The notes under the pieces: generated by a model
What the model was told of the DNA's origin: nothing
Seen by the model: the letters and a program-made list of their open reading frames with translations, nothing else
Databases searched by the model: none
From: Cellulophaga sp. BC115SP
Lineage (GTDB): Bacteria > Bacteroidota > Bacteroidia > Cytophagales > Spirosomataceae
Direction: 5' to 3'
DNA: 64,000 nt
Assembly (NCBI RefSeq): GCF_009905545.1
Contig: NZ_JAAALB010000010.1
Span: 1 to 64,000 of the forward strand
Made by a program: the position numbers and the translations under genes
Part shown: piece by piece, positions 1-64,000 of the stretch
How positions within the stretch are numbered: the first letter of the stretch is position 1
Layout of the letters: every line of letters starts with the position of its first letter

Positions 1-540
1 ATACAGCTATTGAGAATAGAATATTCAGCTTTTTAAGATGGATAAAAATGCAAATGTCTCATTATCAAAAAAATATGTCTACTTAAAAAAGCTGGGTATA
101 GTAGCATATAGCTTAATGCCTATTGCGGGTAAAATTTATTTAATTTTGCCGACTAACATTAAAATTACCTTTACCTAATGTTATAAGGTAAATAATAACC
201 AAACCATACACATACTAAATTTTGATTGCTAAGCATTTACTACACAAGGTTTTTTTTGTAAATTTCGATAAATACATATTCCAATGAACGGAGTAAGAGT
301 AGAGCTTCACATAGCCTTAAATTGCTTTTCTTTGGGAATCAATTATTTGTACGATAAATTAGGAGAGTATAGTCATTTGTATAAAATTGTAGTCAACATT
401 CCAAAAACTACCATCGCCCTTTCGTAGCCAATTTTGAATTCTTACTTTAGATTGCATACTATTCTTGTGTGAACTATTGCCATTTCGTTTTAATTGATTC
501 TATTGGGTGTCCACTCTTAGCAAATTTTGTTTAACATAAC
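1..540. other. Gene-free left edge with one repeat remnant
   Basis: No convincing coding sequence is seen in these 540 bases. Positions about 100-157 hold a half copy of the dispersed intergenic repeat also seen at 34041-34183: both share the blocks GGGTAAAATTTATTT and AATTTTGCC followed by ACTAAC. The rest is AT-rich and presumably holds the promoter of the M28 peptidase gene, but I cannot pick out a clear -33/-7 pair. Confidence 0.5.
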
Positions 541-2037
541 ATGATGAAAAAAAGTTTTTTGAGTCTGCTTGCCGTAGTATTACTCATTGGTACCGCTGCC
601 TATAACCCTATCAAAGACGAAACCGACGAATTAGAAGAAATCTTTCGCCAAATCAATACCGAAGTTTTGTCAAATGGGAAAGCTTACGAAACGCTAGGAC
701 AAGCTTGCAAAACCATTGGTCATCGCCTTACTGGCAGTAGCAATGGTAAAAAAGCGGAAGAATATGCACACGCATTACTAAAATCCTACGGTTTTAGCGA
801 TGTCAAATACCAACCATTTCAGGTAGAAGCATGGTCACGCGATACCGTTACGTTAGCGATTGCGCCACGTAAAAGCGATAATTTCCGTGATGTCGAAGTC
901 GTTTCGTTAGCCATGACTCCTGTGGAGGCAAAAGTTACGTCTGAAATAGTTGACGTTGGTAATGGTTTAGAAGGTGATTTTCAAGCAGTGAAAGATAAGC
1001 TATCTGGCAAAATTGCCCTTGTCAACATTGGTCTGTTAGCACCTATCAAAGGACCACGTAATTTGCACCGTTCCGAGAAAACTGCCCTAGCTATGCAATA
1101 TGGCGCTGTTGGGGTCATTTTTGTGAATACAGTAAAAGGGAATGTCCTATTGACAGGTACTGCCTCTGTAACAGGAAGTCTGATTGAAATCCCAGCCGTT
1201 TGTGTATCGCTCGAAAGTGGTATGGAACTTCGTGCGTGGTTGAGTCAAGAACCAAATTTGGTAGCGATGATTGACATGAAAAACTTTAGTCGCATGATTA
1301 AAGCTCGCAATGTGATTGCAACGCTCAAAGGTAGTAGCAAACGTCATCAAGATGAGAAAATTGTCATTGGCGGTCACCTCGACTCATGGGATTTGGCACA
1401 TGGTGCATTAGATAATGGCATCGGGTCTTTCTCAATTTTGGATATTGCTCGTACCTTCCAAGCACTGAAACTTAAACCTAAAAGAACGATCGAGTTTGTG
1501 ATGTTTATGGGTGAAGAAGAAGGTCTACTAGGCTCAAAAGCCATGATCGAAAAGCTCAACAAAAGCAATGCGATCAACAAAGTGGCTTTTATGTTCAACC
1601 TTGATATGGCAAACAACGCCAATGGATTCAATACATCGGGGCGTGACGAAATGGTACCTCTATTTACAAGATTTGGGCAGGTCATTCAGAAAGTTGAACC
1701 TTCTTACAAAAATACAGTCATCAATCAAGCAGGCTTGCACTCCGACCATCAAACATTTATGCTTGAAGGTATTCCTACGGCGTCGCCAATCGGTAGTATT
1801 GCACCAGAAGCTATTGGTTGCTATCATGCCAATTGTGACAAATTTGATTTGATTAAAAAGGATGAAATCAATAATACCGTTCGTTACACAGCTATGATGT
1901 TATATGCGATGGCAAATGCAGAAGAAATTCCTGCCAAAAAGATGGATTATTACTCAACACGTGATTTTTTCATTAAGCAAAATCTTCGCAAAGAACTAGA
2001 GCTTGGTCGTGAATGGAAATGGGGCGCTAGCGAATAA
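541..2037 (+). CDS. M28 family zinc aminopeptidase/carboxypeptidase with PA domain, exported
   Basis: This is a secreted metallopeptidase of the M28 (carboxypeptidase Q-like) family, which trims residues from peptides using two zinc ions. An N-terminal hydrophobic signal segment covers about residues 1-21. A protease-associated domain lies before about residue 255, and the peptidase domain follows. Metal-binding and catalytic motifs are visible: GGHLDSWD (about 277-284), ALDNG (about 290), GEEEG (about 324-328) and HSDH (about 401-404). At 498 residues it has normal family length. The start is the first of two ATG codons in tandem. A long hairpin terminator follows, so the gene appears monocistronic. 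The family is certain; the substrate is not known. Confidence 0.9.
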   Translation: MMKKSFLSLLAVVLLIGTAAYNPIKDETDELEEIFRQINTEVLSNGKAYETLGQACKTIGHRLTGSSNGKKAEEYAHALLKSYGFSDVKYQPFQVEAWSRDTVTLAIAPRKSDNFRDVEVVSLAMTPVEAKVTSEIVDVGNGLEGDFQAVKDKLSGKIALVNIGLLAPIKGPRNLHRSEKTALAMQYGAVGVIFVNTVKGNVLLTGTASVTGSLIEIPAVCVSLESGMELRAWLSQEPNLVAMIDMKNFSRMIKARNVIATLKGSSKRHQDEKIVIGGHLDSWDLAHGALDNGIGSFSILDIARTFQALKLKPKRTIEFVMFMGEEEGLLGSKAMIEKLNKSNAINKVAFMFNLDMANNANGFNTSGRDEMVPLFTRFGQVIQKVEPSYKNTVINQAGLHSDHQTFMLEGIPTASPIGSIAPEAIGCYHANCDKFDLIKKDEINNTVRYTAMMLYAMANAEEIPAKKMDYYSTRDFFIKQNLRKELELGREWKWGASE

Positions 2038-2046
2038 CAATATTTC

Positions 2047-2100
2047 ATAAAAGTTGGGGCTCGGTTAGCAAAACCTCCTTCACCGAACTCCAACTTTTAT
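2047..2100 (+). terminator. Hairpin terminator after the M28 peptidase gene
   Basis: The left arm ATAAAAGTTGG pairs with the right arm CCAACTTTTAT. The stem continues inward through GCTCGGT against ACCGA with a small bulge. It ends in a short T run on the plus strand and has A residues on the other side, as expected for an intrinsic terminator. Confidence 0.75.
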
Positions 2101-2422
2101 GGTTTCAAATCATACGAATAAAAAGGATTTTTAAGTTTATAAATTGACCACTCACTAAAATATGCTGATTATCAAAAGCATAATGTATCAATCTGGCAAC
2201 TTTTATGTAATTTTATAGTATATGTCATATTGATAGGTACTTACAATACCTGAGTAATTTAAAATTATTTGTAATTTTGGGAGCTTAAATTTGCGGTTGG
2301 CACACCAAAGTAAACTGACCGAGGTAGCGACCATCTATTACTTGATTATCCTGTCTTTGCGACTAGCATAATCCCTAACTTATCCTTACTGAATATTATT
2401 AATCCTTAACCCGTTTAAGCGT
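2101..2422. other. ftsZ: Upstream region of ftsZ
   Basis: These 322 bases carry no coding sequence. A box matching the Bacteroidota -7 consensus (TAATTTTG, 2272-2279) is present, but no TTG lies at the expected -33 distance, so promoter assignment is weak. The implied 5' leader of about 140 bases is long. Confidence 0.4.
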
Positions 2423-3835
2423 ATGGCATTTTTTGATCATAATATCGAACTAAAGGATGATAAGCCTTCTAATATTATCAAAGTCATAGGCGTTGGTGGT
2501 GGCGGTAGCAATGCTGTTCGTCACATGTATGAAATGAAAATTCAGGATGTTGATTTCGTGGTTTGTAATACCGATTTACAAGCCTTGAATGATAATTCTG
2601 TGCCTACAAAACTTCAGTTAGGAGCCATTCTTACCGAAGGTCTTGGAGCGGGTACCGAACCAGAACAAGGTAGATTAGCCGCCGAAGAAAGTGCAGCTCA
2701 GATTACAGCGTTGTTGGAAGGTGGCACCAAGATGGTATTTATCACCGCAGGTATGGGTGGTGGTACAGGTACTGGGGCAGCACCTGTTATTGCTAAGGTT
2801 GCCAAAAGTCTTGATATTCTTACGGTTGCTATTGTTACTGCTCCTTACTCGTGGGAAGGAACAGAAAAAATCGATGCTGCTATGCGTGGTATCGAGGAAC
2901 TACAACGTACTTGTGATACAGTTTTGGTAGTACTTAACGATAAATTACTTGAGATTTATGAAGATCTAAATATACTCGAAGCATTTGAACACGCTGATGA
3001 TGTATTGGCCAATGCCGCCAAATCAGTAGCTGAAGTAATTACCAAGTCTGGTAAAATCAACGCCGACTTTAAGGATGTTAAAAAAGTACTTAGCAACGCT
3101 GGTCAAGCGGTAATGAGTACAGCTTCAGCTAAAGGACAAAATCGTGCATCAGAAGTAATCAAAAGTGCCCTCGATTCGCCGTTGCTTAATAACAAAGACA
3201 TCAAAGGTGCAAAACGTATCCTTGTAACTGTAGCTACTAGTAAAGCAAAAGTTATGGGCGTGAAAGAACAACAAATTATCACAGACTATATCATGCGAGA
3301 AATCGGCGAAGCTCCTGCTGGTTTCAAACTTGGTTTTATCCTAGATGATGATTTGGACGAAGAAATGCGTGTAACGGTTATCGCCGCAGGATTTGACTTG
3401 GGCGACGATGCTCCACTACCTGTCAATGGTAAAAATGGTGAAGAAAAAGAGCATATTGTGGCTCCTAAACCTAAGCCTACTACCATTAAAGACCTTGTTG
3501 ATAGACCATTATCACCAAAACCTGTAGGTAATTTCAATAACCCACAAAGAGTGCCTGTTCCTCAAACCCAGCCTCAACCTCAACCACCTGTAGTGGTTTA
3601 TGAAGAAGAGGATGTTTATGAAGAAGAGGAAGAAAGAACGGAACATAAACCAACGTTTTATTACAAGCATGAAGATGACACGCTTCGTATTAGACGTATG
3701 ATAGATAGTTTTTGTCAAAAAATACCTAATGAAACAGACCTTGAGACTCCTGCTTATTTAAGACACAAAGTGCCTTTGATAGATATAAGTCAAGTTCCTG
3801 AAGTTGAGTTATTTGACCAGCCATTGTACGAATAA
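2423..3835 (+). CDS. ftsZ: Cell division GTPase FtsZ
   Basis: This is the tubulin-like GTPase that polymerises into the division ring. The nucleotide-binding glycine motif GGGTGTG is at residues 112-118, the N-terminal GVGGGGSNAV at 23-32, and the T7 synergy loop NADFKD is intact. A proline-rich then acidic linker (about 345-430) leads to a C-terminal peptide containing TPAYLRHK, the likely tether for FtsA-type partners, followed by about 20 extra residues. Against the usual family pattern the segment after strand S6 reads WEGTEK rather than FEGRRR/FEGKKR, so the nucleotide-contacting Arg is replaced by Lys. The gene stands alone, without ftsA, ftsQ or mur genes, and ends at a strong terminator. 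It is either the relocated sole ftsZ or a second paralogue. Confidence 0.93.
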   Translation: MAFFDHNIELKDDKPSNIIKVIGVGGGGSNAVRHMYEMKIQDVDFVVCNTDLQALNDNSVPTKLQLGAILTEGLGAGTEPEQGRLAAEESAAQITALLEGGTKMVFITAGMGGGTGTGAAPVIAKVAKSLDILTVAIVTAPYSWEGTEKIDAAMRGIEELQRTCDTVLVVLNDKLLEIYEDLNILEAFEHADDVLANAAKSVAEVITKSGKINADFKDVKKVLSNAGQAVMSTASAKGQNRASEVIKSALDSPLLNNKDIKGAKRILVTVATSKAKVMGVKEQQIITDYIMREIGEAPAGFKLGFILDDDLDEEMRVTVIAAGFDLGDDAPLPVNGKNGEEKEHIVAPKPKPTTIKDLVDRPLSPKPVGNFNNPQRVPVPQTQPQPQPPVVVYEEEDVYEEEEERTEHKPTFYYKHEDDTLRIRRMIDSFCQKIPNETDLETPAYLRHKVPLIDISQVPEVELFDQPLYE

Positions 3836-3868
3836 AAAAAAGGGTATCGGAATCGATACCCTTTTTTG
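3834..3868 (+). terminator. Intrinsic terminator after ftsZ
   Basis: A near-perfect stem AAAAAAGGGTATCG / CGATACCCTTTTTT with a 4-base loop follows within a few bases of the ftsZ stop codon. Confidence 0.92.
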
Positions 3869-3898
3869 ATATAATCACCTGAATAATTGTAATTTAAC

Positions 3899-4002
3899 TT
3901 GCAATAGGCTGTACGCTATATACCGTAAGCTAAAAGTTTAAAAGCGTTTCTATTTTGCCTAACGCCTACTGCTTATAGCCTAAAGCGTATTTGCATTAAT
4001 AC
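3899..4002. repeat. Dispersed fold-back intergenic repeat, copy 2
   Basis: This is an imperfect inverted repeat. The left half reads like GCAATAGGCTGTACGC and ATACCGTAAGCTAAAAG. The right half is TTGCCTAACGCCTACTGC followed by TTATAGCCTAAAGC, and the copy ends near TTTGCATTAAT. The same words recur at 20858-20985, 23791-23940, 26486-26596, 34041-34183 and 58179-58235. Confidence 0.75.
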
Positions 4003-4010
4003 TCAACACC

Positions 4011-4724
4011 TTATTTGATTTTAAACACAGCTTTCATATCAAATCTTACCTTGATTTTTTGTACATCTACTGTACTCTCTTGCATTGGAGCTGTATCTGC
4101 TGCCATTGTCATTTCTCGTTTCATCGCAGCATATACGGGTTGCGGATAATAGCCATTATCGATTTCGTAAATCTCCAAAGCTTCACCCAACTGCTCGCCA
4201 ATACCCGCTAATAAATAGCTAGCTTTTTCTTTAGCATTTTGAAGAGCCTTGATTTTTACTTGTTTTTTTAGCTCCTCAATTTTCGAATATTCAAAGCGCT
4301 CGATATTCGTGGAGAAAATCCCTTTTTCATCAACACGATTCAGAATAGCATCAATTTTTGAAAGATTTGCTAACGCCAAAGTGTAAGTTTTACTTTCTAG
4401 AAAATTAGTAGGCTTTTTCTTACCCCACCATTCACGATAACCGTTGATACCTCCAACTGTTAAGGCTTCTTTAGATAAACCTGCATCAGCCACAGCTTTT
4501 TGTAATTGCTGTTCTAATACCAAAATATCTACTCGGTTCTTGTTGTCTTTATCTTTGAAATATTCTCTCAAAGTAACCGAAACAAAGATTTTATCTGGCA
4601 ATACCTCTTCTTCGGCTGTACCAGTCACTTCAATTTTTTTCACAGGGGCTTTATCATTATTTTGTGCTTGCGTAGAAAATAAAACTCCACCAAACATTGC
4701 CAAGGCCATCATTAACTTTTTCAT
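4011..4724 (-). CDS. Exported SIMPL-domain (DUF541) protein
   Basis: This is a 237-residue protein with an N-terminal signal peptide (hydrophobic stretch ending at about TQAQ, residue 21). A single SIMPL/DUF541 domain fills the rest, including the typical start VTGTAEEEVLPDKIFVSVTL. Family members are periplasmic or envelope proteins of poorly defined role, linked in some species to envelope stress or signalling. The gene is convergent with ftsZ across a repeat and has no operon partner here. The family is clear; the function is not. Confidence 0.85.
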   Translation of the reverse strand: MKKLMMALAMFGGVLFSTQAQNNDKAPVKKIEVTGTAEEEVLPDKIFVSVTLREYFKDKDNKNRVDILVLEQQLQKAVADAGLSKEALTVGGINGYREWWGKKKPTNFLESKTYTLALANLSKIDAILNRVDEKGIFSTNIERFEYSKIEELKKQVKIKALQNAKEKASYLLAGIGEQLGEALEIYEIDNGYYPQPVYAAMKREMTMAADTAPMQESTVDVQKIKVRFDMKAVFKIK

Positions 4725-4845
4725 AATAGTACAAAGATTTGTTTTTGAAACATCAATTTATGTCTTTACAACGGGCTTTGGATAACTCAAGTATATATTA
4801 ACAAAAGTTTAACAAATAGCCGAAAAATCAATCGTGAGGCTATTT

Positions 4846-6195
4846 TTATATTTTCCCTAAGATTTCATCAGCGACTCTTTCACCCGAACGAATGGCGCCA
4901 TCGATATATCCATTCCAAATTTCGGCAGTTTCTGTACCTGCCCAATGGATGTTTTTTATAGGTTCACGAAGGTGTTTTCCCAAGCTTGTCCACGCTCCTG
5001 TAGGCATCAGTCCAGCGTAGCATCCACCCGAAAACTCTTCTTCTGCCCAAGATTTATCCACATAGAATAGGGGAGCTTGAGCTTCTTTGCCAAAAAATTG
5101 GGTAAACTGTTTTAGCACTACTTCCTTACGTTGCGCCTCTGACAAAAGAGAAAAAGCCTTTGCTTGATTTGCTAATACAAATCCCATCATAATTCCTTTT
5201 GAGCCATCTTTGGGAGAATTATCAAAAGTTACACTCACATATCCTTCATCGCTTGCAGCTAAACCGTTGAGTTCTTTTGCTCGCCAAAATGGTTTTTCAT
5301 ATACCGCATAACATTTCCAAACACTCCCCATCGGCATTCGCTGAACCAACTGCTGTCGGTTGGCTGGCAATGCTGGCGAAAACTGTATTTTGTGCGTGAG
5401 GGTAGGCGGAATTGCTACAACAACCTTGGAAGCGTGATAATGAAAATCCTTCCCAATGACTTCAACTCCTTGTTCATCTTGCACGATTGAGTCTACACGA
5501 TGATTTAAGAGAATCGTATTTTCGGGTAAGTCATCCGCTATTTTGAGGGCTAAAGTTTGTGCTCCACCCAAAATTCGTTCTTCTTGAGCTCCATTTTTTA
5601 CATTCATCAAGGTATCAAAATCTCGTCCCGATTTAGTATAAAATAAAGCATGAAGCATGGAAACTTCGTTTGGATGCGCTGCCCAAATAGCCTCAGAAGC
5701 TATTCCAAAAAGTTTTCGAGCAGTTTTAAAACGCATCTGTTGATTCATCCATGTCTGTAAAGTCATACTATCCCAATGCTGCGCATTCGGCGTATTCCAA
5801 GGACTTGAAAGATCCACAGTTTTAGATAACTTATTGATTTTCTTTATCGCAAAATCTAAACTCAGCAACGCAGGAATAGGCAAGGGGGGTATTAATCCTT
5901 TATAGTTTTTACGTTTCCCATTCATCATTAAGGTACTTTTTCCTTCATCATAAGTTGGGAATGTGGCTAGTTGATATTCTTTCAACATGGCATAAACTCT
6001 ATCTTGCGAGGGACCAACCCAAGTTCCACCCATGTCCAGATAGAAGTCGTCAAAATGCTCGGTATGTACGCGTCCGCCTACACGAGAGCGGGCTTCGAGA
6101 ATCCGCACCGTTTTTCCAGCTTGTAGCAAAGCTTTGGCGGCAGTAAGTCCCGCAAAACCAGCTCCAACAATTATGACATCTGTGGAGTTATTCAT
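4846..6195 (-). CDS. Flavin-containing monoamine oxidase family protein
   Basis: This 449-residue enzyme should oxidatively deaminate an amine with FAD. The N-terminal dinucleotide-binding motif VGAGFAG is at about residues 10-16, followed by the LEARSRVGGRV signature. The C-terminal FAD motif HWAGTETAEIWNGYIDGA precedes the end. The segment EEEFSGGCYAG matches the place where animal MAO-A/B attach FAD covalently through the Cys of SGGCY, so a covalent flavin is plausible. There is no signal peptide, so it is probably cytoplasmic. Substrates cannot be read from the sequence. It stands alone, divergent from the Rrf2 gene. Confidence 0.87.
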   Translation of the reverse strand: MNNSTDVIIVGAGFAGLTAAKALLQAGKTVRILEARSRVGGRVHTEHFDDFYLDMGGTWVGPSQDRVYAMLKEYQLATFPTYDEGKSTLMMNGKRKNYKGLIPPLPIPALLSLDFAIKKINKLSKTVDLSSPWNTPNAQHWDSMTLQTWMNQQMRFKTARKLFGIASEAIWAAHPNEVSMLHALFYTKSGRDFDTLMNVKNGAQEERILGGAQTLALKIADDLPENTILLNHRVDSIVQDEQGVEVIGKDFHYHASKVVVAIPPTLTHKIQFSPALPANRQQLVQRMPMGSVWKCYAVYEKPFWRAKELNGLAASDEGYVSVTFDNSPKDGSKGIMMGFVLANQAKAFSLLSEAQRKEVVLKQFTQFFGKEAQAPLFYVDKSWAEEEFSGGCYAGLMPTGAWTSLGKHLREPIKNIHWAGTETAEIWNGYIDGAIRSGERVADEILGKI

Positions 6196-6568
6196 GAAAA
6201 GAAAGTTTTTATCTCAATTGAAATGATATATGGCGACAACAGGTTATGAGGATATATTCATTGTTGTCCTACTCTTTGCTAGTCGATGACAGGTGATACA
6301 GTTTTATGATAAAAATCATTTTCCATTCACCTTATAACTATAATTATTTTACGAAAAAATTAGCATTTTCACTGAAATATAGTCATTTTTTGGGCATATT
6401 CAAATTTTAGAAAAATTATCAAATCCCATAAATTTTATGTAGCTTTGTCTATAAAGCAAATAGAACTACTCTGGATACTGGATTTGTTATGGAGGAGAAA
6501 GGCTTCCATTGATTCGAGCCCAAAAATCCCTTAGTAAAAGATTCAAGCATCAAGAAACTAAACAGAAT
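6196..6568. other. Divergent intergenic region with Rrf2 promoter box
   Basis: This gap separates the divergent amine oxidase and Rrf2 genes once the Rrf2 start is placed at 6569. It contains the perfect -7 box TAGCTTTG at 6440-6447 on the plus strand. No good TTG is found 19-21 bases upstream, so the promoter may need an activator. Nothing else is recognised. Confidence 0.45.
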
Positions 6569-6979
6569 ATGATTTCCAAGAAAGCCAAATACGCTTTAAA
6601 AGCTTTAAAAGTACTAGCTCGTGAATATGAGAAAGGTCCTTTGTTGATTGCCAATATTGCTGAATCAGAGCACATTCCAAAGAAATTCTTAGAGGCTATT
6701 CTATTGGAACTCAGAAACCATGGCATTTTGCAAAGTCAAAAAGGAAAAGGAGGCGGATACTATCTTAGAATGTCTCCCGATCAAGTAACTTTTGCTAAAA
6801 TTATCCGCATTATAGATGGTCCAATTTCTCCAACACTTTGTGTCTCCTTGCATTTCTATGGCAAGTGTGACGACTGTGTGAGTGAAGAAGCATGTTCACT
6901 TCGTAGTGTGATGGAAAAATGGCGTGATGCAAACCTTACGGTATTGGAAGACACTACCTTGGCTGATTTGATTAAATAA
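6569..6979 (+). CDS. Rrf2 family transcriptional regulator
   Basis: This is a winged-helix regulator of the Rrf2 family (IscR, NsrR and CymR relatives). The preferred start is the ATG at 6569 (protein MISKKAKYALKALK), because family members begin here. The open frame extends 20 codons further upstream to 6509 without conserved sequence. The helix-turn-helix covers roughly residues 10-60, with KGKGGGYYL as the wing. Four cysteines in CVSLHFYGKCDDCVSEEAC could bind an Fe-S cluster or sense redox state. The targets are unknown; the divergent amine oxidase is a possible one. A strong terminator follows. Confidence 0.88.
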   Translation: MISKKAKYALKALKVLAREYEKGPLLIANIAESEHIPKKFLEAILLELRNHGILQSQKGKGGGYYLRMSPDQVTFAKIIRIIDGPISPTLCVSLHFYGKCDDCVSEEACSLRSVMEKWRDANLTVLEDTTLADLIK

Positions 6980-7035
6980 ATCAACCAGCATCAGTCATTT
7001 CTTATTGAGTGATTTTAGGATTACTCTCCAATTAT

Positions 7036-7083
7036 TACCCAAAAAAGCGGTCGAAAAATAATTTTCGACCGCTTTTTTGGTAA
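7036..7083 (+). terminator. Terminator after Rrf2 gene
   Basis: This is a long perfect hairpin: CCAAAAAAGCGGTCGAAAA pairs with TTTTCGACCGCTTTTTTGG around a 4-base loop. It is bidirectional in form. The core GCGGTCGAAA/TTTCGACCGC is also used by the hairpin at 38667-38707. Confidence 0.9.
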
Positions 7084-7096
7084 TATAACTTGGATT

Positions 7097-7127
7097 TAGA
7101 CGCAATGATTGCGTCTCTACTGACGCA
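7097..7127. repeat. GACGCAATG..TTGCGTCTCTAC palindromic repeat
   Basis: The inverted repeat AGACGCAATGATTGCGTCTCTAC lies just past the Rrf2 terminator. Related copies are at 38612-38632 and 38732-38760, again beside a GGTCGAAA-type terminator. Confidence 0.7.
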
Positions 7128-7176
7128 AAATAATCAGTCATTCAATAAATTAGAGACGATTCAGCATTACAGAAAT

Positions 7177-7662
7177 TTAGAGCGTTTTTTCCAAGGCTTT
7201 CATGATTTTTCCTAAACCTTCTGCATCTACTTCCGAAAAGTCATTGAGCAAATCAGAATCTACGTCCAATACCATTGCCACATTTCCTTCTTTATCAAAA
7301 ACTGGTAGTACAATCTCCGATTTTGACGCCGAAGAGCAAGCAATATGCCCTGGAAAAGCTTCAACATCAGGTACGATTACCGTTTCTTTTGTGGTGTAAC
7401 AATGTCCACAAACGCCTTTATTAAAGTTGATACGTGTACATGCCAAAGGTCCTTGGAATGGCCCTAAAACGAGTTGATTTCCTTTGGTTAAATAAAAACC
7501 TACCCAGAAAAAACCGAATGCTTCTTTTAGGACTGCTGCAATATTTGCCAAATTGGCAATTAAATCACTTTCGGTACTGATTAGCGCTTCAATCTGTGGG
7601 ATAACAGCCTCGTATATTTCTTTTCTATCTTTTGTTTCTGGAATAAATAAATTCTCAGCCAT
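7177..7662 (-). CDS. msrC: Free methionine-(R)-sulfoxide reductase (GAF-domain type)
   Basis: This GAF-domain enzyme (161 residues) reduces free Met-(R)-sulfoxide in the cytoplasm. All three family cysteines are present in ACTRINFNKGVCG and GHIACSSASKSE, and the segment LVLGPFQGPLACTRI is diagnostic. The start at 7662 (MAENLFIPE) is preferred. A frame extending to 7749 adds 29 unconserved residues. It is the last of five co-directional genes that begin at 11623. Confidence 0.92.
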   Translation of the reverse strand: MAENLFIPETKDRKEIYEAVIPQIEALISTESDLIANLANIAAVLKEAFGFFWVGFYLTKGNQLVLGPFQGPLACTRINFNKGVCGHCYTTKETVIVPDVEAFPGHIACSSASKSEIVLPVFDKEGNVAMVLDVDSDLLNDFSEVDAEGLGKIMKALEKTL

Positions 7663-7789
7663 TTTGATTTTAATTGTTTGTTGATGTGCCTGATTGGCTT
7701 TTGGCTTTGAGATATCAGCTTTCAGTAAAATGTATGTTTGTAAGCCCAATACACTATTGCCTCTTTGCCTAAACCCTTAGCCCTATAAA

Positions 7790-8281
7790 CTAAACTAATT
7801 GCTTAAAATATCTCGCCATCCATGAATCACCTGCAGGAAGCGTCCATTTCTGTTGGAACTCAGCCACTGTAGCGACAAGCGTATTGACGATAGGAGTTTC
7901 AGACGTAATCTCGCCAGAAGTTACCAATCCTCTGATTTTCAACATCTCAACAGTTTCGATGGTATCGCCTTTAAAATAGGCAATTGAGCGATCAAAGAAA
8001 TTGACATTGAGGTGTTGTGTTAACTCCTTAAACCAACGCCCAGAGGCATCAATAGAGCATCCCGAAGCAGCGTTTTGCTGTTCGTCGGCGGCTACAATAA
8101 TAAATCGATTTTGAATAATCTGAAAAGCTCCCAACAGGGGTGCACCGTGTGCTGCCCATTGTTCAATTTGTTGTTGAAGATATTGACCAACAAAAGCTGT
8201 TTCGTCAGATGAAAGAAGGCGTTCTGTTTGATAAACCCAAACACGTGCCGAAGGAGATATATTTTCGAATGCTACGTACAT
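7790..8281 (-). CDS. Conserved Bacteroidota protein of unknown function
   Basis: This 163-residue soluble protein has no signal peptide. It opens with MYVAFENISPSARVWVYQ and contains QWAAHGAPL, SGCSIDASGRW and NFFDRS, motifs I associate with a family restricted to Bacteroidota. That family is often mislabelled 'ABC transporter ATPase', but no Walker A or signature motif is present, so the label should not be used. It lies 74 bases downstream of the Fe-S protein gene and may be co-transcribed with it. The function is unknown. Confidence 0.8.
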   Translation of the reverse strand: MYVAFENISPSARVWVYQTERLLSSDETAFVGQYLQQQIEQWAAHGAPLLGAFQIIQNRFIIVAADEQQNAASGCSIDASGRWFKELTQHLNVNFFDRSIAYFKGDTIETVEMLKIRGLVTSGEITSETPIVNTLVATVAEFQQKWTLPAGDSWMARYFKQLV

Positions 8282-8355
8282 AATTGTAATGGCTTTTAGT
8301 AAGCTTTGACAAAGATAAAAATAGGGAATCTCTTTGCCAAAGCCTACACCAACAA

Positions 8356-9150
8356 CTACATACTTGCGTCAATGAGTTCCGCTAGGTCATAAACTTTTAC
8401 GGAGTCTTCTTTTTCTTTATTTTTCACCCCATCCGACATCATGACCATACAAAATGGACAAGCTACAGCAATGGTTTGTGCACCAGTTTCTAGGGCGTCT
8501 TCGATGCGTTCTACGTTAATATCCTTATTACCTTTTTCAGGCTCTTTAAACATTTGTGCACCACCCGCACCACAACATAAACCTTTGGTGCGACAACGCT
8601 TCATTTCTACCAATTCGGCATCGAGGGCTTCTAATACTGCTCTTGGCGCCTCATAAACCTCATTGGCACGACCCAAATAGCAAGAATCATGATAGGTAAT
8701 CTTTTTACCCTTGAAACTACCGCCTTCAGCCATTTTGACTTTACCATCGTTAATCAACTGTTGCAAATACTCCGAATGGTGCAATACCTCATAATTTCCT
8801 CCCAGAGCTGGATATTCATTTTTGAGGGTATTAAAGCAATGCGGGCAAGCTGTTACAATTTTCTTGATGCCATAACCATCCAGCACTTGGATGTTCATCG
8901 TCGCTTGCATTTGGAACAAAAACTCATTACCTGCACGACGTGCTGGGTCGCCAGTACAGGATTCTTCGGTACCTAAAACCGCAAATTTGATTCCTACACG
9001 ATTGAGAATTTTGGCAAAAGCAATCGTAACTTTTTTATATCGGTCATCAAATGACCCTGCACAACCTACCCAAAACAAAATTTCAGGGGTTTCACCTTGC
9101 ATGGCCATATCAGCCATAGTTGGTACTTTGAATTCTAGCGCTTGTGACAT
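8356..9150 (-). CDS. CCG-domain Fe-S protein (HdrB/GlpC-like), probable subunit of a quinone-linked oxidoreductase
   Basis: This 264-residue protein has two CCG-type cysteine-rich domains as in heterodisulfide reductase subunit B, GlpC and LutA. The visible cluster motifs are VGCAGSFDDR, ESCTGDPARRAGNE, TACPHCFNTLKNEY, HDSCYLGR, RTKGLCCGAGGAQMF and ACPFCMVMM. It is cytoplasmic. Its partner is the membrane cytochrome/ferredoxin protein encoded at 10295-11623. Together they have the domain content of Etf:menaquinone oxidoreductase, which takes electrons from electron-transferring flavoprotein into the quinone pool. The gene starts 12 bases after the hydrolase gene that separates the two parts. 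The family is certain; the Etf role is inferred. Confidence 0.85.
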   Translation of the reverse strand: MSQALEFKVPTMADMAMQGETPEILFWVGCAGSFDDRYKKVTIAFAKILNRVGIKFAVLGTEESCTGDPARRAGNEFLFQMQATMNIQVLDGYGIKKIVTACPHCFNTLKNEYPALGGNYEVLHHSEYLQQLINDGKVKMAEGGSFKGKKITYHDSCYLGRANEVYEAPRAVLEALDAELVEMKRCRTKGLCCGAGGAQMFKEPEKGNKDINVERIEDALETGAQTIAVACPFCMVMMSDGVKNKEKEDSVKVYDLAELIDASM

Positions 9151-9162
9151 CTGTTGAATATT

Positions 9163-10161
9163 TTATGGTCGGAAAACCTTTTCGTCTAAAAACTTTTCTG
9201 TGCCTTTTTGTACTCCTTCATAATCTTTCGAAAGTACATACGAGGCTATTACGTGGTTGCCTGCATTCGGGAATACTTGTTTCTCCTTTTTCGAAGCATC
9301 AACGCCTAATTCATCATACATTTTGAGCATAGCAGGCACTGATACTACTTTATCCTGTTCTTGCTCATTTTTATAATAATAGGCCAAATAAGTTGGGCAT
9401 TTTACTTTCGCAAATGTCTCTGGTGTCATCACATGAGTCAAGAAATTTTGTAAAGCAATTAAGCCATCAACGTGATAATGTGTTGACCAATATTTGGCAT
9501 GAAGCGGATTATAGGGTTTAAAATCTCGTATTTCTGAACCCATAATAGCAGTAGCTAATTTTTTACCCCAAGGATTATCAAGTGCTGCTGCATTTTTATC
9601 AAATATCTCAATACAAGGCGAATACAATACTATTGCTTTGATTTCTGGATGTCTCGAAGCAAGATATAAGGTTAGCGCTCCGCCAAACGACGTGCCTACA
9701 ACAATAACTTCCTTGCCTAGTTTTTTAGTAATAGCCAAAGCCTTTTCTACCGACTCTAATACTTGGTCTGTTGTAAGGTTTTTCATGGTGCTATCGCCCA
9801 AATCAATCCCATGCCCAGCGAGACGTGCGAGGTACAAGTTGGCATGGTACTTTTTTGCCAAATTGGTATGAACTGGGTCACCTTCTTCTTGACTTGCCGA
9901 AAAACCATGAACATACAAAAGCGCAACATCTGTCGGCTTTTTTTGTAAAGAATCGGCCCAAATAATTCTTGCCTGATTGTCTTCTCTAATACCCTTCACG
10001 GTTTTTTCTTCGGCATTTATTTGAGCTTCGAGAGCATTCAAAGAATCGGGAAGACTAAAGCTGTAGTCTTTCAAAGTTGGAGCATCAGGTTTGGGACCCA
10101 ACAAGTAGAGAATACCACCAAACCCGATGACCCCGAAAAGTATGCTGATGAAGCGACGCAT
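9163..10161 (-). CDS. Membrane-anchored alpha/beta hydrolase
   Basis: This 332-residue serine hydrolase has an N-terminal hydrophobic anchor or signal segment (MRRFISILFGVIGFGGILYLL). The oxyanion region is YVHGFSA and the nucleophile elbow GTSFGG. The distal HxxA-type His is near NAGNHVIASYV. It resembles carboxylesterases and monoglyceride lipases. I place the start at 10161; the longer frame to 10230 runs through a CACAAAGTG repeat and is not real coding sequence. It sits between the two Fe-S subunit genes, an odd position unless lipid release is tied to fatty-acid oxidation. Confidence 0.85.
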   Translation of the reverse strand: MRRFISILFGVIGFGGILYLLGPKPDAPTLKDYSFSLPDSLNALEAQINAEEKTVKGIREDNQARIIWADSLQKKPTDVALLYVHGFSASQEEGDPVHTNLAKKYHANLYLARLAGHGIDLGDSTMKNLTTDQVLESVEKALAITKKLGKEVIVVGTSFGGALTLYLASRHPEIKAIVLYSPCIEIFDKNAAALDNPWGKKLATAIMGSEIRDFKPYNPLHAKYWSTHYHVDGLIALQNFLTHVMTPETFAKVKCPTYLAYYYKNEQEQDKVVSVPAMLKMYDELGVDASKKEKQVFPNAGNHVIASYVLSKDYEGVQKGTEKFLDEKVFRP

Positions 10162-10195
10162 ATTATGTTTTGTTTTTTGAGTTAAAAGTTTTTTT

Positions 10196-10292
10196 GTGAG
10201 GCACAAAGTGGCAGAGGCGCATAGGCACAAAGTGAAAGTTAATTTTATAGCTCAAATTTTTTCGAATGAAACAAACACTTTGTGCCTTTGAA
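10196..10292. repeat. CACAAAGTG intergenic repeat
   Basis: This is an imperfect palindrome containing GGCACAAAGTG twice on the left and CACTTTGTGCCTTTG on the right, between the hydrolase gene and the membrane Fe-S gene. Related words occur at 33998-34045 and 47091-47122. Confidence 0.65.
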
Positions 10293-10294
10293 CC

Positions 10295-11623
10295 TTATCC
10301 TTCTTTCTGCGCCCAATTGAATCGATCTGCTGGCGAGAATTTCCAAGGAGCCTGATTGTTTTCTAAGTTCGAAAACATTGCATTCCATGAGCCTGGGGCA
10401 TCAGATTCTTCCATGATTTGGTATCGACGCAATTGGAGAATAATATCTACTGGAGAAATATTAATAGGACATTCTTGTACGCAGGCATTACACGTAGTAC
10501 AAGCGCGTAATTCTTCGGCTGAGATATAATCGCCGTACAACGACTTTCCATCATCCACGAATTGCCCTTTATTTTGCGTCATATTGCGTCCAACCTCTTC
10601 CAGACGGTCGCGAGTATCCATCATGATTTTTCGTGGCGACAACGCCTTTCCTGTAAGATTGGCAGGACATTGCGAAGTACAACGACCACATTCGGTGCAA
10701 GAATAAGCATCCATCAAGTTTTTCCAAGTCAAATCCTTGATGTCTTTCGCGCCAAAACGACCAATTTCAGCAGGTGCGTCCGAGGCAGGTTGTTCGAGCC
10801 CTAACATGATTTTTACTTCTTGCGTCACCGAGGGCATATTAGCCATTTGTCCTTTAGCTTCCAAGTTGGAAAAATAGGTATTGGGAAACGCCAAGAAAAT
10901 ATGCAAATGTTTTGAATAAGTCACATATACGGCAAAAGCCAAAATTCCCAGAATGTGCAACCACCAAGCCAAACGCTCATACGCAATCAAAGCGGTTGTA
11001 TTCCATCCCTCAAAAATCGGTTTGAGAAATCCACTAAATGCAAAAGTTCCTACATGATGATAATGCTCAACACCTCTCGATTGCAAAACACTATCGGCAG
11101 CGTTCATGCTCAAAAGAAAAAACATTAAGATAATTTCAGAAAACAAAATCGTATTGGCATCAATTTCTGGAAAACCACTCAACTCGCGGTGACGAGTAGA
11201 TTGAAGGCGTTCTACTTTGGTGATATTTCTACGAACTAAGAAAATTACACATACGACCAATACCCCAAATGCCATTGTTTCGAAAAAATTAATCAAAAGG
11301 GGATAGGTATCACCCAAAATTGGAGCGAATAGACGGTGAGTACCCAAGAGACCGTCTAAGACAATTTCGAGCACCTCGACATTGATTAGCAAAAAACCTG
11401 CATAAATCACGAAGTGCATTAAACCAATCAACGGACGATCAAACATCTTTTGCTGTCCAAAAGCAATTCGTAGCATCATGGCACGACGTTCTTCGGGGCG
11501 GTCGCTACGGTCTTCGTCACGACCTAGTAAAATCGTGTTGCGAATAGTTTTGATTCGTTGTCCGATAAAATACCCTGCCGCAGCTAATGCTAACAGAAAT
11601 AGAATTTGTTGTACGACTTGCAT
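10295..11623 (-). CDS. Membrane Fe-S oxidoreductase: cytochrome b (NarI-like) domain plus two [4Fe-4S] motifs
   Basis: About the first 240 of 442 residues form five or so membrane helices of the respiratory nitrate reductase gamma type. Candidate haem-b histidines lie in LMHFVIYAG, WWLHILG and SKHLHIFLAFPN. The soluble C-terminal half has two ferredoxin cluster motifs, CTECGRCTSQCP and CTTCNACVQECP. The domain order is that of the N-terminal part of Etf:menaquinone oxidoreductase; the CCG part is supplied by the gene at 8356-9150. The promoter overlaps a long inverted repeat at 11761-11798. It is the first gene of a five-gene run. No other electron donor is coded nearby. Confidence 0.87.
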   Translation of the reverse strand: MQVVQQILFLLALAAAGYFIGQRIKTIRNTILLGRDEDRSDRPEERRAMMLRIAFGQQKMFDRPLIGLMHFVIYAGFLLINVEVLEIVLDGLLGTHRLFAPILGDTYPLLINFFETMAFGVLVVCVIFLVRRNITKVERLQSTRHRELSGFPEIDANTILFSEIILMFFLLSMNAADSVLQSRGVEHYHHVGTFAFSGFLKPIFEGWNTTALIAYERLAWWLHILGILAFAVYVTYSKHLHIFLAFPNTYFSNLEAKGQMANMPSVTQEVKIMLGLEQPASDAPAEIGRFGAKDIKDLTWKNLMDAYSCTECGRCTSQCPANLTGKALSPRKIMMDTRDRLEEVGRNMTQNKGQFVDDGKSLYGDYISAEELRACTTCNACVQECPINISPVDIILQLRRYQIMEESDAPGSWNAMFSNLENNQAPWKFSPADRFNWAQKEG

Positions 11624-11749
11624 AGTAAGTTGAGATTATTGCTGATTACTTTTGATAGGGACAAAATCTTGAGAAAACCACTTGACTTTGCCTTAAAAAG
11701 CTACCAAATATATTCAATTAATATTTTTTCATGAAAAAACTGCATATTG

Positions 11750-11780
11750 CAAAGATGGGTAAAATTAAAATAGTATGCAA
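11750..11780 (-). promoter_or_regulatory. Promoter of the Fe-S oxidoreductase operon
   Basis: Read on the minus strand, TTG (11780-11778) is followed after 20 bases by CATCTTTG (11757-11750). This is one mismatch from the Bacteroidota consensus TTG-N19/21-TAnnTTTG. The -33 element lies inside the 11761-11798 inverted repeat. The leader to the start codon is about 120 bases. Confidence 0.6.
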
Positions 11781-11798
11781 GCATACTATTTTAATTTT
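11761..11798. promoter_or_regulatory. Long inverted repeat, candidate operator (TATGC-N2-GCATA core)
   Basis: Two perfect 18-base arms, AAAATTAAAATAGTATGC and GCATACTATTTTAATTTT, flank a 2-base AA centre. The core TATGCAAGCATA recurs exactly upstream of the thiolase gene at 28463-28474. Both cores lie at the same distance from a -7-like box. It could also act as a bidirectional terminator, but no gene ends here. Confidence 0.6.
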
Positions 11799-11907
11799 TT
11801 TCTATTTTTTTGTAAAAATTTTTATCGATGTAACTTTCTGAAAATCAAACAAAAAGCCCCTAATTTTAAAAATTTCGCATTTTTTTTTCATTTTTTTTGC
11901 GAAAACA

Positions 11908-11939
11908 TTTTGGTTTTTAATTTCTGTCTACTAATTTTG
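11908..11939 (+). promoter_or_regulatory. Promoter of tRNA-Phe
   Basis: TTTTG (11908-11912) and TAATTTTG (11932-11939) are separated by 19 bases, a full match to the Bacteroidota sigma-A consensus. The predicted transcript starts about 45 bases before the tRNA. Confidence 0.75.
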
Positions 11940-11990
11940 CAGTCCCGAAACACACGAACAAAACACGAAAATGTGACGGGAAATCAGAAC

Positions 11991-12063
11991 GGTGAAGTAG
12001 CTCAGTTGGTAGAGCATCGGACTGAAAATCCGTGTGTCGGCGGTTCGAGTCCGCCCTTTACCA
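11991..12063 (+). tRNA. tRNA-Phe (anticodon GAA)
   Basis: The 73-base cloverleaf has acceptor arms GGTGAAG/CTTTACC with one G-U pair, D arm GCTC/GAGC, anticodon loop CTGAAAA (GAA), variable GTGTC, T arm GGCGG/CCGCC and discriminator A. The outermost anticodon-stem position (27-43) is a U-U mismatch. CCA is not encoded, since the next bases are CA. Confidence 0.96.
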
Positions 12064-12065
12064 CA

Positions 12066-12101
12066 AAAACCCTCTCAGATTCATTTCTGAGGGGGTTTTG
12101 T
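12066..12101 (+). terminator. Terminator after tRNA-Phe
   Basis: AAACCCTCTCAGA pairs with TCTGAGGGGGTTTT around a 6-base loop, with a T run on the plus strand. Confidence 0.85.
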
Positions 12102-12201
12102 GATTTTAGGGGAAAAATGAACGTTTTCTTTCTCTCTACAATAATTGTTACTATATTTTATTTCTAAATCTTATTTATCTCACATCTTAACTCATTTTTA
12201 A

Positions 12202-13164
12202 ATGATTGATGTTCGAAGTTCTATTCAAAAACTCAAATCAATTCGACAAGGCACTTCCAAATATGGAAATGCTCCACATAAGCTTATTCTGATCCTGACT
12301 ATTATCGAGTTAATTGAAAACGGGCACTTTCTAAAGAATGAATTTTACATTGACCCTGACTTTGTAGCACATTTTAGAGAAAACTGGACTCTTTTGGTTG
12401 ATACAGCACATAGTCCAGACTTCACTCAGCCTTTTTATTATCTTCAAAACGAAAAGCTAGTGGGAGAGCCTTTTTGGAAACTTCATCTCAATTTTGGTTT
12501 CACCCTCACAAATCACATCAAAAGCATTAATGTTTTAAAGGACGTAGTTAAATACGCGTCATTTCAGGAAGACTTTTATCACTTATTACAAAATTCAGAA
12601 TTTAGACTTTTAGCCCAACGTACTATTCTTGACACATATTTTACAAAAACGAAGGAAAAATTCGTCATCGCCAAACAATTTGGGAAAGGATACATCAACG
12701 ATTTAGAAGGCTTTTTGTTGAACGAAAAAGAGGCTCCAACTTATGACATTGGCTTCAACTCAATCGATGAAGAAGAAGTTTTTGTAAGAAGCGGTTTATT
12801 TCCACGCCTAATCAGAAAGGTTTACTCCTCCACTTGTTGTATGTCAGGAATGAAACTTATCACTGATTTTGGTGGAGATTTAATTGAAGCTGCCCACATC
12901 ATCCCGTTTAGTGTTTCAAAAGATGATAAAGTCACGAATGGATTAGCCCTTTGTCCAAACCTACATACAGCGTTTGATAAAGGTCTTGTAAGTATTGATG
13001 ACCATTTTAGGATTTTGGTTTCTTCACAAATTAGTGAAAATACAGAACACCCTTACAGTTTGGCACAATTACGTCAAAAAAAGATTATGATGCCATTTGG
13101 ATCAAAACACTACCCTAATATTGAGAATATTCGTTGGCATCGAGAGCATATCTTTAAAGATTAG
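12202..13164 (+). CDS. HNH endonuclease with probable sulfur-binding N-terminal domain (Type IV-like restriction enzyme)
   Basis: This 320-residue protein has a C-terminal HNH_2 nuclease domain (about 215-300): CCMSGMKLI, LIEAAHIIPFS, then TNGLALCPNLHTAFD carrying the N and H ligands. The N-terminal segment NAPHKLILILTIIELIENG, followed later by PFYYLQN and PFWKL, matches the pattern of the sulfur-binding domain of ScoMcrA/SprMcrA-type enzymes, which cut phosphorothioated DNA. I infer a Type IV defence nuclease. A plain orphan HNH restriction enzyme is the alternative. It follows tRNA-Phe directly, and its end overlaps the convergent XRE gene by 11 bases. Confidence 0.78.
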   Translation: MIDVRSSIQKLKSIRQGTSKYGNAPHKLILILTIIELIENGHFLKNEFYIDPDFVAHFRENWTLLVDTAHSPDFTQPFYYLQNEKLVGEPFWKLHLNFGFTLTNHIKSINVLKDVVKYASFQEDFYHLLQNSEFRLLAQRTILDTYFTKTKEKFVIAKQFGKGYINDLEGFLLNEKEAPTYDIGFNSIDEEEVFVRSGLFPRLIRKVYSSTCCMSGMKLITDFGGDLIEAAHIIPFSVSKDDKVTNGLALCPNLHTAFDKGLVSIDDHFRILVSSQISENTEHPYSLAQLRQKKIMMPFGSKHYPNIENIRWHREHIFKD

Positions 13165-13735
13165 AATCTACCACCTCCACCTTCAATTCCTTTCCCAAAC
13201 CTAATGCTACAATTTTGTGAAGGGTTTCTAATTGAATATCGCTTTTACCGTTTTCAATTCTTGAAATATAGTTTCTGGTTGTACCTGCGCTCAAAGCTAC
13301 TTCTGCTTGGCTAAGACCTGCTTTTTCTCGGGCTTCTTTCAACATAACACCTACAGGTATTGTATCTATGTTCTTGATGAAAAGACTTTGTTCATAAAGC
13401 ACGTCTGGGTCGAGGCTAGTGGGAACTTCAATACGCTTATTTCTAAAATTTATAACAGAGGTATGATTCGACCATTCTAATGTTTTTGATTCACTCACTG
13501 CCACATGCTTGAATACCTCCCAATCTTTCAGTGCTAGAAGATGTGCGTTAGCGTTTTTATTCCATTGTTGAAAAAATGGCTCGAAATCTATCACTCGTAT
13601 CTCAGCCGTAGTCCAAACTACAGTAATTTTATACGGCTCAACTATTAATATCTTAGCAATACGGGGTAATTTATTCATGGCGTCGAAATCTATTATTTGA
13701 TATAGTCCTTCAATAATATTTTTATCCAATTGCAA
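13154..13735 (-). CDS. DUF2442 domain - XRE helix-turn-helix fusion regulator
   Basis: In this 193-residue protein about residues 20-110 form a DUF2442 domain (LPRIAKILIVEPYKITVVW, then VIDFEPFF). About residues 125-185 form an XRE helix-turn-helix (LKEAREKAGLSQAEVALSAG, NYISRIENGKSDIQLETL). DUF2442 proteins are often antitoxins, but no toxin gene lies beside this one. The first start is TTG at 13735 immediately after a 22-base palindrome; an ATG at 13678 (MNKLPRIAK) is an equally plausible start. It is probably autoregulated. It converges with the HNH nuclease gene with 11 bases shared. Confidence 0.82.
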   Translation of the reverse strand: MQLDKNIIEGLYQIIDFDAMNKLPRIAKILIVEPYKITVVWTTAEIRVIDFEPFFQQWNKNANAHLLALKDWEVFKHVAVSESKTLEWSNHTSVINFRNKRIEVPTSLDPDVLYEQSLFIKNIDTIPVGVMLKEAREKAGLSQAEVALSAGTTRNYISRIENGKSDIQLETLHKIVALGLGKELKVEVVDSNL

Positions 13736-13736
13736 A

Positions 13737-13758
13737 ATGTTGCCTAATTAGGTAACAT
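13737..13758. promoter_or_regulatory. Palindromic operator of the DUF2442-XRE gene
   Basis: This is a 22-base near-perfect palindrome with core TTGCCTAATTAGGTAA and one mismatched pair. It lies directly in front of the TTG start of the XRE gene and is the natural autoregulatory site. Confidence 0.65.
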
Positions 13759-14052
13759 CACTCACAATACTAATGAATTTATAAAAAATCTCAACATTAA
13801 CCCTCTGATTATTTTCTACTTACGCTATTCTGCTATCATGAATCAGAATAATACTTTCACCATAATTCTCATTATCTAAATTTCCCAATACCTATTTATT
13901 ACCACCATTTCCAACAATTCCTTATATCCTTGGTTAATATTTGATTATATCTTGATAAAATGTACATAGCGCTTCCTTCTTGAATAAAGTAATTTTACAT
14001 TATACCCATTTATCTTGGGAAACCGTCTTAGGCATCTTAACTATCATTATGT
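13759..14052. other. Intergenic, nothing recognised
   Basis: This AT-rich stretch separates the divergent XRE and DUF885 genes. No open frame, strong hairpin or clear promoter pair was seen apart from the palindrome at its left end. Confidence 0.4.
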
Positions 14053-15774
14053 ATGAAACACTTCGTCAAATTATACTTTATTACTTTGGGGATGCTTTTG
14101 CTGTGTGCGGGTCCTAGCTGGGCACAGAAAATAGCTGCTAATGATGCTTTGAGACAACTTATCGAGATGTATCATGCCGATCGTGGCAACTTACAGCGTT
14201 TTTACACGATTGACCATTCTCCTGAGCGTAGAGAGCGATTCAAAACCCTAGCTCAGTCTTATCTTACGCAACTACAGCCAATAGACTATAATGCCCTCGA
14301 TGCTGGCGGGCGTGTGGACTACTTATTGATTAAAAGGGATTGGGAAGATGTCATTTATCAAAGTCAAGAAGAAGCTACCGCCTTTCAGCAGTTGGCAAAC
14401 TGGTTTCCGTTTGCACAGGTAATTTATGATGCAGAAAAGGCTCGCCGCAGAGGTCTAATGCCCGATTCGCCTAAATTGGCATTGGAGCTTAATCAATGTG
14501 TGAAACAAATTGCTAGTCTACAAGCCAAATTAAAGGAAACAAAAACCCTTACCAAGGATTTATCTAACCGAGGTAGTCGTATTGCTTTGGGGTTAAAATC
14601 TGCCTTGAACTCTGTTTATAGTTTTTATAATGGCTATGACCCGATGTTTACTTGGTGGATGGCAAAACCTTATGCCGAGTTAGATAGCGTCTTAAAGGGC
14701 TATTCTTCGGCTTTTCTGAAAGCTACCACCATAAGTTCTCAAGTCAAAAACGATGCTTCGGGAATTGTAGGCAATCCTATTGGCAAAGAAGAGCTCACGC
14801 GTAAACTGAAATTAGAAATGATTCCTTACTCGCCAGAAGAACTGGTGGAGATAGCCAACAAGGAATTTGCTTGGTGCGATGCCGAAATGCTCAAGGCTAG
14901 TCGTGAGATGGGTTTTGGCGATAATTGGAAGGCTGCTTTAGAAAAAGTAAAGCAAACGGCCGTTCCGCCTGGACAACAGCCTGCGGCGATGGTCAAATTA
15001 TATGAGGAATCTATCGCTTTCTTGAAAGACAACAACTTGATTACGATTCCACCATTGGCGGAAGAAACTTGGCGCTTGTCGATGATGAGTCCTGAGCGTC
15101 AATTGGTTAATCCTTTTTTCTTAGGCGGTGAAGAGTTTATTGTTTCGTATCCTACCAATACGATGACGCATGACCAAAAAATGATGAGTATGCGTGGTAA
15201 CAACCCTCATTTTTCGAGAGCTACCGTACATCATGAACTCATTGCTGGACACGGTTTACAATCGTTTATGACACGTAGATACAAAACCTATCGTCATTTC
15301 GAAACACCATTTTGGGTAGAAGGCTGGTCATTGTATTGGGAAATGCTGTTATATGATTTGAAATTCCCTCGTTCGGCAGAAGACCGAGTTGGGATGCTAT
15401 TTTGGCGTATGCACCGCTGTGCTCGTATTATTTTCTCGCTCAATTATCATATTGGCAAATGGTCGCCGCAAGAGTGTATCGACTTTTTGGTAGACCGTGT
15501 AGGTCACGAATATGCCAATGCCGAGGGCGAAGTACGCCGTTCGTTTGTAGGAGGTTATGACCCATTATACCAAATCGCCTATATGATTGGAGGCTTACAA
15601 ATCAGAGCGTTGAAAGATGAATTGGTAGGTACGAAAAAAATGACCTACCAACAATTTCATGATCAATTTATGCAGGAGAACAAGCTCCCCATCGAAATGA
15701 TGCGCGCTATCCTTTCTCGCAAACTTTTACCGAAAGATTATCAAACCAACTGGAGATTTTATTCACTTAAATAA
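14053..15774 (+). CDS. Exported DUF885 family (putative metallopeptidase-like) protein
   Basis: This 573-residue protein has a signal peptide ending at about PSWAQ (residue 25). DUF885 family proteins carry a gluzincin-like HExxxGH motif, here HHELIAGHGLQ at about residues 396-406, with WVEGWSLYWE downstream as a possible third ligand region. The family is predicted to be peptidase-like, but few members are characterised. An 86-base gap holding a hairpin separates it from the FAD oxidase gene, so weak co-transcription is possible. It might supply peptides or amino acids to the hydroxyproline pathway, but this is speculation. Confidence 0.87.
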   Translation: MKHFVKLYFITLGMLLLCAGPSWAQKIAANDALRQLIEMYHADRGNLQRFYTIDHSPERRERFKTLAQSYLTQLQPIDYNALDAGGRVDYLLIKRDWEDVIYQSQEEATAFQQLANWFPFAQVIYDAEKARRRGLMPDSPKLALELNQCVKQIASLQAKLKETKTLTKDLSNRGSRIALGLKSALNSVYSFYNGYDPMFTWWMAKPYAELDSVLKGYSSAFLKATTISSQVKNDASGIVGNPIGKEELTRKLKLEMIPYSPEELVEIANKEFAWCDAEMLKASREMGFGDNWKAALEKVKQTAVPPGQQPAAMVKLYEESIAFLKDNNLITIPPLAEETWRLSMMSPERQLVNPFFLGGEEFIVSYPTNTMTHDQKMMSMRGNNPHFSRATVHHELIAGHGLQSFMTRRYKTYRHFETPFWVEGWSLYWEMLLYDLKFPRSAEDRVGMLFWRMHRCARIIFSLNYHIGKWSPQECIDFLVDRVGHEYANAEGEVRRSFVGGYDPLYQIAYMIGGLQIRALKDELVGTKKMTYQQFHDQFMQENKLPIEMMRAILSRKLLPKDYQTNWRFYSLK

Positions 15775-15780
15775 TAGGAG

Positions 15781-15844
15781 AATTTGAAGATTTGGAAATT
15801 TGAAAATGTGATTACTCATCTTCAAATTTCCAAATCTTCAAATT
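15781..15844. repeat. TTTGAAGATTTG-type hairpin repeat, copy 1
   Basis: Two perfect 24-base arms run 15781-15804 and 15821-15844, made of TTTGAAGATTTGGAAATTTG and its complement around a 16-base loop. The same words occur at 61186-61290 and 61367-61437. It may double as an intercistronic hairpin. Confidence 0.75.
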
Positions 15845-15860
15845 TTCAAATCAACATACC

Positions 15861-17111
15861 ATGAATCACATTTCAATTATTGGCGGGGGGATTGTAGGAT
15901 TAAGTTCTGCTTATTATTTGCATGAAGCGGGCTATAAGGTGACGGTATTTGATAAAGGAGATTTATCGGATAACTGTTCTTATGGTAATGCAGGCTATGT
16001 ATGTCCAAGCCATTTTGTGCCTTTGGCAGCACCTGGGATTATTTGGCAAGGAATCAAATGGATGTTTAATCCTTTGAGTCCTTTTTACGTAAAACCTTCT
16101 TTGAATAAAGCATTAATCAATTGGGGTTTCAAATTTATGCAAAGCGCCAATCCTCAACATGTAGAGAATTCGGCAGTGCCTTTGAGAGATATTTCTTTAT
16201 TGAGTCAAAAACTATTTGAAGAATGGGAGGCGAACGCTGCTTTTGACTTTGGCTATGAGCGTAAAGGTATGCTTGAGATATTCCAAACAGAAGCCGTGGC
16301 AGCCCACGCACACCATACCGTCGAAAAAGCACATGAATTAGGTCTTGATGTAAAATATCTTGATAAAGCACAGTTACAGGCATTAGAACCACAAACGCCC
16401 CTCAATGCCATTGGGGGACTACAGTTTAATTGTGATACTCATGTTTATCCGAACCTTTTAATGAAAAATCTTATCGCAGATTTACAGCAAAAAGGTATCG
16501 AAATCAAAACGAATGAAAGTATTACGGGTTTTGAGAAAAAGAATGGGAAAGTCACTCATATCCGTTCCAACAAACAGCAATATGCTACCGATGGAGTAGT
16601 GGTAGCGGCGGGTTCTTGGAGCCGTGAACTAGCAGAGTTGGTCGATATTACACTTCCACTGATGGCGGGTAGAGGATACTCGTTGACTTTGGAAAATAGT
16701 CCTCATCAAATCAACCATCCTATTATTTTGGCAGAAGGTCGTGTGGCATTAACGCCTATGGATGGCAACAAGATTCGTATGGGAGGTACTATGGAAGTGG
16801 TTTCGACAAACACTCCTCCGAATTTCCAACGTGTAAAAGGAATTTTACAATCAGTCAAAAGCTTTTTACCAACTTTTGATATCGCATTTCCTGCCGAAAA
16901 AGACATCTGGCATGGTTTCCGACCTTGCTCGGCGGACGGTTTGCCTTATATCGGTCGTACTAGTACTTATGACAACGTCGTAATTGCTACAGGGCACTCG
17001 ATGATGGGACTTAGTTTAGGGCCAGGTACAGGAAAATTGGTCGAAGAAATTATCAGCGAAAAACCTACCAGTATCGATATTCAAGCATTCAATCCACAAC
17101 GATTTGACTAA
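15861..17111 (+). CDS. FAD-dependent D-amino-acid dehydrogenase (DadA type), candidate D-hydroxyproline oxidase
   Basis: This 416-residue DAO-fold oxidoreductase has N-terminal FAD motif IIGGGIVGLSSAYYL and C-terminal VIATGHSMMGLSLGPGTGKL. Relatives oxidise D-amino acids, and the same family includes cis-4-hydroxy-D-proline dehydrogenase (HypO-like). The window codes all other hydroxyproline catabolic enzymes at 58.4-62.4 kb but lacks this step there, so I infer that this gene may fill it. A general D-amino-acid dehydrogenase is the alternative. A terminator separates it from the GH127/146 gene 64 bases on. Confidence 0.85.
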   Translation: MNHISIIGGGIVGLSSAYYLHEAGYKVTVFDKGDLSDNCSYGNAGYVCPSHFVPLAAPGIIWQGIKWMFNPLSPFYVKPSLNKALINWGFKFMQSANPQHVENSAVPLRDISLLSQKLFEEWEANAAFDFGYERKGMLEIFQTEAVAAHAHHTVEKAHELGLDVKYLDKAQLQALEPQTPLNAIGGLQFNCDTHVYPNLLMKNLIADLQQKGIEIKTNESITGFEKKNGKVTHIRSNKQQYATDGVVVAAGSWSRELAELVDITLPLMAGRGYSLTLENSPHQINHPIILAEGRVALTPMDGNKIRMGGTMEVVSTNTPPNFQRVKGILQSVKSFLPTFDIAFPAEKDIWHGFRPCSADGLPYIGRTSTYDNVVIATGHSMMGLSLGPGTGKLVEEIISEKPTSIDIQAFNPQRFD

Positions 17112-17116
17112 AAAGT

Positions 17117-17164
17117 AAAGGCTTTTATCTCATGACATCATTCTTAGATAAAAGCCTTTCTTTA
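17117..17164 (+). terminator. Terminator between DadA-like and GH genes
   Basis: AAAGGCTTTTATCT pairs with AGATAAAAGCCTTT, followed by a T-rich tail. Confidence 0.8.
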
Positions 17165-17175
17165 TCTTCTCCTCT

Positions 17176-19536
17176 ATGAAAAAACTCACCCTTCTCTCTA
17201 TTTTTTATTTATTGTTTTTGGGAAAAATAAATGCCCAAAATTATACTCCTCTCAAAGTTGACAAACGCTTTAAAGTACAACCCAAAGTTACCTTACAGGC
17301 CTATCCATTCGACTTGGACGAAGTAACTTTACTAGAAGGTTCGCCATTCAAAAATGCGATAGACAAAGATGCAGCGTATTTGTTGAGTATCGAGCCACAA
17401 CGCTTGTTACATCGTTTTTATCTCAATGCGGGCTTACCTACCAAAGGCGCAGTGTATGGCGGATGGGAAAGTGAAGGTCTTTCGGGACATACGCTTGGGC
17501 ACTATCTTTCGGCATGTGCGATGATGTATGCTTCGTCGCAACAAAAAGTGTTTAAAGACCGTGTCAACGAAATGGTAACAGCTTTGGCAGAATGCCAAAA
17601 AGCACGTAAAACGGGCTATGTAGGTGCTATTCCAAAAGAAGATTCTATTTTCACGAAAGTATCGCGTGGCGAAATTAAGTCTGGAGGTTTTGACCTCAAC
17701 GGTGGTTGGAGCCCTTGGTACACAGTTCATAAAGTCATGGCGGGTTTGTTAGATGCGTACTTGTATTGTGGCAACCAACAAGCTTTAGCCGTAGTGACAG
17801 GTATGGCCGATTGGACAGGAAAAACAGTTAACCCACTTTCGCCAGAGTTATTACAAAAAATGCTTAAATGCGAATACGGCGGAATGGCTGAGGTTTTGGC
17901 TAACTTATATGCGATTACGGGTAAAAAAGAGTATCTCGATTTGTCTTATAAATTCTATGACGACTTTGTGATGGTGCCTTTGTCAAAACGTATTAATCCG
18001 ATGGCTGGCAAACATTCGAATACCAATGTACCCAAAGCCATTGGAAGTGCCCGACAATACGAACTAACAGGACTGGAGTCTGATAAAACTATCGCAAGCT
18101 TTTTCTGGGATATTATGGTACACCATCATACTTATGTGATTGGCGGAAATAGTAATTACGAATACTGCGGCGAGCCTGACAAATTAAGCGAACATTTAAG
18201 TGACAACACTTGCGAAACCTGTAATACCTACAATATGCTTAAGCTGACTCGCCATTTGTTTACTTGGCAACCCAATAGCGAGTTGACGAACTATTATGAA
18301 AGAGCGCTTTACAACCATATTTTGGCGTCACAAAATCCTGAAAGTGGCATGATGTGCTATTTTGTGCCCTTGAGAATGGGTACTAAAAAAGATTTCAGCG
18401 ACCAGTTCAATACCTTTACTTGTTGTGTTGGCAGTGGAATGGAAAACCATGTGAAGTACAACGAAAGTATTTATTTTCAAGGTGCTGATGGCAGTCTGTT
18501 TGTGAACTTATTCATTCCTTCTCGTCTGAATTGGAAAGATAAAGGCTTGGTATTGACTCAACAAACACAATATCCGACTCAAGGCAATTCACAACTCACT
18601 TTAGAACTTCGCAAGTCTCAAAAATTTGCCCTTAAAATTCGTAAACCTTGGTGGGCGACCAACGGCGTTCAAGTAAAAGTTAATGGACAGTCGGTCACTT
18701 CGGAGCCAGATGCCAATGGCTATATTGTCGTAGAAAGAACATGGAATAATCGTGACCAAGTGACACTCGATATGCCTATGCAGGTTTACAGCGAAAGTAT
18801 GCCTGACAACAAAGACCGTATCGCTTTATTGTACGGACCTTTGGTTTTGGCAGGACAATTAGGCAAAGAAAACCCCGATCCAGTGTATGGCATTCCTGTT
18901 TTATTGACGGATAATAAAAATGTAAATCAGTGGGTAAAAAGTGTGGAAAACTCTCCCTTAACTTTCAAAACCCAACAAGTAGCTGTTCCTTTTGAAGTAA
19001 CCCTGATTCCTTTTTATCAAAGTTATCAACAACATTACAGCGTGTATTGGGATTATTTTACCAAAGCTGGTTGGGAAGAGAAAAAGGCAGCTTATGAAGC
19101 AGAGAAAAAACGTCAGAACGAGATAGAAGATAAAACAGTAGACAATTTCAGAATTGGCGAAATGCAACCCGAGCGTGACCACAACCTTACCATCGATGGC
19201 GAATCTTATGTGAGCGACGCACTAGGGCGTACAGGTCGCGAAGTCAGAAAAGGAGGCTCTTTTTCATTTGACCTAAAAATCAAAGCTAATTCAACCCAAG
19301 CATCGATTTTGATGACTTATATTGGTGATGACAAAGGTCGTTTCTTCGATATTTTAGTAGACGGTCAAGTATTGGCAACACAAGAGTTGAAAGGTGGAGC
19401 AACTGGCAAGTTTTATGATATATCTTATCCGCTTAATACTTCTTTTACTGCGAATAAGGATAAAATCAGAGTAACCATCAAAGCACACACAGGCAAAACC
19501 GCAGGAAGAGTTTTTGGAGTGCGGAGCCTTGATTAA
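17176..19536 (+). CDS. Exported DUF1680 glycoside hydrolase (GH127/GH146), beta-L-arabinofuranosidase
   Basis: This 786-residue enzyme has a signal peptide (to about NAQ, residue 21) and an (alpha/alpha)6 catalytic domain of the DUF1680 superfamily. The zinc/cysteine catalytic residues are visible as CETCNT (about 345-350) and TCCVGSGMENH (about 415-425). These enzymes use a Cys nucleophile to release L-arabinofuranose. The sequence looks closer to the GH146 branch than to the GH127 protein at 54203-56590. C-terminal beta-sandwich domains occupy the last 200 or so residues. It lies beside the DadA-like gene, which supports a link between arabinose removal and hydroxyproline use. Confidence 0.85.
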   Translation: MKKLTLLSIFYLLFLGKINAQNYTPLKVDKRFKVQPKVTLQAYPFDLDEVTLLEGSPFKNAIDKDAAYLLSIEPQRLLHRFYLNAGLPTKGAVYGGWESEGLSGHTLGHYLSACAMMYASSQQKVFKDRVNEMVTALAECQKARKTGYVGAIPKEDSIFTKVSRGEIKSGGFDLNGGWSPWYTVHKVMAGLLDAYLYCGNQQALAVVTGMADWTGKTVNPLSPELLQKMLKCEYGGMAEVLANLYAITGKKEYLDLSYKFYDDFVMVPLSKRINPMAGKHSNTNVPKAIGSARQYELTGLESDKTIASFFWDIMVHHHTYVIGGNSNYEYCGEPDKLSEHLSDNTCETCNTYNMLKLTRHLFTWQPNSELTNYYERALYNHILASQNPESGMMCYFVPLRMGTKKDFSDQFNTFTCCVGSGMENHVKYNESIYFQGADGSLFVNLFIPSRLNWKDKGLVLTQQTQYPTQGNSQLTLELRKSQKFALKIRKPWWATNGVQVKVNGQSVTSEPDANGYIVVERTWNNRDQVTLDMPMQVYSESMPDNKDRIALLYGPLVLAGQLGKENPDPVYGIPVLLTDNKNVNQWVKSVENSPLTFKTQQVAVPFEVTLIPFYQSYQQHYSVYWDYFTKAGWEEKKAAYEAEKKRQNEIEDKTVDNFRIGEMQPERDHNLTIDGESYVSDALGRTGREVRKGGSFSFDLKIKANSTQASILMTYIGDDKGRFFDILVDGQVLATQELKGGATGKFYDISYPLNTSFTANKDKIRVTIKAHTGKTAGRVFGVRSLD

Positions 19537-19570
19537 TGGTAAGTGATAAACTACTTTTATCTAAAAGATA

Positions 19571-19608
19571 TTTCTAGTAGCGAGGTAAAGTCCCCTGCTA
19601 CTAGAAAA
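19571..19608. terminator. Bidirectional terminator between GH and HupE-like genes
   Basis: The stem TTTCTAGTAGC / GCTACTAGAAA with a 15-base loop lies between two convergent genes. Confidence 0.7.
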
Positions 19609-19623
19609 TACTTTACTCATTGC

Positions 19624-20802
19624 TTACTCAATTATTCTTTCAACCATCCAGCCTATTGCCATTACAATCATTATCACTGCCCCAATTTGACGGAAAATGG
19701 TATAATGTCGAGTTTGAGAGAGTAAAAGTAATAGAGGAAATATTACTAAAATAATACATAATTGCATCAGTTCGATTCCTATATTAAAGCCCAAAATACT
19801 TAATACCATTTGTTTGACTGAAAGCTCCAAATTAGTCAAAGTTTCGGCAAAAGCCATTCCATGAATTAACCCAAAACTTCCTGCAATTAAGACTTCTCTT
19901 TTAGGATAAATGGGTTTAAACGCATGTATTGCAGAAATCAAAATCGTAATAGCAATACAGACTTCAATAGGTTTTACGGGTAAATTCAACCATTGCGAAG
20001 CCCCCAACAGTAAGGTTAATGAATGTCCAATGGTAAAGGCTGTGACTATTTTAAGTAATGTCAATGTGCTTGGTTTGAACCCTTTATAAGCGCCCCATTT
20101 TTTATCTTCAACCATAAGCATCGCTGGCAATAACAAGGTCAAAATAAACAAAATATGATCTGTACCCTCTGCAATATGGTCAATACCCAGCACTACCATA
20201 TTCTTGAAGCCTTGCCAAGTACTACCTTGTTGTAAGCTTACTTGAAAAACAGGTATCTTACCACTTGGAATATCCAGAGCTATTATGCCAATTTGTTGTA
20301 AAGTTGAATCTTCCGAAACCAAACCTTGTTGCCAATCCTCTTTAATGTTTACTAAAATCTGGTGACTCGCTACTTGATGTAAAATCACATCATAGTCAAA
20401 ATAAAAATTTCGTAAATCATAATGCTCAGGAGGCACCATCGAAAACATCACAATCAACTCTCTATAATCGCCCGTTGCTCGATTGGCTTTCTCCTCAGTT
20501 ACCCACATTTTCCCTAAGGTTACAGTCCAAGCTTTTCCATCAAAGCTTCTTGGACGAATATGTGCCATTAAATAATGACGAAGTGTATCACCAAGGCGTT
20601 CTACCAAGTGCTCCGAATGGTCGTCAACTCCCATACCAATAGCTGATTGGAGCTCGCCTAAGGGTAATTGTATTTCTCCAGAAATACTTTTTTCATGCAC
20701 CTTGAGTGCCACCATCGAGCTTGGCATAGGATGCCCAAAAAGCTGAATACTCGTAAGAAATGCTATGAAAAGGTATATATATTTAAGATTAACGGACGAC
20801 AT
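19624..20802 (-). CDS. HupE/UreJ-like membrane protein
   Basis: This 392-residue protein has a signal peptide and an extracytoplasmic N-terminal half (to about residue 190). A C-terminal domain of six or seven helices contains the HupE/UreJ_2 motifs GIDHIAEGTDHILFI, TAFTIGHSLTLLLG and GSFGLIHGMAFA. The histidines suggest metal (nickel or similar) handling, but no hydrogenase or urease genes are present. It lies downstream of the DUF3500 lipoprotein gene on the same strand, separated by a repeat. The transport substrate is unknown. Confidence 0.85.
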   Translation of the reverse strand: MSSVNLKYIYLFIAFLTSIQLFGHPMPSSMVALKVHEKSISGEIQLPLGELQSAIGMGVDDHSEHLVERLGDTLRHYLMAHIRPRSFDGKAWTVTLGKMWVTEEKANRATGDYRELIVMFSMVPPEHYDLRNFYFDYDVILHQVASHQILVNIKEDWQQGLVSEDSTLQQIGIIALDIPSGKIPVFQVSLQQGSTWQGFKNMVVLGIDHIAEGTDHILFILTLLLPAMLMVEDKKWGAYKGFKPSTLTLLKIVTAFTIGHSLTLLLGASQWLNLPVKPIEVCIAITILISAIHAFKPIYPKREVLIAGSFGLIHGMAFAETLTNLELSVKQMVLSILGFNIGIELMQLCIILVIFPLLLLLSQTRHYTIFRQIGAVIMIVMAIGWMVERIIE

Positions 20803-20857
20803 AAGTAAAAGTGGCGAGTTTAGGAATATTGAGTTTAAGTATGTGGGTAATTTTATC

Positions 20858-20985
20858 TGCAGTAGGCATTAAGCCATTTGCCGTAGGCTAAAAGTATGAA
20901 TGTGTTTCTAATAAAATCATGAATATATTTTTACTTAGTGCCTACGGCTTATTGCTTAAAGCATTATTAATGCAATTTTACATTC
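20858..20985. repeat. Dispersed fold-back intergenic repeat, copy 3
   Basis: The left half AGTAGGCATTAAGCC / TTGCCGTAGGCTAAAAG is answered by the right half AGTGCCTACGGCTTATTGC / TTAAAGC. The copy ends in TTAATGCAATTTT, as in copy 4. Confidence 0.75.
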
Positions 20986-20996
20986 AACATTCATAC

Positions 20997-22403
20997 TTAG
21001 TTGCTACCATAATCAGCTTTTCTATCTCTCCAAACTGAGTGAGGGTGATTCGCTGTTTTGACGATTACACCGCCTTGCATCGAAAACTCAATCCATACAT
21101 TCGGACCATCAATTAATACATAATCACCTTTGGTGGTCAAGTCAGTTGTACCATAATACGAAATATAGGTATCTGCAATATCCGCTTTGTATTTAGCATA
21201 AATGGCAGCTGCAGCTTTATCATCCAAATCATCTGTATAGGTTTTGATAGCAGCCAACACCAACTCTTGTTGTGCCGAAGTCAAGTTACCAGCTTTTACA
21301 CCTGTCTTCGTCGTTGGAAATTTATCATCCTGCGCTGGGCCTAAAATCAAATCATTTTGTGCCGCAGAACGTTTTGCTGTAGTCAATTCACTCGAACTTA
21401 AGCCTTTTAACATATTTGATAAAGCCGTCAGTTCTTGTTGAATTGGGTTGTAAGTCACTGTTTTCCAAGTATAGGTAGGAAATGGCTCAGTAGAGCGGAA
21501 AGAAGGTGTACCTCCCGTCATTTTTCCTCCATTGTAAGTATAAATGATGGTACCGTGGTGACCGCCTATCTGCAAGCACCAAAGTCCAGTTGTACTTGGA
21601 GTTCCTATAAAAGCAATATAATAATTGCCTGATCCATAGTCAGAGCCTCCTCCAATAGAATTCAAGTAATCATCTGCTGCCAAAATCCCTAAATATTCCG
21701 CATTACCTTCACTGGTTACAGAACTGGTTGCCACTTTAAGAAGATTGTAAAAAGCTGTCCATTGAGCAGTACTAAATGTACTTGATTGCAAACCTGAACG
21801 ACCTCGATACAATCCTTCAGGTAGATTTGACCATTTTTGTGCATGAGCTTTGTTGTAGGTATCTTGTAATGAGGTGATTTGCGTAGACGTAAGCGTTGCT
21901 TTGAATGCTTCTGCCATAGCTACAATATTAGTAATATCGGTGTCTACAGACCATGTTGTTCCAGTACCATTTGACCCAGAAGAAGAACCTGAACCGGCGG
22001 TATTGACTGTTAAAGAAAATGTACATGATTGACCTGCCACCGTAATAGCAAAAGTAGCAGTACCACTTGAAGCTGGGGTTCCTGTAATGGCAAAGGTGAC
22101 AGAGCCTGCTCCCGATGCCAATGTTCCTGCAGCAAGCGTAGCTGTCAAACCTGTTACGCCCGATGAAGCTACAGCAGTACCAGTAGCATAAGCACCTCCA
22201 TTGCCACCCGTATAAGGCACAGTGGCGGTTCCTGTAAAGGCAGTTCCAGATACAGGAGTAGCCGAAAAGGTGGTAGATGAGCAGTTTAAGGCAGAAATAG
22301 ACGCTGTAGCTGAAGTCGAGACTACGGATTCGTCCTGCTTGCAGCTTATGGCTATCAATGTAGTAAATAAAATTGCACTTGCAATCGTGATTTTGAATTT
22401 CAT
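20997..22403 (-). CDS. DUF3500 lipoprotein with N-terminal Ig-like domain
   Basis: This 468-residue predicted lipoprotein has lipobox LIAISC (Cys about residue 21). A Gly/Thr/Ala-rich Ig-like domain covers about residues 38-136. After a Ser/Gly linker a DUF3500 domain runs from about 150 to the end, with RSGLQSSTFSTAQW, LQIGGHHG and VWRDRKADYG. DUF3500 proteins are often exported and of unknown function. I recall DUF3500 and HupE/UreJ proteins being neighbours in other Bacteroidota, as here, which would suggest a shared role; this is not proven from the window. Confidence 0.83.
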   Translation of the reverse strand: MKFKITIASAILFTTLIAISCKQDESVVSTSATASISALNCSSTTFSATPVSGTAFTGTATVPYTGGNGGAYATGTAVASSGVTGLTATLAAGTLASGAGSVTFAITGTPASSGTATFAITVAGQSCTFSLTVNTAGSGSSSGSNGTGTTWSVDTDITNIVAMAEAFKATLTSTQITSLQDTYNKAHAQKWSNLPEGLYRGRSGLQSSTFSTAQWTAFYNLLKVATSSVTSEGNAEYLGILAADDYLNSIGGGSDYGSGNYYIAFIGTPSTTGLWCLQIGGHHGTIIYTYNGGKMTGGTPSFRSTEPFPTYTWKTVTYNPIQQELTALSNMLKGLSSSELTTAKRSAAQNDLILGPAQDDKFPTTKTGVKAGNLTSAQQELVLAAIKTYTDDLDDKAAAAIYAKYKADIADTYISYYGTTDLTTKGDYVLIDGPNVWIEFSMQGGVIVKTANHPHSVWRDRKADYGSN

Positions 22404-22567
22404 ATCCTTGATGGGTTTTGATTGATTACAATACTTGTGACTTGTGGATATGAGGATTCGTTATTGAAAAATAGGTGATTAAAAGTGAAAAGGAAAAATC
22501 AGTAGGTGAATCGCCCAAAAGAAGATTTTGCACGACAAACTATCTATTTTAATAGACCATTTTAAAA

Positions 22568-22610
22568 GTAAAAGTCCATTGCATCAAAAATGACACAATG
22601 GACTTTTTAT
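22568..22610. terminator. Terminator after the desaturase gene (minus strand)
   Basis: AAAAGTCCATTG pairs with CAATGGACTTTTT. It lies beyond the end of the minus-strand desaturase and upstream of DUF3500. Confidence 0.75.
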
Positions 22611-22640
22611 AATCAAATAGAGTTAATAACTCGCTATTAC

Positions 22641-23708
22641 TTATGCTACTCCAACTTGTTTCAAATACATCACATGTGAACGTAAAGCACTCAAAACACT
22701 TGGATATTCAAGATATTCAATGCCAAATTGTTGACAAGTTTCTCTTACTAATTCGTTGATTTTTGGATAGTGAATATGGCTAATTTTAGGGAAAAGGTGG
22801 TGTTCTACCTGAAAATTAAGACCTCCAGTAAACCATGAAACAATTTTACTACGAGTGGCAAAATTAGCAGTAGTCTGGATTTGGTGAATAGCCCATTCTA
22901 CATTAATCTTAGAAGTTTCCTCATCTGGCATTGGAAAGCTTGTATGCTCTACAACGTGCGCCAACTGGAATACAACTGCACTTACAAAACCACAAACAAA
23001 GGCAATAACAAAATAGCCAATCATTGCATCTACAATTCCCAAACGGTAAATTGGTAATACTACAAAAACTGCCACATAAGCAATCTTTGTACCCCAGAAA
23101 ATAAGATGCTCTTTGGTATCCATCTTTCTGAATTTTGTTTCACCTACTTTTCCTGTAAAATATTTTTGAAAATCTTGCCAGTAAATCCATAACAAGTACG
23201 TCCAACCATACAAAAACACCCAATAAATGTACTGAAAACGGTGAAACCAATATTTTTCCTGAGTTGAGCTTACGCGAATCCAAGGTTTAATATCAATATC
23301 ATCGTCCATCCCATCGATATTAGTAAATGAGTGGTGGTTGAAATTATGTTTAAATTTCCACAGATACACACTTCCGCCAATCATATTCAATGAATACCCC
23401 ATCAATTCATTTACCCATTTACGCTCCGAAAAGCTTCCATGAGCGCCATCGTGCATGATGTTAAATCCAATCGCAGCCATATTAAAACCTAATAAAGCTG
23501 AAAGTAAAATAGACACCCAAGCTGTTGGTGTAAAAAACACCAAAATCAAATATAATGCTACCGCACTCGCAAGCAGGGTCGTTGATTTGAAATACAGCTT
23601 AAAATTACCTGTTGGCTTAATTTGGTTTGTTTGAAAATAATCGTTTACTTTTTTGCGTAATGCATTAAAAAAAACACTGTTCTTGTTGTTGAAACTTACT
23701 TTTTCCAT
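22641..23708 (-). CDS. Membrane fatty acid desaturase (front-end/linoleoyl-CoA type)
   Basis: This 355-residue membrane enzyme inserts a double bond into an acyl chain using a di-iron centre. The three histidine boxes are present: HDGAH (about 107-111), HNFNHHSF (about 141-148) and QVEHHLFP (about 299-306). The Q in the last box is typical of front-end desaturases. There are four or so helices and no cytochrome b5 fusion. The gene is monocistronic. Bond position and substrate cannot be told from sequence. Confidence 0.9.
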   Translation of the reverse strand: MEKVSFNNKNSVFFNALRKKVNDYFQTNQIKPTGNFKLYFKSTTLLASAVALYLILVFFTPTAWVSILLSALLGFNMAAIGFNIMHDGAHGSFSERKWVNELMGYSLNMIGGSVYLWKFKHNFNHHSFTNIDGMDDDIDIKPWIRVSSTQEKYWFHRFQYIYWVFLYGWTYLLWIYWQDFQKYFTGKVGETKFRKMDTKEHLIFWGTKIAYVAVFVVLPIYRLGIVDAMIGYFVIAFVCGFVSAVVFQLAHVVEHTSFPMPDEETSKINVEWAIHQIQTTANFATRSKIVSWFTGGLNFQVEHHLFPKISHIHYPKINELVRETCQQFGIEYLEYPSVLSALRSHVMYLKQVGVA

Positions 23709-23790
23709 TGAGATGGTTTTCTTGTATAATCAATTTTAAATCCCTTTACAGAGCTTTATTTTCAAAGATTATAGGGTTATTGAGTATTAG

Positions 23791-23940
23791 TTAGTGGGCA
23801 AAATTAAAATAATCTTATTCGCTTTAGGCTTTGGTAGGTTAAAGTTAAATAGTATTTCTCATGAAGTAATAGCAACTTTTTTGCCTAATGCCTATGGCTT
23901 ACTGCCTAAAGTGTGTTAATGCAATTTTATTTTGCATTTA
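23791..23940. repeat. Dispersed fold-back intergenic repeat, copy 4
   Basis: The outer word TTAGTGGGCAAAATTAAAAT matches the complement of the end of copy 6. The core GCTTTAGGCTTTGG... is answered by TTGCCTAATGCCTATGGC and TTACTGCCTAAAG, and the copy ends in TTAATGCAATTTTATTTTGC. Confidence 0.8.
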
Positions 23941-24006
23941 TACTTAACTAGTTGTTAATTTTTTTGTTTAAAAAATGTACCATAAATATGTGGCACTACA
24001 AATGTA

Positions 24007-25068
24007 TTAATTTTCAGTCTTTTTTTTACCTGCAAGTTGCCCACAAGCTGCATCAATATCTTTTCCTCTCGAGCGACGCACATTTACGACCATTCCTTTT
24101 TCTTCCAAAAACTTTGCAAATTTTTCCAAAGTCAATGGGTCTGTGTTAGTATAGTTTGCCTCCGCAATAGGATTGTATTCAATAATATTGATTTTACATG
24201 GAAATTGCTTAGCAAATTGCCAAAGCTCTTTAGCATCTTCCAAAGTATCGTTAAAGCGGTAAAACACAATATATTCGAGTGTAATTCTACTTCCTGTTTT
24301 CTTATAAAAATACTGTAATGCTTCTTTGAGTGCATCTAAGGTATTGCTCTCATTGATAGGCATGATTTGATTTCGCTTCACATCATTAGCAGCATGTAAA
24401 GACAAAGCCAAGTTGAACTTTACTTCATCTTCGCCCAATTTCTTAATCATTTTGGCAATCCCTGCTGTAGAAACTGTGATACGTTTGGGCGACATTCCCA
24501 AACCCTCAGGCGATGTAATATGCTCGATTGACTGTAATACATTGGCATAATTCAACAACGGCTCGCCCATACCCATGTACACGATGTTGGTCAATGGTGT
24601 TTGATAATGCCCTTCTGCTTGATCACGAATACGCACCACTTGGTCATAAATCTCAGCAGGATCAAGGTTGCGCTTGCGATCCATATAACCTGTAGCACAA
24701 AACTTACAAGTTAAAGAACAACCCACTTGTGAGGATACACAAGCAGTCATACGGTCATCTGCTGGAATAAGTACGCCTTCTACCAAATTTTGGTCAAATA
24801 ACTGAAAAGAGGATTTAATCGTTTTGTCCGATGACACTTGTTTTTCAGCTACTGTAACCGCACGAATTTCAAAATTTTCGTCCAATACCTCTCTCATTTT
24901 TTTAGAGAGATTTGTCATTTCGTCAAAACTTTGTACGGATTTCTTCCAAAGCCACTCATATACTTGCTTGGCTCTAAATCCTTGCTCGCCTTTTTCTACC
25001 AAAAACTCTTTAATTTGGCTAAGACTCAGCTTTCTAATATCTTTTTTGTTAGCTACTACAACTTCCAT
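24007..25068 (-). CDS. rlmN: Dual-specificity RNA methyltransferase RlmN
   Basis: This radical-SAM enzyme methylates C2 of A2503 in 23S rRNA and of A37 in some tRNAs. The cluster motif CSLTCKFC, the GMGEP motif (YMGMGEPLLNY), SLHAAND and the C-terminal DAACGQL catalytic Cys are present. The start at 25068 (MEVVVANKKDIRKLS) gives 353 residues, close to family length. The longer frame to 25146 adds unconserved residues. Confidence 0.96.
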   Translation of the reverse strand: MEVVVANKKDIRKLSLSQIKEFLVEKGEQGFRAKQVYEWLWKKSVQSFDEMTNLSKKMREVLDENFEIRAVTVAEKQVSSDKTIKSSFQLFDQNLVEGVLIPADDRMTACVSSQVGCSLTCKFCATGYMDRKRNLDPAEIYDQVVRIRDQAEGHYQTPLTNIVYMGMGEPLLNYANVLQSIEHITSPEGLGMSPKRITVSTAGIAKMIKKLGEDEVKFNLALSLHAANDVKRNQIMPINESNTLDALKEALQYFYKKTGSRITLEYIVFYRFNDTLEDAKELWQFAKQFPCKINIIEYNPIAEANYTNTDPLTLEKFAKFLEEKGMVVNVRRSRGKDIDAACGQLAGKKKTEN

Positions 25069-25399
25069 AATAAACTTTATACTTAAATCGATATGAGTAA
25101 ATATTAGCGCTATCATTTTGTGCACACTTTCGACGGCACTCCACATTTCTAATTCAATGCGCTACTCATGTCTTTTGTGGCTACAACTACCCTAGGATAG
25201 TCTAGTTTTAATAAACAAGTGATTGATTTTGCAAAGGTACGACTAATTTTTATGGGATTGATATTCAGAGAGGTAGTTAAATATAATGATTTATCGCATT
25301 TTATGGATTCATTGTATTTTTTTAAAAACTTATAAACAATTGCTATACAGTTTTTTACAATTTAATAACATTCTATTAGTTTGTTGTGGGAAAACAATT

Positions 25400-25924
25400 T
25401 TAGGATTTATGTGGCTCACTAAACCTCTTGATTTGTGTAGGGACTTTATCCACTGCTTTTTCTATAATTGAAGGAGCAAATGGTTTTACAATGGGTAATA
25501 AATAGTAAGGACCTTTCTCATTTTTGGGAGGAATCTGCATACCTATTGCTGAGCCAAGCCATAGGATAATACTAATACCAAAAGCCCAAGTCATGCCACC
25601 AACCAACGCACCTACCAAGGAATCAAACTGCCCCAATACCGTTGCTTTGATAGATTTGCGAAGTACCCAACCTAATTTGTTGATAAGATACACAATCGGG
25701 AAGAAGACCGCCCCAAAACCAACATAGGGCAATACCCTATCTGTTACCTTGCTTGTCATATAGGGCGATAACCAGTCCGAAGCTACACCTAGCGTTTTGA
25801 AGCCAATAATGACAGAAATAATAAAAGCCAAAATAGAAATTACTTCAATAATAATACCTCGTTGGTAGCCAATAAAAGCTCCCCAAAGGATTGGAAGAAG
25901 TATAAAAATATCAATGACTTTCAC
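25400..25924 (-). CDS. CvpA family membrane protein
   Basis: This 174-residue protein has about four helices and the CvpA pattern: an early DIFILLPILWGAFIGYQRG segment, then RGIIIEVISILAFIISVIIG. CvpA relatives are inner-membrane proteins linked in other bacteria to colicin V production and envelope stress. The gene lies between rlmN and yqeY on the same strand, though the gaps are too large to be sure of an operon. Confidence 0.87.
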   Translation of the reverse strand: MKVIDIFILLPILWGAFIGYQRGIIIEVISILAFIISVIIGFKTLGVASDWLSPYMTSKVTDRVLPYVGFGAVFFPIVYLINKLGWVLRKSIKATVLGQFDSLVGALVGGMTWAFGISIILWLGSAIGMQIPPKNEKGPYYLLPIVKPFAPSIIEKAVDKVPTQIKRFSEPHKS

Positions 25925-25997
25925 GAAATAGAAGGTTGAAAAAACTGTTGATTTTGAATAAATGTATCAAAATCAACAGTCAAAAATTTAAGAAAAA

Positions 25998-26447
25998 TTA
26001 TCCTAAAAGCGCTTTTACTGTAGCAGAAATAACTTTTCCATCTGCCAAACCCGCCAATTCTTTGGTAGCAACGCCCATTACTTTACCCATGTCTGAAGGA
26101 GCAGAAGCACCTACACGAGCAATGATTTCAGACAATTTTGCTTTTAATTCTTCTTCTGTTAATTGTTTTGGCAAAAATTCTTCAATTACAGTCAACTCTG
26201 CTTGTTCTTTTTCAGCCAAGTCGTTGCGACCTTGCGCCACGAATACTTCCATTGAATCTTTACGTTGTTTGGCTGCTTTTGTCAAAATTTTCATTTCAGC
26301 ATCTGTAGTCAATTCGCCTGTACTGTTGCCTGATGTTTCTTCTAACAAAATCAAAGATTTGATAGCACGAAGCGCTCTCAAACGATCTTGATCTTTGGCA
26401 CGCATGGCATCTTTGATACCACTTTCGATATTTGTTTTTAGTGACAT
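25998..26447 (-). CDS. yqeY: GatB/YqeY domain protein
   Basis: This 149-residue protein resembles the tail domain of GatB, the tRNA amidotransferase subunit. The standard pattern is seen: a start like LKTNIESGIKDAMRAKDQDRLRALR, then EEFLPKQLTEEEL and DMGKVMGVATKELAGLADGK. The family probably binds tRNA, but its cellular role is not settled. Length is normal. Confidence 0.92.
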   Translation of the reverse strand: MSLKTNIESGIKDAMRAKDQDRLRALRAIKSLILLEETSGNSTGELTTDAEMKILTKAAKQRKDSMEVFVAQGRNDLAEKEQAELTVIEEFLPKQLTEEELKAKLSEIIARVGASAPSDMGKVMGVATKELAGLADGKVISATVKALLG

Positions 26448-26825
26448 GGTTCTATTTGATAAATAATTGTTTTAAAATTAAGGGGTATTAGCTGTAAGCA
26501 TTAGGCTATAGGCTAACTAATGGTTTAGTATTAATGCAAAATAAAATTGCCTTAATACGCATTAAGCTGTAAGTCGTAGGTATTAGCCAAAGGCATATCA
26601 TCAACTCTCTCTCATTGACTCGAAAACCGATAGCTGAAATCCAATACCCAAAATACTGTTTCTTACTTTTGAACAAAAATCATTCGCAAAACATTTCCAT
26701 AACAGGAGCTATGCTATAACTTCACAGAAATTTTGTACAGTTTTTACAAAAATACAAAACTATTCAATCATTCACCATTACTCTCGACATTCAAGCACTT
26801 TTGTCGAGCATTGCTTTTGAATACT
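26448..26825. other. Intergenic region with repeat, upstream of pdxJ
   Basis: This 378-base gap between divergent yqeY and pdxJ holds one copy of the dispersed fold-back repeat (26486-26596). No other gene or clear promoter is recognised, apart from a weak AAATTTTG box near 26731-26738. Confidence 0.5.
26486..26596. repeat. Dispersed fold-back intergenic repeat, copy 5
   Basis: GTATTAGCTGTAAGCATTAGGC and GCATTAAGCTGTAAGTCGTAGG flank the internal word TTAATGCAAAATAAAATTGC. The halves are arranged differently from copies 3 and 4, as if two half elements lie side by side. Confidence 0.72.
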
Positions 26826-27551
26826 ATGACTAAACTTAGTGTAAATATCAACAAGATAGCTACTATTCGCAACTCCAGAGGTGGCAACAATCCTAATGTA
26901 GTTAAAGTAGCTATGGACTGCGAACGATTTGGTGCAGAAGGCATTACCGTACACCCTCGTCCCGACGAGCGCCATATTCGTTATCAGGATGTGTATGATT
27001 TAAAAGAAATCGTCACTACAGAATTCAATATCGAAGGTAACCCTACCGAAGGTAAGTTTGTAGAGTTAGTGTTGGCAACCAAACCTACTCAAGTAACGCT
27101 CGTACCTGATGCACTTGGTGCTATTACTTCCAATGCAGGATGGGATACAATTGCGCACAAAAGTCGCTTACAAGATTTAATTGCGATGTTTAAAGAAGCA
27201 GGTATTCGTACATCAATTTTTGTGGATGCTGACGAGCGCATGGTTGAAGGAGCTAAAGAGACGGGCACTGACCGTATTGAGCTTTATACTGAGCCTTATG
27301 CTGAGCATTATATACAAAACCGTGAAGCAGCTATTAAAGATTTTGTAAGTGCTGCCCAAGTTGCCAATCAACTAGGTTTGGGTATCAATGCTGGACATGA
27401 TTTGAGTTTGGAAAATCTTCGTTACTTCCAACAAAATATTCCTAACCTCTTAGAGGTATCTATTGGTCACGCTTTAGTGTGCGATGCACTCTATTATGGA
27501 CTCGAAAATACAGTGCAATTGTATCTAAGAGAGACAAAGGCAATAGATTAA
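26826..27551 (+). CDS. pdxJ: Pyridoxine 5'-phosphate synthase PdxJ
   Basis: This 241-residue TIM-barrel enzyme condenses 1-deoxyxylulose 5-phosphate with 3-amino-2-oxopropyl phosphate to make pyridoxine 5'-phosphate (DXP-dependent vitamin B6 pathway). Diagnostic motifs are [53 protein letters not shown] and [10 protein letters not shown]. The start at 26826 fits family length; a frame to 26733 adds 31 unconserved residues. A terminator follows immediately. Confidence 0.96.
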
Positions 27552-27553
27552 AG

Positions 27554-27588
27554 AAAAGGTGTCGAGGCTTTACTTGACACCTTTTCCA
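27554..27588 (+). terminator. Terminator after pdxJ
   Basis: The stem AAAAGGTGTCGAG / CTTGACACCTTTT with a short loop lies within 5 bases of the pdxJ stop codon region. Confidence 0.88.
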
Positions 27589-27641
27589 TTTAACATCAAT
27601 TTTCAGCAACTATAAAATAAATTAATAATTCAACCATTGAC

Positions 27642-27674
27642 TTTTGTCAATATATGTTGCGACAAATAAATTTG
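27642..27674 (+). promoter_or_regulatory. Consensus promoter for the candidate RNA at 27681-27837
   Basis: TTTTG (27642-27646) and TAAATTTG (27667-27674) are exactly 20 bases apart, a full match to TTTG-N19/21-TAnnTTTG. No plus-strand protein gene follows for about 870 bases, so it should drive a non-coding transcript. Confidence 0.7.
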
Positions 27675-27680
27675 TATTTA

Positions 27681-27837
27681 CTAAATAACTAATCACAAAA
27701 TTGTTGAACCAACTTGCTTAGTGGCGGCTGAGTAAAGGGTTAATTAAAATTGATACAACTTCTGACAAACTAAACAAACTTATTGTACAAAGTGGCGGCT
27801 TTGGATAATTGTGTTCTGTCTTGTCAGAAGTTTTTTT
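27681..27837 (+). ncRNA. Candidate structured non-coding RNA with twin TGGCGG-loop hairpins
   Basis: This stretch of about 157 bases lies between the consensus promoter and an intrinsic terminator. Hairpin 1 (27714-27735) has stem TTGCTTAG/CTGAGTAA and loop TGGCGG. Hairpin 2 (27788-27803, perhaps extended by 27780-27808) has stem CAAAG/CTTTG and the same loop TGGCGG. The two stems differ in sequence but both pair. A perfect 12-bp helix, AACTTCTGACAA (27757-27768) with TTGTCAGAAGTT (27821-27832), encloses hairpin 2 and runs into seven or so T residues. No conserved reading frame is seen. I do not recognise the family; 6S RNA or another known class cannot be excluded without a covariance search. 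Confidence 0.55.
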
Positions 27838-28198
27838 ATATCTCCTTATCGCCAAGCATTTCTTGTCCTTGTACGACTACTTTAATGCCAACCACATTTC
27901 CATCTTTTCTGATAAAAAATACAGCAGCGCCATAATTAGCTTCTTCAAATTCGTCATCTTGTTTTTTACTCAATTTGGTTTCAGGATAATCCCCTGCCAA
28001 AGCCACCAATGAGCCATTTTTATAATAAATCTTAATTTTAGGAATCTGGTCGTTGGCTTGCATTTTATAACTCCCAAAATAGTCTTTGAAACTCAATGAA
28101 TCAGCTTGTACTGAAATAGTCTGAGAAATCGTCATGTCAGACAACTGAGCTGTAGGCTGTCCTACCGAAAGCAGTGAAGCGATAAGTAAATGATGCAT
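27836..28198 (-). CDS. Small exported protein, DUF3471-like
   Basis: This 120-residue protein has a short N-terminal hydrophobic segment that may be a signal peptide. The body (FKDYFGSYKM, KIKIYYKNGSLVALAGDYPETKLSK, FEEANYGAAVFFIRKDGNVVGIKVVVQG) resembles the DUF3471-type beta domain often found at the C-terminus of class-C beta-lactamase-like proteins, here standing alone. Its stop codon lies inside the poly-T end of the candidate RNA on the other strand. Function unknown. Confidence 0.65.
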   Translation of the reverse strand: MHHLLIASLLSVGQPTAQLSDMTISQTISVQADSLSFKDYFGSYKMQANDQIPKIKIYYKNGSLVALAGDYPETKLSKKQDDEFEEANYGAAVFFIRKDGNVVGIKVVVQGQEMLGDKEI

Positions 28199-28542
28199 GG
28201 TTAAAATGTTTGAGTTGATTAAGAAATTTGGGAAAGAAATCCTAGACTATCAATTCATTTTCAAAGATTTAACAAGAACATAAATTTTACTTTTTTCAAC
28301 AGAATGATTCTTGGTATAGGAAGCAAGAATCATTTATCCACAAAAATTATACTCCTTGCTAAGCTCTTCTATACATAAATATCTAAAGAAGATTTTTCAC
28401 CAACAAGATACCAAATTCTCTACAAAACTAAATTTATTATTAAAAAAATTACATAAAATTATTATGCAAGCATACCTATTTACTTTAACTTAGCATTGTT
28501 ATTCTTCTCTGGTATTCAAATCATCAAAAACTAGCTTTAACT
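28199..28542. other. Upstream region of the beta-oxidation operon
   Basis: This 344-base AT-rich gap contains the candidate operator and promoter at 28463-28498. No open frame or terminator is seen in the rest. Confidence 0.5.
28463..28498 (+). promoter_or_regulatory. Candidate operator and -7 box of the thiolase gene
   Basis: The inverted repeat TATGCAAGCATA (28463-28474) lies upstream of TAGCATTG (28491-28498), one mismatch from TAnnTTTG. From the second GCATAC to the end of the -7 box is 29 bases. The same length is found for the Fe-S oxidoreductase promoter on the minus strand (11778 to 11750). No TTG -33 element is present here, so an activator may be needed. Confidence 0.55.
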
Positions 28543-29748
28543 ATGAACGAAGCTTATATCTATGATGCCGTTCGCACACCTCGTGGTAGAGGTAAGTCTG
28601 ATGGCTCACTTCACGATATTCAACCTGTACAATTAGCGCAACAAGTATTAGAACAACTCCGCGACCGCAACCAACTTGATACTTCGTTGGTCGATGATGT
28701 GATTATGGGCTGTGTAACGCCTATTGGTGAACAAGGTGCTGATATAGCTCGGACAGCTGTTTTGGCTGCGGGTTATCCACAATCAGTCGCAGGGGTACAA
28801 ATCAACCGTTTTTGCTCGTCGGGTTTGGAGGCCGTCAACATGGCTGCTGCTTATATCATGTCTGGTCAGCAAGAATTGATGATTGCAGGAGGTATCGAAT
28901 CAATGTCACGTGTGGCGATGGGTGCCGATGGTGGTGCAATGATGATGAATCCACAACTTATCGCAACCCACAAATTTGTTCCTCAAGGTATCTCAGCAGA
29001 TTTGATTGCCACCAAATATGGTTACTCACGTCAAGCTGTTGACCAATTTGCGGTTATATCACAACAACGTGCAGCAATAGCTCATGCAGATGGACGCTTC
29101 AACCATTCAATGTTTGGGGTAAAAGATGAAATAGGAATTGAGGTGCTCAACTATGATGAAGGTATGCGACCCGATACCACAGTAGATGGTTTGGCAAAAC
29201 TTCGCCCTTCTTTTGAAATGATGGGACAAATGGGACTCGACCATTTGGCACTGATGAAATATCCAGAACTTAATGAAATCAATCACGTACATCACGCAGG
29301 AAATTCCTCACAAATTGTAGATGGTTCTGCTGGAATATTGATAGGAAATAAAGCCATTGGTGAAAAATTGGGATTGAAACCAAGAGCTAAAATTTCTGCC
29401 TTTGGAGTTTGTGGTTCTGAGCCTACTATAATGCTAACAGGTCCGATTCCTGCTACACAAAAAGTGCTCAAACGCAACGGGATGAACATTCAGGATATAG
29501 ACTTATTTGAGATAAATGAGGCATTTGCAGCTATTCCCATGTTATTTATGGACGTTTTGGGAGTTGATCACAGTAAAGTTAACGTAAACGGAGGAGCTAT
29601 TGCTTTGGGACATCCACTTGGTGCTACAGGGGCAATCATTTTGATGACATTACTTGATGAATTGGAGCGTACAGGCAAAGGCACTGGACTTGCCAGCTTA
29701 TGTATTGGAGGAGGTATGGGAATCGCCACCGTTATTGAGCGTATTTAG
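28543..29748 (+). CDS. fadA: Acetyl-CoA C-acyltransferase (3-ketoacyl-CoA thiolase)
   Basis: This 401-residue thiolase performs the last step of beta-oxidation, splitting 3-ketoacyl-CoA with CoA. The nucleophile Cys is in NRFCSSGLEAV (about residue 91). C-terminal motifs NEAFAAIP, GGAIALGHPLGATG (catalytic His) and CIGGGMG (second Cys) are intact. It is the first gene of a two-gene operon, 43 bases before the multifunctional enzyme. Confidence 0.94.
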   Translation: MNEAYIYDAVRTPRGRGKSDGSLHDIQPVQLAQQVLEQLRDRNQLDTSLVDDVIMGCVTPIGEQGADIARTAVLAAGYPQSVAGVQINRFCSSGLEAVNMAAAYIMSGQQELMIAGGIESMSRVAMGADGGAMMMNPQLIATHKFVPQGISADLIATKYGYSRQAVDQFAVISQQRAAIAHADGRFNHSMFGVKDEIGIEVLNYDEGMRPDTTVDGLAKLRPSFEMMGQMGLDHLALMKYPELNEINHVHHAGNSSQIVDGSAGILIGNKAIGEKLGLKPRAKISAFGVCGSEPTIMLTGPIPATQKVLKRNGMNIQDIDLFEINEAFAAIPMLFMDVLGVDHSKVNVNGGAIALGHPLGATGAIILMTLLDELERTGKGTGLASLCIGGGMGIATVIERI

Positions 29749-29791
29749 AGTTTGCTCTACAATACTTAAATGATGATTCAATTTCTATTTA

Positions 29792-31963
29792 ATGAAGACA
29801 CAAATGATTACTATCAATATCCAAAACAATATAGCTGTCCTAGGCATTAATATTGCCAATCAGCCTATGAATGTGCTCAACAATGAATCTATTCCTGCAT
29901 TGTCCGAAGCACTTGAAAAAGTGTATACCAATCCTGATGTTAAAGGAATTATTCTGACCTCAGAACGACCTGAGTTTATTGCAGGGGCAGATTTGAAAAT
30001 GATTCTTCAAAATAATGGACGAGCGCCAGAAGAACTTTTCAAACTTTCTATGAGTCTGAATACCATTTTCCGAAAAATGGAAACCAACGGCAAACCTATC
30101 GTGGCAGCTATGAATGGTACGGCATTAGGCGGAGGCTATGAGGTTTGTTTGGCTTGTCATCATCGGGTTGCACTCAATAATCCAAAATCCATTATTGGTT
30201 TACCAGAAGTAACCATTGGCTTGTTGCCAGGTGGAGGCGGTACACAACGTCTACCCCGTATGATTGGAATGGAGGCGGCCGCGCCGCTATTGCTCGAAGG
30301 GAAAAGAGTTTCGCCTAAAGATGCTTTGGCACTAGGTATGGTCGACCAATTAGCTGACTCGCCCGAAGAAATGTTACAAAAAGCCGTAGAATGGATAGAA
30401 ACTCATCCTATTGCTGTACAGCCTTGGGATGAAGTGGATAAAAAAACAGGTAAGATTAAGGCAAGAGAAAATTTTAAAGTGCCAGGAGGAAATGTCTTAA
30501 CGCCTAAAGGTGTTCAGTTGATGATGGGCGGTACTGCCATGACCCTTACCAAAACCCAAGGAAATTATCCTGCACCTATCGAAATTATGTCATGTGTGTA
30601 CGAGGGCTTACTCGTCAATATTGACCGAGGTATTGTTATCGAAGCTCGTCATTTCGTAAAAGTAGCCAACTCGACAGTTGCCAAAAATCTTATCAGAACG
30701 ACCTTTTTTGGACTCAACGAAGTCAATAAAGGAGCAGGAAGACCCAAAAATGTCCCACCAACGCAAATCAACAGTATCGGAATTTTAGGTGCTGGCATGA
30801 TGGGCGCTGGTATTGCTTATGTATCGGCGTTGGCAGGTTTGAAAGTGGTATTAAAAGATACTTCACTTGAAAATGCGGAAAAGGGTAAAGATTACTCTCG
30901 TAAACTACTACAAAAAGGTATTGAGCGTGGTAAAATGACTGCCGAAAAAGCAGAGCAAATTTTAACGCTTATTCATACGACCGATATTTACGAACCACTT
31001 CAGGGCGTAGATTTGATTATTGAGGCGGTGTTTGAAAATCCTAACCTTAAGGCTAGTGTTACACAAGAGGCAGAACAATTCCTACGAGAAGATGGCTTAT
31101 TTGCTTCAAATACTTCCACGCTTCCTATTACAGAACTGGCAAAAGCTACCCAAAAACAAGAGAACTTTATAGGTATTCACTTCTTTTCACCTGTAGATAA
31201 AATGCAATTGGTAGAGATTATCGTTGGTAAACAAACCAGTGAATATGCTCTCGCTATGGCAATGGATTACGTCAAGAAAATCCGCAAGACGCCAATTGTC
31301 GTAAATGACTCGAGAGGTTTTTATACTTCGAGAGTATTTAGCACTTATACTTCTGAAGGATTAGAGTTGTTAAAAGATGGCGTAAATCCTGTGGTAATTG
31401 AAAATGTGGCTAAGCAAATGGGCTTTCCTGTTGGACCATTGGCAGTTTCAGATGAGGTTGCGTTAGATTTGGCTTACAAAATTTCGCACGAGTCTGTACA
31501 AGCTGGCGTACTATCGCCAGACGATACGGCGTATCAAATCAGTAAGCAGTTTACCGAAATGGGACGTTTAGGTAAAAAAGCCAAAGCAGGCTTTTATGAA
31601 TACCCTGACCCATCTACAGGAAAGAAAAAGTATCTTTGGGAAGGGTTATCTCAATTATTTCCCTTAAATTCATTCCAGCCTTCTGCCGAAGACATCAAAC
31701 AGCGACTTTTTTATCGTCAAGTACTCGAAACGGTAAAGTGTTTTGAAGAGGGAGTTCTTAGAACCCCACTCGATGCCGATTTGGGATCTATTTTTGCTTG
31801 GGGATTTCCTGCTTATTTGGGAGGAACACTTTCTTTTGTGGATACAGTGGGAATTGTGAATTTTGTAAAAGAATGTGATAGATTGGCTGATACCTACGGA
31901 GAACGTTTTAGACCAACAACCCAACTTCGTGAAATGGCTAAAGCGAACAAAGGATTTTATTGA
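29792..31963 (+). CDS. fadB: Fatty acid oxidation multifunctional enzyme (enoyl-CoA hydratase / 3-hydroxyacyl-CoA dehydrogenase)
   Basis: This is a 723-residue bifunctional enzyme. The N-terminal crotonase domain (about 1-190) carries the catalytic glutamates in GGGYEVCLACH and GLPEVTIGLLPGGGGTQRLPR. The dehydrogenase domain starts at about residue 329 with GILGAGMMGAGIAYVSALAG and has the catalytic His in GIHFFSPVDKMQLVEII. Two C-terminal dehydrogenase repeats follow. It is closer to FadJ/FadB of aerobic bacteria than to stand-alone enzymes. It is co-transcribed with the thiolase gene, and a terminator follows. Confidence 0.94.
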   Translation: MKTQMITINIQNNIAVLGINIANQPMNVLNNESIPALSEALEKVYTNPDVKGIILTSERPEFIAGADLKMILQNNGRAPEELFKLSMSLNTIFRKMETNGKPIVAAMNGTALGGGYEVCLACHHRVALNNPKSIIGLPEVTIGLLPGGGGTQRLPRMIGMEAAAPLLLEGKRVSPKDALALGMVDQLADSPEEMLQKAVEWIETHPIAVQPWDEVDKKTGKIKARENFKVPGGNVLTPKGVQLMMGGTAMTLTKTQGNYPAPIEIMSCVYEGLLVNIDRGIVIEARHFVKVANSTVAKNLIRTTFFGLNEVNKGAGRPKNVPPTQINSIGILGAGMMGAGIAYVSALAGLKVVLKDTSLENAEKGKDYSRKLLQKGIERGKMTAEKAEQILTLIHTTDIYEPLQGVDLIIEAVFENPNLKASVTQEAEQFLREDGLFASNTSTLPITELAKATQKQENFIGIHFFSPVDKMQLVEIIVGKQTSEYALAMAMDYVKKIRKTPIVVNDSRGFYTSRVFSTYTSEGLELLKDGVNPVVIENVAKQMGFPVGPLAVSDEVALDLAYKISHESVQAGVLSPDDTAYQISKQFTEMGRLGKKAKAGFYEYPDPSTGKKKYLWEGLSQLFPLNSFQPSAEDIKQRLFYRQVLETVKCFEEGVLRTPLDADLGSIFAWGFPAYLGGTLSFVDTVGIVNFVKECDRLADTYGERFRPTTQLREMAKANKGFY

Positions 31964-32063
31964 TTTCTGACTAGAGATTATTGAACGAGACATTCTTAAA
32001 GAACCGACTTTTCATATCTCAATATTTGATAAACTTTTTTTACCTTGACTAAATTTAAAATGC

Positions 32064-32098
32064 TAGGCTTTGAGATTTTCTCGAAGCCTACTTTTTTA
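32064..32098 (+). terminator. Terminator after the beta-oxidation operon
   Basis: TAGGCTTTGAG pairs with CTCGAAGCCTA (one G-U pair) around TTTT-rich loop bases, followed by a run of T. Confidence 0.85.
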
Positions 32099-32230
32099 TA
32101 TACTCCCTCCATTTTAAACCTTTCGGTCTTAGATATGTTAATCTAATAAAGGCATATATTGCTTATGTGTGTAACTTTCACTCAACAAACATACAAATCT
32201 CAACTAGACTTTTTTTGATTAAGAACATTT

Positions 32231-32920
32231 ATGACAATACGTTCGCTACGGCAATTACTCACCGAAAAATATACAAAAACAACCCAGTTCATTCTAACCT
32301 TGATGTATGTTGTAGGGTTAATTGGGTTGCAGGTTCCTGTGTTAAAGCCTATTTTTCAAGAATTATCGGCTTTTAATTTATGGGTGTCTGCTGGTTTACT
32401 GTTGATTTTCCATCAAGATTTTCATAAAAACTTTATCATTCTAGGTGTCATTTGCTATTTAGTGGGCTATTGGATTGAAGTAATTGGAGTACACACGGGC
32501 GTTATTTTTGGAGTGTATCAATATGGTGCAGGTTTAGGCACAAAGCTATTTAAAGTACCGCTGGTAATTGGTACAAATTGGTTCATATTGGTGTATTGTA
32601 GCGGTATTTTTGGGGAAAAATTCAAAGAGTATTTCAAGCTTTCATGGCATCCCATTATCCAAGGAATTTTTATTGGAACTATAATGACTAGCTTGGATTA
32701 CCTCATAGAGCCTGTAGCGATAGCTTTAGATTTTTGGCAATGGGAAAATAATATTATCCCTATTCGTAATTATGTCGCTTGGTGGATTATTGCCGCCATC
32801 TTAGGTTATTACTTTAGTATTAGTAAGTTTGATAAGCATAACCCATTAGCTATTTTACTACTTTTTTTACAATGCTTTTTCTTCTCAGGGCATACAATTT
32901 TATTTATGTTGAATAATTGA
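32231..32920 (+). CDS. Carotenoid biosynthesis membrane protein (DUF422, CruF-like)
   Basis: This 229-residue protein has about seven helices. It belongs to the carotenoid synthesis family that includes CruF, a 1'-hydratase of acyclic carotenoid ends. Supporting motifs are YWIEVIGVHTGVIFGVYQYG, VPLVIGTNWF and TSLDYLIEPVAIALDFW. No other crt genes are in the window. The CarH-like regulator gene lies 152 bases downstream on the same strand and may control it. Confidence 0.85.
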   Translation: MTIRSLRQLLTEKYTKTTQFILTLMYVVGLIGLQVPVLKPIFQELSAFNLWVSAGLLLIFHQDFHKNFIILGVICYLVGYWIEVIGVHTGVIFGVYQYGAGLGTKLFKVPLVIGTNWFILVYCSGIFGEKFKEYFKLSWHPIIQGIFIGTIMTSLDYLIEPVAIALDFWQWENNIIPIRNYVAWWIIAAILGYYFSISKFDKHNPLAILLLFLQCFFFSGHTILFMLNN

Positions 32921-33072
32921 ATTAATTTTGTTGAAAAATAAAACCTTTTTATTGAACAAAGGCTTTACCTCTTACTATTTGGATAAATATCTCAAACAAA
33001 AAGAAATCAAGACTAGAATTCCTCTTTTTCTAGTTCGGGTGCAAGGGCAACAAGACTAACAATACCACAACC

Positions 33073-33951
33073 ATGAGCAATTATTCTATCAAGGATCTCG
33101 AACAGTTATCGGGTATAAAAGCACATACTCTCAGAATTTGGGAGCAACGATATGATATTCTCAAACCTACACGTACAGATACTAATATTAGGACTTATGA
33201 TGATGTAGATTTGAAGCTGGTATTGAATATTGCGTTGCTGAAGGAACACGGCTATAAAATTTCGGAAATTGCTCAAATGAGTGCTGAATCGATGGCTCGT
33301 GAGGTGATGGTTATTTCGGATAAGCAAATGAATTATCCTGATCAAATACATGCCTTAACGATTTCGATGTTGGACTTAGATGAGGAGCGTTTCGAAAAAA
33401 TTATCAGTACTAATACTTTACAGTTTGGGTTTGAAAATATGATGATAAACATCATTCATCCCTTCTTAAGCCGTATTGGTACGCTATGGATGACAGGTTC
33501 GATTGGACCTGCGCAAGAGCATTTTATCTCAAATTTGATTCGTCAGAAAATTATCGTAGCAATAGATGGACAATTACCCTCGTTAAAAGTTGGGGCAAAA
33601 AAGTATCTTTTATTTTTACCTGAGGGCGAATTACATGAAACAAGTTTATTATTTGCTAACTATTTAGTACGTGCACGACAAAACAAAGTGGTGTATTTAG
33701 GACAAAGTCTTCCTTTCGAAGAACTCGTATTTGCTTATAATGTACACAAGCCAGACTATTTGTTTACAGTCATTACAAGCGTACCTGCACAAGACGAAAT
33801 TCAAAAGTATGTATATAAATTAGCTCATACTTTTCCTAATACCAAAATCTTGATTACTGGTTATCAAGTTATCGGTCAAGACCTTGACTGCCCTGATAAC
33901 GTTGAGATTTTAACACAAGTAAAGCATCTTATTTCTTTTGCAGAAGAGTAG
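33073..33951 (+). CDS. MerR-family regulator with cobalamin-binding domain (CarA/CarH-like)
   Basis: This 292-residue protein has an N-terminal MerR DNA-binding domain (YSIKDLEQLSGIKAHTLRIWEQRY). A helical bundle follows, containing LWMTGSIGPAQEHF, an exact W-x9-EH cap motif as in adenosyl-B12 photoreceptor CarH. A B12-binding Rossmann domain then shows EGELHETSLLFANYLVR, with the axial His, and YLGQSLPFEELV. In Thermus CarH the residue after the Trp is the His that forms the bis-His state after light exposure; here it is Met. It probably controls the carotenoid gene just upstream. Whether light is sensed is uncertain. Confidence 0.88.
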   Translation: MSNYSIKDLEQLSGIKAHTLRIWEQRYDILKPTRTDTNIRTYDDVDLKLVLNIALLKEHGYKISEIAQMSAESMAREVMVISDKQMNYPDQIHALTISMLDLDEERFEKIISTNTLQFGFENMMINIIHPFLSRIGTLWMTGSIGPAQEHFISNLIRQKIIVAIDGQLPSLKVGAKKYLLFLPEGELHETSLLFANYLVRARQNKVVYLGQSLPFEELVFAYNVHKPDYLFTVITSVPAQDEIQKYVYKLAHTFPNTKILITGYQVIGQDLDCPDNVEILTQVKHLISFAEE

Positions 33952-33997
33952 GTTTTGTTTAGTCGTTAGCAATTTAGTTTGCGGTTTTAAAATCATC

Positions 33998-34045
33998 AAT
34001 GAATAAAGGCACAAAGTGATTAGTTACTTTGTGCCTTTATTCATT
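33998..34045 (+). terminator. Terminator after the MerR gene, CACAAAGT type
   Basis: This is a perfect 20-bp stem: arm AATGAATAAAGGCACAAAGT, 8-base loop, arm ACTTTGTGCCTTTATTCATT. It shares the GGCACAAAGTG word with the repeats at 10196-10292 and 47091-47122. Being a palindrome with short T runs, it may also be a repeat element. Confidence 0.7.
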
Positions 34046-34183
34046 AATACGCTGTAAGCCGTAGGCATTAGGCAAAAGAGCTTAAATTATTTCATGAGAA
34101 ATTCATTTCAACTTTTAGCCTACAGCATAAAGCCTAGAGCTTAATGCGGGTAAAATTTATTTTAATTTTGCCTACTAACTTAC
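34041..34183. repeat. Dispersed fold-back intergenic repeat, copy 6
   Basis: TTAATACGCTGTAAGCC then GTAGGCATTAGGCAAAAGAG form the left half. CTTTTAGCCTACAGC and ATAAAGCCTAGAGC form the right half. The tail GGGTAAAATTTATTT / TAATTTTGCCTACTAAC matches copy 1. Confidence 0.8.
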
Positions 34184-34190
34184 CTATCAA

Positions 34191-35216
34191 TTACTTGTCT
34201 CGCCAATAGTTTTCCACTCTATTTTTTACATTTTCTCTAATATTTCCATAGAATAAATTATAGTCAGCACGATGCCAAATTTTGGTATTTAGCAAAAATC
34301 TACCTTTTACATAAGGCTTATTAATCCAGAGCATTCCTGCATGGTTTTGAGCATCTACAGCTTCAGGCACATAAGTAAATTTGAGTCCCACACCTCCTTT
34401 ACTCAAAGAACGAGGAGCAAATTCCTCATCAAGTTTCCATGTCAATGGGTTGGTACTAATCGAAGTATTAAGCCCTTCGTTGTACCATGATGGATAATAA
34501 TCTCTAGCATAGGTATTCCACGAGACAAAACAGCCTGTTTGGTCTCCATTTTCACAAGCTTTGATTGACTCAAAAGTATTAAGTTGCGTGGCAATACCCA
34601 CCAAATAAGCCGCTACAAATTGTTTCTGTAGAGGTTTTAGATCAAAAAACTCTTTTATCAATCTTTTAGCATGTACAGTTCCTTGGCTATGCGAAGCAAT
34701 CACAATAGGGCGACCTTGATTGTAATGTTGAAGGTAATATTCAAAAGACGCCTTTACGTCCGAATACGCCAAATCTAAGGATTTTACTTTATCGGTCAAA
34801 TCCTTGGTAACAAACGCATGATAATGTGCCTGACGATAACGCGGCGCATATACACGACACGAGCCATTAAATACCGACGCCTGATTGAGAATGGTAGATT
34901 CATCTACTTTTTGATTCATATCGGCATCATTCACATCGGCATTCCAATCAGATGGACCTTGAGGCTTTTGTGTGTAAATAGTAGGGTGAATAAAAAAAAC
35001 ATCCACCTTAGCTTGTGCCTGATTATCAGCAAAATCTGACTTCAAGGGCACTTGGTCGGCAGGATCATTTTTGTCAGGTAACGATGCCCAATGCTCCTTC
35101 AAGGCATAATTTGGCTTGGAAGGATTCGTATTTTCATTATAATGGCTCTGTATTTGATAAGGAACTCTTTGACAAGAAAGAATAAGCCATGCAAAAATCA
35201 GGAGGTAAAAACGCAT
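34191..35216 (-). CDS. DUF3089 alpha/beta-hydrolase-like lipoprotein
   Basis: This 341-residue protein has an N-terminal lipobox (LILSCQ, Cys about 15). The DUF3089 family has an alpha/beta-hydrolase-like core. DVFFIHPTIY and the nucleophile-type IASHSQGTVHAKRL are visible, and the C-terminal region contains AQNHAGMLWI. It should be exposed at the envelope. Substrate unknown. It is divergent from the large TonB receptor gene. Confidence 0.82.
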   Translation of the reverse strand: MRFYLLIFAWLILSCQRVPYQIQSHYNENTNPSKPNYALKEHWASLPDKNDPADQVPLKSDFADNQAQAKVDVFFIHPTIYTQKPQGPSDWNADVNDADMNQKVDESTILNQASVFNGSCRVYAPRYRQAHYHAFVTKDLTDKVKSLDLAYSDVKASFEYYLQHYNQGRPIVIASHSQGTVHAKRLIKEFFDLKPLQKQFVAAYLVGIATQLNTFESIKACENGDQTGCFVSWNTYARDYYPSWYNEGLNTSISTNPLTWKLDEEFAPRSLSKGGVGLKFTYVPEAVDAQNHAGMLWINKPYVKGRFLLNTKIWHRADYNLFYGNIRENVKNRVENYWRDK

Positions 35217-35439
35217 AAGTTATCTTATTGTATGATTTTTTGAAAAATTTGTAAAAAAACCATTTTTATATTAACTAAATTCTCTAAACATTAGTTAGAT
35301 TTACGAATCAAACAACTGTTTAGTTGAGAAGAGTTTAAAATCGTTTTGAAACACAAACGGTATAGTTTTCAAACAATTGTAAATCTACTATTCTTTTTGA
35401 AGTAAACAGTTTTCGTAATCTTAATTCACTAAAAAACGT

Positions 35440-38400
35440 ATGAACAAACTATCTACTACAATAAGACTACTTACCAGTGTCTTATTTCTATTCTGTGCAT
35501 TCACAAGCTTTTCGCAGACTGTTATTACAGGTAAGGTTTTTGACTCTGCTACTAAAGAAAAGCTCATCGGGGTTAGTATTGCGGTAAAAGGAAAAGTGAT
35601 TGGTACAATTACAGATGCCAAGGGAAATTTCTCTTTAAAAACAAACACGCCTGTTCCTTTCACAATTGCGGTATCAAGTGTGGGTTATGCTACTCAGGAA
35701 CTTAAGGTGACAGATAAAACTTCGGATTTCTCTATTGCTTTAGAAGAACAAACTGTAATGGGACAAGAAGTAGTAGTTGCTGCTTCCAGAGTAGAAGAAA
35801 GCGTAATGAAATCGCCTGTTTCTGTGGAAAAAATGGATTTGAAAGCTATCCAACAAACAGCCTCAAATAACTTTTATGACGGCTTAGCCAACTTGAAAGG
35901 CGTTGATATGGCTACACAAGGGTTGTTATTCAAATCTATCAATATGCGTGGATTTGGCTCGACAGGTAACCCTCGTATTGTTCAAATGATTGATGGAATG
36001 GATAACTCTGCTCCAGGTTTGAATTTTGCAGTAGATAACATCATTGGTATGCCAGAACTAGACGTTGAAAATGTAGAGGTATTGCCTGGTGCTGCATCAG
36101 CGCTTTACGGTCCAAATGCTATCAACGGTTTGGTTTTGATGAATAGTAAAAGCCCATTCTTATATCAAGGTTTGAGCGCAAACGTAAAATCGGGTATTAT
36201 GCACGCTAGCAACCGTAGTACGGCAACGACTCCGTTTACAGATATGTCGGTTCGTTTTGCGAAAGCATTTAATAACAAAATTGCCTTCAAATTAAACTTC
36301 TCGTATATCCGTGCGAAAGACTGGGAAGCTACTAATTATACCAACCTCAACTTAGGAGGTAATGCAGATCCTAGCCGTGGAGCGGGTACAAAAACTGACT
36401 ATGACGGTATGAACGTGTATGGCGATGAAATTCAAACTAATTTGAATTCGTTGAATGCAGCGTTGCCAAATGCAAACGTGAGCCGTACAGGTTATATGGA
36501 AAAAGACTTGGTAGACAACAATACGAAATCTTTGAAATTTAATGGTGCTGTACATTATCGTTTAACAGAAAAAGTAGAAGCAATTGCTCAATTAAACTAC
36601 GGTGAAGGTACTACGCTTTATACTGGTACTGGTCGTTATTCGTTGCGTGACTTCAATATTACTCAAGCGAAATTAGAATTACGTGGCGACAACTTCAACT
36701 TGCGTGCCTATACTACTCAGGAGCGTTCAGGTGGTTCGTACACTGCTGGTTTAGCTGCGGTAGGTATGCTCAACGAAATCAAATCGAATACTGCTTGGTA
36801 TACCGAATATACAGGTGCATTTTTACAAGCTCGTCAGGCAGGTGCGGCAGAAGATGCAGCACACCTAGCTGCTCGTCAGTTTGCAGACCGCAATATGCCA
36901 GCTCCAGGTTCGGCTGCTTTTAATACTTTACTAGAAAAATACCGTAACCTTCCTATTACACAAGGTGGTGGTGCTTTTGCAGATAGAAGTAATATGTACC
37001 ATGTAGAAGGTTTCTACAACTTCAAAAATGAAATCAAGTTTTTGGATTTGACAGTAGGCGCTAACTTCCGTAATTATGAATTGCGCTCGGCAGGGACATT
37101 ATTCTCGGATATGAAAGAGGGAAGAAACGGCTCAATTTCTATTAATGAATACGGTGGTTTTATCCAAGCATCAAAAAATCTATTAAACGACCACTTAAAA
37201 CTAACAGGGTCGTTGAGATATGATAAAAACCAGAATTTTGAGGGACAATACACACCACGTTTCTCTGCGGTATTATCACCTAACCAAGACCATAACTTCC
37301 GTTTGTCATACCAAACAGGTTTCCGTATTCCTACTACTCAAAACCAATATATCGACCTAGCTACTCCAGCAGGAACATTGATTGGTGGATTACCAGAATT
37401 TGATGCTCGCTATAAATTAGCAACGGGTGTAACTCGTGAGACCTTGACAGCTTTTGCTTCAGACCTTGCTAAGAATGGTGCTAATTCAAAATACCTTACA
37501 GACGCAGTAAAAGCTGCCGCTGTACAATATGCAACAGCAGCAGTAACAGCGCAATTGGCAACTATTCAACAAGCAGTAATTGCAGCAGTACAAGCTCAAG
37601 TAACAGCAGCAGTAACAGCACAAGTACAAGCAGCAGTAGCAGCAGGTCAACTTCCAGCTGCCAATGCACCAGCGGCAATCCAAGCAGGTGTAACGCAACA
37701 AATGTCTTCTGCTCCAGTACAAACTTTAATTCAGACAAACGTTCAAAATACGGTTAAACAAAAAGTAACAGAAGTAGCTACTCAAGTAACTCCAGCTTAC
37801 GCTTTAGCCGCATTGCCTAAATACAAAGCAAAACCATTGACTACTGAAAAAATTCAGTCTTACGAAATTGGTTACAAAGGCTTAATTGCAAAACGCTTGT
37901 TTGTTGATGCATCATATTACTATAGTGTTTACAAAAACTTTATTGGTGGTGCAACTATCGTAGTACCTACAGCAGCGGCTGGTCCTGGCTTACCAATCGA
38001 ATCAGGTTTGGGTAGCGGTAGTACTCGCGCTGGTTATTCAAGAGTAGCCAACTCTGACGAAGATATTACCATTTCGGGATGGTCAGCGGGTTTGAACTAC
38101 TCATTAGACAAAGGTTACTCAGTAGGTGCAAATATCTCACATAACCAAATGAATAATTTCGTTGCCTCTACAGAAGTACCTTATGCTGGTTTTAACACAC
38201 CATCATACAGCATGAAGTTTAACTTTGGTAAGCGTATCACAAGTGGTAGCAAATGGGGTTATAATGTATCATTCCGTCATCAAGATGCATTTACTTGGGA
38301 ATCGAGCTTCCCATTGCCGACAACAACTGATGTACCTATTTTCACAAATACAGTTGTTCCTGCTATCAATAACTTGGATGCACAATTCAGCTATAAAGTA

Positions 38401-38535
38401 GCGCCAATTAAGTCGATTATCAAAGTGGGTGCAACTAACCTATTTGGTAATCCATATTTCCAAGCGTATGGTAGTGCTTCGGTAGGTTCAACGTACTACA
38501 TTGGTATTACTTTCGATGAATTATTAAACAAATAA
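35440..38535 (+). CDS. TonB-dependent receptor with carboxypeptidase-regulatory domain and Ala/Gln-rich insert
   Basis: This 1031-residue outer-membrane transporter has a signal peptide (to about FSQ, residue 26). A CarboxypepD_reg-like beta domain covers about 28-105, the plug domain about 120-230, and a 22-strand barrel follows. It ends with a typical aromatic-rich strand. Unusually, residues about 680-785 form a stretch of Ala, Gln, Val and Thr with no aromatic residues in its core and heptad-like repeats. The corresponding DNA is GCAGCAGTAACA-like near-repeats. In barrel order this should be an extracellular loop. There is no SusD partner. Cargo unknown. Confidence 0.9.
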   Translation: MNKLSTTIRLLTSVLFLFCAFTSFSQTVITGKVFDSATKEKLIGVSIAVKGKVIGTITDAKGNFSLKTNTPVPFTIAVSSVGYATQELKVTDKTSDFSIALEEQTVMGQEVVVAASRVEESVMKSPVSVEKMDLKAIQQTASNNFYDGLANLKGVDMATQGLLFKSINMRGFGSTGNPRIVQMIDGMDNSAPGLNFAVDNIIGMPELDVENVEVLPGAASALYGPNAINGLVLMNSKSPFLYQGLSANVKSGIMHASNRSTATTPFTDMSVRFAKAFNNKIAFKLNFSYIRAKDWEATNYTNLNLGGNADPSRGAGTKTDYDGMNVYGDEIQTNLNSLNAALPNANVSRTGYMEKDLVDNNTKSLKFNGAVHYRLTEKVEAIAQLNYGEGTTLYTGTGRYSLRDFNITQAKLELRGDNFNLRAYTTQERSGGSYTAGLAAVGMLNEIKSNTAWYTEYTGAFLQARQAGAAEDAAHLAARQFADRNMPAPGSAAFNTLLEKYRNLPITQGGGAFADRSNMYHVEGFYNFKNEIKFLDLTVGANFRNYELRSAGTLFSDMKEGRNGSISINEYGGFIQASKNLLNDHLKLTGSLRYDKNQNFEGQYTPRFSAVLSPNQDHNFRLSYQTGFRIPTTQNQYIDLATPAGTLIGGLPEFDARYKLATGVTRETLTAFASDLAKNGANSKYLTDAVKAAAVQYATAAVTAQLATIQQAVIAAVQAQVTAAVTAQVQAAVAAGQLPAANAPAAIQAGVTQQMSSAPVQTLIQTNVQNTVKQKVTEVATQVTPAYALAALPKYKAKPLTTEKIQSYEIGYKGLIAKRLFVDASYYYSVYKNFIGGATIVVPTAAAGPGLPIESGLGSGSTRAGYSRVANSDEDITISGWSAGLNYSLDKGYSVGANISHNQMNNFVASTEVPYAGFNTPSYSMKFNFGKRITSGSKWGYNVSFRHQDAFTWESSFPLPTTTDVPIFTNTVVPAINNLDAQFSYKVAPIKSIIKVGATNLFGNPYFQAYGSASVGSTYYIGITFDELLNK

Positions 38536-38559
38536 TATTTTGGTGAATATGAGTCATCT

Positions 38560-38820
38560 CATATTTAGTGATTGAGCGAATGAGTGATTATTTTTAATGT
38601 GAATTTTACTTGTAGAGACGCAATGTTTTGCGACTAAAGAGTTATCATTCTGAAATATAGTATCAAAAAGGGCGGTCGAAATTAGTTTTTCGACCGCCCT
38701 TTTTGATATTACTATGCTATGTTTTACTTGGCATAGGACGCAATGCTTTGCGTCTCTACAGCTAAAATACAAATTTTAGAATAATCACTCATTCACTCAA
38801 TTGTAAATCACTAAATTAGG
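38560..38820. repeat. Nested fold-back element of about 260 bp
   Basis: Several inverted repeats share one centre. The outermost TGAGCGAATGAGTGATTAT pairs with ATAATCACTCATTCACTCA. Next come TAGAGACGCAATG and TGCTTTGCGTCTCTA. The inner core is a hairpin, TATCAAAAAGGGCGGTCGAAA with its complement around 38670-38707. No open reading frame is found inside. The whole could fold as one long imperfect hairpin, like a miniature mobile element. Confidence 0.65.
38667..38707 (+). terminator. Terminator in the centre of the fold-back element
   Basis: AAAAAGGGCGGTCGAAA pairs with TTTCGACCGCCCTTTTT. The loop-side half is the same as in the terminator at 7036-7083. Confidence 0.75.
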
Positions 38821-38959
38821 AATGCCTCCCTTTTTTTATACTTAAATCTCAAAGCTTTCGTTATCTAAGAACTACTAATTCAGCAATATCTATTTACTTT
38901 GCTTTTAATTTTGTCCGTTATCACTCAGTCATTTTCCTATATAACAACGCCAAGCACTT

Positions 38960-39154
38960 ATGAAAAAGGTAATTTTATTGGGTTTTGCTATATGTTGCTT
39001 ACAACTAGAATCGGAAGCTAATACGGTAGAATATAAGTCTGCCGAAACACATATCTCAGCATCAACTACCAAAAGCACATATAAAAGAAGACGTAAAAAA
39101 GGATTTTTATGGGGTTTGTTCCGTAAAAAAGACTGCGGCTGTCCCAAACATTAA
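38960..39154 (+). CDS. Tiny exported basic protein with C-terminal CGC motif
   Basis: This 64-residue protein has a clear signal peptide (about residues 1-20, MKKVILLGFAICCLQLESEA). The mature part is Ser/Thr-rich then strongly basic, KRRRKKGFLWGLFRKKDCGC, ending PKH. I do not recognise the family. The amphipathic basic stretch with GLF could bind membrane or nucleic acid, and the CGC could bind metal or form disulfides. A strong terminator follows, which supports a real monocistronic gene. Confidence 0.65.
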   Translation: MKKVILLGFAICCLQLESEANTVEYKSAETHISASTTKSTYKRRRKKGFLWGLFRKKDCGCPKH

Positions 39155-39176
39155 GACTATTACATCATAGCATGAA

Positions 39177-39221
39177 AAATAAATAATCCGTTCAGAAGTT
39201 TAATCTGAACGGATTATTTAT
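39177..39221 (+). terminator. Terminator after the small basic protein gene
   Basis: AATAAATAATCCGTTCAGA pairs perfectly with TCTGAACGGATTATTTAT across a 7-base loop. Confidence 0.9.
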
Positions 39222-39278
39222 GTAAAGCGATACACCTACACAAGTGTACCACATATTACTTACTTCTACTTACACATC

Positions 39279-40094
39279 TTAATTCAAAATAGGATTTAAC
39301 TCAGATGCTACTAAGCTACCAACAGGTAAACCCTTTATCCATCGCTGACGGTCAGCTTCTTGATGAGTATTTTGCGGTTCAGAAACTTTTGCTCCATCGG
39401 CTACAAAAATAATCGTCATCACTTCCCTTGTCTTTGAAGAGTTATTTCCTGGAGCATTGTGCAAAGTCCAGCCAGCATGAAAAGTAGCATCGCCTGCTTT
39501 CATGGAGGAGGCTCTTACAATAGGATAGCCTTTTTCTTCTACAATATTCTTTAGCACATCGTCCGACTTATCAGAAATGGCGAGGTTACCTAAAAAGCCT
39601 AATTCATGTGAGCCTGAGGCAAAGGTAAGCATACCCATTTCTTCCGAAATATCTATCAAAGGCATCCACATTGTAATCGTATTGCTGGTATCGATAGGCC
39701 AATAATACTGGTCTTGATGCCATGGCGTATGACCGCCGCCTGCTTCTTTAAAAAGCGCTTGGTCATGGTACAAACGTACTTTTTCGACCCCCATCAAATC
39801 AGCAGCGATTTGAGCAAATCGTTTGGCAAAAGTAAATTTCTTGATGTCTTCATCTACTTCCCAAAGATTCATCACTTGCAGAAACGCTTTGCCATAAGTG
39901 TCTCGCTCTGACATGTCACGAAATTCAGTATTGAATCTTTCTACTCCATTATGGATTAAGTGTCTGTAAAGTTTTATGTCTTCAGAGTTGACTATGTTAT
40001 GCAACAAAATATGTCCATTTTGCTGATATTCTGACTGTTGTTGAGCATTAATCGGATACATAGATGATAAGTCGGGAAAGGATAAACTAACCAT
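39279..40094 (-). CDS. Phytanoyl-CoA dioxygenase (PhyH) family protein
   Basis: This 271-residue Fe(II)/2-oxoglutarate-dependent dioxygenase has the iron ligands HQD (in TPWHQDQYYW) and the distal His in FHAGWTLHNAPGN, with the 2-oxoglutarate-binding Arg in SKTREVMTI. The family hydroxylates varied small molecules, including proline, ectoine and phytanoyl-CoA. The substrate cannot be read from sequence. The divergent AraC gene 174 bases away is a probable regulator. Confidence 0.87.
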   Translation of the reverse strand: MVSLSFPDLSSMYPINAQQQSEYQQNGHILLHNIVNSEDIKLYRHLIHNGVERFNTEFRDMSERDTYGKAFLQVMNLWEVDEDIKKFTFAKRFAQIAADLMGVEKVRLYHDQALFKEAGGGHTPWHQDQYYWPIDTSNTITMWMPLIDISEEMGMLTFASGSHELGFLGNLAISDKSDDVLKNIVEEKGYPIVRASSMKAGDATFHAGWTLHNAPGNNSSKTREVMTIIFVADGAKVSEPQNTHQEADRQRWIKGLPVGSLVASELNPILN

Positions 40095-40268
40095 ACATTT
40101 AATAGTAAAATAATAACAAGTTTCAGTTCTAATACTGTATTCTTGATTTTTGATGAAGGCAAAATAACATGAATTTTTTCAGGAGAATTTTGTCGTTTTT
40201 TACCAATATTTGTGCATTTTTACCTATTCCCTATCAATATCCTTATATTGAGTATAATTTTTATCAAA

Positions 40269-41129
40269 ATGAAAGCCTCCTTAGAGCAATTAGATAATGG
40301 TTTGAATCAATCCTTAGGGTTCAGACATTTTAGTTTGCCATATTTTGACGCTCCTTACCATTTTCATCCTGAATATGAGTTAACTCTCATTGTAAAAAGT
40401 GAAGGCAAAAGATACATAGGGAATCATGTAGCAGATTTTAGTGCTGGCGATTTGGTTTTGATGGGTCCTAATCTGCCTCATTGTTGGAAAAATGAAACGA
40501 TAGGCATGGAAGATTCGTCACAGGCTGTAGTGGTACAATTTAAAGCAGATTTTTTGGGAGAAAAATTTTTCTCCATACCCGAAATGCAAGCGGTTAGTCA
40601 TTTATTAGATAAATCGGCTTCGGGTTTGGTTATCACAGGAAAAACGAGAAATAGAATTGCGAAGGAATTAATTTTCTTACTCAATGTCCCCCCTGTTCAG
40701 AAAGTTTTAGGCTTGTTAGATTTGTTAAATACCATAGCACAAGCGCCACAAGATTATCAGATTTTAGAAAGTCAAAATCAAGCATATCAATTAGCAAAAG
40801 TCGATTTAGAGCGAATCAATAAGGTTTATGCGTATGTGATTGAAAACTATACGCAGGAAGTTCACTTGGAAACAGCCGCGTATTTGGCCAATATGACCGA
40901 AACGGCTTTTTGTCGATATTTCAAAAAAGTTACGAAGAAAACCTTTCTCGATGTAGTTACTGAATATCGTATCAAACACGCTTGTAATTTGTTGATTGGT
41001 ACCGACAAACAAGTAGCGGAAGTATGTTTTGAAAGTGGTTTTGGCAATGTATCACATTTCAACAAGCAATTCAAAACCTTTACAGGACAAAGTCCGCTTG
41101 GATATCGTAAACTTTTTCAAACAATGTGA
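40269..41129 (+). CDS. AraC family transcriptional regulator (cupin sensor)
   Basis: This regulator of about 286 residues has an N-terminal cupin-like sensor (YHFHPEYELTLIVKSEGKRY, GDLVLMGPNLPHCWKN) and a C-terminal double helix-turn-helix (ETAAYLANMTETAFCRYFKKVTKKTF, VAEVCFESGFGNVSHFNKQFK). The start at 40269 (MKASLEQLD) is preferred over the upstream ATG at 40212. It resembles the second AraC protein at 62660-63529. It probably responds to a sugar or amino-acid ligand and controls the divergent PhyH gene. Confidence 0.9.
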   Translation: MKASLEQLDNGLNQSLGFRHFSLPYFDAPYHFHPEYELTLIVKSEGKRYIGNHVADFSAGDLVLMGPNLPHCWKNETIGMEDSSQAVVVQFKADFLGEKFFSIPEMQAVSHLLDKSASGLVITGKTRNRIAKELIFLLNVPPVQKVLGLLDLLNTIAQAPQDYQILESQNQAYQLAKVDLERINKVYAYVIENYTQEVHLETAAYLANMTETAFCRYFKKVTKKTFLDVVTEYRIKHACNLLIGTDKQVAEVCFESGFGNVSHFNKQFKTFTGQSPLGYRKLFQTM

Positions 41130-41864
41130 TTATTCGTCACCATAAGCCATCAAGAAAGTATGGTCATTTATAACTTGTGTCAAAAAGGCATTATCGTCAA
41201 GACTTGACTCTATTTGCATGATTTCTTTCAGCTTTTGGGCTGTTTGACTCTGCAAGCGCTCATCTTGTGTTTCTTCGACTCTTTGAATTACTTGACGGAT
41301 AATTTCAATATCGGCATCAGACAATAAGCTTACTTCTGGAATCATGACTTCGTAGGCTTCATCGAGTACTGGCTGTCGGAGCGCATCGAGTGAAACCTTG
41401 GGCTCTATACGCACAACAGTAGTACCAGCTACCATATCTCCCAAACGTTGCCCTTTACCACCTGCTGCAATGGCTACTACACCAACCCATTGACCAAAAA
41501 TACTAAAATCAATAATTCTAAAAATCCAACGTAAGATATAGGCGCCAATAGTAGGGGCACTACCATCCAACTTAATCACTTTGATATTTCGAGCTCTTTT
41601 CCCAATGCTTTGTCCATTGAGCCAAATTTCGCAAATTAAATCATAAAAAAAGAGGGGCAAAATACCAAATCCAAAGAAAAGAATAGTTCTGATTCTGTTG
41701 TTGAATAGACTGTCATCCAACCATGTAGCAATTAAAGAAAAAACAAGAATCCAAGCGAAATAGACTACCAAATCAATCAAATATGCGATAATTCTATCTC
41801 CGATACTAGCTGGTGTAAAAGCTACTTCGACATTTTGAGCTGTCCGTATTTTTATTTTACTCAT
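41130..41864 (-). CDS. RDD family membrane protein
   Basis: This 244-residue protein has an N-terminal RDD domain (four or so helices; GDRIIAYLIDLVVYF, NGQSIGKRARNIKVI, FGQWVGVVAI) and a soluble C-terminal extension of about 75 residues. It is divergent from the SpoIIM-like gene (70 bases). In Bacteroidota RDD and SpoIIM genes often lie together near MoxR/DUF4129 clusters. The role is unknown; transport or envelope assembly is a guess. Confidence 0.88.
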   Translation of the reverse strand: MSKIKIRTAQNVEVAFTPASIGDRIIAYLIDLVVYFAWILVFSLIATWLDDSLFNNRIRTILFFGFGILPLFFYDLICEIWLNGQSIGKRARNIKVIKLDGSAPTIGAYILRWIFRIIDFSIFGQWVGVVAIAAGGKGQRLGDMVAGTTVVRIEPKVSLDALRQPVLDEAYEVMIPEVSLLSDADIEIIRQVIQRVEETQDERLQSQTAQKLKEIMQIESSLDDNAFLTQVINDHTFLMAYGDE

Positions 41865-41934
41865 TATCTATCACAGTGGTAAAGTTATTTTGATATATTG
41901 CTTAAAATTAAACTACCTTAAGCAAAAATCCACC

Positions 41935-42885
41935 ATGAGAGAGGCATTATTTAAGAAACAAAATCTTGATAAATGGCAATCTTTTGAAGAAGATGTACAA
42001 AGTATTCATTCTGATACACTAGCCGAAAGATTTATAGAATTAACCGACGATTTGGCCTATGCTCAAACGTTTTACCCTAGTTCAACGACTACTCGTTATT
42101 TGAATGAATTAACGGCTCAATTTTATCGAAAAATTTACGCCAATAAGAAAGAATCCTCCAATCGTTTTGTTGAGTTTTGGAAGTTTGAAGTGCCTTATCT
42201 CTTGTTTCGTTTTCGAAAAGAGCTTTGGGTAGCTTTCTGTATTACATTTATTTCGGCAGTAATTGGGGCTATATCGGTGGCACACGACGATACTTTTGCT
42301 CGACTGATTTTAGGCGATGATTATATCGATATGACGCTTGAAAACATTCGAAAAGGAGACCCTTTGGCAGTGTATGGAGGTAGCGATCCGCTAATGATGT
42401 TTTTGGAGATTACCTCAAATAATATCAAAGTATCTTTTGTTTGTTTTGTAATGGGCTGTTTTTTCTCGGCAGGCACTGCGTATATGCTTATCACCAATGG
42501 AATTATGCTAGGAGTATTTCAATATTTTTGTTATCAGCAAGGTTTTCTAAAAGTATCTTTATTGACAATTTGGTTGCATGGCGTTTTAGAAATCTCTTCG
42601 ATAATTGTGGCAGGGTGTGCGGGATTAGTGATGGGGAATAGCCTTTTATTTCCTCGAACCTATTCGCGTATGGAATCTTTCAAGATTGGCGCAAAAAATG
42701 GCATTAAAATCGTTATTGCTTTAGTACCTTTGTTTATTATGGCTGGCTTTATCGAAAGTTTTATTACACGCCAGCATCTAAATATCTTTTACAGTTTGCT
42801 CATAATTGTACCGTCTTTCCTATTTATTGTGTGGTATTTTATCGTATATCCTCAAAAAGTATTTCAAAAAAGTCAGTTGTCTTAA
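41935..42885 (+). CDS. SpoIIM-like (stage II sporulation M family) membrane protein
   Basis: This protein of about 316 residues has a soluble N-terminal helical region (to about 105) and five or so membrane helices with the SpoIIM/DUF95 motif set: FVCFVMGCFFSAGTAYMLITNG then LTIWLHGVLEISSIIVAGCAG. The start at 41935 (MREALFKKQ) is chosen over the upstream ATG at 41890. The organism is not a sporulator, so the name reflects family only. It is the first plus-strand gene of the MoxR cluster. Confidence 0.88.
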   Translation: MREALFKKQNLDKWQSFEEDVQSIHSDTLAERFIELTDDLAYAQTFYPSSTTTRYLNELTAQFYRKIYANKKESSNRFVEFWKFEVPYLLFRFRKELWVAFCITFISAVIGAISVAHDDTFARLILGDDYIDMTLENIRKGDPLAVYGGSDPLMMFLEITSNNIKVSFVCFVMGCFFSAGTAYMLITNGIMLGVFQYFCYQQGFLKVSLLTIWLHGVLEISSIIVAGCAGLVMGNSLLFPRTYSRMESFKIGAKNGIKIVIALVPLFIMAGFIESFITRQHLNIFYSLLIIVPSFLFIVWYFIVYPQKVFQKSQLS

Positions 42886-43046
42886 AATACAACACTAATA
42901 GGAATGAATTTTGAGTTTAAAATTTGAAAAATCTCCACTTGCCATTTTACACAATATTTACGAAAAGACCATTGAGCAAAAGCTTATTCTATTTTCAGAA
43001 ACCTTATTTTTAGCTTATTTCCCCGATTACTACCAATACAACTATT

Positions 43047-44012
43047 ATGGAAAAACAGTACCTACCTCTTGAAAGAGAGCGTGATTTTAGTCAAAAAATT
43101 AACGATACTTTCTCTTTTGTTCGTCTCAATTTCAAAGATTTATTTCTTGCTTTATTGTTTATCGTGGGTCCCGTTTTGCTTGTTGCAGGCATTGCTGGTG
43201 GATTCCATCAAATCAATGTATTAAATAGCACAGCCTCTGACACACCCATGGATGCCAACGCTGGTGTCGAAGAAATATTAAGAAGATTTAGTAAAAGTGG
43301 TATCGATATCATCGGACCCGCCTATTTTATCTTATTGTTTGCTACCGTGATTTCAATGGTGCTCTTAGTCGTAACGGTTTATAGCTATATGCAATGCTAT
43401 TTGGAGGATTCAGTATCACGAATTACAGTAGAAAGAGTAACAGAAAAAGTAAAAATACATTTCCTCCCTGTTTTTAGAGGCTTTTTCTTGGTATTACTGG
43501 TGTTCTTTGGCATTATTATTTTGGCATCACTTGCTATTGGAGCCTTGGGTGTAGCTGTGGGTGGTGTAGCAGGTCCAATGATTATTGGTATTTTTGGCTT
43601 AGTGATTTTTGCAGTCATGATTTATTTTATGATTATGTTTTTGCTGAGTCCAGCTATTATCGTTTTTGAAGATGCTAGTCCTAGTTTTTCGCTTCGTAGA
43701 GCCAAGTACCTTATCGAAGGCAAATGGTGGTCGACTTTCGGACTAGTCATGATTGTGTCTATCATAGTTTACTTTATTAGTCTTGTATTTAGCCTGCCTG
43801 CGGGTATCTTATCCGTGTTAAAAATACTTGGTATCCAATCTAGCATGACTAGCGACTGGGTGGTTGTGGTATCAACCGTAATTTCGATGGTGGGCTCGTC
43901 TATTTTATCGGCTATTACCTATATCGCTTTAGGATTCCAGTATTTTAATCTTGTCGAGAAAAAAGACGGTAATAGTCTATTCAAACAAATCAATAATTTG
44001 GGTAGTCACTAA
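43047..44012 (+). CDS. Polytopic membrane protein of the MoxR cluster
   Basis: This 321-residue protein has six or seven hydrophobic helices and short conserved SFVRLNFKDLF and SPSFSLRRAKYLIEGKWW segments. Similar proteins occupy this position (SpoIIM - membrane protein - DUF4129) in related bacteria and resemble the membrane domain of glycerophosphodiester phosphodiesterases. No catalytic site is visible. Its job is inferred only from context, namely envelope assembly or maintenance. Confidence 0.7.
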   Translation: MEKQYLPLERERDFSQKINDTFSFVRLNFKDLFLALLFIVGPVLLVAGIAGGFHQINVLNSTASDTPMDANAGVEEILRRFSKSGIDIIGPAYFILLFATVISMVLLVVTVYSYMQCYLEDSVSRITVERVTEKVKIHFLPVFRGFFLVLLVFFGIIILASLAIGALGVAVGGVAGPMIIGIFGLVIFAVMIYFMIMFLLSPAIIVFEDASPSFSLRRAKYLIEGKWWSTFGLVMIVSIIVYFISLVFSLPAGILSVLKILGIQSSMTSDWVVVVSTVISMVGSSILSAITYIALGFQYFNLVEKKDGNSLFKQINNLGSH

Positions 44013-44188
44013 TGGCTTTGAACTTCCAATGTCAAGCTTGTAATATAGTCGTTTGCAAAGGCTTTTATAAAGCATCCATTTCGGATACTGGATTGCGCTT
44101 TATGTAAAATGAAGGTATGTTTTAATATTTCCGAAATCCCCAAATCTTTAATGATTTGAAACTGGATCATTATTTTTCTAACTCAAAA

Positions 44189-44935
44189 ATGAGTGTCAAA
44201 AAAAGACATATTCCTATTATTTTAAAATACGTCATACTATGTTTTTGGGTGACTCTACTGCCTATTTGCCGTCTTCAAGGGCAAATAAGCCGTGTAGATT
44301 CGCTCACACAACTGAGTCCGCTCAAGCAACCAGACAAAACGTTGACGAGTCTTCGAAAGCAAAAAAAGTATCAGTATCAAACCGTTCCTATTGAGCAAAT
44401 GTCGTGGAGTGGTAGGCTTTGGATGATGTTTTTACGTTGGATTGCGCAGTTTTTCGAAAAAAGCACTACAGGCAAATCGTTGAAGATAGGTATGTATGTT
44501 TTTTTAGCAATTGTGATAATCTTTGTCATTATGAAGCTAATTGGTATTGAATTTGCAAATATCTTCGGACGCAAAGACCAATCTATTTCTATTGATTATC
44601 AAGTACTAGAACAAGATATTCATGCGTTAGATTTTGAAAAAGCAATTGAGGGCGCTTTGTCTACTCAACAGTTTAGGTTGGCCACTCGCTTGTACTATTT
44701 ACAAGTATTAAAATCCTTGAGTAATCAAGACCTAATTGAGTGGCGATTGAACAAAACCAATCGGAGTTATATTTACGAATTACAATCAACCGAATTACGT
44801 CAAGAATTTGAATCTCTTACTACTCTTTTTGAATACATCTGGTACGGAGATTTTTTGATTAGTGCCATCGAATTTGAATCTATACAAAATCAATTTTCCA
44901 ACTTTAATCGCAGTATAACACGAAGTAGGCGATAG
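44189..44935 (+). CDS. DUF4129 domain protein
   Basis: This protein of about 248 residues has an N-terminal signal/anchor helix, a second helix near residues 95-115 and a C-terminal DUF4129 domain (FEKAIEGALSTQQFRLATRLYYLQVLKSL, EWRLNKTNRSY). DUF4129 typically occurs with MoxR, DUF58, DUF4350 and transglutaminase proteins. The ATG at 44189 is preferred over a TTG at 44156. Confidence 0.82.
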   Translation: MSVKKRHIPIILKYVILCFWVTLLPICRLQGQISRVDSLTQLSPLKQPDKTLTSLRKQKKYQYQTVPIEQMSWSGRLWMMFLRWIAQFFEKSTTGKSLKIGMYVFLAIVIIFVIMKLIGIEFANIFGRKDQSISIDYQVLEQDIHALDFEKAIEGALSTQQFRLATRLYYLQVLKSLSNQDLIEWRLNKTNRSYIYELQSTELRQEFESLTTLFEYIWYGDFLISAIEFESIQNQFSNFNRSITRSRR

Positions 44936-44957
44936 CCTCAAAACGCGTGATAATAAC

Positions 44958-45518
44958 ATGAAAAAGATAAGCTTAATTATTTTGTTGGGAGTTTCAACAG
45001 CCCTAACATTCAGCTCTTTTAAAACCACTATTGTAGAAACAAGCCAATATAGACGCATTGAGGAAGTTGAATATGATACCATCAATTTTGAATCAACAAT
45101 CATTTCTGGTGTAAAATTAGGAGGTCCTTATGGCGCTTTATTAGAAAAATTAGGATCTCCAGATTCTGTTAGAAAAGAAGAAACTCCTGATGCACAAAAT
45201 AGTGACCATTTTGAAATCTATCTTTATGGAAAAGATTCTTTCTACGTAATGGACGAAATGGTAAGCGGTTTTGAGTTAAAATCGACAAAATTCCAACTTG
45301 ATAACCTTGGAGGATTGAAAGTAGGAGACCCTATTGCAAAGGTGAAAAAGATGTTTCCTAAATCTTACAAAATCCGTGATATAGACGAGTTTAATCCATC
45401 TTGGATTACTATTAGTGTACAGTTTGGTAGCTCGGATTCGTTCCTAGAAATTTATTGTGAAAACTCAAAGGTCAAAAGTATCACTACGGTGACTGATGAC
45501 GAAGAAGAGGAAGAATAA
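44958..45518 (+). CDS. Exported protein with two BamE-like repeats and acidic tail
   Basis: This 186-residue protein has a signal peptide (to about FSS, residue 20). Two internal segments, ISGVKLGGPYGALLEKLGSP and GLKVGDPIAKVKKMFPKSY, have the spacing of SmpA/BamE 'G(V/D)..v...lG.P' motifs, so I infer two tandem BamE-like folds. The tail is DDEEEEE. It is inserted between DUF4129 and DUF4350 genes, where it is not usual to my knowledge. A strong terminator follows. Role unknown. Confidence 0.65.
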   Translation: MKKISLIILLGVSTALTFSSFKTTIVETSQYRRIEEVEYDTINFESTIISGVKLGGPYGALLEKLGSPDSVRKEETPDAQNSDHFEIYLYGKDSFYVMDEMVSGFELKSTKFQLDNLGGLKVGDPIAKVKKMFPKSYKIRDIDEFNPSWITISVQFGSSDSFLEIYCENSKVKSITTVTDDEEEEE

Positions 45519-45520
45519 AA

Positions 45521-45557
45521 TAAAAAAGCATTTGAGTTAGCTCAAATGCTTTTTTAT
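45521..45557 (+). terminator. Terminator inside the MoxR cluster
   Basis: AAAAAAGCATTTGAG pairs with CTCAAATGCTTTTTT around a 4-base loop. It separates the BamE-like gene from DUF4350, so the cluster is at least two transcription units or relies on read-through. Confidence 0.9.
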
Positions 45558-45644
45558 TTGACATAGATTCATAGATTTGTGGAAAAAGTGTGTAAGGAAT
45601 GTAAGACCATCTTTTATCAACACAAAACCACATCGCACCGCTGA

Positions 45645-46889
45645 ATGACGCAGAAAACTAAATATCTTATTGTATTGGGTATTACATTATTGGGTTTTAT
45701 ATTAGTCGAAATATATAAGCCCAAGCCAGTCATTTGGACATCTACCTATTCAAACCAAGACGATATACCATTTGGAGGTGAAATATTATACAAAATTCTC
45801 CCTGAGCTTTTTCCTTCGCAGGAAATTCATGACGAAAAATTCCCTGTTTTAGCCCGACACACAGAGCAAAGTGTTGATTTACAACACACTTCTTATATTA
45901 ACATTTGTAATACTTTTACGCTAGATTCTATTTCATTGATAAAGCTGTTAAGGTTTGTGTCAATGGGAAATACGGCCTTTATTTCAGCCGAAGATTTTGG
46001 CTCGCTTGGCGATACACTGCATCTTTCGACAGATTATATCAGTATTCTGAAAAAGGGTACAGCAACATCACTTAATTTTACCCATCCAGAACTCCGTCAA
46101 AAAAAGCCCTTTAACTTTAGAATGGAAGACGCAGAAGCTTTTTTTGTTGATACTACTAAATCTACAGTACCATGGACCGTTCTTGCTTACAATCATCTCA
46201 AAAAGCCTACTTTTATGAAGGCAAAATGGGGGAAAGGCACTTTATTACTCAATTCTACACCCAGAGCCTTTAGTAACTATTATCTCATCAAGCCTCAAAA
46301 TTGTTATTTTGCGATAAATGCCTTGCGCTATCTTCCACAGCAAACTATTTATTGGGATGAATATTATCAGGCGCCTTCTATTGGTTCTCGTTTTAGGGTA
46401 ATGAACAAGTCTATTCGTAAAGCCAGCGAGGCTTCTTACGACGAATCACCTTTTAGGTTTATCGTAAGTCAACCAGCCCTGCGATGGGCTTATTATCTAA
46501 CGCTTTTGGCTCTTGTCCTTTTTATGGTTTTTGAGGCCAAACGTCGTCAACGGATTATTCCTATTATTGATATTCCTCAAAATACCTCCGTCATATTTGT
46601 CAAGACCATAGGTCAGTTATATTTTAACAAAAAAGAACATTTGACTATTGCACAAAAGAAAGTAACTCATTTGTTACACTTTATCAGAGATAAATTTTAT
46701 CTCAATACCTATCAAATAGATGAAGATTTTTTGACGGAATTGAGTAATAAATCTGGGTTAGAATTAGGCAAACTGCAAGCTCTTTTTCATACGATTCAGC
46801 ATTTGAATACGGTGAATAGCATTTCTGAAAAAGAACTTATTGAACTCAATAAAACCATTGAAGAGTTTTATCAAACGGTCAAAGCATAA
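45645..46889 (+). CDS. DUF4350 domain membrane protein
   Basis: This 414-residue protein has an N-terminal transmembrane helix (about 8-24), an extracytoplasmic DUF4350 domain (PFGGEILYKILPELFPSQE, then NTAFISAEDFG), a second helix near residues 285-303, and a cytoplasmic tail. The tail has INKLL-like HLLHFIRDKFYLNT segments. DUF4350 commonly precedes MoxR. The start may lie at the given ATG (MTQKTKYLIVLG). Confidence 0.83.
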   Translation: MTQKTKYLIVLGITLLGFILVEIYKPKPVIWTSTYSNQDDIPFGGEILYKILPELFPSQEIHDEKFPVLARHTEQSVDLQHTSYINICNTFTLDSISLIKLLRFVSMGNTAFISAEDFGSLGDTLHLSTDYISILKKGTATSLNFTHPELRQKKPFNFRMEDAEAFFVDTTKSTVPWTVLAYNHLKKPTFMKAKWGKGTLLLNSTPRAFSNYYLIKPQNCYFAINALRYLPQQTIYWDEYYQAPSIGSRFRVMNKSIRKASEASYDESPFRFIVSQPALRWAYYLTLLALVLFMVFEAKRRQRIIPIIDIPQNTSVIFVKTIGQLYFNKKEHLTIAQKKVTHLLHFIRDKFYLNTYQIDEDFLTELSNKSGLELGKLQALFHTIQHLNTVNSISEKELIELNKTIEEFYQTVKA

Positions 46890-47208
46890 AAGATAGGCTT
46901 TCGGCGGTCAGCTTTGAGCAATCGGATTTTGGCAGTATTATTAAAATGAATAATTCAGCCTATAACATATCGCTTAAAGCTGATGATTAATATGTCTGCT
47001 TATTAGGATTTTTTCAGCGATAAGTCTTTTCAAAAGCTCCTACAAAGCTTTTGAAACTGATTAATACATTACTCAGGTGATGGTGAAACCCCTTTGTGCC
47101 TTTGTGCCTCTGCCACTTATGCCTACTAATACATTACTCAAGTGGTGGTGAAACTTCACCTTGTAACTTATACTTATTGATACCATTTCACGCTCTTTTA
47201 CCAAAATT
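46890..47208. other. Intergenic region with direct repeats before moxR
   Basis: This 319-base gap carries no gene. It contains two 28-base near-identical direct repeats (47062-47089 and 47127-47154, each beginning TAATACATTACTCA and ending GGTGAAAC). Between them lie TTTGTGCC words of the CACAAAGTG family, and at 46960-46985 a decayed copy of the dispersed repeat (GCCTATAAC..GCTTAAAGC). Confidence 0.6.
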
Positions 47209-48186
47209 ATGAATTTTGAATCACGCATAGATTTAAGCGAATTACATCAGGCGGTTACAGAAATACGCGAACAAATAGGCAAAATTGTTGTTGGTCAGCC
47301 ACAAACGATTGATTTGTTGCTTACAGCACTTTTAGCCGATGGACATATTCTTTTGGAAGGCGTGCCTGGCGTTGCCAAAACCTTGATGGCAAAACTTTTG
47401 TCACGCACGATTTCGGTAGACTTTAGCCGTATTCAATTTACGCCCGATATGATGCCTTCGGATGTAATAGGCACGGCCGTTTTTAATCCCAAAGTCAGTG
47501 ACTTTGAGTTTAGAAAAGGTCCTATTTTTTCCAATATTGTACTAATCGATGAAATCAATCGCTCACCTGCCAAAACACAATCGGCTTTGTTTGAGGTGAT
47601 GGAAGAACGTCAGATTACCAATGCGGGTACTACATATCCAATGTCATTTCCGTTTTTGGTGATTGCTACTCAAAACCCTATTGAGCAAGAAGGAACATAT
47701 CGCCTCCCAGAAGCACAACTTGACCGTTTTATGTTCAAGATTTTGGTAGGATACCCCAATCTCAGTGAAGAAATTGATATTTTGAAAGGTCATCAAAGTC
47801 GCGCTAAAGAGGATGCAGGCAAAGTAGAAGAAAGTATTTCGTCCGTTTTGTCATCTGAGCAATTGTATAGCTTGAGAACAAAAGTGAAACAGGTTATTGT
47901 AGAGGAAAATATTTTGGAATACATTGCCAAGTTGATTCACGAAACCCGTCGTTCAAAATTCCTCTATTTAGGCGCCTCTCCACGTGCTTCGGTAGCCATG
48001 TTGCAAGCATCTAAAGCCTTTGCGGCCATTCGTGGACGAGATTTTGTTACGCCAGAAGATATTCAAGAATTATTACCTGCTATTCTTCGTCATCGTGTGG
48101 CACTTACGCCCGAAAAAGAAATGGAAGGAGCTAATGTAGAAGATGTTCTCAAAGGAATTGTACAAAAAATAGAAGTACCACGATAA
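47209..48186 (+). CDS. MoxR-type AAA+ ATPase
   Basis: This 325-residue AAA+ chaperone-like ATPase has Walker A GVPGVAKT, Walker B VLIDEINR, sensor 1 IATQNP, Arg-finger region LPEAQLDRF and sensor 2 GASPRAS. MoxR proteins act with von Willebrand/DUF58 partners to mature complexes. Here the usual following DUF58 gene is missing: the next element is a TPP riboswitch 70 bases on. The gene is the last in the cluster. Confidence 0.93.
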
Positions 48187-48231
48187 TTCAAACTTTTCTA
48201 GCTTCAAAATCGATTGTATCACTTTTCATCA

Positions 48232-48239
48232 TACCTTTG
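48232..48239 (+). promoter_or_regulatory. -7 box upstream of the TPP riboswitch
   Basis: TACCTTTG matches TAnnTTTG. The nearest TTG lies only 15 bases upstream, so the -33 element is not convincing. The predicted transcript would start just before the riboswitch aptamer. Confidence 0.45.
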
Positions 48240-48255
48240 TTGTCACAATCACAAA

Positions 48256-48328
48256 AAAGGGGTGCCTCATAACAACGGGCTGAGATTATACCCATTGAAC
48301 CTGATACAGGTAATGCTGTCGAAGGGAT
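48256..48328 (+). promoter_or_regulatory. TPP riboswitch (THI element)
   Basis: Canonical conserved segments are present in order: GGGGTGCC, GGGCTGAGATTATACCC, TTGAACCTGATACAGGTAAT and GCTGTCGAAGGGA. It precedes a TonB-dependent receptor gene, so thiamine pyrophosphate should repress a thiamine-type uptake receptor. A TGATAGA/TCTATCA hairpin follows at about 48334-48365, which may be part of the expression platform. Confidence 0.95.
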
Positions 48329-48435
48329 TTTGATGATAGATCGTGATACAATCTTTCTATCATTCAATCAATCAATTTTTTACGGGTTATTATTATTGTT
48401 AAATCGGACAGGATTTGGCTCCTTTACCTGTCGTT

Positions 48436-50874
48436 ATGTTTTCAAAAATGATGAAAAATTTAACGACTGAGCGCTTTTTCGCAAAAACTCTTCTAAGCGA
48501 GTTGGCGCAAAAAGCTTTTATGGTTATGTTATTGTGCAGCCTGACCATATCGGCTTATGCACAATTGAGTATTTCGGGTAAAGTAACAGACAGCGAAACC
48601 AAAAAAGGATTGGCTGGCGCAACCCTTACCATCGACAATACGATGCGTGGAACGATTACTGATGCACAAGGTAATTTTGTTATCAAAAACCTCAAAAAAG
48701 GCACTTATACCATCAAAGTAAGCTTCGTAGGTTTTGAAAAGCAAAGTAATGCTATCGAGCTTCAGCAAAATACTAACATTTCTTTTTCGCTTCAAAAAAG
48801 CTCTTTTATGGCCGACGAAGTAGTGGTAAGTGCTACTCGTGCTAATGAAAAATCTGCTGTAGCTTACACCAATGTGAGCAAAGAAGACCTTCAAAAACAA
48901 AATCTGGGTCAGGATATTCCACAATTGCTCAACTTTACGCCTTCGTTGGTAACTACCTCGGATGCAGGGGCTGGGATTGGTTACACGGGTATTCGTATTC
49001 GTGGTACAGACGCTACCCGTATCAATGTTACCATCAATGGGATTCCGCTCAACGATGCCGAATCACAAGGAGTTTATTGGGTAAACATGCCAGACTTTGC
49101 TAGCTCGACCAACTCTATTCAGATTCAGCGTGGCGTGGGTACGTCTACCAACGGAGCTGGAGCGTTTGGGGCAAGTGTCAATATGTCTACAAACGAATTT
49201 AGAAAAGACCCTTATGCAGAATCAAACAACTCGTTTGGATCATTTAATACTTTCAAAAATACCGTTTTAGTAGGTTCAGGTCTTTTGAATAATCGTTTTA
49301 CAGTAGATGCACGTTTGTCGAGACTTAAATCTGATGGTTATATCGATCGTGCTTCTTCAGACCTTCGTTCGTTTTACTTATCAGGTGCGTACTTTACCAA
49401 AAAATCTTTTTATCGTTTGAATGTGTTTTCTGGAAAAGAAAAAACTTACCAAGCTTGGGAAGGTGTTCCTGAGTATTTGTTGAGCACTAACCGTACTTAC
49501 AATCCTTATACCTATCCAAACCAAACCGATAATTATCAGCAAGACCATTATCAATTATTATCATCGCATAGCCTTTCGTCGAACTGGACATTTAATTTCA
49601 ACTTGCATTATACTTACGGACGTGGCTACTATGAGCAATTTAAGGAGCAAGACAAATTCTCGAAATACGGTTTACCCAATGTTGTTATTGGCAATACGAC
49701 TATCACAAAAACGGACTTGGTTCGCCAGAAATGGTTAGACAATGATTTTTATGGAAGTACATTTTCATTCGATTATAAAGGTAATAATCGCTTGAGTGCC
49801 AACATTGGTGGTGCTTGGAACCAATATGATGGTCGTCATTACGGACAAATTATTTGGGCACAATATGCTTCAACAGCTAAGCTAGGTGATAAATACTACA
49901 GTGGCACAGCTCTAAAAACAGACTTTAATATTTATGGAAAAGTATATTATCAATTGAGCGAGCAATTAAATGCATTTGCTGATTTGCAATATCGTACTGT
50001 TGGCTATAGCATTAAAGGAATTGACGATAATTTGGTAGATATTTCACAAAGTAAAAACTACAATTTCTTTAACCCAAAAATGGGCTTAACTTATCAGGTT
50101 TCGGCAGGAACATCTGCATTTTTGTCATATAGTATTGGTAACAAAGAGCCGAACCGTTCGGACTTTGTAGATAATCCAGGAAAAGCACCACAAGCAGAAA
50201 CCTTGCGTGATTTAGAAGCAGGTTTTAAAACACAAAAAGGAAAAGTAGCTTTTGAGGCAAATGCTTATTGGATGGATTACAAAAACCAATTGGTTTTGAC
50301 AGGAAAATTAAACGATGTAGGTACTCCAATACGTGTCAATGTACCAAGTAGCTACAGAATGGGACTTGAGTTGCAAGCAGGAGTTCAATTAACAAAAGCA
50401 TTGAAATGGAATGTAAATGCTACTCTTTCAAGCAACAAAATCAATAATTTTACAGAGGTAGTCCCAAGTTATGATGAACCTTATATTGATGTGGAAAATA
50501 AGTTTGCTAAAACAGACATAGCCTTTTCACCCAATGTAATCGGTGGTTCGCAATTGTTGTATACACCAACAAAAGGACTTGAATTAGGATTGTTGTCGAA
50601 ATACGTAGGAAAGCAATATATGGACAACACAAGCAATGAAAACCGTAAGTTGAATGCTTATTTCACCAACGATTTACGAATTCTTTATACATTTAAACCT
50701 TCTTTTTGTAAAGAGTTAGGGTTGAGTTTATTGGGCAACAACATTTTCAATACGCTTTACGAATCAAATGGTTATACTTATAGCTATATCTACGAGGGCA
50801 AAACTGTTACTGAAAACTTTTATTACCCACAAGCAGGATTTAACTTTTTGCTAGGTGTGAACATTAAGTTTTAA
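48436..50874 (+). CDS. TonB-dependent receptor, probable thiamine/TPP uptake receptor
   Basis: This outer-membrane transporter of about 812 residues has a signal peptide (ends near AYAQ), CarboxypepD_reg-like domain (ISGKVTDSETKKGLAGATL), plug domain and barrel ending in an aromatic strand. The TPP riboswitch in its leader marks it as the thiamine-regulated receptor type found in Bacteroidota. No PnuT or thiamine kinase gene follows, so the inner-membrane partner must lie elsewhere. Starts at 48436 or 48448 fit better than the TTG at 48415. Confidence 0.9.
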   Translation: MFSKMMKNLTTERFFAKTLLSELAQKAFMVMLLCSLTISAYAQLSISGKVTDSETKKGLAGATLTIDNTMRGTITDAQGNFVIKNLKKGTYTIKVSFVGFEKQSNAIELQQNTNISFSLQKSSFMADEVVVSATRANEKSAVAYTNVSKEDLQKQNLGQDIPQLLNFTPSLVTTSDAGAGIGYTGIRIRGTDATRINVTINGIPLNDAESQGVYWVNMPDFASSTNSIQIQRGVGTSTNGAGAFGASVNMSTNEFRKDPYAESNNSFGSFNTFKNTVLVGSGLLNNRFTVDARLSRLKSDGYIDRASSDLRSFYLSGAYFTKKSFYRLNVFSGKEKTYQAWEGVPEYLLSTNRTYNPYTYPNQTDNYQQDHYQLLSSHSLSSNWTFNFNLHYTYGRGYYEQFKEQDKFSKYGLPNVVIGNTTITKTDLVRQKWLDNDFYGSTFSFDYKGNNRLSANIGGAWNQYDGRHYGQIIWAQYASTAKLGDKYYSGTALKTDFNIYGKVYYQLSEQLNAFADLQYRTVGYSIKGIDDNLVDISQSKNYNFFNPKMGLTYQVSAGTSAFLSYSIGNKEPNRSDFVDNPGKAPQAETLRDLEAGFKTQKGKVAFEANAYWMDYKNQLVLTGKLNDVGTPIRVNVPSSYRMGLELQAGVQLTKALKWNVNATLSSNKINNFTEVVPSYDEPYIDVENKFAKTDIAFSPNVIGGSQLLYTPTKGLELGLLSKYVGKQYMDNTSNENRKLNAYFTNDLRILYTFKPSFCKELGLSLLGNNIFNTLYESNGYTYSYIYEGKTVTENFYYPQAGFNFLLGVNIKF

Positions 50875-50894
50875 AACCTGACAGCTTGCAAAAT

Positions 50895-50929
50895 AAAAGC
50901 CCCGAAATACTGATATTTCGGGGCTTTTG
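50895..50929 (+). terminator. Terminator after the thiamine receptor gene
   Basis: AAAAGCCCCGAAAT pairs with ATTTCGGGGCTTTT across a 6-base loop. Confidence 0.92.
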
Positions 50930-51086
50930 CATAAAGTGCGACCGTTTAATAAGATTCGCTACCACTACCTAATGAATATTTGCTATTTTTCGGAAGTATA
51001 CAAAACGTGTACACATGCGTCTTTTCCTTAATGCAAATTAATACTTCTATAATCTATAAAGTTATTCCTAGTAAGTGGTTCACAGG

Positions 51087-51113
51087 CTCGTAAGGTTACT
51101 TACGAGCTTTTTT
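51087..51113. terminator. Hairpin at the end of the PorT-like gene
   Basis: GCTCGTAAG / CTTACGAGC with loop GTTA is followed by a T run on the plus strand. It lies next to the stop codon of the minus-strand barrel gene. The T run is on the wrong side for that gene, so it may end an unknown plus-strand transcript. Confidence 0.5.
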
Positions 51114-51717
51114 ATTTGTATGTACCAAGAGGAAAACTTAGTCCTACGTTAACACTAAACACACGATTGGATACATCTAAAGTTGGACTTTTGGCAATAT
51201 CTGTAAGCCCTAGTGCATAACGCGCATCCAAATTCAACCACATTTTTTGGCTTAGTGCATAATTTACACCTGCCCCCAAAACAGCACTTACATCTGTTGA
51301 ACTATAACTACCTGCATAGTCATATCCACTCTTATTGGCTACACTTGTTAAAAAGCCTATTTGAGGACCAGCAAATACTTTTGGTCTCCAAGAACCTGTT
51401 GTTTTTTGTGAACCAAAATAGTACGTTGCAAGCAAAGGCACCTGTACATAATCTAATTTGAGATAATCATCGCTTCTCTCATAATTGGCGCCTTGTTGGC
51501 TATACAATACTTGCATTCCGAAGCCCCAGTGAGAAGTAGAGCTATAATTCAGGAAAAGTCCTGTAGAAAGCCCTGTTCTTGATTTTGTGTCAGAAAGTCC
51601 TGAGAGACTTGAAGAGTTTACCCCAATTGTAGGGCCAAAAGATAAATTTTGTGCTTTTAAAATTGGCGAACATACACACAATAAAGCAAGGATGGCGAAT
51701 TTTTTAATGTTACGCAT
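51112..51717 (-). CDS. Outer-membrane beta-barrel protein (PorT family)
   Basis: This 201-residue protein has a signal peptide (to about ILKAQ, residue 23) and an eight-strand barrel of the OMP_b-brl_2/PorT type. It has repeated Gly-aromatic strands (GPTIGVNSSSLSG, FGMQVLYSQQGANYE, KVFAGPQIGFLTS) and ends SFPLGTYK. It stands alone on its strand. Function not known. Confidence 0.85.
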   Translation of the reverse strand: MRNIKKFAILALLCVCSPILKAQNLSFGPTIGVNSSSLSGLSDTKSRTGLSTGLFLNYSSTSHWGFGMQVLYSQQGANYERSDDYLKLDYVQVPLLATYYFGSQKTTGSWRPKVFAGPQIGFLTSVANKSGYDYAGSYSSTDVSAVLGAGVNYALSQKMWLNLDARYALGLTDIAKSPTLDVSNRVFSVNVGLSFPLGTYK

Positions 51718-51843
51718 AAGATTAAGGATTTTAATGAAAAATTAAACAATCACGACATACCCAGCTGAGTCGCTGTTTGACTATAAAACCCAAAATTATC
51801 TCGAATTATTGAGCACCTTTTGCTTGATTGAGTAAGCGGTTTA

Positions 51844-53040
51844 TTACTTGAATGCCGAAATCCCCGTTATTTCAGCACCTAAAATCAAGAGATGAATATC
51901 GTGTGTACCCTCATAAGTAACCACTGATTCGAGGTTCATGAGGTGTCTCATAATGGGGTATTCGCCTGTAATGCCCATACCTCCATGTAGTTGGCGTGCC
52001 TCACGAGCTATTTTCAAGGCCATATCAACATTATTGCGCTTGGCCAATGAAATCTGTGCGGTAGTGGCTTTTCCTGCGTTTTTGAGCATCCCCAAACGCC
52101 AGCAAATCAATTGAGCTTTGGTAATCTCGGTAAGCATTTCCGCCAATTTTTTTTGCACCAATTGAAAAGAAGCGATAGGTTTATCAAACTGAACTCTTTC
52201 CAAAGCATACTTTTTGGCGGAATCATAGCAATCCATAGCAGCGCCCAAAGCACCCCAAGCTATGCCATAACGTGCCGAATCCAAACAACCCAAAGGACCA
52301 CGCAAGCCATCGGCATTAGGCAATAAATTTTCTTTAGGAACTCTGACATTATCGAATACCAATTCGCCCGTACAACTCGCTCGAAGAGACCATTTTTGAT
52401 GTATTTCTGGGGTCGAAAAGCCTTCCATACCACGTTCTACGATAAGTCCTTTGATACGACCTTGTTCGTTTTTTGCCCATACTACGGCAATATCTGCCAT
52501 TGGCGCATTGGATATCCACATCTTTGAGCCATTAAGCAAATAGTAATCTCCTTTATCTTCGATTCGAGTTTTCATACCCGCAGGATTTGAGCCAAAATCT
52601 GGTTCGGTCAAACCAAAACAACCTAGATATTCACCTGAGGCTAATTTGGGTAAATACTTTTGCTTTTGTGACTCTGAGCCATATTCATAGATAGGATACA
52701 TCACCAACGAGCCTTGGACAGAAGCCATTGAGCGCAAACCTGAATCGCCTCTTTCAACTTCCTGCATCATCAAACCATAAGCGATATAATCCAATCCTCC
52801 AGCCCCATATTTTTCAGGAATTGTTGGGCCAAAAAGTCCCATTTCTCCAAACTTTTTAACCAAGTAAGCAGGAAAGACAGCTTTTTGAGCAGCATCTTCA
52901 ATAATAGGAGACACTTCTTTTTTAATAAAATCTCTTACTGATTGGCGTATTAAGAGGTGTTCTTCGGTCAATAAATCATCTATTTGATAAAAATCGGGGG
53001 ATTCGAAGTTATCCACTTTGTTTGATTGATAAAATTCCAT
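51844..53040 (-). CDS. Glutaryl-CoA dehydrogenase-like acyl-CoA dehydrogenase
   Basis: This flavoenzyme of about 398 residues has ACAD domains in order. The substrate-arginine region is SGLRSMASVQGSLVM, the FAD motif GCFGLTEPDFGSNPAGM, and the catalytic Glu lies in VVTYEGTHDIHLLILG. The last two motifs match glutaryl-CoA dehydrogenases of lysine and tryptophan breakdown, which also decarboxylate to crotonyl-CoA. The start at 53040 (MEFYQSNK) is preferred over 53070. It is directly downstream of the HMG-CoA-lyase-like gene with almost no gap. Confidence 0.9.
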   Translation of the reverse strand: MEFYQSNKVDNFESPDFYQIDDLLTEEHLLIRQSVRDFIKKEVSPIIEDAAQKAVFPAYLVKKFGEMGLFGPTIPEKYGAGGLDYIAYGLMMQEVERGDSGLRSMASVQGSLVMYPIYEYGSESQKQKYLPKLASGEYLGCFGLTEPDFGSNPAGMKTRIEDKGDYYLLNGSKMWISNAPMADIAVVWAKNEQGRIKGLIVERGMEGFSTPEIHQKWSLRASCTGELVFDNVRVPKENLLPNADGLRGPLGCLDSARYGIAWGALGAAMDCYDSAKKYALERVQFDKPIASFQLVQKKLAEMLTEITKAQLICWRLGMLKNAGKATTAQISLAKRNNVDMALKIAREARQLHGGMGITGEYPIMRHLMNLESVVTYEGTHDIHLLILGAEITGISAFK

Positions 53041-53072
53041 GGTTTTGTTTGTTTTAAGATAAGCTGTCAAAG

Positions 53073-53909
53073 CTAAATAAATATTTTCTTACTCAATTCC
53101 ACCGCTTTCTGCCAAGCTTGATGATTGATAGGATATATGTCTCTGAATTTTTCAATAAGATTTATGGTATTAATGTTTCCCACAAGTTCGTCGTTAGCCA
53201 TAGGACAGCCACCAAAGCCTCCAAGCGCTCCATCAAAACGACGACAACCTGCCTGATAGGCTGCTTGAATTTTGTCTTCCCAATTAAAAGGGCTCGCATG
53301 AAAATGTGCTCCAAATTCGATTTGAGGATAAAGCGGAATTAAATGGCTAAATAATTGTCCAATCAATGAAGATTCTGCAACGCCAACGGTATCTGATAAA
53401 GCAATTATTTCAACACCCAATAAAGCCATTTTTTCAGCCCATTCTCCAACAATATCAGGGCTATATGGGTCGCCGTAGGGATTACCAAAACCCATAGAGA
53501 AATAAACTACTAGTTTTTTATCATGTTTGAGACATAATGCTTGTATTGCCTTAACTGTTTCGAAAGCTTGAGTAATTGAGCTATTGGTATTGCGTTGTTG
53601 GAAGGTTTCAGAAATAGAAAAGGGAAATCCTAAATAGGTAATGTGCTCAAACAAAACTGCTTGTTCGGCTCCTTTTAGGTTGGCAATGATTGCTAATAAT
53701 TTAGTTGAAATACCTTCCAATTGCAGTTGATGATATACCTCCGCTGTGTCGGCCATTTGAGGAATCGCTTTGGGAGAGACAAAACTGCCAAAATCCAATG
53801 TGTCAAATCCTACTTGTAGTAGTGTATTGAGATATTCTACCTTCAATGCTGTAGCAACAGGTGATTTCCAGCCTTGAATGGCATCTCTTGGACATTCGAT
53901 AATTTTCAT
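53073..53909 (-). CDS. Hydroxymethylglutaryl-CoA lyase-like protein
   Basis: This TIM-barrel protein of about 278 residues belongs to the HMGL/DRE-TIM family, which cleaves 3-hydroxy-3-methylglutaryl-CoA to acetyl-CoA and acetoacetate. Active-site pieces are present: ECPRDAIQGW (Arg-Asp), FGAHFHAS (HxH metal ligands) and GGFGGCPMA (catalytic Cys). The first motif differs from the usual GPRDGLQ, so substrate could differ. The start at 53909 (MKIIECPRD) is chosen over the upstream frame to 53981. It is probably an operon with the GCDH-like gene. Confidence 0.85.
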   Translation of the reverse strand: MKIIECPRDAIQGWKSPVATALKVEYLNTLLQVGFDTLDFGSFVSPKAIPQMADTAEVYHQLQLEGISTKLLAIIANLKGAEQAVLFEHITYLGFPFSISETFQQRNTNSSITQAFETVKAIQALCLKHDKKLVVYFSMGFGNPYGDPYSPDIVGEWAEKMALLGVEIIALSDTVGVAESSLIGQLFSHLIPLYPQIEFGAHFHASPFNWEDKIQAAYQAGCRRFDGALGGFGGCPMANDELVGNINTINLIEKFRDIYPINHQAWQKAVELSKKIFI

Positions 53910-53971
53910 AGGTTTTTGTTTATTGATGATTGTTTCAGTACTCAATATGATTGATTCTTGTGAAAAAACAA

Positions 53972-54006
53972 AAAATCCCAATCAGAAGATTTCTGACTGG
54001 GATTCA
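53972..54006 (-). terminator. Terminator after the GH127 gene (minus strand)
   Basis: On the minus strand AATCCCAGTCAGAAA pairs with TTCTGATTGGGATT and is followed by a T run, about 200 bases after the GH127 stop codon. Confidence 0.85.
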
Positions 54007-54202
54007 TGCAATTACAATGGTTAGGTAATTAGAAAATGTCTTTTTTTGAGAGTGAAAGTATTTGTTATTAAAACGTCTAACACAAAGCTCTTAGTATAAT
54101 ATTGGATTGAGGATTTATGATTTGGGATATACAAGGTAATATGATTACTTGATACAGCAAGCAAAAGAGCATTATCTATTTTGCTTGCTGTATAGCTTAA
54201 AT

Positions 54203-56590
54203 CTACTTCACAGCCCACTCTATAACCCCAGCAGCATTATCAACAGGTAGTTGCACTTCCATTTTGATTACCTTGGTTGTTACGGACTCAAATTGTATAG
54301 TATTGAGCTGGTCTTTGGCAATAGGGCTTTGATTAATGACTTTTACAGGAATCCATTCACCATCTTTTTGGTAGTAAATCTTGTAAGAAGCAGGAATACG
54401 ACAGCCTCCCCAAGGACTATCATCCAACCAATAAATACTTGACGAGGATACCGTGTAAGTTTGGTCAAAGTCATATTGAAGATATTCTGTCGTATTCTTT
54501 TTAGGCCACCAGTGCAAGAAATTGGCACTTTTGTCATTCGAGTTTTCTACTTCATATTGGTCATTTAGTGCTTTGAGCATCAATGGATTGCTCACAGAAC
54601 CTGACACCTTACTTTTACTGGCAATAGTTGGCGCAGGCGTTGGGCGTGCTGCCGTTGCTTCATACGGAATCCAAACTGTCATTTCGGTAGCTCCACGATT
54701 GGCCCAAGAATAGTAGGGTATCGCCTTGATGTCTGTTGTTTTCTTTACCAATTCTTCAGAACCTACTTGTCTTTGTGTGGTGAAACCTTTCATGTTCAAA
54801 GTCATTACTCCGCTCAACAAATCTTGTTGATAAGAGGCTGTAACAGGAGCACTTTTATCCACAACCAAACTCATGACTGATGCTGAGGTATTATCATTTC
54901 CTTCCAAACAATATACCATTGGACCTCTTTGTAAGGCGAATTTTGATTTGTCAGCTTTTACATTATTGTTAGCCAAAATTTTTCTTACATCCATAGGAAG
55001 TGTGAAGCTTACTTTATCACCTTTTTTCCAAATTCTATCAACTACAGCATAGCCTTTTTCCATTTTATAAGAAAATACTTTACCATTTACCAAAAGCTGG
55101 ATTGGGCTTTCTGGTGTTTCATCTTTGTACAAATCACCTGATGATGGTTTACTTAATGCCCAACCCGGAATACGAATGCGTAAAGCAAATTGTGCTGTTT
55201 TTGCAGGAGCAATCGTAATGTCATTTTTCCCTTCCCAAGGATATGCTGTTTGTTGGGTGATCGTCACAGCTGTATTGGGTAATTGAATAGTGGCAGTCCC
55301 TCCTACAAAAAGATTGACATAAAGATTTTTTTGATTTTGAGCATACGTATATCCCGGTACTGAAGGTAGGAAGCGAGTCATATTTGAAACACAGCAAGCA
55401 CAATCCCACCACGCACGACGCTGATGTTGCCCCATAGACGCCAGTGGATTTGGGTAAAAAAACTTATCCCCACTCAATGAAATACCTGAAAGCAAACCGT
55501 TGTAAAGTGTTCTTTCAAGAACATCAACATATTGTGCATCGCCGTGTAATAAAAACATACGCTGATTCCAATAGACATTCGCAATAGCAGCACAGGTTTC
55601 TGCGTAAGCACTCATGTTTGGCAAATCATAATCGTCGCCAAAAGCCTCGCCATTGCCTGTCGCACCGATTCCTCCTGTGATGTAGAGTTTTTTATCAACT
55701 ACGTCATGCCAAATATCATCAATCGCAGACAAGTAAGCTTTGTCGCCAGTAAGCGCTGCCACATCGGCCATTCCTGTGTACATATAGGTGGCACGTACCG
55801 CGTGACCAACAGCTGTATGTTGATCTACGACTTTTTTGTGTGACTGGCTATATTCTTGATTGAAGTGTCCTTCTTTTCCTCTTAAATCTAAAAAGAACTT
55901 AGCTAAATCAAGATAGGCTTTTTTGCCAGTGACTCTATACAATTTTGTCAAACCTGTTTCTACGATTTGGTGTCCAGGAAAGCGTTCTTCTTTTCCCCAG
56001 CCAAAGGTTTTTACCAATAAATCAGCGTTTCTGATGGCAATATTCAAAAGGTTCTTTTTGCCTGTTGCCTGATAATGCGCAACTGCTGACTCGAATAAGT
56101 GACCAGCATTATAGAGTTCATGACTCAAATCTTCTTCTTTTTCCCAACGTTTAGCGCCAAGCCATTCATGAGGTTTTTGGATAGGCATGGTTCTAAAAGT
56201 ATATAAATAGCCATCTGCCTCTTGCGCTGAGCCAATAATCGTAATCAAGGAATCAAGATAGGCTTCTAGTTGAGGGTTTTTCTGTGTTTGTAGACTGTAA
56301 GAAGCCCCTTCAATGACTTTATAAAGGTCGGTATCATCAAACGTAAAAGAAGTGCTTTTATCGGCAGGGATTTGCTTTGCTGCTTTACGGAAATTGTCAA
56401 TACGTCCTGTGATTTTACACTGATTAAGCGTGTAAGGAATAGTCACATTGGCGTTCACCTGCATTTTGGGCGTCCAAAAATTATCTTTAAAATGAACTTG
56501 TGTAAATGCCACAGGCTGAATAGGATAATCGCCTTTTTGGGCAAAAACTCCTAAACAAAAAAAGCAGAAAAGTATCGTTTTGTGTATCAT
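54203..56590 (-). CDS. Exported GH127 beta-L-arabinofuranosidase
   Basis: This 795-residue enzyme has a signal peptide (to about VFAQ, residue 18). The catalytic (alpha/alpha)6 barrel has the GH127 zinc/cysteine residues in AETCAAIANVYWNQRM (about 328-343) and WWDCACCVSNMTRFLPSVPG (about 393-412). These match HypBA1-type enzymes that remove beta-L-arabinofuranose from hydroxyproline-linked arabinooligosaccharides of plant extensins. Beta-sandwich domains follow, and the C-terminal part includes a discoidin-like WLDDSPWGGCRIPASYKIYY. It lies in line with the hydroxyproline catabolic genes. Confidence 0.88.
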   Translation of the reverse strand: MIHKTILFCFFCLGVFAQKGDYPIQPVAFTQVHFKDNFWTPKMQVNANVTIPYTLNQCKITGRIDNFRKAAKQIPADKSTSFTFDDTDLYKVIEGASYSLQTQKNPQLEAYLDSLITIIGSAQEADGYLYTFRTMPIQKPHEWLGAKRWEKEEDLSHELYNAGHLFESAVAHYQATGKKNLLNIAIRNADLLVKTFGWGKEERFPGHQIVETGLTKLYRVTGKKAYLDLAKFFLDLRGKEGHFNQEYSQSHKKVVDQHTAVGHAVRATYMYTGMADVAALTGDKAYLSAIDDIWHDVVDKKLYITGGIGATGNGEAFGDDYDLPNMSAYAETCAAIANVYWNQRMFLLHGDAQYVDVLERTLYNGLLSGISLSGDKFFYPNPLASMGQHQRRAWWDCACCVSNMTRFLPSVPGYTYAQNQKNLYVNLFVGGTATIQLPNTAVTITQQTAYPWEGKNDITIAPAKTAQFALRIRIPGWALSKPSSGDLYKDETPESPIQLLVNGKVFSYKMEKGYAVVDRIWKKGDKVSFTLPMDVRKILANNNVKADKSKFALQRGPMVYCLEGNDNTSASVMSLVVDKSAPVTASYQQDLLSGVMTLNMKGFTTQRQVGSEELVKKTTDIKAIPYYSWANRGATEMTVWIPYEATAARPTPAPTIASKSKVSGSVSNPLMLKALNDQYEVENSNDKSANFLHWWPKKNTTEYLQYDFDQTYTVSSSSIYWLDDSPWGGCRIPASYKIYYQKDGEWIPVKVINQSPIAKDQLNTIQFESVTTKVIKMEVQLPVDNAAGVIEWAVK

Positions 56591-56671
56591 ATTCTATGGC
56601 GCGAATGCTTGAATGAAGATCCAGTTTGAGCAGATATCATTTTAAATAATATTTACTCTCCAGACACTCAT

Positions 56672-58081
56672 TTATAATTCGCTATTATTTTTTTTCAATA
56701 TATAAAAAACAGGAATCCCTAGTAATACTAAACCTAAGCCTGGCCAAGTATAATTGGGTTTATAAATAAGTAATAAAATACAAATACAAGTTGCTGTAAA
56801 AATATACAGTAATGGCACAAATGGATATCCAAATGCTTTGTAAGGTCTTTCAAGTTCTGGTTTTTTGATTCGTAAACGAATAATTCCTAGAATGGTAAGT
56901 GCATAAAAAATGAGTACTGCAAAAATCACATAGTCGAGGAGTTCGCCGTACTTACCACTCAAACATAAAACCGAAGCCCAAGCACATTGAATCCATAGTG
57001 CTTTTTCGGGAACACCATTTTTGTTCAGTTCTCCTACTTTTTTGAAGAATAGACCATCATTTGCCATCGTGTAATACACACGGGCGCCAGCTAAGATAAG
57101 TCCATTATCACAACCAAAAGTCGAAATCATTAAGAAAATGGCAACAATCATAGTGCCCTCTTCTCCAAAAATATGTTGAGAAGCTACTACCCCCACTCGA
57201 TCATTTTCTGCAAAAGCAATCGACGGTAAATCTAATACCGAAACATACATGATATTGGTGAGCAAATAAATGCTTGTTACAATGAGTGTTCCGAGGAAAA
57301 GACTTAGACCAATATTGCGTTGTGGATTTTGGATTTCGCCAGCGATAAATGTCACATTATTCCAAGAATCACTACTAAACAAACTTCCGACCATACTAGC
57401 GGCGATTGCTCCGAAGGCAGCCCAACCTGTGTATGGTAAAAATCCTGAAGAGGTAAGTTGTTGAATAGAAAAGCCTGTTTCCCAGTTATGATGCCAAGTT
57501 TCGGTATTAGCCGTAAGAATAAACCCAAAAATAACTAATCCAAATAAGGCAAGCAGTTTGGTCACTGTAAAAATTGACTGGACATATTTTCCGTATTGAA
57601 CACCACGCGTGTTGATAAACGAAAGAAAAATGATAAGGGCTATAGAGGTAAGCTGTGCTGCTGAAATATTGAGTTCTAGGACAGAGAATAGAATATTTTT
57701 TTCGCTTAAAACAGGAAAAAGATAGGCTGAAAATTTGCTAAAGGCAACCCCAACGGCTGCGATAGAGCCTGTTTGGATTACGGTAAAAAAGCTCCAACCA
57801 TACAAGAACCCAATCAGAGGATTGAAGGCCTCTTTGAGATAAATATATTGCCCTCCTGCTTTGGGAAACATACCACTTAGCTCGCCATAACTAACGGCCG
57901 CCGCTACAGTGAGTAATCCAGTAAGAACCCATACTAAAAGTAACCCTCCAGCAGAACCTACATTTCGGACAATATCAGAACTTACAATAAAAATCCCTGA
58001 CCCGATCATGGAGCCCGCCACAATCATTGTGGCATCGAAGAGGCGAAAGGAGCGTTTGAAGGATGGTTGTTCTTGAGACAT
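56672..58081 (-). CDS. APC family amino-acid permease
   Basis: This 469-residue inner-membrane transporter has about 12 helices. The N-terminal motif DATMIVAGSMIGSGIFIVSS is typical of the APC superfamily, as is FPKAGGQYIYLKEAFNP in the second helical region. It lies between the GH127 gene and the 4-hydroxyproline epimerase gene, all on the same strand, so hydroxyproline or a related amino acid is the likely cargo. That substrate is inferred from context only. Confidence 0.88.
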   Translation of the reverse strand: MSQEQPSFKRSFRLFDATMIVAGSMIGSGIFIVSSDIVRNVGSAGGLLLVWVLTGLLTVAAAVSYGELSGMFPKAGGQYIYLKEAFNPLIGFLYGWSFFTVIQTGSIAAVGVAFSKFSAYLFPVLSEKNILFSVLELNISAAQLTSIALIIFLSFINTRGVQYGKYVQSIFTVTKLLALFGLVIFGFILTANTETWHHNWETGFSIQQLTSSGFLPYTGWAAFGAIAASMVGSLFSSDSWNNVTFIAGEIQNPQRNIGLSLFLGTLIVTSIYLLTNIMYVSVLDLPSIAFAENDRVGVVASQHIFGEEGTMIVAIFLMISTFGCDNGLILAGARVYYTMANDGLFFKKVGELNKNGVPEKALWIQCAWASVLCLSGKYGELLDYVIFAVLIFYALTILGIIRLRIKKPELERPYKAFGYPFVPLLYIFTATCICILLLIYKPNYTWPGLGLVLLGIPVFYILKKNNSEL

Positions 58082-58082
58082 A

Positions 58083-58235
58083 GTTGAGTGATTTAGTGAT
58101 TGATGAATGAGTGATTGAATAAGTGCAAATCTTCATACTCACTCCACCGCTCCACCACTCAATCACTCAATAAAGTCAGGTATTAATGCAAAATAAAATC
58201 ATATTGCTTTAGGCTGTAAGCCTTAGGCATTAGGT
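58083..58235. repeat. Intergenic repeats upstream of the permease gene
   Basis: Positions 58083-58170 contain GAGTGATTTAGTGATTGATG and CACTCAATCACTCAATAA, words shared with the arms of the 38560-38820 element. Positions 58179-58235 hold dispersed fold-back repeat copy 7: TTAATGCAAAATAAAATC, then GCTTTAGGCTGTAAGCC and TTAGGCATTAGG. The rest of the 306-base gap shows nothing recognisable. Confidence 0.72.
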
Positions 58236-58387
58236 AAAATATGCTCAAAGAAGCTCAGATATATCTTGCATACTTATGAGGGTAATCCTACAAATTAAAA
58301 TTTTGAGTGATTGTGGATGCAAGGTGCTGATAATTAAAATCTTACATTTTGAATTCGCAACTCGCAATTCACCACTCAACATTAATG

Positions 58388-59389
58388 CTAAAGTACTTGA
58401 AACCCATAAGCATAAGGATCATCCTCTGGGTCGATATTGATGGTATTGTAGCCATAGATTCTTGCCCAGCCCTCTATACTTGGTTTCATGGCGGGCTTTC
58501 CTCCTACGGTCGTTTCTTCTTCTATTCTTCCAATAAATTTTGAACCGATGATACTTTCATGAATAAACTCATCCCCTTTCTTCAATTTACCTTTGGCATA
58601 CCATTGCGCCATACGTGCCGAAGTACCCGTACCACATGGCGAGCGGTCAATGGCTTTGTCTCCGTAAAATACCGCATTACGAGCTGTAGAGGTTGGGTCT
58701 AATACATCGCCAGTCCACAAGATATGCGAACAACCTTTGATGGTATCATTTTCGGGATGCACAAAAGAATATTGCTCATTGATGCGGTTACGTAAGGTTC
58801 TACTCCAACTAATAAGCTGGTCAGCGCTGTAATGTTGCAAGCCTTTGAAATTTTCTTGAACATCAACAATGGCATAAAAGTTACCACCATACGAAACATC
58901 TACTTTGATAGGACCTAAATCAGGACATTCTACACTCAAATCGGTAGCTGCTAAGAAAGAAGATACGTTGGTGAGTTTTACACTTTTTACCTTTTTACCT
59001 TCCTGTTTATAGTCAATTAACACCAAACCAGCAGGAGCTTCCATACGGATTTTTCCTTCTACTTTTGGTGTAATTAATCCTTCTTCTACGGCAATAGTGA
59101 TTGTTCCGATTGTACCATGTCCACACATGGGCAGACAGCCACTTGTTTCGATAAACAATACCGCTACGTCATTTTCTGGGTCATGAGGAGGATACAAAAT
59201 ACTTCCGCTCATCATATCATGACCACGAGGCTCGAACATAAGCCCTTTTCGAATCCAATCGTAATTTTGAAGGAAATACTGGCGTTTTTCGCTCATATTA
59301 CTTCCTTCAAGCACAGGCCCACCTCCTGCCACTAGTCTCACGGGATTACCACAAGTATGGGCGTCTACACAAAAAAATGTTTTTTTCAT
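58388..59389 (-). CDS. 4-hydroxyproline epimerase
   Basis: This 333-residue cytoplasmic enzyme of the proline racemase superfamily interconverts trans-4-hydroxy-L-proline and cis-4-hydroxy-D-proline. Both catalytic Cys residues are present, in PMCGHGTIG (about residue 87) and DRSPCGTGTSARMA (about 251). The two-Cys set excludes the trans-3-hydroxyproline dehydratase group, which has Thr at the second site. The specificity for hydroxyproline rather than proline is inferred from the neighbouring pathway genes. It is transcribed with the downstream permease and GH127 genes or from its own promoter (gaps of about 300 bases). Confidence 0.9.
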   Translation of the reverse strand: MKKTFFCVDAHTCGNPVRLVAGGGPVLEGSNMSEKRQYFLQNYDWIRKGLMFEPRGHDMMSGSILYPPHDPENDVAVLFIETSGCLPMCGHGTIGTITIAVEEGLITPKVEGKIRMEAPAGLVLIDYKQEGKKVKSVKLTNVSSFLAATDLSVECPDLGPIKVDVSYGGNFYAIVDVQENFKGLQHYSADQLISWSRTLRNRINEQYSFVHPENDTIKGCSHILWTGDVLDPTSTARNAVFYGDKAIDRSPCGTGTSARMAQWYAKGKLKKGDEFIHESIIGSKFIGRIEEETTVGGKPAMKPSIEGWARIYGYNTINIDPEDDPYAYGFQVL

Positions 59390-59709
59390 AGTTTTATCAG
59401 GGGTAAGAATGAGTGCTGAATTGGGAGTTGTGAATTAGTACTGTACGAAAGATTTCCAACTATTTCAGATTTGGGATTTCTGATTTCGGAAAAAAGTAAA
59501 ATACCTTTAATTTTTACAAAATATAAAAGACTCCACTTCCAATGTTAAAAATTACGGCAAAGGCACCGAAGGAATTGTATTGAACAGTGAGTAGTCGACA
59601 GTAAAAGGTTTTCCACATACATACACCTAATAGTCAAAAGCTCATAGTCGCTTATTTCGAGTGCCTAAGCAGTAATAACTAATCACGTAATCATTCATTA
59701 ACTTACTAA
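59390..59709. other. Intergenic, nothing recognised
   Basis: This 320-base gap between the dehydrogenase and epimerase genes has no gene or terminator. A short TTTGGGATTTCTGATTTCGG stretch near 59471-59490 is mildly repetitive. Confidence 0.4.
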
Positions 59710-61176
59710 CTAAATTGTTTCGTTGGTAAATGTATCATTGACCAAACGCCAAATTTTTAATGGATTACCATCTTTTAATTCTTCTGGTAACATCCAATCT
59801 TTGAATCCTTGTAAACAAATTGGTCTAACCCAACGCTTAATGGCGCTTGTACCTACCGAAGTATAGCGAGCGTCGAAAGTGGAAGGGTACGCTCCTCCAT
59901 GAACCATGCTACCAGCAACCTCCACACCTGTTGGGGCGGCGTTTAAAATCACACGACCAGCCAGAGAGCATTGTAGCGTCAATATTTCAGGATAGTTTTC
60001 AACATCCTGTTCTGTCGCCATTAAGGTAGTGGTAAGTTGTCCACCAAGTGCTTTGAGGGCTTGTGAAAGTTCTTGTACATCTTGACAAATCACAAGTAAT
60101 GCAAAAGGCCCAAATGCTTCCTCATGTAAAAGTGGATTTTCGATGAAATCCTTTGCTGAAACCTTCGCAAGACTAGGAGTAGGTTTTTCTAAATCCTCAA
60201 CCACAGCCAGAGAAGCTTCAGAAGCTACTCCTGCTTGCGATGTAATAGTGTAGCGTGCTTTATCAAATGCCTTTGCAATACCAGAGTGCAACATAGGATG
60301 CAAGGCAACCTGTGTAAGCTCTTGTTCTAAGGTCTCTGAAAAAGTACTTAATGCAGGACTATCGATTGCCAAAAGCAAGCCCGGTTTGGTACAAAACTGT
60401 CCCATCCCTAGCGAAATAGAACCTGCAAGGGTTTTTGCTAACGTTGTATTAGTTTGGTTTAATGATTCAGGGAATAAAACTACAGGATTGATACTACTCA
60501 TTTCGGCGAAGACAGGAATAGGAACTTCCCTTTGGTCGGCGTACGCTTTGAGAGCTTTACCTCCAGCTTGTGAGCCTGTAAAACCAACTGCTGTAGTGAG
60601 TGGATGCATCACCAATGCTTTACCTGTTTCGTTACTAACATCACTAATATGCTGTATTGTAAAAGGATGTATTTGACAGCGTGAAATGGCTTTTTCCATC
60701 GCCGAGAACATCAATGCTGAAGTTTCAGGATGGGCAGGATGTGCTTTAATGACTACCGAAACACCAGCAGCCAAAGCACTTGCGGTATCACCGCCTGCGG
60801 TAGAAAAAGCAAACGGAAAATTGCTAGCACCAAAAATAGCCACAGGGCCAATCGGTACAAGCATTTTACGGGTATCTGGCTTAGGTGGTACTCGGTCAGG
60901 ATTGGCTGTATCGATACAGGCTTCAACCCAAGAGCCTTCGGCAATAAGACGAGCAAACATGCGTAATTGACCTGTTGTTCGTCCAATTTCTCCTTGAAGC
61001 CTTGGCAATGGAAGATTAGTTTCTTGATGTGCAATAGTCACCAATGAATCTTTCAATGCTTCTATTTCTTCTGCGATGGTTTCTAAAAAAATAGCACGGT
61101 TTTTACCCGATACTTGGCGGTAATGCTCAAATGCCTCTTGTGCTTGTTGCATTACCGTTGAAATGATTTGAGACAT
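59710..61176 (-). CDS. Alpha-ketoglutarate semialdehyde (2,5-dioxovalerate) dehydrogenase
   Basis: This aldehyde dehydrogenase of about 488 residues oxidises 2,5-dioxopentanoate to 2-oxoglutarate with NAD(P)+, the last step of hydroxyproline use. Catalytic Cys is in MGQFCTKPG (about residue 259), the NAD-site segment is GASNFPFAFSTAGGD, and the Glu region is FAEMSSINPV. The short opening ETIAEEIEALKDSL fits the 2,5-dioxovalerate group. The start at 61176 (MSQIISTVM) is chosen. The longer frame to 61257 reads through TTTGAAGATTTG repeats. Confidence 0.88.
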   Translation of the reverse strand: MSQIISTVMQQAQEAFEHYRQVSGKNRAIFLETIAEEIEALKDSLVTIAHQETNLPLPRLQGEIGRTTGQLRMFARLIAEGSWVEACIDTANPDRVPPKPDTRKMLVPIGPVAIFGASNFPFAFSTAGGDTASALAAGVSVVIKAHPAHPETSALMFSAMEKAISRCQIHPFTIQHISDVSNETGKALVMHPLTTAVGFTGSQAGGKALKAYADQREVPIPVFAEMSSINPVVLFPESLNQTNTTLAKTLAGSISLGMGQFCTKPGLLLAIDSPALSTFSETLEQELTQVALHPMLHSGIAKAFDKARYTITSQAGVASEASLAVVEDLEKPTPSLAKVSAKDFIENPLLHEEAFGPFALLVICQDVQELSQALKALGGQLTTTLMATEQDVENYPEILTLQCSLAGRVILNAAPTGVEVAGSMVHGGAYPSTFDARYTSVGTSAIKRWVRPICLQGFKDWMLPEELKDGNPLKIWRLVNDTFTNETI

Positions 61177-61185
61177 TTTTTTTAA

Positions 61186-61437
61186 ATTTGAAAATGCGTT
61201 AATCTTCAAGATTTGAAGATGAGTTAATTTGAAGATTTGAAAATAATTAAACGACACATTTTTAAAATTTCAAATCCTCAAATTCTCAAACGATAATAGA
61301 CAAAAGACTATCCCCTTCATCACCTCTAATCTAATAGCCAAAGGTCAAGTACAGCCTTTTAAGTTTGAAAATGAGTTAATTTGAAGATTTGAAAATAATT
61401 AAACGATACATTTTCAAATCTTCAAATCCCCAAATTA
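61186..61437. repeat. TTTGAAGATTTG-type repeats, two copies
   Basis: Two near-identical segments of about 50-60 bases, 61220-61280 and 61370-61433, share GAGTTAATTTGAAGATTTGA and AAATAATTAAACGA then ACATTTT. Each is followed by inverted CAAATCTTCAAAT-like words. The related hairpin at 15781-15844 carries the same motif. Confidence 0.75.
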
Positions 61438-62355
61438 TAATACAATCGCCTTATAATCTGGCAAAGTTGGTCTGATTGCAATAGCGCCATCAATAAGTGC
61501 TAAAATGCGTTCTCTTTCAGCACCGCTAAGTACCAAACGTGGTGGGCGCACCGCTTCACTACCCAAATCAACTCTTGATTCAGCCAACTTGATGTATTGT
61601 ACTAATTTTGGATGAATATCTAATTCTAACAATGGCATGAACCAACGGTAAATGCTAAGAGCTTCTTCGTAGCGACCAGCTTTTACTAATTTATAAATGG
61701 CCACCGTTTCCTCAGGGAAGGCACATACCAAACCTGCAACCCATCCATCAGCACCCATCACCAATTGTTCCATAGCAATGGTATCTACACCACACATGAT
61801 TTTGAATCTGTCGCCAAAACGATTACGCATTCTGGTTACGTTGGTCAAATCACGCGTAGATTCTTTTACTGCCTGAATGTTTTCGCACTCAGCCAAGGCA
61901 GCAAACATATCCAATGTTACTTCAATTTTATAATCTACAGGGTTATTGTAAATCATAATAGGAAGTGTAGTTGAATTGGCTACCGCTTTGAAATATTCTA
62001 CTGTTTCGAAGTCATCAGCTTTGTAGCGCATCGGAGGAAGCATCATCAAACCAGCGGCACCCCACTCTTCGGCTAGTTTAGCCAATTGAATTGCATCTCT
62101 GGTAGCTCCTTCAGCAATATTTAAAACTACTGGAACACGTCCAGCTACCTTTTCAACGGTAAACTTTACCAACGCTCCTTTTTCTTCTAGACTCAGTACA
62201 CTTGCCTCACCTAAGGTTCCGCCAAGAATGATACCGTCGACACCTGCCTCAAGTTGGAATTGCAAGTTTTTGTCAAATAATTCAAAATCAAGTTGGTCAT
62301 CTGCACCAAACTTTGTCGTCACAGCGGGAAATACGCCTTGCCAATTGATTGCCAT
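61435..62355 (-). CDS. 1-pyrroline-4-hydroxy-2-carboxylate deaminase (DHDPS/NAL family)
   Basis: This TIM-barrel Schiff-base enzyme of about 306 residues has the catalytic Lys in QAVKESTRD (about residue 163) and the Tyr in IMIYNNPVD (about 133). GGTLGEASVLSLEEK replaces the usual DapA phosphate-binding GTTGE motif. In this operon position the member acts on 1-pyrroline-4-hydroxy-2-carboxylate to give 2-oxoglutarate semialdehyde. It is not the housekeeping dihydrodipicolinate synthase. The start at 62355 (MAINWQGV) is chosen. It is the first gene of the minus-strand cluster. Confidence 0.83.
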   Translation of the reverse strand: MAINWQGVFPAVTTKFGADDQLDFELFDKNLQFQLEAGVDGIILGGTLGEASVLSLEEKGALVKFTVEKVAGRVPVVLNIAEGATRDAIQLAKLAEEWGAAGLMMLPPMRYKADDFETVEYFKAVANSTTLPIMIYNNPVDYKIEVTLDMFAALAECENIQAVKESTRDLTNVTRMRNRFGDRFKIMCGVDTIAMEQLVMGADGWVAGLVCAFPEETVAIYKLVKAGRYEEALSIYRWFMPLLELDIHPKLVQYIKLAESRVDLGSEAVRPPRLVLSGAERERILALIDGAIAIRPTLPDYKAIVL

Positions 62356-62376
62356 AGTTCTGTTGTTGTTTTTTAT

Positions 62377-62406
62377 CAAAATTACCCAAAACATAAGCGG
62401 GTCAAA
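62377..62406 (-). promoter_or_regulatory. Promoter of the hydroxyproline gene cluster
   Basis: On the minus strand TTTG (62406-62403) and TAATTTTG (62384-62377) are separated by 18 bases, close to the Bacteroidota consensus. The leader to the start at 62355 would be short, about 15 bases. The AraC regulator gene is divergent on the other side of this region. Confidence 0.5.
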
Positions 62407-62659
62407 GGTTGATTTTTAATCAATTATAGCCAGATATTAACCTGTTTATGTGTGATATATCTATAAAGTTGTTTATATTTAGCTAATTAGTAGAAAAGAG
62501 TGTTCGGGTAGCATGAAGGCAAACTAATTTTAGCTTTTGGGTATTGGATTTGGGTAGCGGAGTTTAAATGTTATTTTGTGATAGACTCATAGATTGAGTA
62601 CCTGTAGATTCAAAACCAAGACAGACGTTGAATCCTTTTAAATAGTATTTAATGAGCAA

Positions 62660-63529
62660 ATGAAAGTATTACAATTTACTATTCCCGTACCGCACGATCA
62701 TACGATTATCGTTCAGCAGGACATCATGCCTTATTTCTATCCACATTTGCATAGACATGAGGAAATACAGATTACATGGGTGCAACAAGGTGAAGGAACT
62801 TTGATTGCGGATAATAATATGCACACCTTCAAATCGAATGATATTTTTTGGTTGGGTGCCAATCAACCGCACATGTTTAAGAGTGATCCGAGCTATTTTT
62901 TACCTAAAAGCGAATTAGAGATTCAAGCCTTGGTACTATTTTTTAATCCTCATGGACCATTAGCGGCTTTGTTTAACTTACCCGAAATGCTCAATGTAAA
63001 ACGCTTTTTACAACAAAATCCCAACGGATTTAAGATACCAGCAGAAAAAGCGGAGGAGATTTCGACCAAAATGATGCTCATTCACGAACATATCGGTATC
63101 GAGCAAATGATTCATTTTATGGATTTGCTGAGGCTAATTTCTAGCATAGAACCACTGGATGCACTTTCGGAAGGCTCAAGACCAAAACTTTACAGTGAAA
63201 ACGAGGGCTTGAGAATGAGTAATATCTATAATTTTATCATTCAAGAATTTGAAAAGCCTATTACTCTCGAAGATGCAGCTAATAAAGCGCACATGACTCC
63301 GCATGCTTTTTGTAGATATTTCAAAAAGCACACAGGTCATACCTTTTTATCGTTCCTAAATGAAGTACGTATTAATGAAGCCTGTAAAAAACTCACCAAC
63401 GAATCTCCCATTGGTATTGCACAAGTAGCCTACAGTTGTGGTTTTAATAGTATTACCAACTTCAACCGTATCTTCAAACGCATCAAGGGCAAATCCCCAA
63501 GTGAGTATTTGGAGGAGTTTTTTAAGTGA
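62660..63529 (+). CDS. AraC family regulator of the hydroxyproline cluster
   Basis: This 289-residue regulator has an N-terminal cupin sensor (HLHRHEEIQITWVQQGEGTL, DIFWLGANQPHMFK) and C-terminal double helix-turn-helix (ANKAHMTPHAFCRYFKKHTGH, IAQVAYSCGFNSITNFNRIFK). It is divergent from the hydroxyproline deaminase gene over a 304-base gap and is the obvious candidate activator. It is a paralogue of the AraC protein at 40269-41129. The ligand is unknown. Confidence 0.9.
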   Translation: MKVLQFTIPVPHDHTIIVQQDIMPYFYPHLHRHEEIQITWVQQGEGTLIADNNMHTFKSNDIFWLGANQPHMFKSDPSYFLPKSELEIQALVLFFNPHGPLAALFNLPEMLNVKRFLQQNPNGFKIPAEKAEEISTKMMLIHEHIGIEQMIHFMDLLRLISSIEPLDALSEGSRPKLYSENEGLRMSNIYNFIIQEFEKPITLEDAANKAHMTPHAFCRYFKKHTGHTFLSFLNEVRINEACKKLTNESPIGIAQVAYSCGFNSITNFNRIFKRIKGKSPSEYLEEFFK

Positions 63530-63571
63530 GGAATTGGGAATGTTAAGTTTTGAATATGCTATAGTTATCTA

Positions 63572-64000
63572 TCATACAATACACTCCAGAATCTGTACTT
63601 GTAATGCTTTCCAATCGAGTGGCTCTGACGAAATGAGCTCTAGACGGCTATCCCTTCTGTATGCCAAATAATGGCTCGTTGGCATACCTTCTACGCAATT
63701 GTACAAATACCAATCTTCGCCTGTTCGTAAGATTCCTTTAGCTCGATGAATTTTATTGTCAAAATACCAGCGTACTATCAACATATTGAGTTTGTTGAGG
63801 TCGAATACCTCTTTATGAGAAAAAATCCAGCCACATGAATAACTTCCCAAGCCTTTGTTGGGTTTCATGATTGGCTTACCTACTCTTGGAACTTGCTGAA
63901 ATAAAACTGATTGAGTCGTATGATTTTCTACAGGCGACTCGTGCTCTAAATGCTCATTTGGGAATTGAGGTAAACGATTTTCATCAATTCCTAAACTTAG
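63572..64000 (-). CDS. CobW/YeiR-family GTP-binding metal chaperone, C-terminal part
   Basis: The frame is open from the right edge of the window (64000) to the stop at 63572. The visible 142 residues look like the C-terminal domain of a COG0523 GTPase: RAKGILRTGEDWYLYN, then YRRDSRLELISSEPLDW. The GTPase domain with its Walker motifs and CxCC metal site would lie beyond 64000, so it cannot be checked. The stretch upstream of the Met at 63868 is also coding, so that Met is not the real start. Confidence 0.6.
   Translation of the reverse strand, partial: LSLGIDENRLPQFPNEHLEHESPVENHTTQSVLFQQVPRVGKPIMKPNKGLGSYSCGWIFSHKEVFDLNKLNMLIVRWYFDNKIHRAKGILRTGEDWYLYNCVEGMPTSHYLAYRRDSRLELISSEPLDWKALQVQILECIV

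Follow-up and report, generated by a model that had tools for sequence, protein, structure and literature searches.

Genes for all four enzyme families of the trans-4-hydroxyproline (Hyp) pathway are present in the genome of Cellulophaga sp. BC115SP, and Hyp catabolism is nearly certain. We report that these genes lie, together with two genes for predicted beta-L-arabinofuranosidases, in a 64,000-nt stretch of this genome (from here: the window), in two halves that form a single block in congeners and that, judging from sequence comparison, were separated by an inversion. Plant and green-algal walls contain extensins and arabinogalactan proteins as an abundant and resistant component. The Hyp genes travel with both arabinofuranosidase genes in the nearest relatives, which suggests a dedicated use of wall glycoproteins. 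On balance, we consider it probable that the locus serves the utilisation of Hyp O-arabinosides from plant or algal hydroxyproline-rich (extensin-type) glycoproteins.

Gene content and arrangement of the two halves

An earlier note on this DNA had placed six genes together at positions 54203–63529, and profile searches recovered all of them there. The minus strand carries a GH127 beta-L-arabinofuranosidase (54203–56590; PF07944, 366 bits, with PF20736, PF20737 and PF00754), an APC-family amino-acid permease as candidate Hyp importer (56672–58081; PF13520, 180 bits), the 4-hydroxyproline epimerase (58388–59389; NF010578, 598.8 bits at a curated cut-off of 376), a probable 2-oxoglutarate semialdehyde dehydrogenase (59710–61257; PF00171) and a DHDPS-family gene for a probable pyrroline-4-hydroxy-2-carboxylate deaminase (61435–62394; PF00701, 206.6 bits). 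An AraC-family regulator gene (62660–63529; PF12833, PF02311) is oriented divergently on the plus strand. The epimerase is the sole PF05544 match in a profile search of the whole genome. The aldehyde dehydrogenase, whose real start is probably nearer to 61182, fits by family and position and has the PDB entries 1eyy and 3v4c, 'aldehyde dehydrogenase (NADP+)', as top matches, with the NCBIfam cut-off reached by none of the best 25 of 36 families. Among 80 named epimerase loci of other genomes, the clusters of the deaminase, the aldehyde dehydrogenase, the AraC regulator and the permease were present in 63, 59, 28 and 14, respectively.

The D-Hyp dehydrogenase is absent from 54203–63529. Because it lies outside, this span is not a complete Hyp route, and the earlier proposal of a complete route in one locus had to be abandoned: the dehydrogenase and a second arabinofuranosidase gene sit about 35–37 kb away, behind the inversion. 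There, on the plus strand, a gene for a FAD-dependent, DadA-like D-hydroxyproline dehydrogenase (15861–17111; PF01266, 236.6 bits) is flanked by genes for a DUF885 protein, a predicted secreted metallopeptidase (14053–15774; PF05960, 157.8 bits), and for a GH146-type beta-L-arabinofuranosidase (17176–19536; PF07944, 402.5 bits, with PF20736, DUF6805 and DUF4986). The top PF01266 (FAD-oxidoreductase) match of the genome falls on 15870–17048, and the protein groups with an oxidase found in 65 of the 80 epimerase loci of other genomes. Its assignment to the D-Hyp dehydrogenase step is a prediction from family and conserved neighbourhood, with the gene forming one block with the Hyp genes in congeners; the NCBIfam cut-off was reached by none of its best 25 matches. 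The DUF885 cluster occurs in 21 of the 80 named epimerase loci, and H394, E395, G399, H400 and E423 are invariant across 26 sequences. As a weak lead, the protein may be an ACE-like peptidase, its closest Foldseek match outside DUF885 (E 0.03, TM 0.28).

In three congeners (L195, L196, L198) the block reads DUF885-DAO-GH146-AraC-DHDPS-ALDH-EPI-APC-GH127. Comparison with the genome G066 points to an inverted segment of about 44 kb (19539–63530) that splits the locus here, with breakpoints near 19.54 and 63.53 kb: in G066 the sequence matching 63560–64000 adjoins that matching 19620–20850, and GH146 adjoins AraC. Among the 25 best (longest) of 109 inverted repeat pairs, none has arms at both breakpoints, hence no repeat among these accounts for the inversion or hints at misassembly.

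Assignment of the two arabinofuranosidases

The GH127 protein, with a C-terminal F5/8-type C domain and, by eye, a signal-like segment at its N-terminus, matches best the PDB entry 6ex6 (703 bits), which we take to be BT3674, and HypBA1 (3wkw) at 317 bits. Ten active-site positions of HypBA1 are conserved: H142, Y145, H194 and R273 together with, in presumed HypBA1 numbering, E322, E338, C340, C415, C417 and C418. With the PF07944 fold, its Zn-Cys active site and the sugar-binding residues of HypBA1 in place, beta-L-arabinofuranosidase activity is predicted. An identity as aceric-acid hydrolase was dropped because the NF049879 score, 470 bits, is far below the cut-off of 950.

The top PDB matches of the protein encoded at 17176–19536 are 5opj/6yqh (469 bits), presumably BT0349, followed by 8k7x (252 bits), presumably Bll3HypBA1, while the best GH127 entry, 4qjy, reached 77 bits. 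It is thus closer to BT0349 and Bll3HypBA1 than to GH127 enzymes, as expected of a GH146-type enzyme, and may act on Hyp-beta-Araf. PMC10850190 names H142, Y145, H194 and R273 of HypBA1 and reports Araf-beta-Hyp as a substrate of two GH146 enzymes, XeHypBA1 and Bll4HypBA1.

Linkage of arabinofuranosidases to Hyp catabolism in Bacteroidota

Linkage was scored in the 60 other epimerase genomes within a 296-genome Bacteroidota sample. A PF07944 gene lay within 10 kb of the epimerase in seven of them against 0.47 expected, about 15 times chance; the corresponding counts were 2 against 0.26 within 5 kb and 10 against 1.1 within 25 kb. Scoring took in up to six PF07944 candidates per genome, and positions were listed for 76 of the 98 matches counted, for which reason linkage may be undercounted. 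The seven linked genomes span five genera; in two (G170, G350) the PF07944 protein has about 1000 residues and belongs to another subgroup. Such linkage remains a minority trait, since 53 of the 60 genomes have no PF07944 gene within 10 kb. At the genome level, in counts that ignore genome size and kinship, 22 of the 47 genomes with GH127 and 23 of the 43 with GH146 carry the epimerase, compared with 60 of 295 overall (own genome excluded). Against random regions, GH127 alone was found in 3/60 epimerase and 1/40 random regions (P 0.47), GH146 in 5/60 and 0/40 (P 0.073); the epimerase ORF was missing from the ORF calls for five of 60 regions from the phylum and three of 40 from the family, and these regions stayed in the counts.

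Within the own family, 8 of 15 GH146 relatives with at least 50% identity were within 15 kb of an epimerase, versus 0 of 14 homologues below 50% (Fisher 0.0015), at an identity cut set after the list was seen. GH127 or GH146 occurs in 23 of the 80 named epimerase loci in several gene orders, and the linked GH127 genes derive from several clades in a quick tree with long branches and mostly linked sequences. Conversely, most mapped Hyp loci lack a glycosidase, none of the seven phylum-sample homologues nearest to this GH127 (59–68% identity) lies within 10 kb of an epimerase, and in two genomes (G439, G275; loci L275, L276) a GH146-GH127 pair has no Hyp genes in the surrounding 12 kb.

A promoter/operator-like element, GGTTAATATCTGGCTATA, precedes the deaminase gene (62425–62442, minus strand) and is conserved across genera; a similar one precedes the DUF885 gene (13932–13949, plus strand). 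The two are the only matches with 0–1 mismatches in the 7.08-Mb genome to a pattern built from these same two sites, and the likeness of the two regions has no significance by itself, since 15/18 is reached in 95 of 500 shuffles. In operons that begin with GH127, the element, as trained on deaminase promoters, precedes GH127: compared with 1680 other genes, 7 of 9 distinct loci lie above the 95% quantile and 4 above the 99% quantile, with 0/9 carrying it before the deaminase gene. It was not enriched before GH146 (0/22 above 99%, P 0.41) or DUF885 (2/36, the window and L201; P 0.9). P values of 0.00015 before aminopeptidase genes and 0.017 before DPP4 genes were also noted. An apparent enrichment before the dehydrogenase gene (P 4e-7) was dropped; none passed the 99% threshold, hits resembled GGTTACAATAC... 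and the signal is taken to be an artefact of the conserved 3' coding end of the epimerase.

These data bear on an alternative that we regard as unlikely: an ordinary catabolic locus for free Hyp, next to which GH127 and GH146 would have come to lie as an independent mobile pair, directed at the beta-arabinofuranose in arabinogalactan, arabinan or rhamnogalacturonan II and sharing no function with the Hyp genes. The pairs apart from Hyp genes, the unlinked closest GH127 homologues and the lack of enrichment of the element before GH146 all agree with it, as does the nearest solved GH127 structure, 6ex6. BT3674 is tied to larch arabinogalactan breakdown in the available part of PMC10850190. Linkage at about 15 times chance, its restriction in the own family to one GH146 group, the differing GH127 clades in differing gene orders and an element common to GH127-first operons nevertheless speak against it. 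On the same grounds, the tie between arabinofuranosidase and Hyp breakdown proposed in the earlier note goes beyond chance neighbourhood, although most sampled Hyp loci are without GH127. Accidental neighbourhood of GH127 in most relatives, named there as a refutation, is partly borne out. As the whole story accident is contradicted by the linkage counts, the GH146-group specificity and the GH127-first element; it is retained within the alternative in view of the seven unlinked GH127 homologues that are nearest in the phylum sample.

Peptidase families were found in 16/60 epimerase regions compared with 0/40 random regions of the same genomes; those at the Hyp loci of relatives are of the DPP4, aminopeptidase-P and M1 types. 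This exceeds the glycosidase linkage (7/60) and, with the absence of glycosidases from most mapped loci, would suit a locus for Hyp-containing peptides generally, including collagen-like ones, in which peptidases and Hyp pathway are the core and glycosidases widen the range to glycosylated peptides in some lineages only. We judge this quite improbable, given that both glycosidases lie inside the block in this genus and that further sugar-related genes stand beside some loci: GH27 in 9 of the 80 named loci, always beside GH127 (partial in L091), GH51 in three (L045, L048, L113), and arabinose genes for ribulokinase- and ribulose-5-phosphate-4-epimerase-like proteins in four (L045, L046, L063, L139) and in 0/40 random regions. 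These neighbours indicate arabinosylated and galactosylated substrates.

Proposed function and comparison with known systems

For the preferred use of Hyp O-arabinosides, GH127 and GH146, likely periplasmic, would trim beta-L-arabinofuranose, GH146 most likely removing the last sugar from Hyp. Shortening of the peptides would fall to secreted peptidases: the DUF885 protein in the window and the DPP4-, aminopeptidase-P- and M1-type enzymes in relatives. Hyp would enter through the APC permease and be converted to 2-oxoglutarate by the epimerase, D-Hyp dehydrogenase, deaminase and semialdehyde dehydrogenase, while the divergent AraC protein probably turns the gene set on. It is possible, and put forward here tentatively, that this is a dedicated Bacteroidota system for Hyp-O-arabinosides of plant and algal wall glycoproteins, rebuilt several times under one AraC-type switch, in which the amino acid is burnt, and the sugar too where arabinose genes are attached.

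No locus joining arabinofuranosidase and Hyp catabolism was described in the parts of the literature searched; arabinose-trimming enzymes are already known, and bacterial use of the Hyp backbone afterwards was not found there. If the locus couples deglycosylation with Hyp catabolism, it would give genetic work a testable entry point, supply candidate enzymes for Hyp-arabinosides and assign DUF885 a role.

Like HypBA1/HypBA2 and Bll4HypBA1 of Bifidobacterium longum (GH127, GH121, GH146), the window encodes a GH127 enzyme with HypBA1 residues and a GH146 enzyme. According to the available parts of the sources, Bll4HypBA1 takes Araf off Hyp (PMC10850190) and the bifidobacterial cluster is a degradation and import system for arabino-oligosaccharides (PMC7263609). 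In contrast, the window has linked Hyp breakdown genes, and no GH121 was seen in its locus. XeHypBA1 of Xanthomonas euvesicatoria is likewise a GH146 enzyme for Araf-beta-Hyp, and the available part of PMC10850190 does not mention a connection to Hyp catabolism. For Latescibacteria (WS3), GH127 was proposed in silico to free arabinose from extensin Hyp, with no Hyp-catabolic locus described in the accessible text (PMC4454575). Bacteroidota polysaccharide utilisation loci resemble the window in signal-bearing glycosidases and a nearby regulator but differ in their SusC/SusD pair, the main product here being an amino acid: no SusC/SusD cluster member occurs among the window ORFs of 13–27 kb or 46–64 kb, no SusD among the scanned ORFs beside both halves, and a single TonB-dependent receptor (48415–50874) stands without such a pair. 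In some relatives, a hybrid sensor kinase gene (L148) or SusC/SusD-like genes lie alongside. A word search of the main text of the 2014 paper on proline-racemase neighbourhoods (PMC4113996) returned no instance of bacteroidetes, glycosid, arabinofuranos, DUF1680, spirosoma or chitinophaga. With the bacterial trans-4-hydroxy-L-proline pathway the locus shares the four enzyme families, in a single block in congeners, and to these it adds two beta-L-arabinofuranosidase genes and DUF885, split here by the inversion.

Hydroxyproline genes of the window and a distant candidate dehydrogenase

Profile searches of the window ORFs found, at 54203-63529, all six genes that the earlier note had named. On the minus strand of this span lie a gene of the DHDPS family (the putative deaminase) and genes for an aldehyde dehydrogenase (ALDH), a 4-hydroxyproline epimerase (EPI), an APC permease and a GH127 glycosidase (54203-56590), and the AraC gene is divergent from these minus-strand hydroxyproline (Hyp) genes. 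EPI scores 598.8 bits with NF010578 (cut-off 376) and is the single match of the epimerase profile PF05544 in the 7.08-Mb genome; PF07944, the profile of the GH127/GH146 fold, has 8 matches in the genome, two of them inside the window.

The further claim that the span encodes a complete Hyp route fails at one step: the FAD D-Hyp dehydrogenase, which is required for converting trans-4-Hyp to 2-oxoglutarate via the epimerase, is absent from 54203-63529. The genome's best match of the FAD-oxidoreductase profile PF01266 lies at window 15870-17048, in a gene (15861-17111) that clusters with an oxidase present in 65 of the 80 named-genome loci whose ORFs were clustered. This set, the best 80 of at least 593 confirmed epimerase loci, was picked by epimerase similarity and is rich in Chitinophagaceae and Sphingobacteriaceae. 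Neighbours of this putative dehydrogenase gene are a DUF885 gene, with its cluster in 21 of the 80 loci, and the second PF07944 gene of the window (17176-19536). Among solved structures, the product of the latter is closest to 5opj/6yqh, which we take to be BT0349 of GH146. AT-rich imperfect palindromes of the TTTGAAGATTTGAAAAT type occur in the gaps before the dehydrogenase gene (15778-15851) and the ALDH gene (61225-61437), and recur at the matching gaps of congeners.

In three congeners (G001, G037 and G066; loci L195, L196 and L198) one block comprises DUF885, dehydrogenase, GH146, AraC (opposite strand), DHDPS, ALDH, EPI, APC and GH127, with small inserts in the GH146-AraC gap of two of the three and with the DUF885 gene reaching the edge of each fetched region. 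A fourth congener has EPI, APC and GH127 adjoining, with EPI located at a contig end. By BLASTN, the G037 block matches window 15253-19538 in forward and 63529-54203, in two pieces, in reversed orientation. Window segments 63560-64000 and 19620-20850 are 43 kb apart, and their counterparts in G066 (contig C99, 246496-246919 and 247002-248202) about 80 bp. Because both old and both new junctions were seen, the window assembly carries the signature of a ~44-kb inversion relative to G066, at about 19.54-63.53 kb (19539-63530), which would have split the Hyp locus. Each breakpoint directly follows a stop codon, that of GH146 at one end and that of AraC at the other. Where the window inversion breaks, congeners have toxin-antitoxin-like genes between GH146 and AraC (L196:4518-4892, L198:14427-15097), of the Fic/DOC family in G037 and a Gp49-like plus helix-turn-helix pair in G066.

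Enzymes, neighbouring genes and a proposed mechanism

All ten HypBA1 residues checked are conserved in the GH127 of the window. HypBA1 is itself a GH127 according to the accessible text of PMC10850190, which also gives the GH146 enzymes XeHypBA1 and Bll4HypBA1 as active on Araf-beta-Hyp and BT3674, a GH127, as helping arabinogalactan breakdown. For the DUF885 model (mean pLDDT 89.2), good structural matches were limited to other DUF885 structures; the next match is angiotensin-converting enzyme (E 0.03, TM 0.28). Given its invariant HExxxGH motif, the DUF885 protein is plausibly a metallopeptidase.

In the mechanism that we propose, periplasmic peptidases and the two beta-arabinofuranosidases would probably act on glycopeptide fragments brought into the cell envelope and set free Hyp and L-arabinose, and Hyp would probably be taken up by the APC permease. 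Four cytoplasmic enzymes would then probably convert it to 2-oxoglutarate, and AraC is the probable governor of the whole gene set. Signal segments of the proteins were judged by eye. The Hyp locus of the window showed no SusC/SusD pair. A lone TonB-dependent receptor (48415-50874), near the GH127 end of the locus, is the sole receptor seen in the vicinity; in another genome such a gene lies directly 3′ of the permease gene (L201:5123-7678).

The earlier note had proposed a look for secreted peptidases with Pro/Hyp specificity. Genes for DUF885 proteins or for peptidases of the DPP4-type S9, Xaa-Pro aminopeptidase or M1 kinds occurred in 16/60 epimerase regions of the phylum sample and in 0/40 control regions (random, 20 kb, same genomes). 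A GH27-type gene (Melibiase_2) was present in 9/80 named loci, always beside GH127 (in L091 a partial GH127, detected by tblastn only); extensin serines bear alpha-galactose. GH51-type alpha-L-arabinofuranosidase genes were present at L045, L048 and L113. Genes of the L-arabinose pathway, related to those of ribulokinase and of ribulose-5-phosphate 4-epimerase, stand beside the Hyp locus at L045:16241-20989, L046:17656-20843, L063:38-4045 and L139:3-2372, together with an arabinose isomerase at L045 and a relative of it at L063; the 40 control regions contained no such kinase or epimerase relatives. By their predicted functions these neighbour sets match parts of the extensin glycopeptide, and no single locus among those examined held the full set.

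Linkage of glycosidase and epimerase genes

For the phylum sample, 296 genomes with a completeness of 90% or more were used; counting the own genome, 61 of them had an epimerase over the cut-off, and 96 had a PF07944 match. The earlier note had asked whether GH127 and Hyp genes co-occur in Bacteroidota more than by chance. With the own genome excluded, 7/60 epimerase genomes had a PF07944 gene no more than 10 kb away, where gene number and genome size predict 0.47; in 53/60 none was found within this distance. Within 25 kb the count was 10/60 (1.1 expected) and within 5 kb 2/60 (0.26 expected, P 0.027). The seven genomes linked within 10 kb belong to five genera and three families, and in two the gene encodes a ~1000-residue protein of another subgroup. 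Such a protein is encoded between DPP4 and DUF885 genes in the Hyp loci L156 (15897-18947) and L169 of two genomes of family f7.

Across 150 genomes of the own family, relatives of the window GH146 with at least 50% identity were linked to the epimerase within 10 kb in 6/15 and within 15 kb in 8/15 cases against 0/14 for homologues below 50% (Fisher 0.011 and 0.0015, respectively), the identity cut being post hoc with the list already seen; five of the eight belong outside the own genus. Among the named loci (best 80 of at least 593), the GH127 cluster occurred in 16, the GH146 cluster in 11 and at least one of them in 23. Because gene orders differ (GH127-GH27-DHDPS-ALDH-EPI-DAO, EPI-GH127-GH146-DAO, EPI-APC-GH127 and EPI-GH127-DAO, DAO being the oxidase) and linked GH127s spread over several clades of the tree, the comparison suggests that glycosidase and Hyp genes were joined repeatedly.

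Other results weigh against such a link. Of 110 own-family genomes with an epimerase over the cut-off besides the own, 40 loci were fetched, and GH127 or GH146 was present in six, four of them congeners. GH127 occurred in 3/60 epimerase regions against 1/40 control regions (P 0.47) and GH146 in 5/60 against 0/40 (P 0.073), the control being too small to decide in either case. None of the seven closest homologues of the window GH127 in the phylum sample (59-68% identity) is epimerase-linked, six of these genomes having an epimerase elsewhere; among the named loci, L048 and L078 contain a linked GH127, with 64 and 67% identity. In two genomes of another family (f5), GH146 stands directly with GH127 as a compact pair (L275:3719-8481, L276:4091-8860) with no Hyp genes in the 12 kb fetched, so that the pair, as judged by gene arrangement, is a module with or without Hyp genes.

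A promoter-like element and comparison with described systems

Upstream of DHDPS, the own genus, G036 and several Chitinophagaceae have an 18-bp promoter- or operator-like element, GGTTAATATNNGGNNATAATTGATTAAAA. A matrix built from seven deaminase-gene sites was scanned up to 300 bp upstream of ORFs in 180 loci (L040-L119 and L135-L234) plus eight window genes, with quantiles from 1680 other genes. Over all scanned loci the element was enriched before GH127 (4/25 above the 99% quantile, P 1e-8), with no enrichment before GH146 (0/22) or DUF885 (2/36, namely the window and L201). In nine distinct, mutually related Mucilaginibacter-type loci with GH127-first operons (L140, which duplicates L060, not being counted), GH127 upstream regions exceeded the 95% quantile in 7/9 and the 99% quantile in 4/9, and DHDPS upstream regions exceeded the 95% quantile in 0/9, in a post hoc test; in these operons the element seems to have shifted to the gene that now comes first. 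A similar sequence precedes DUF885 in the window; this and the deaminase site are the genome's only matches with 0-1 mismatches to a pattern derived from these two, and their resemblance taken alone is not significant.

Searches of an open-access library turned up, in titles, abstract openings and text passages, no description of a locus joining GH127/GH146 with Hyp catabolism. The nearest system is that of an in silico paper on Latescibacteria (PMC4454575), in the accessible text of which GH127 is tied to extensin, not to Hyp catabolism.
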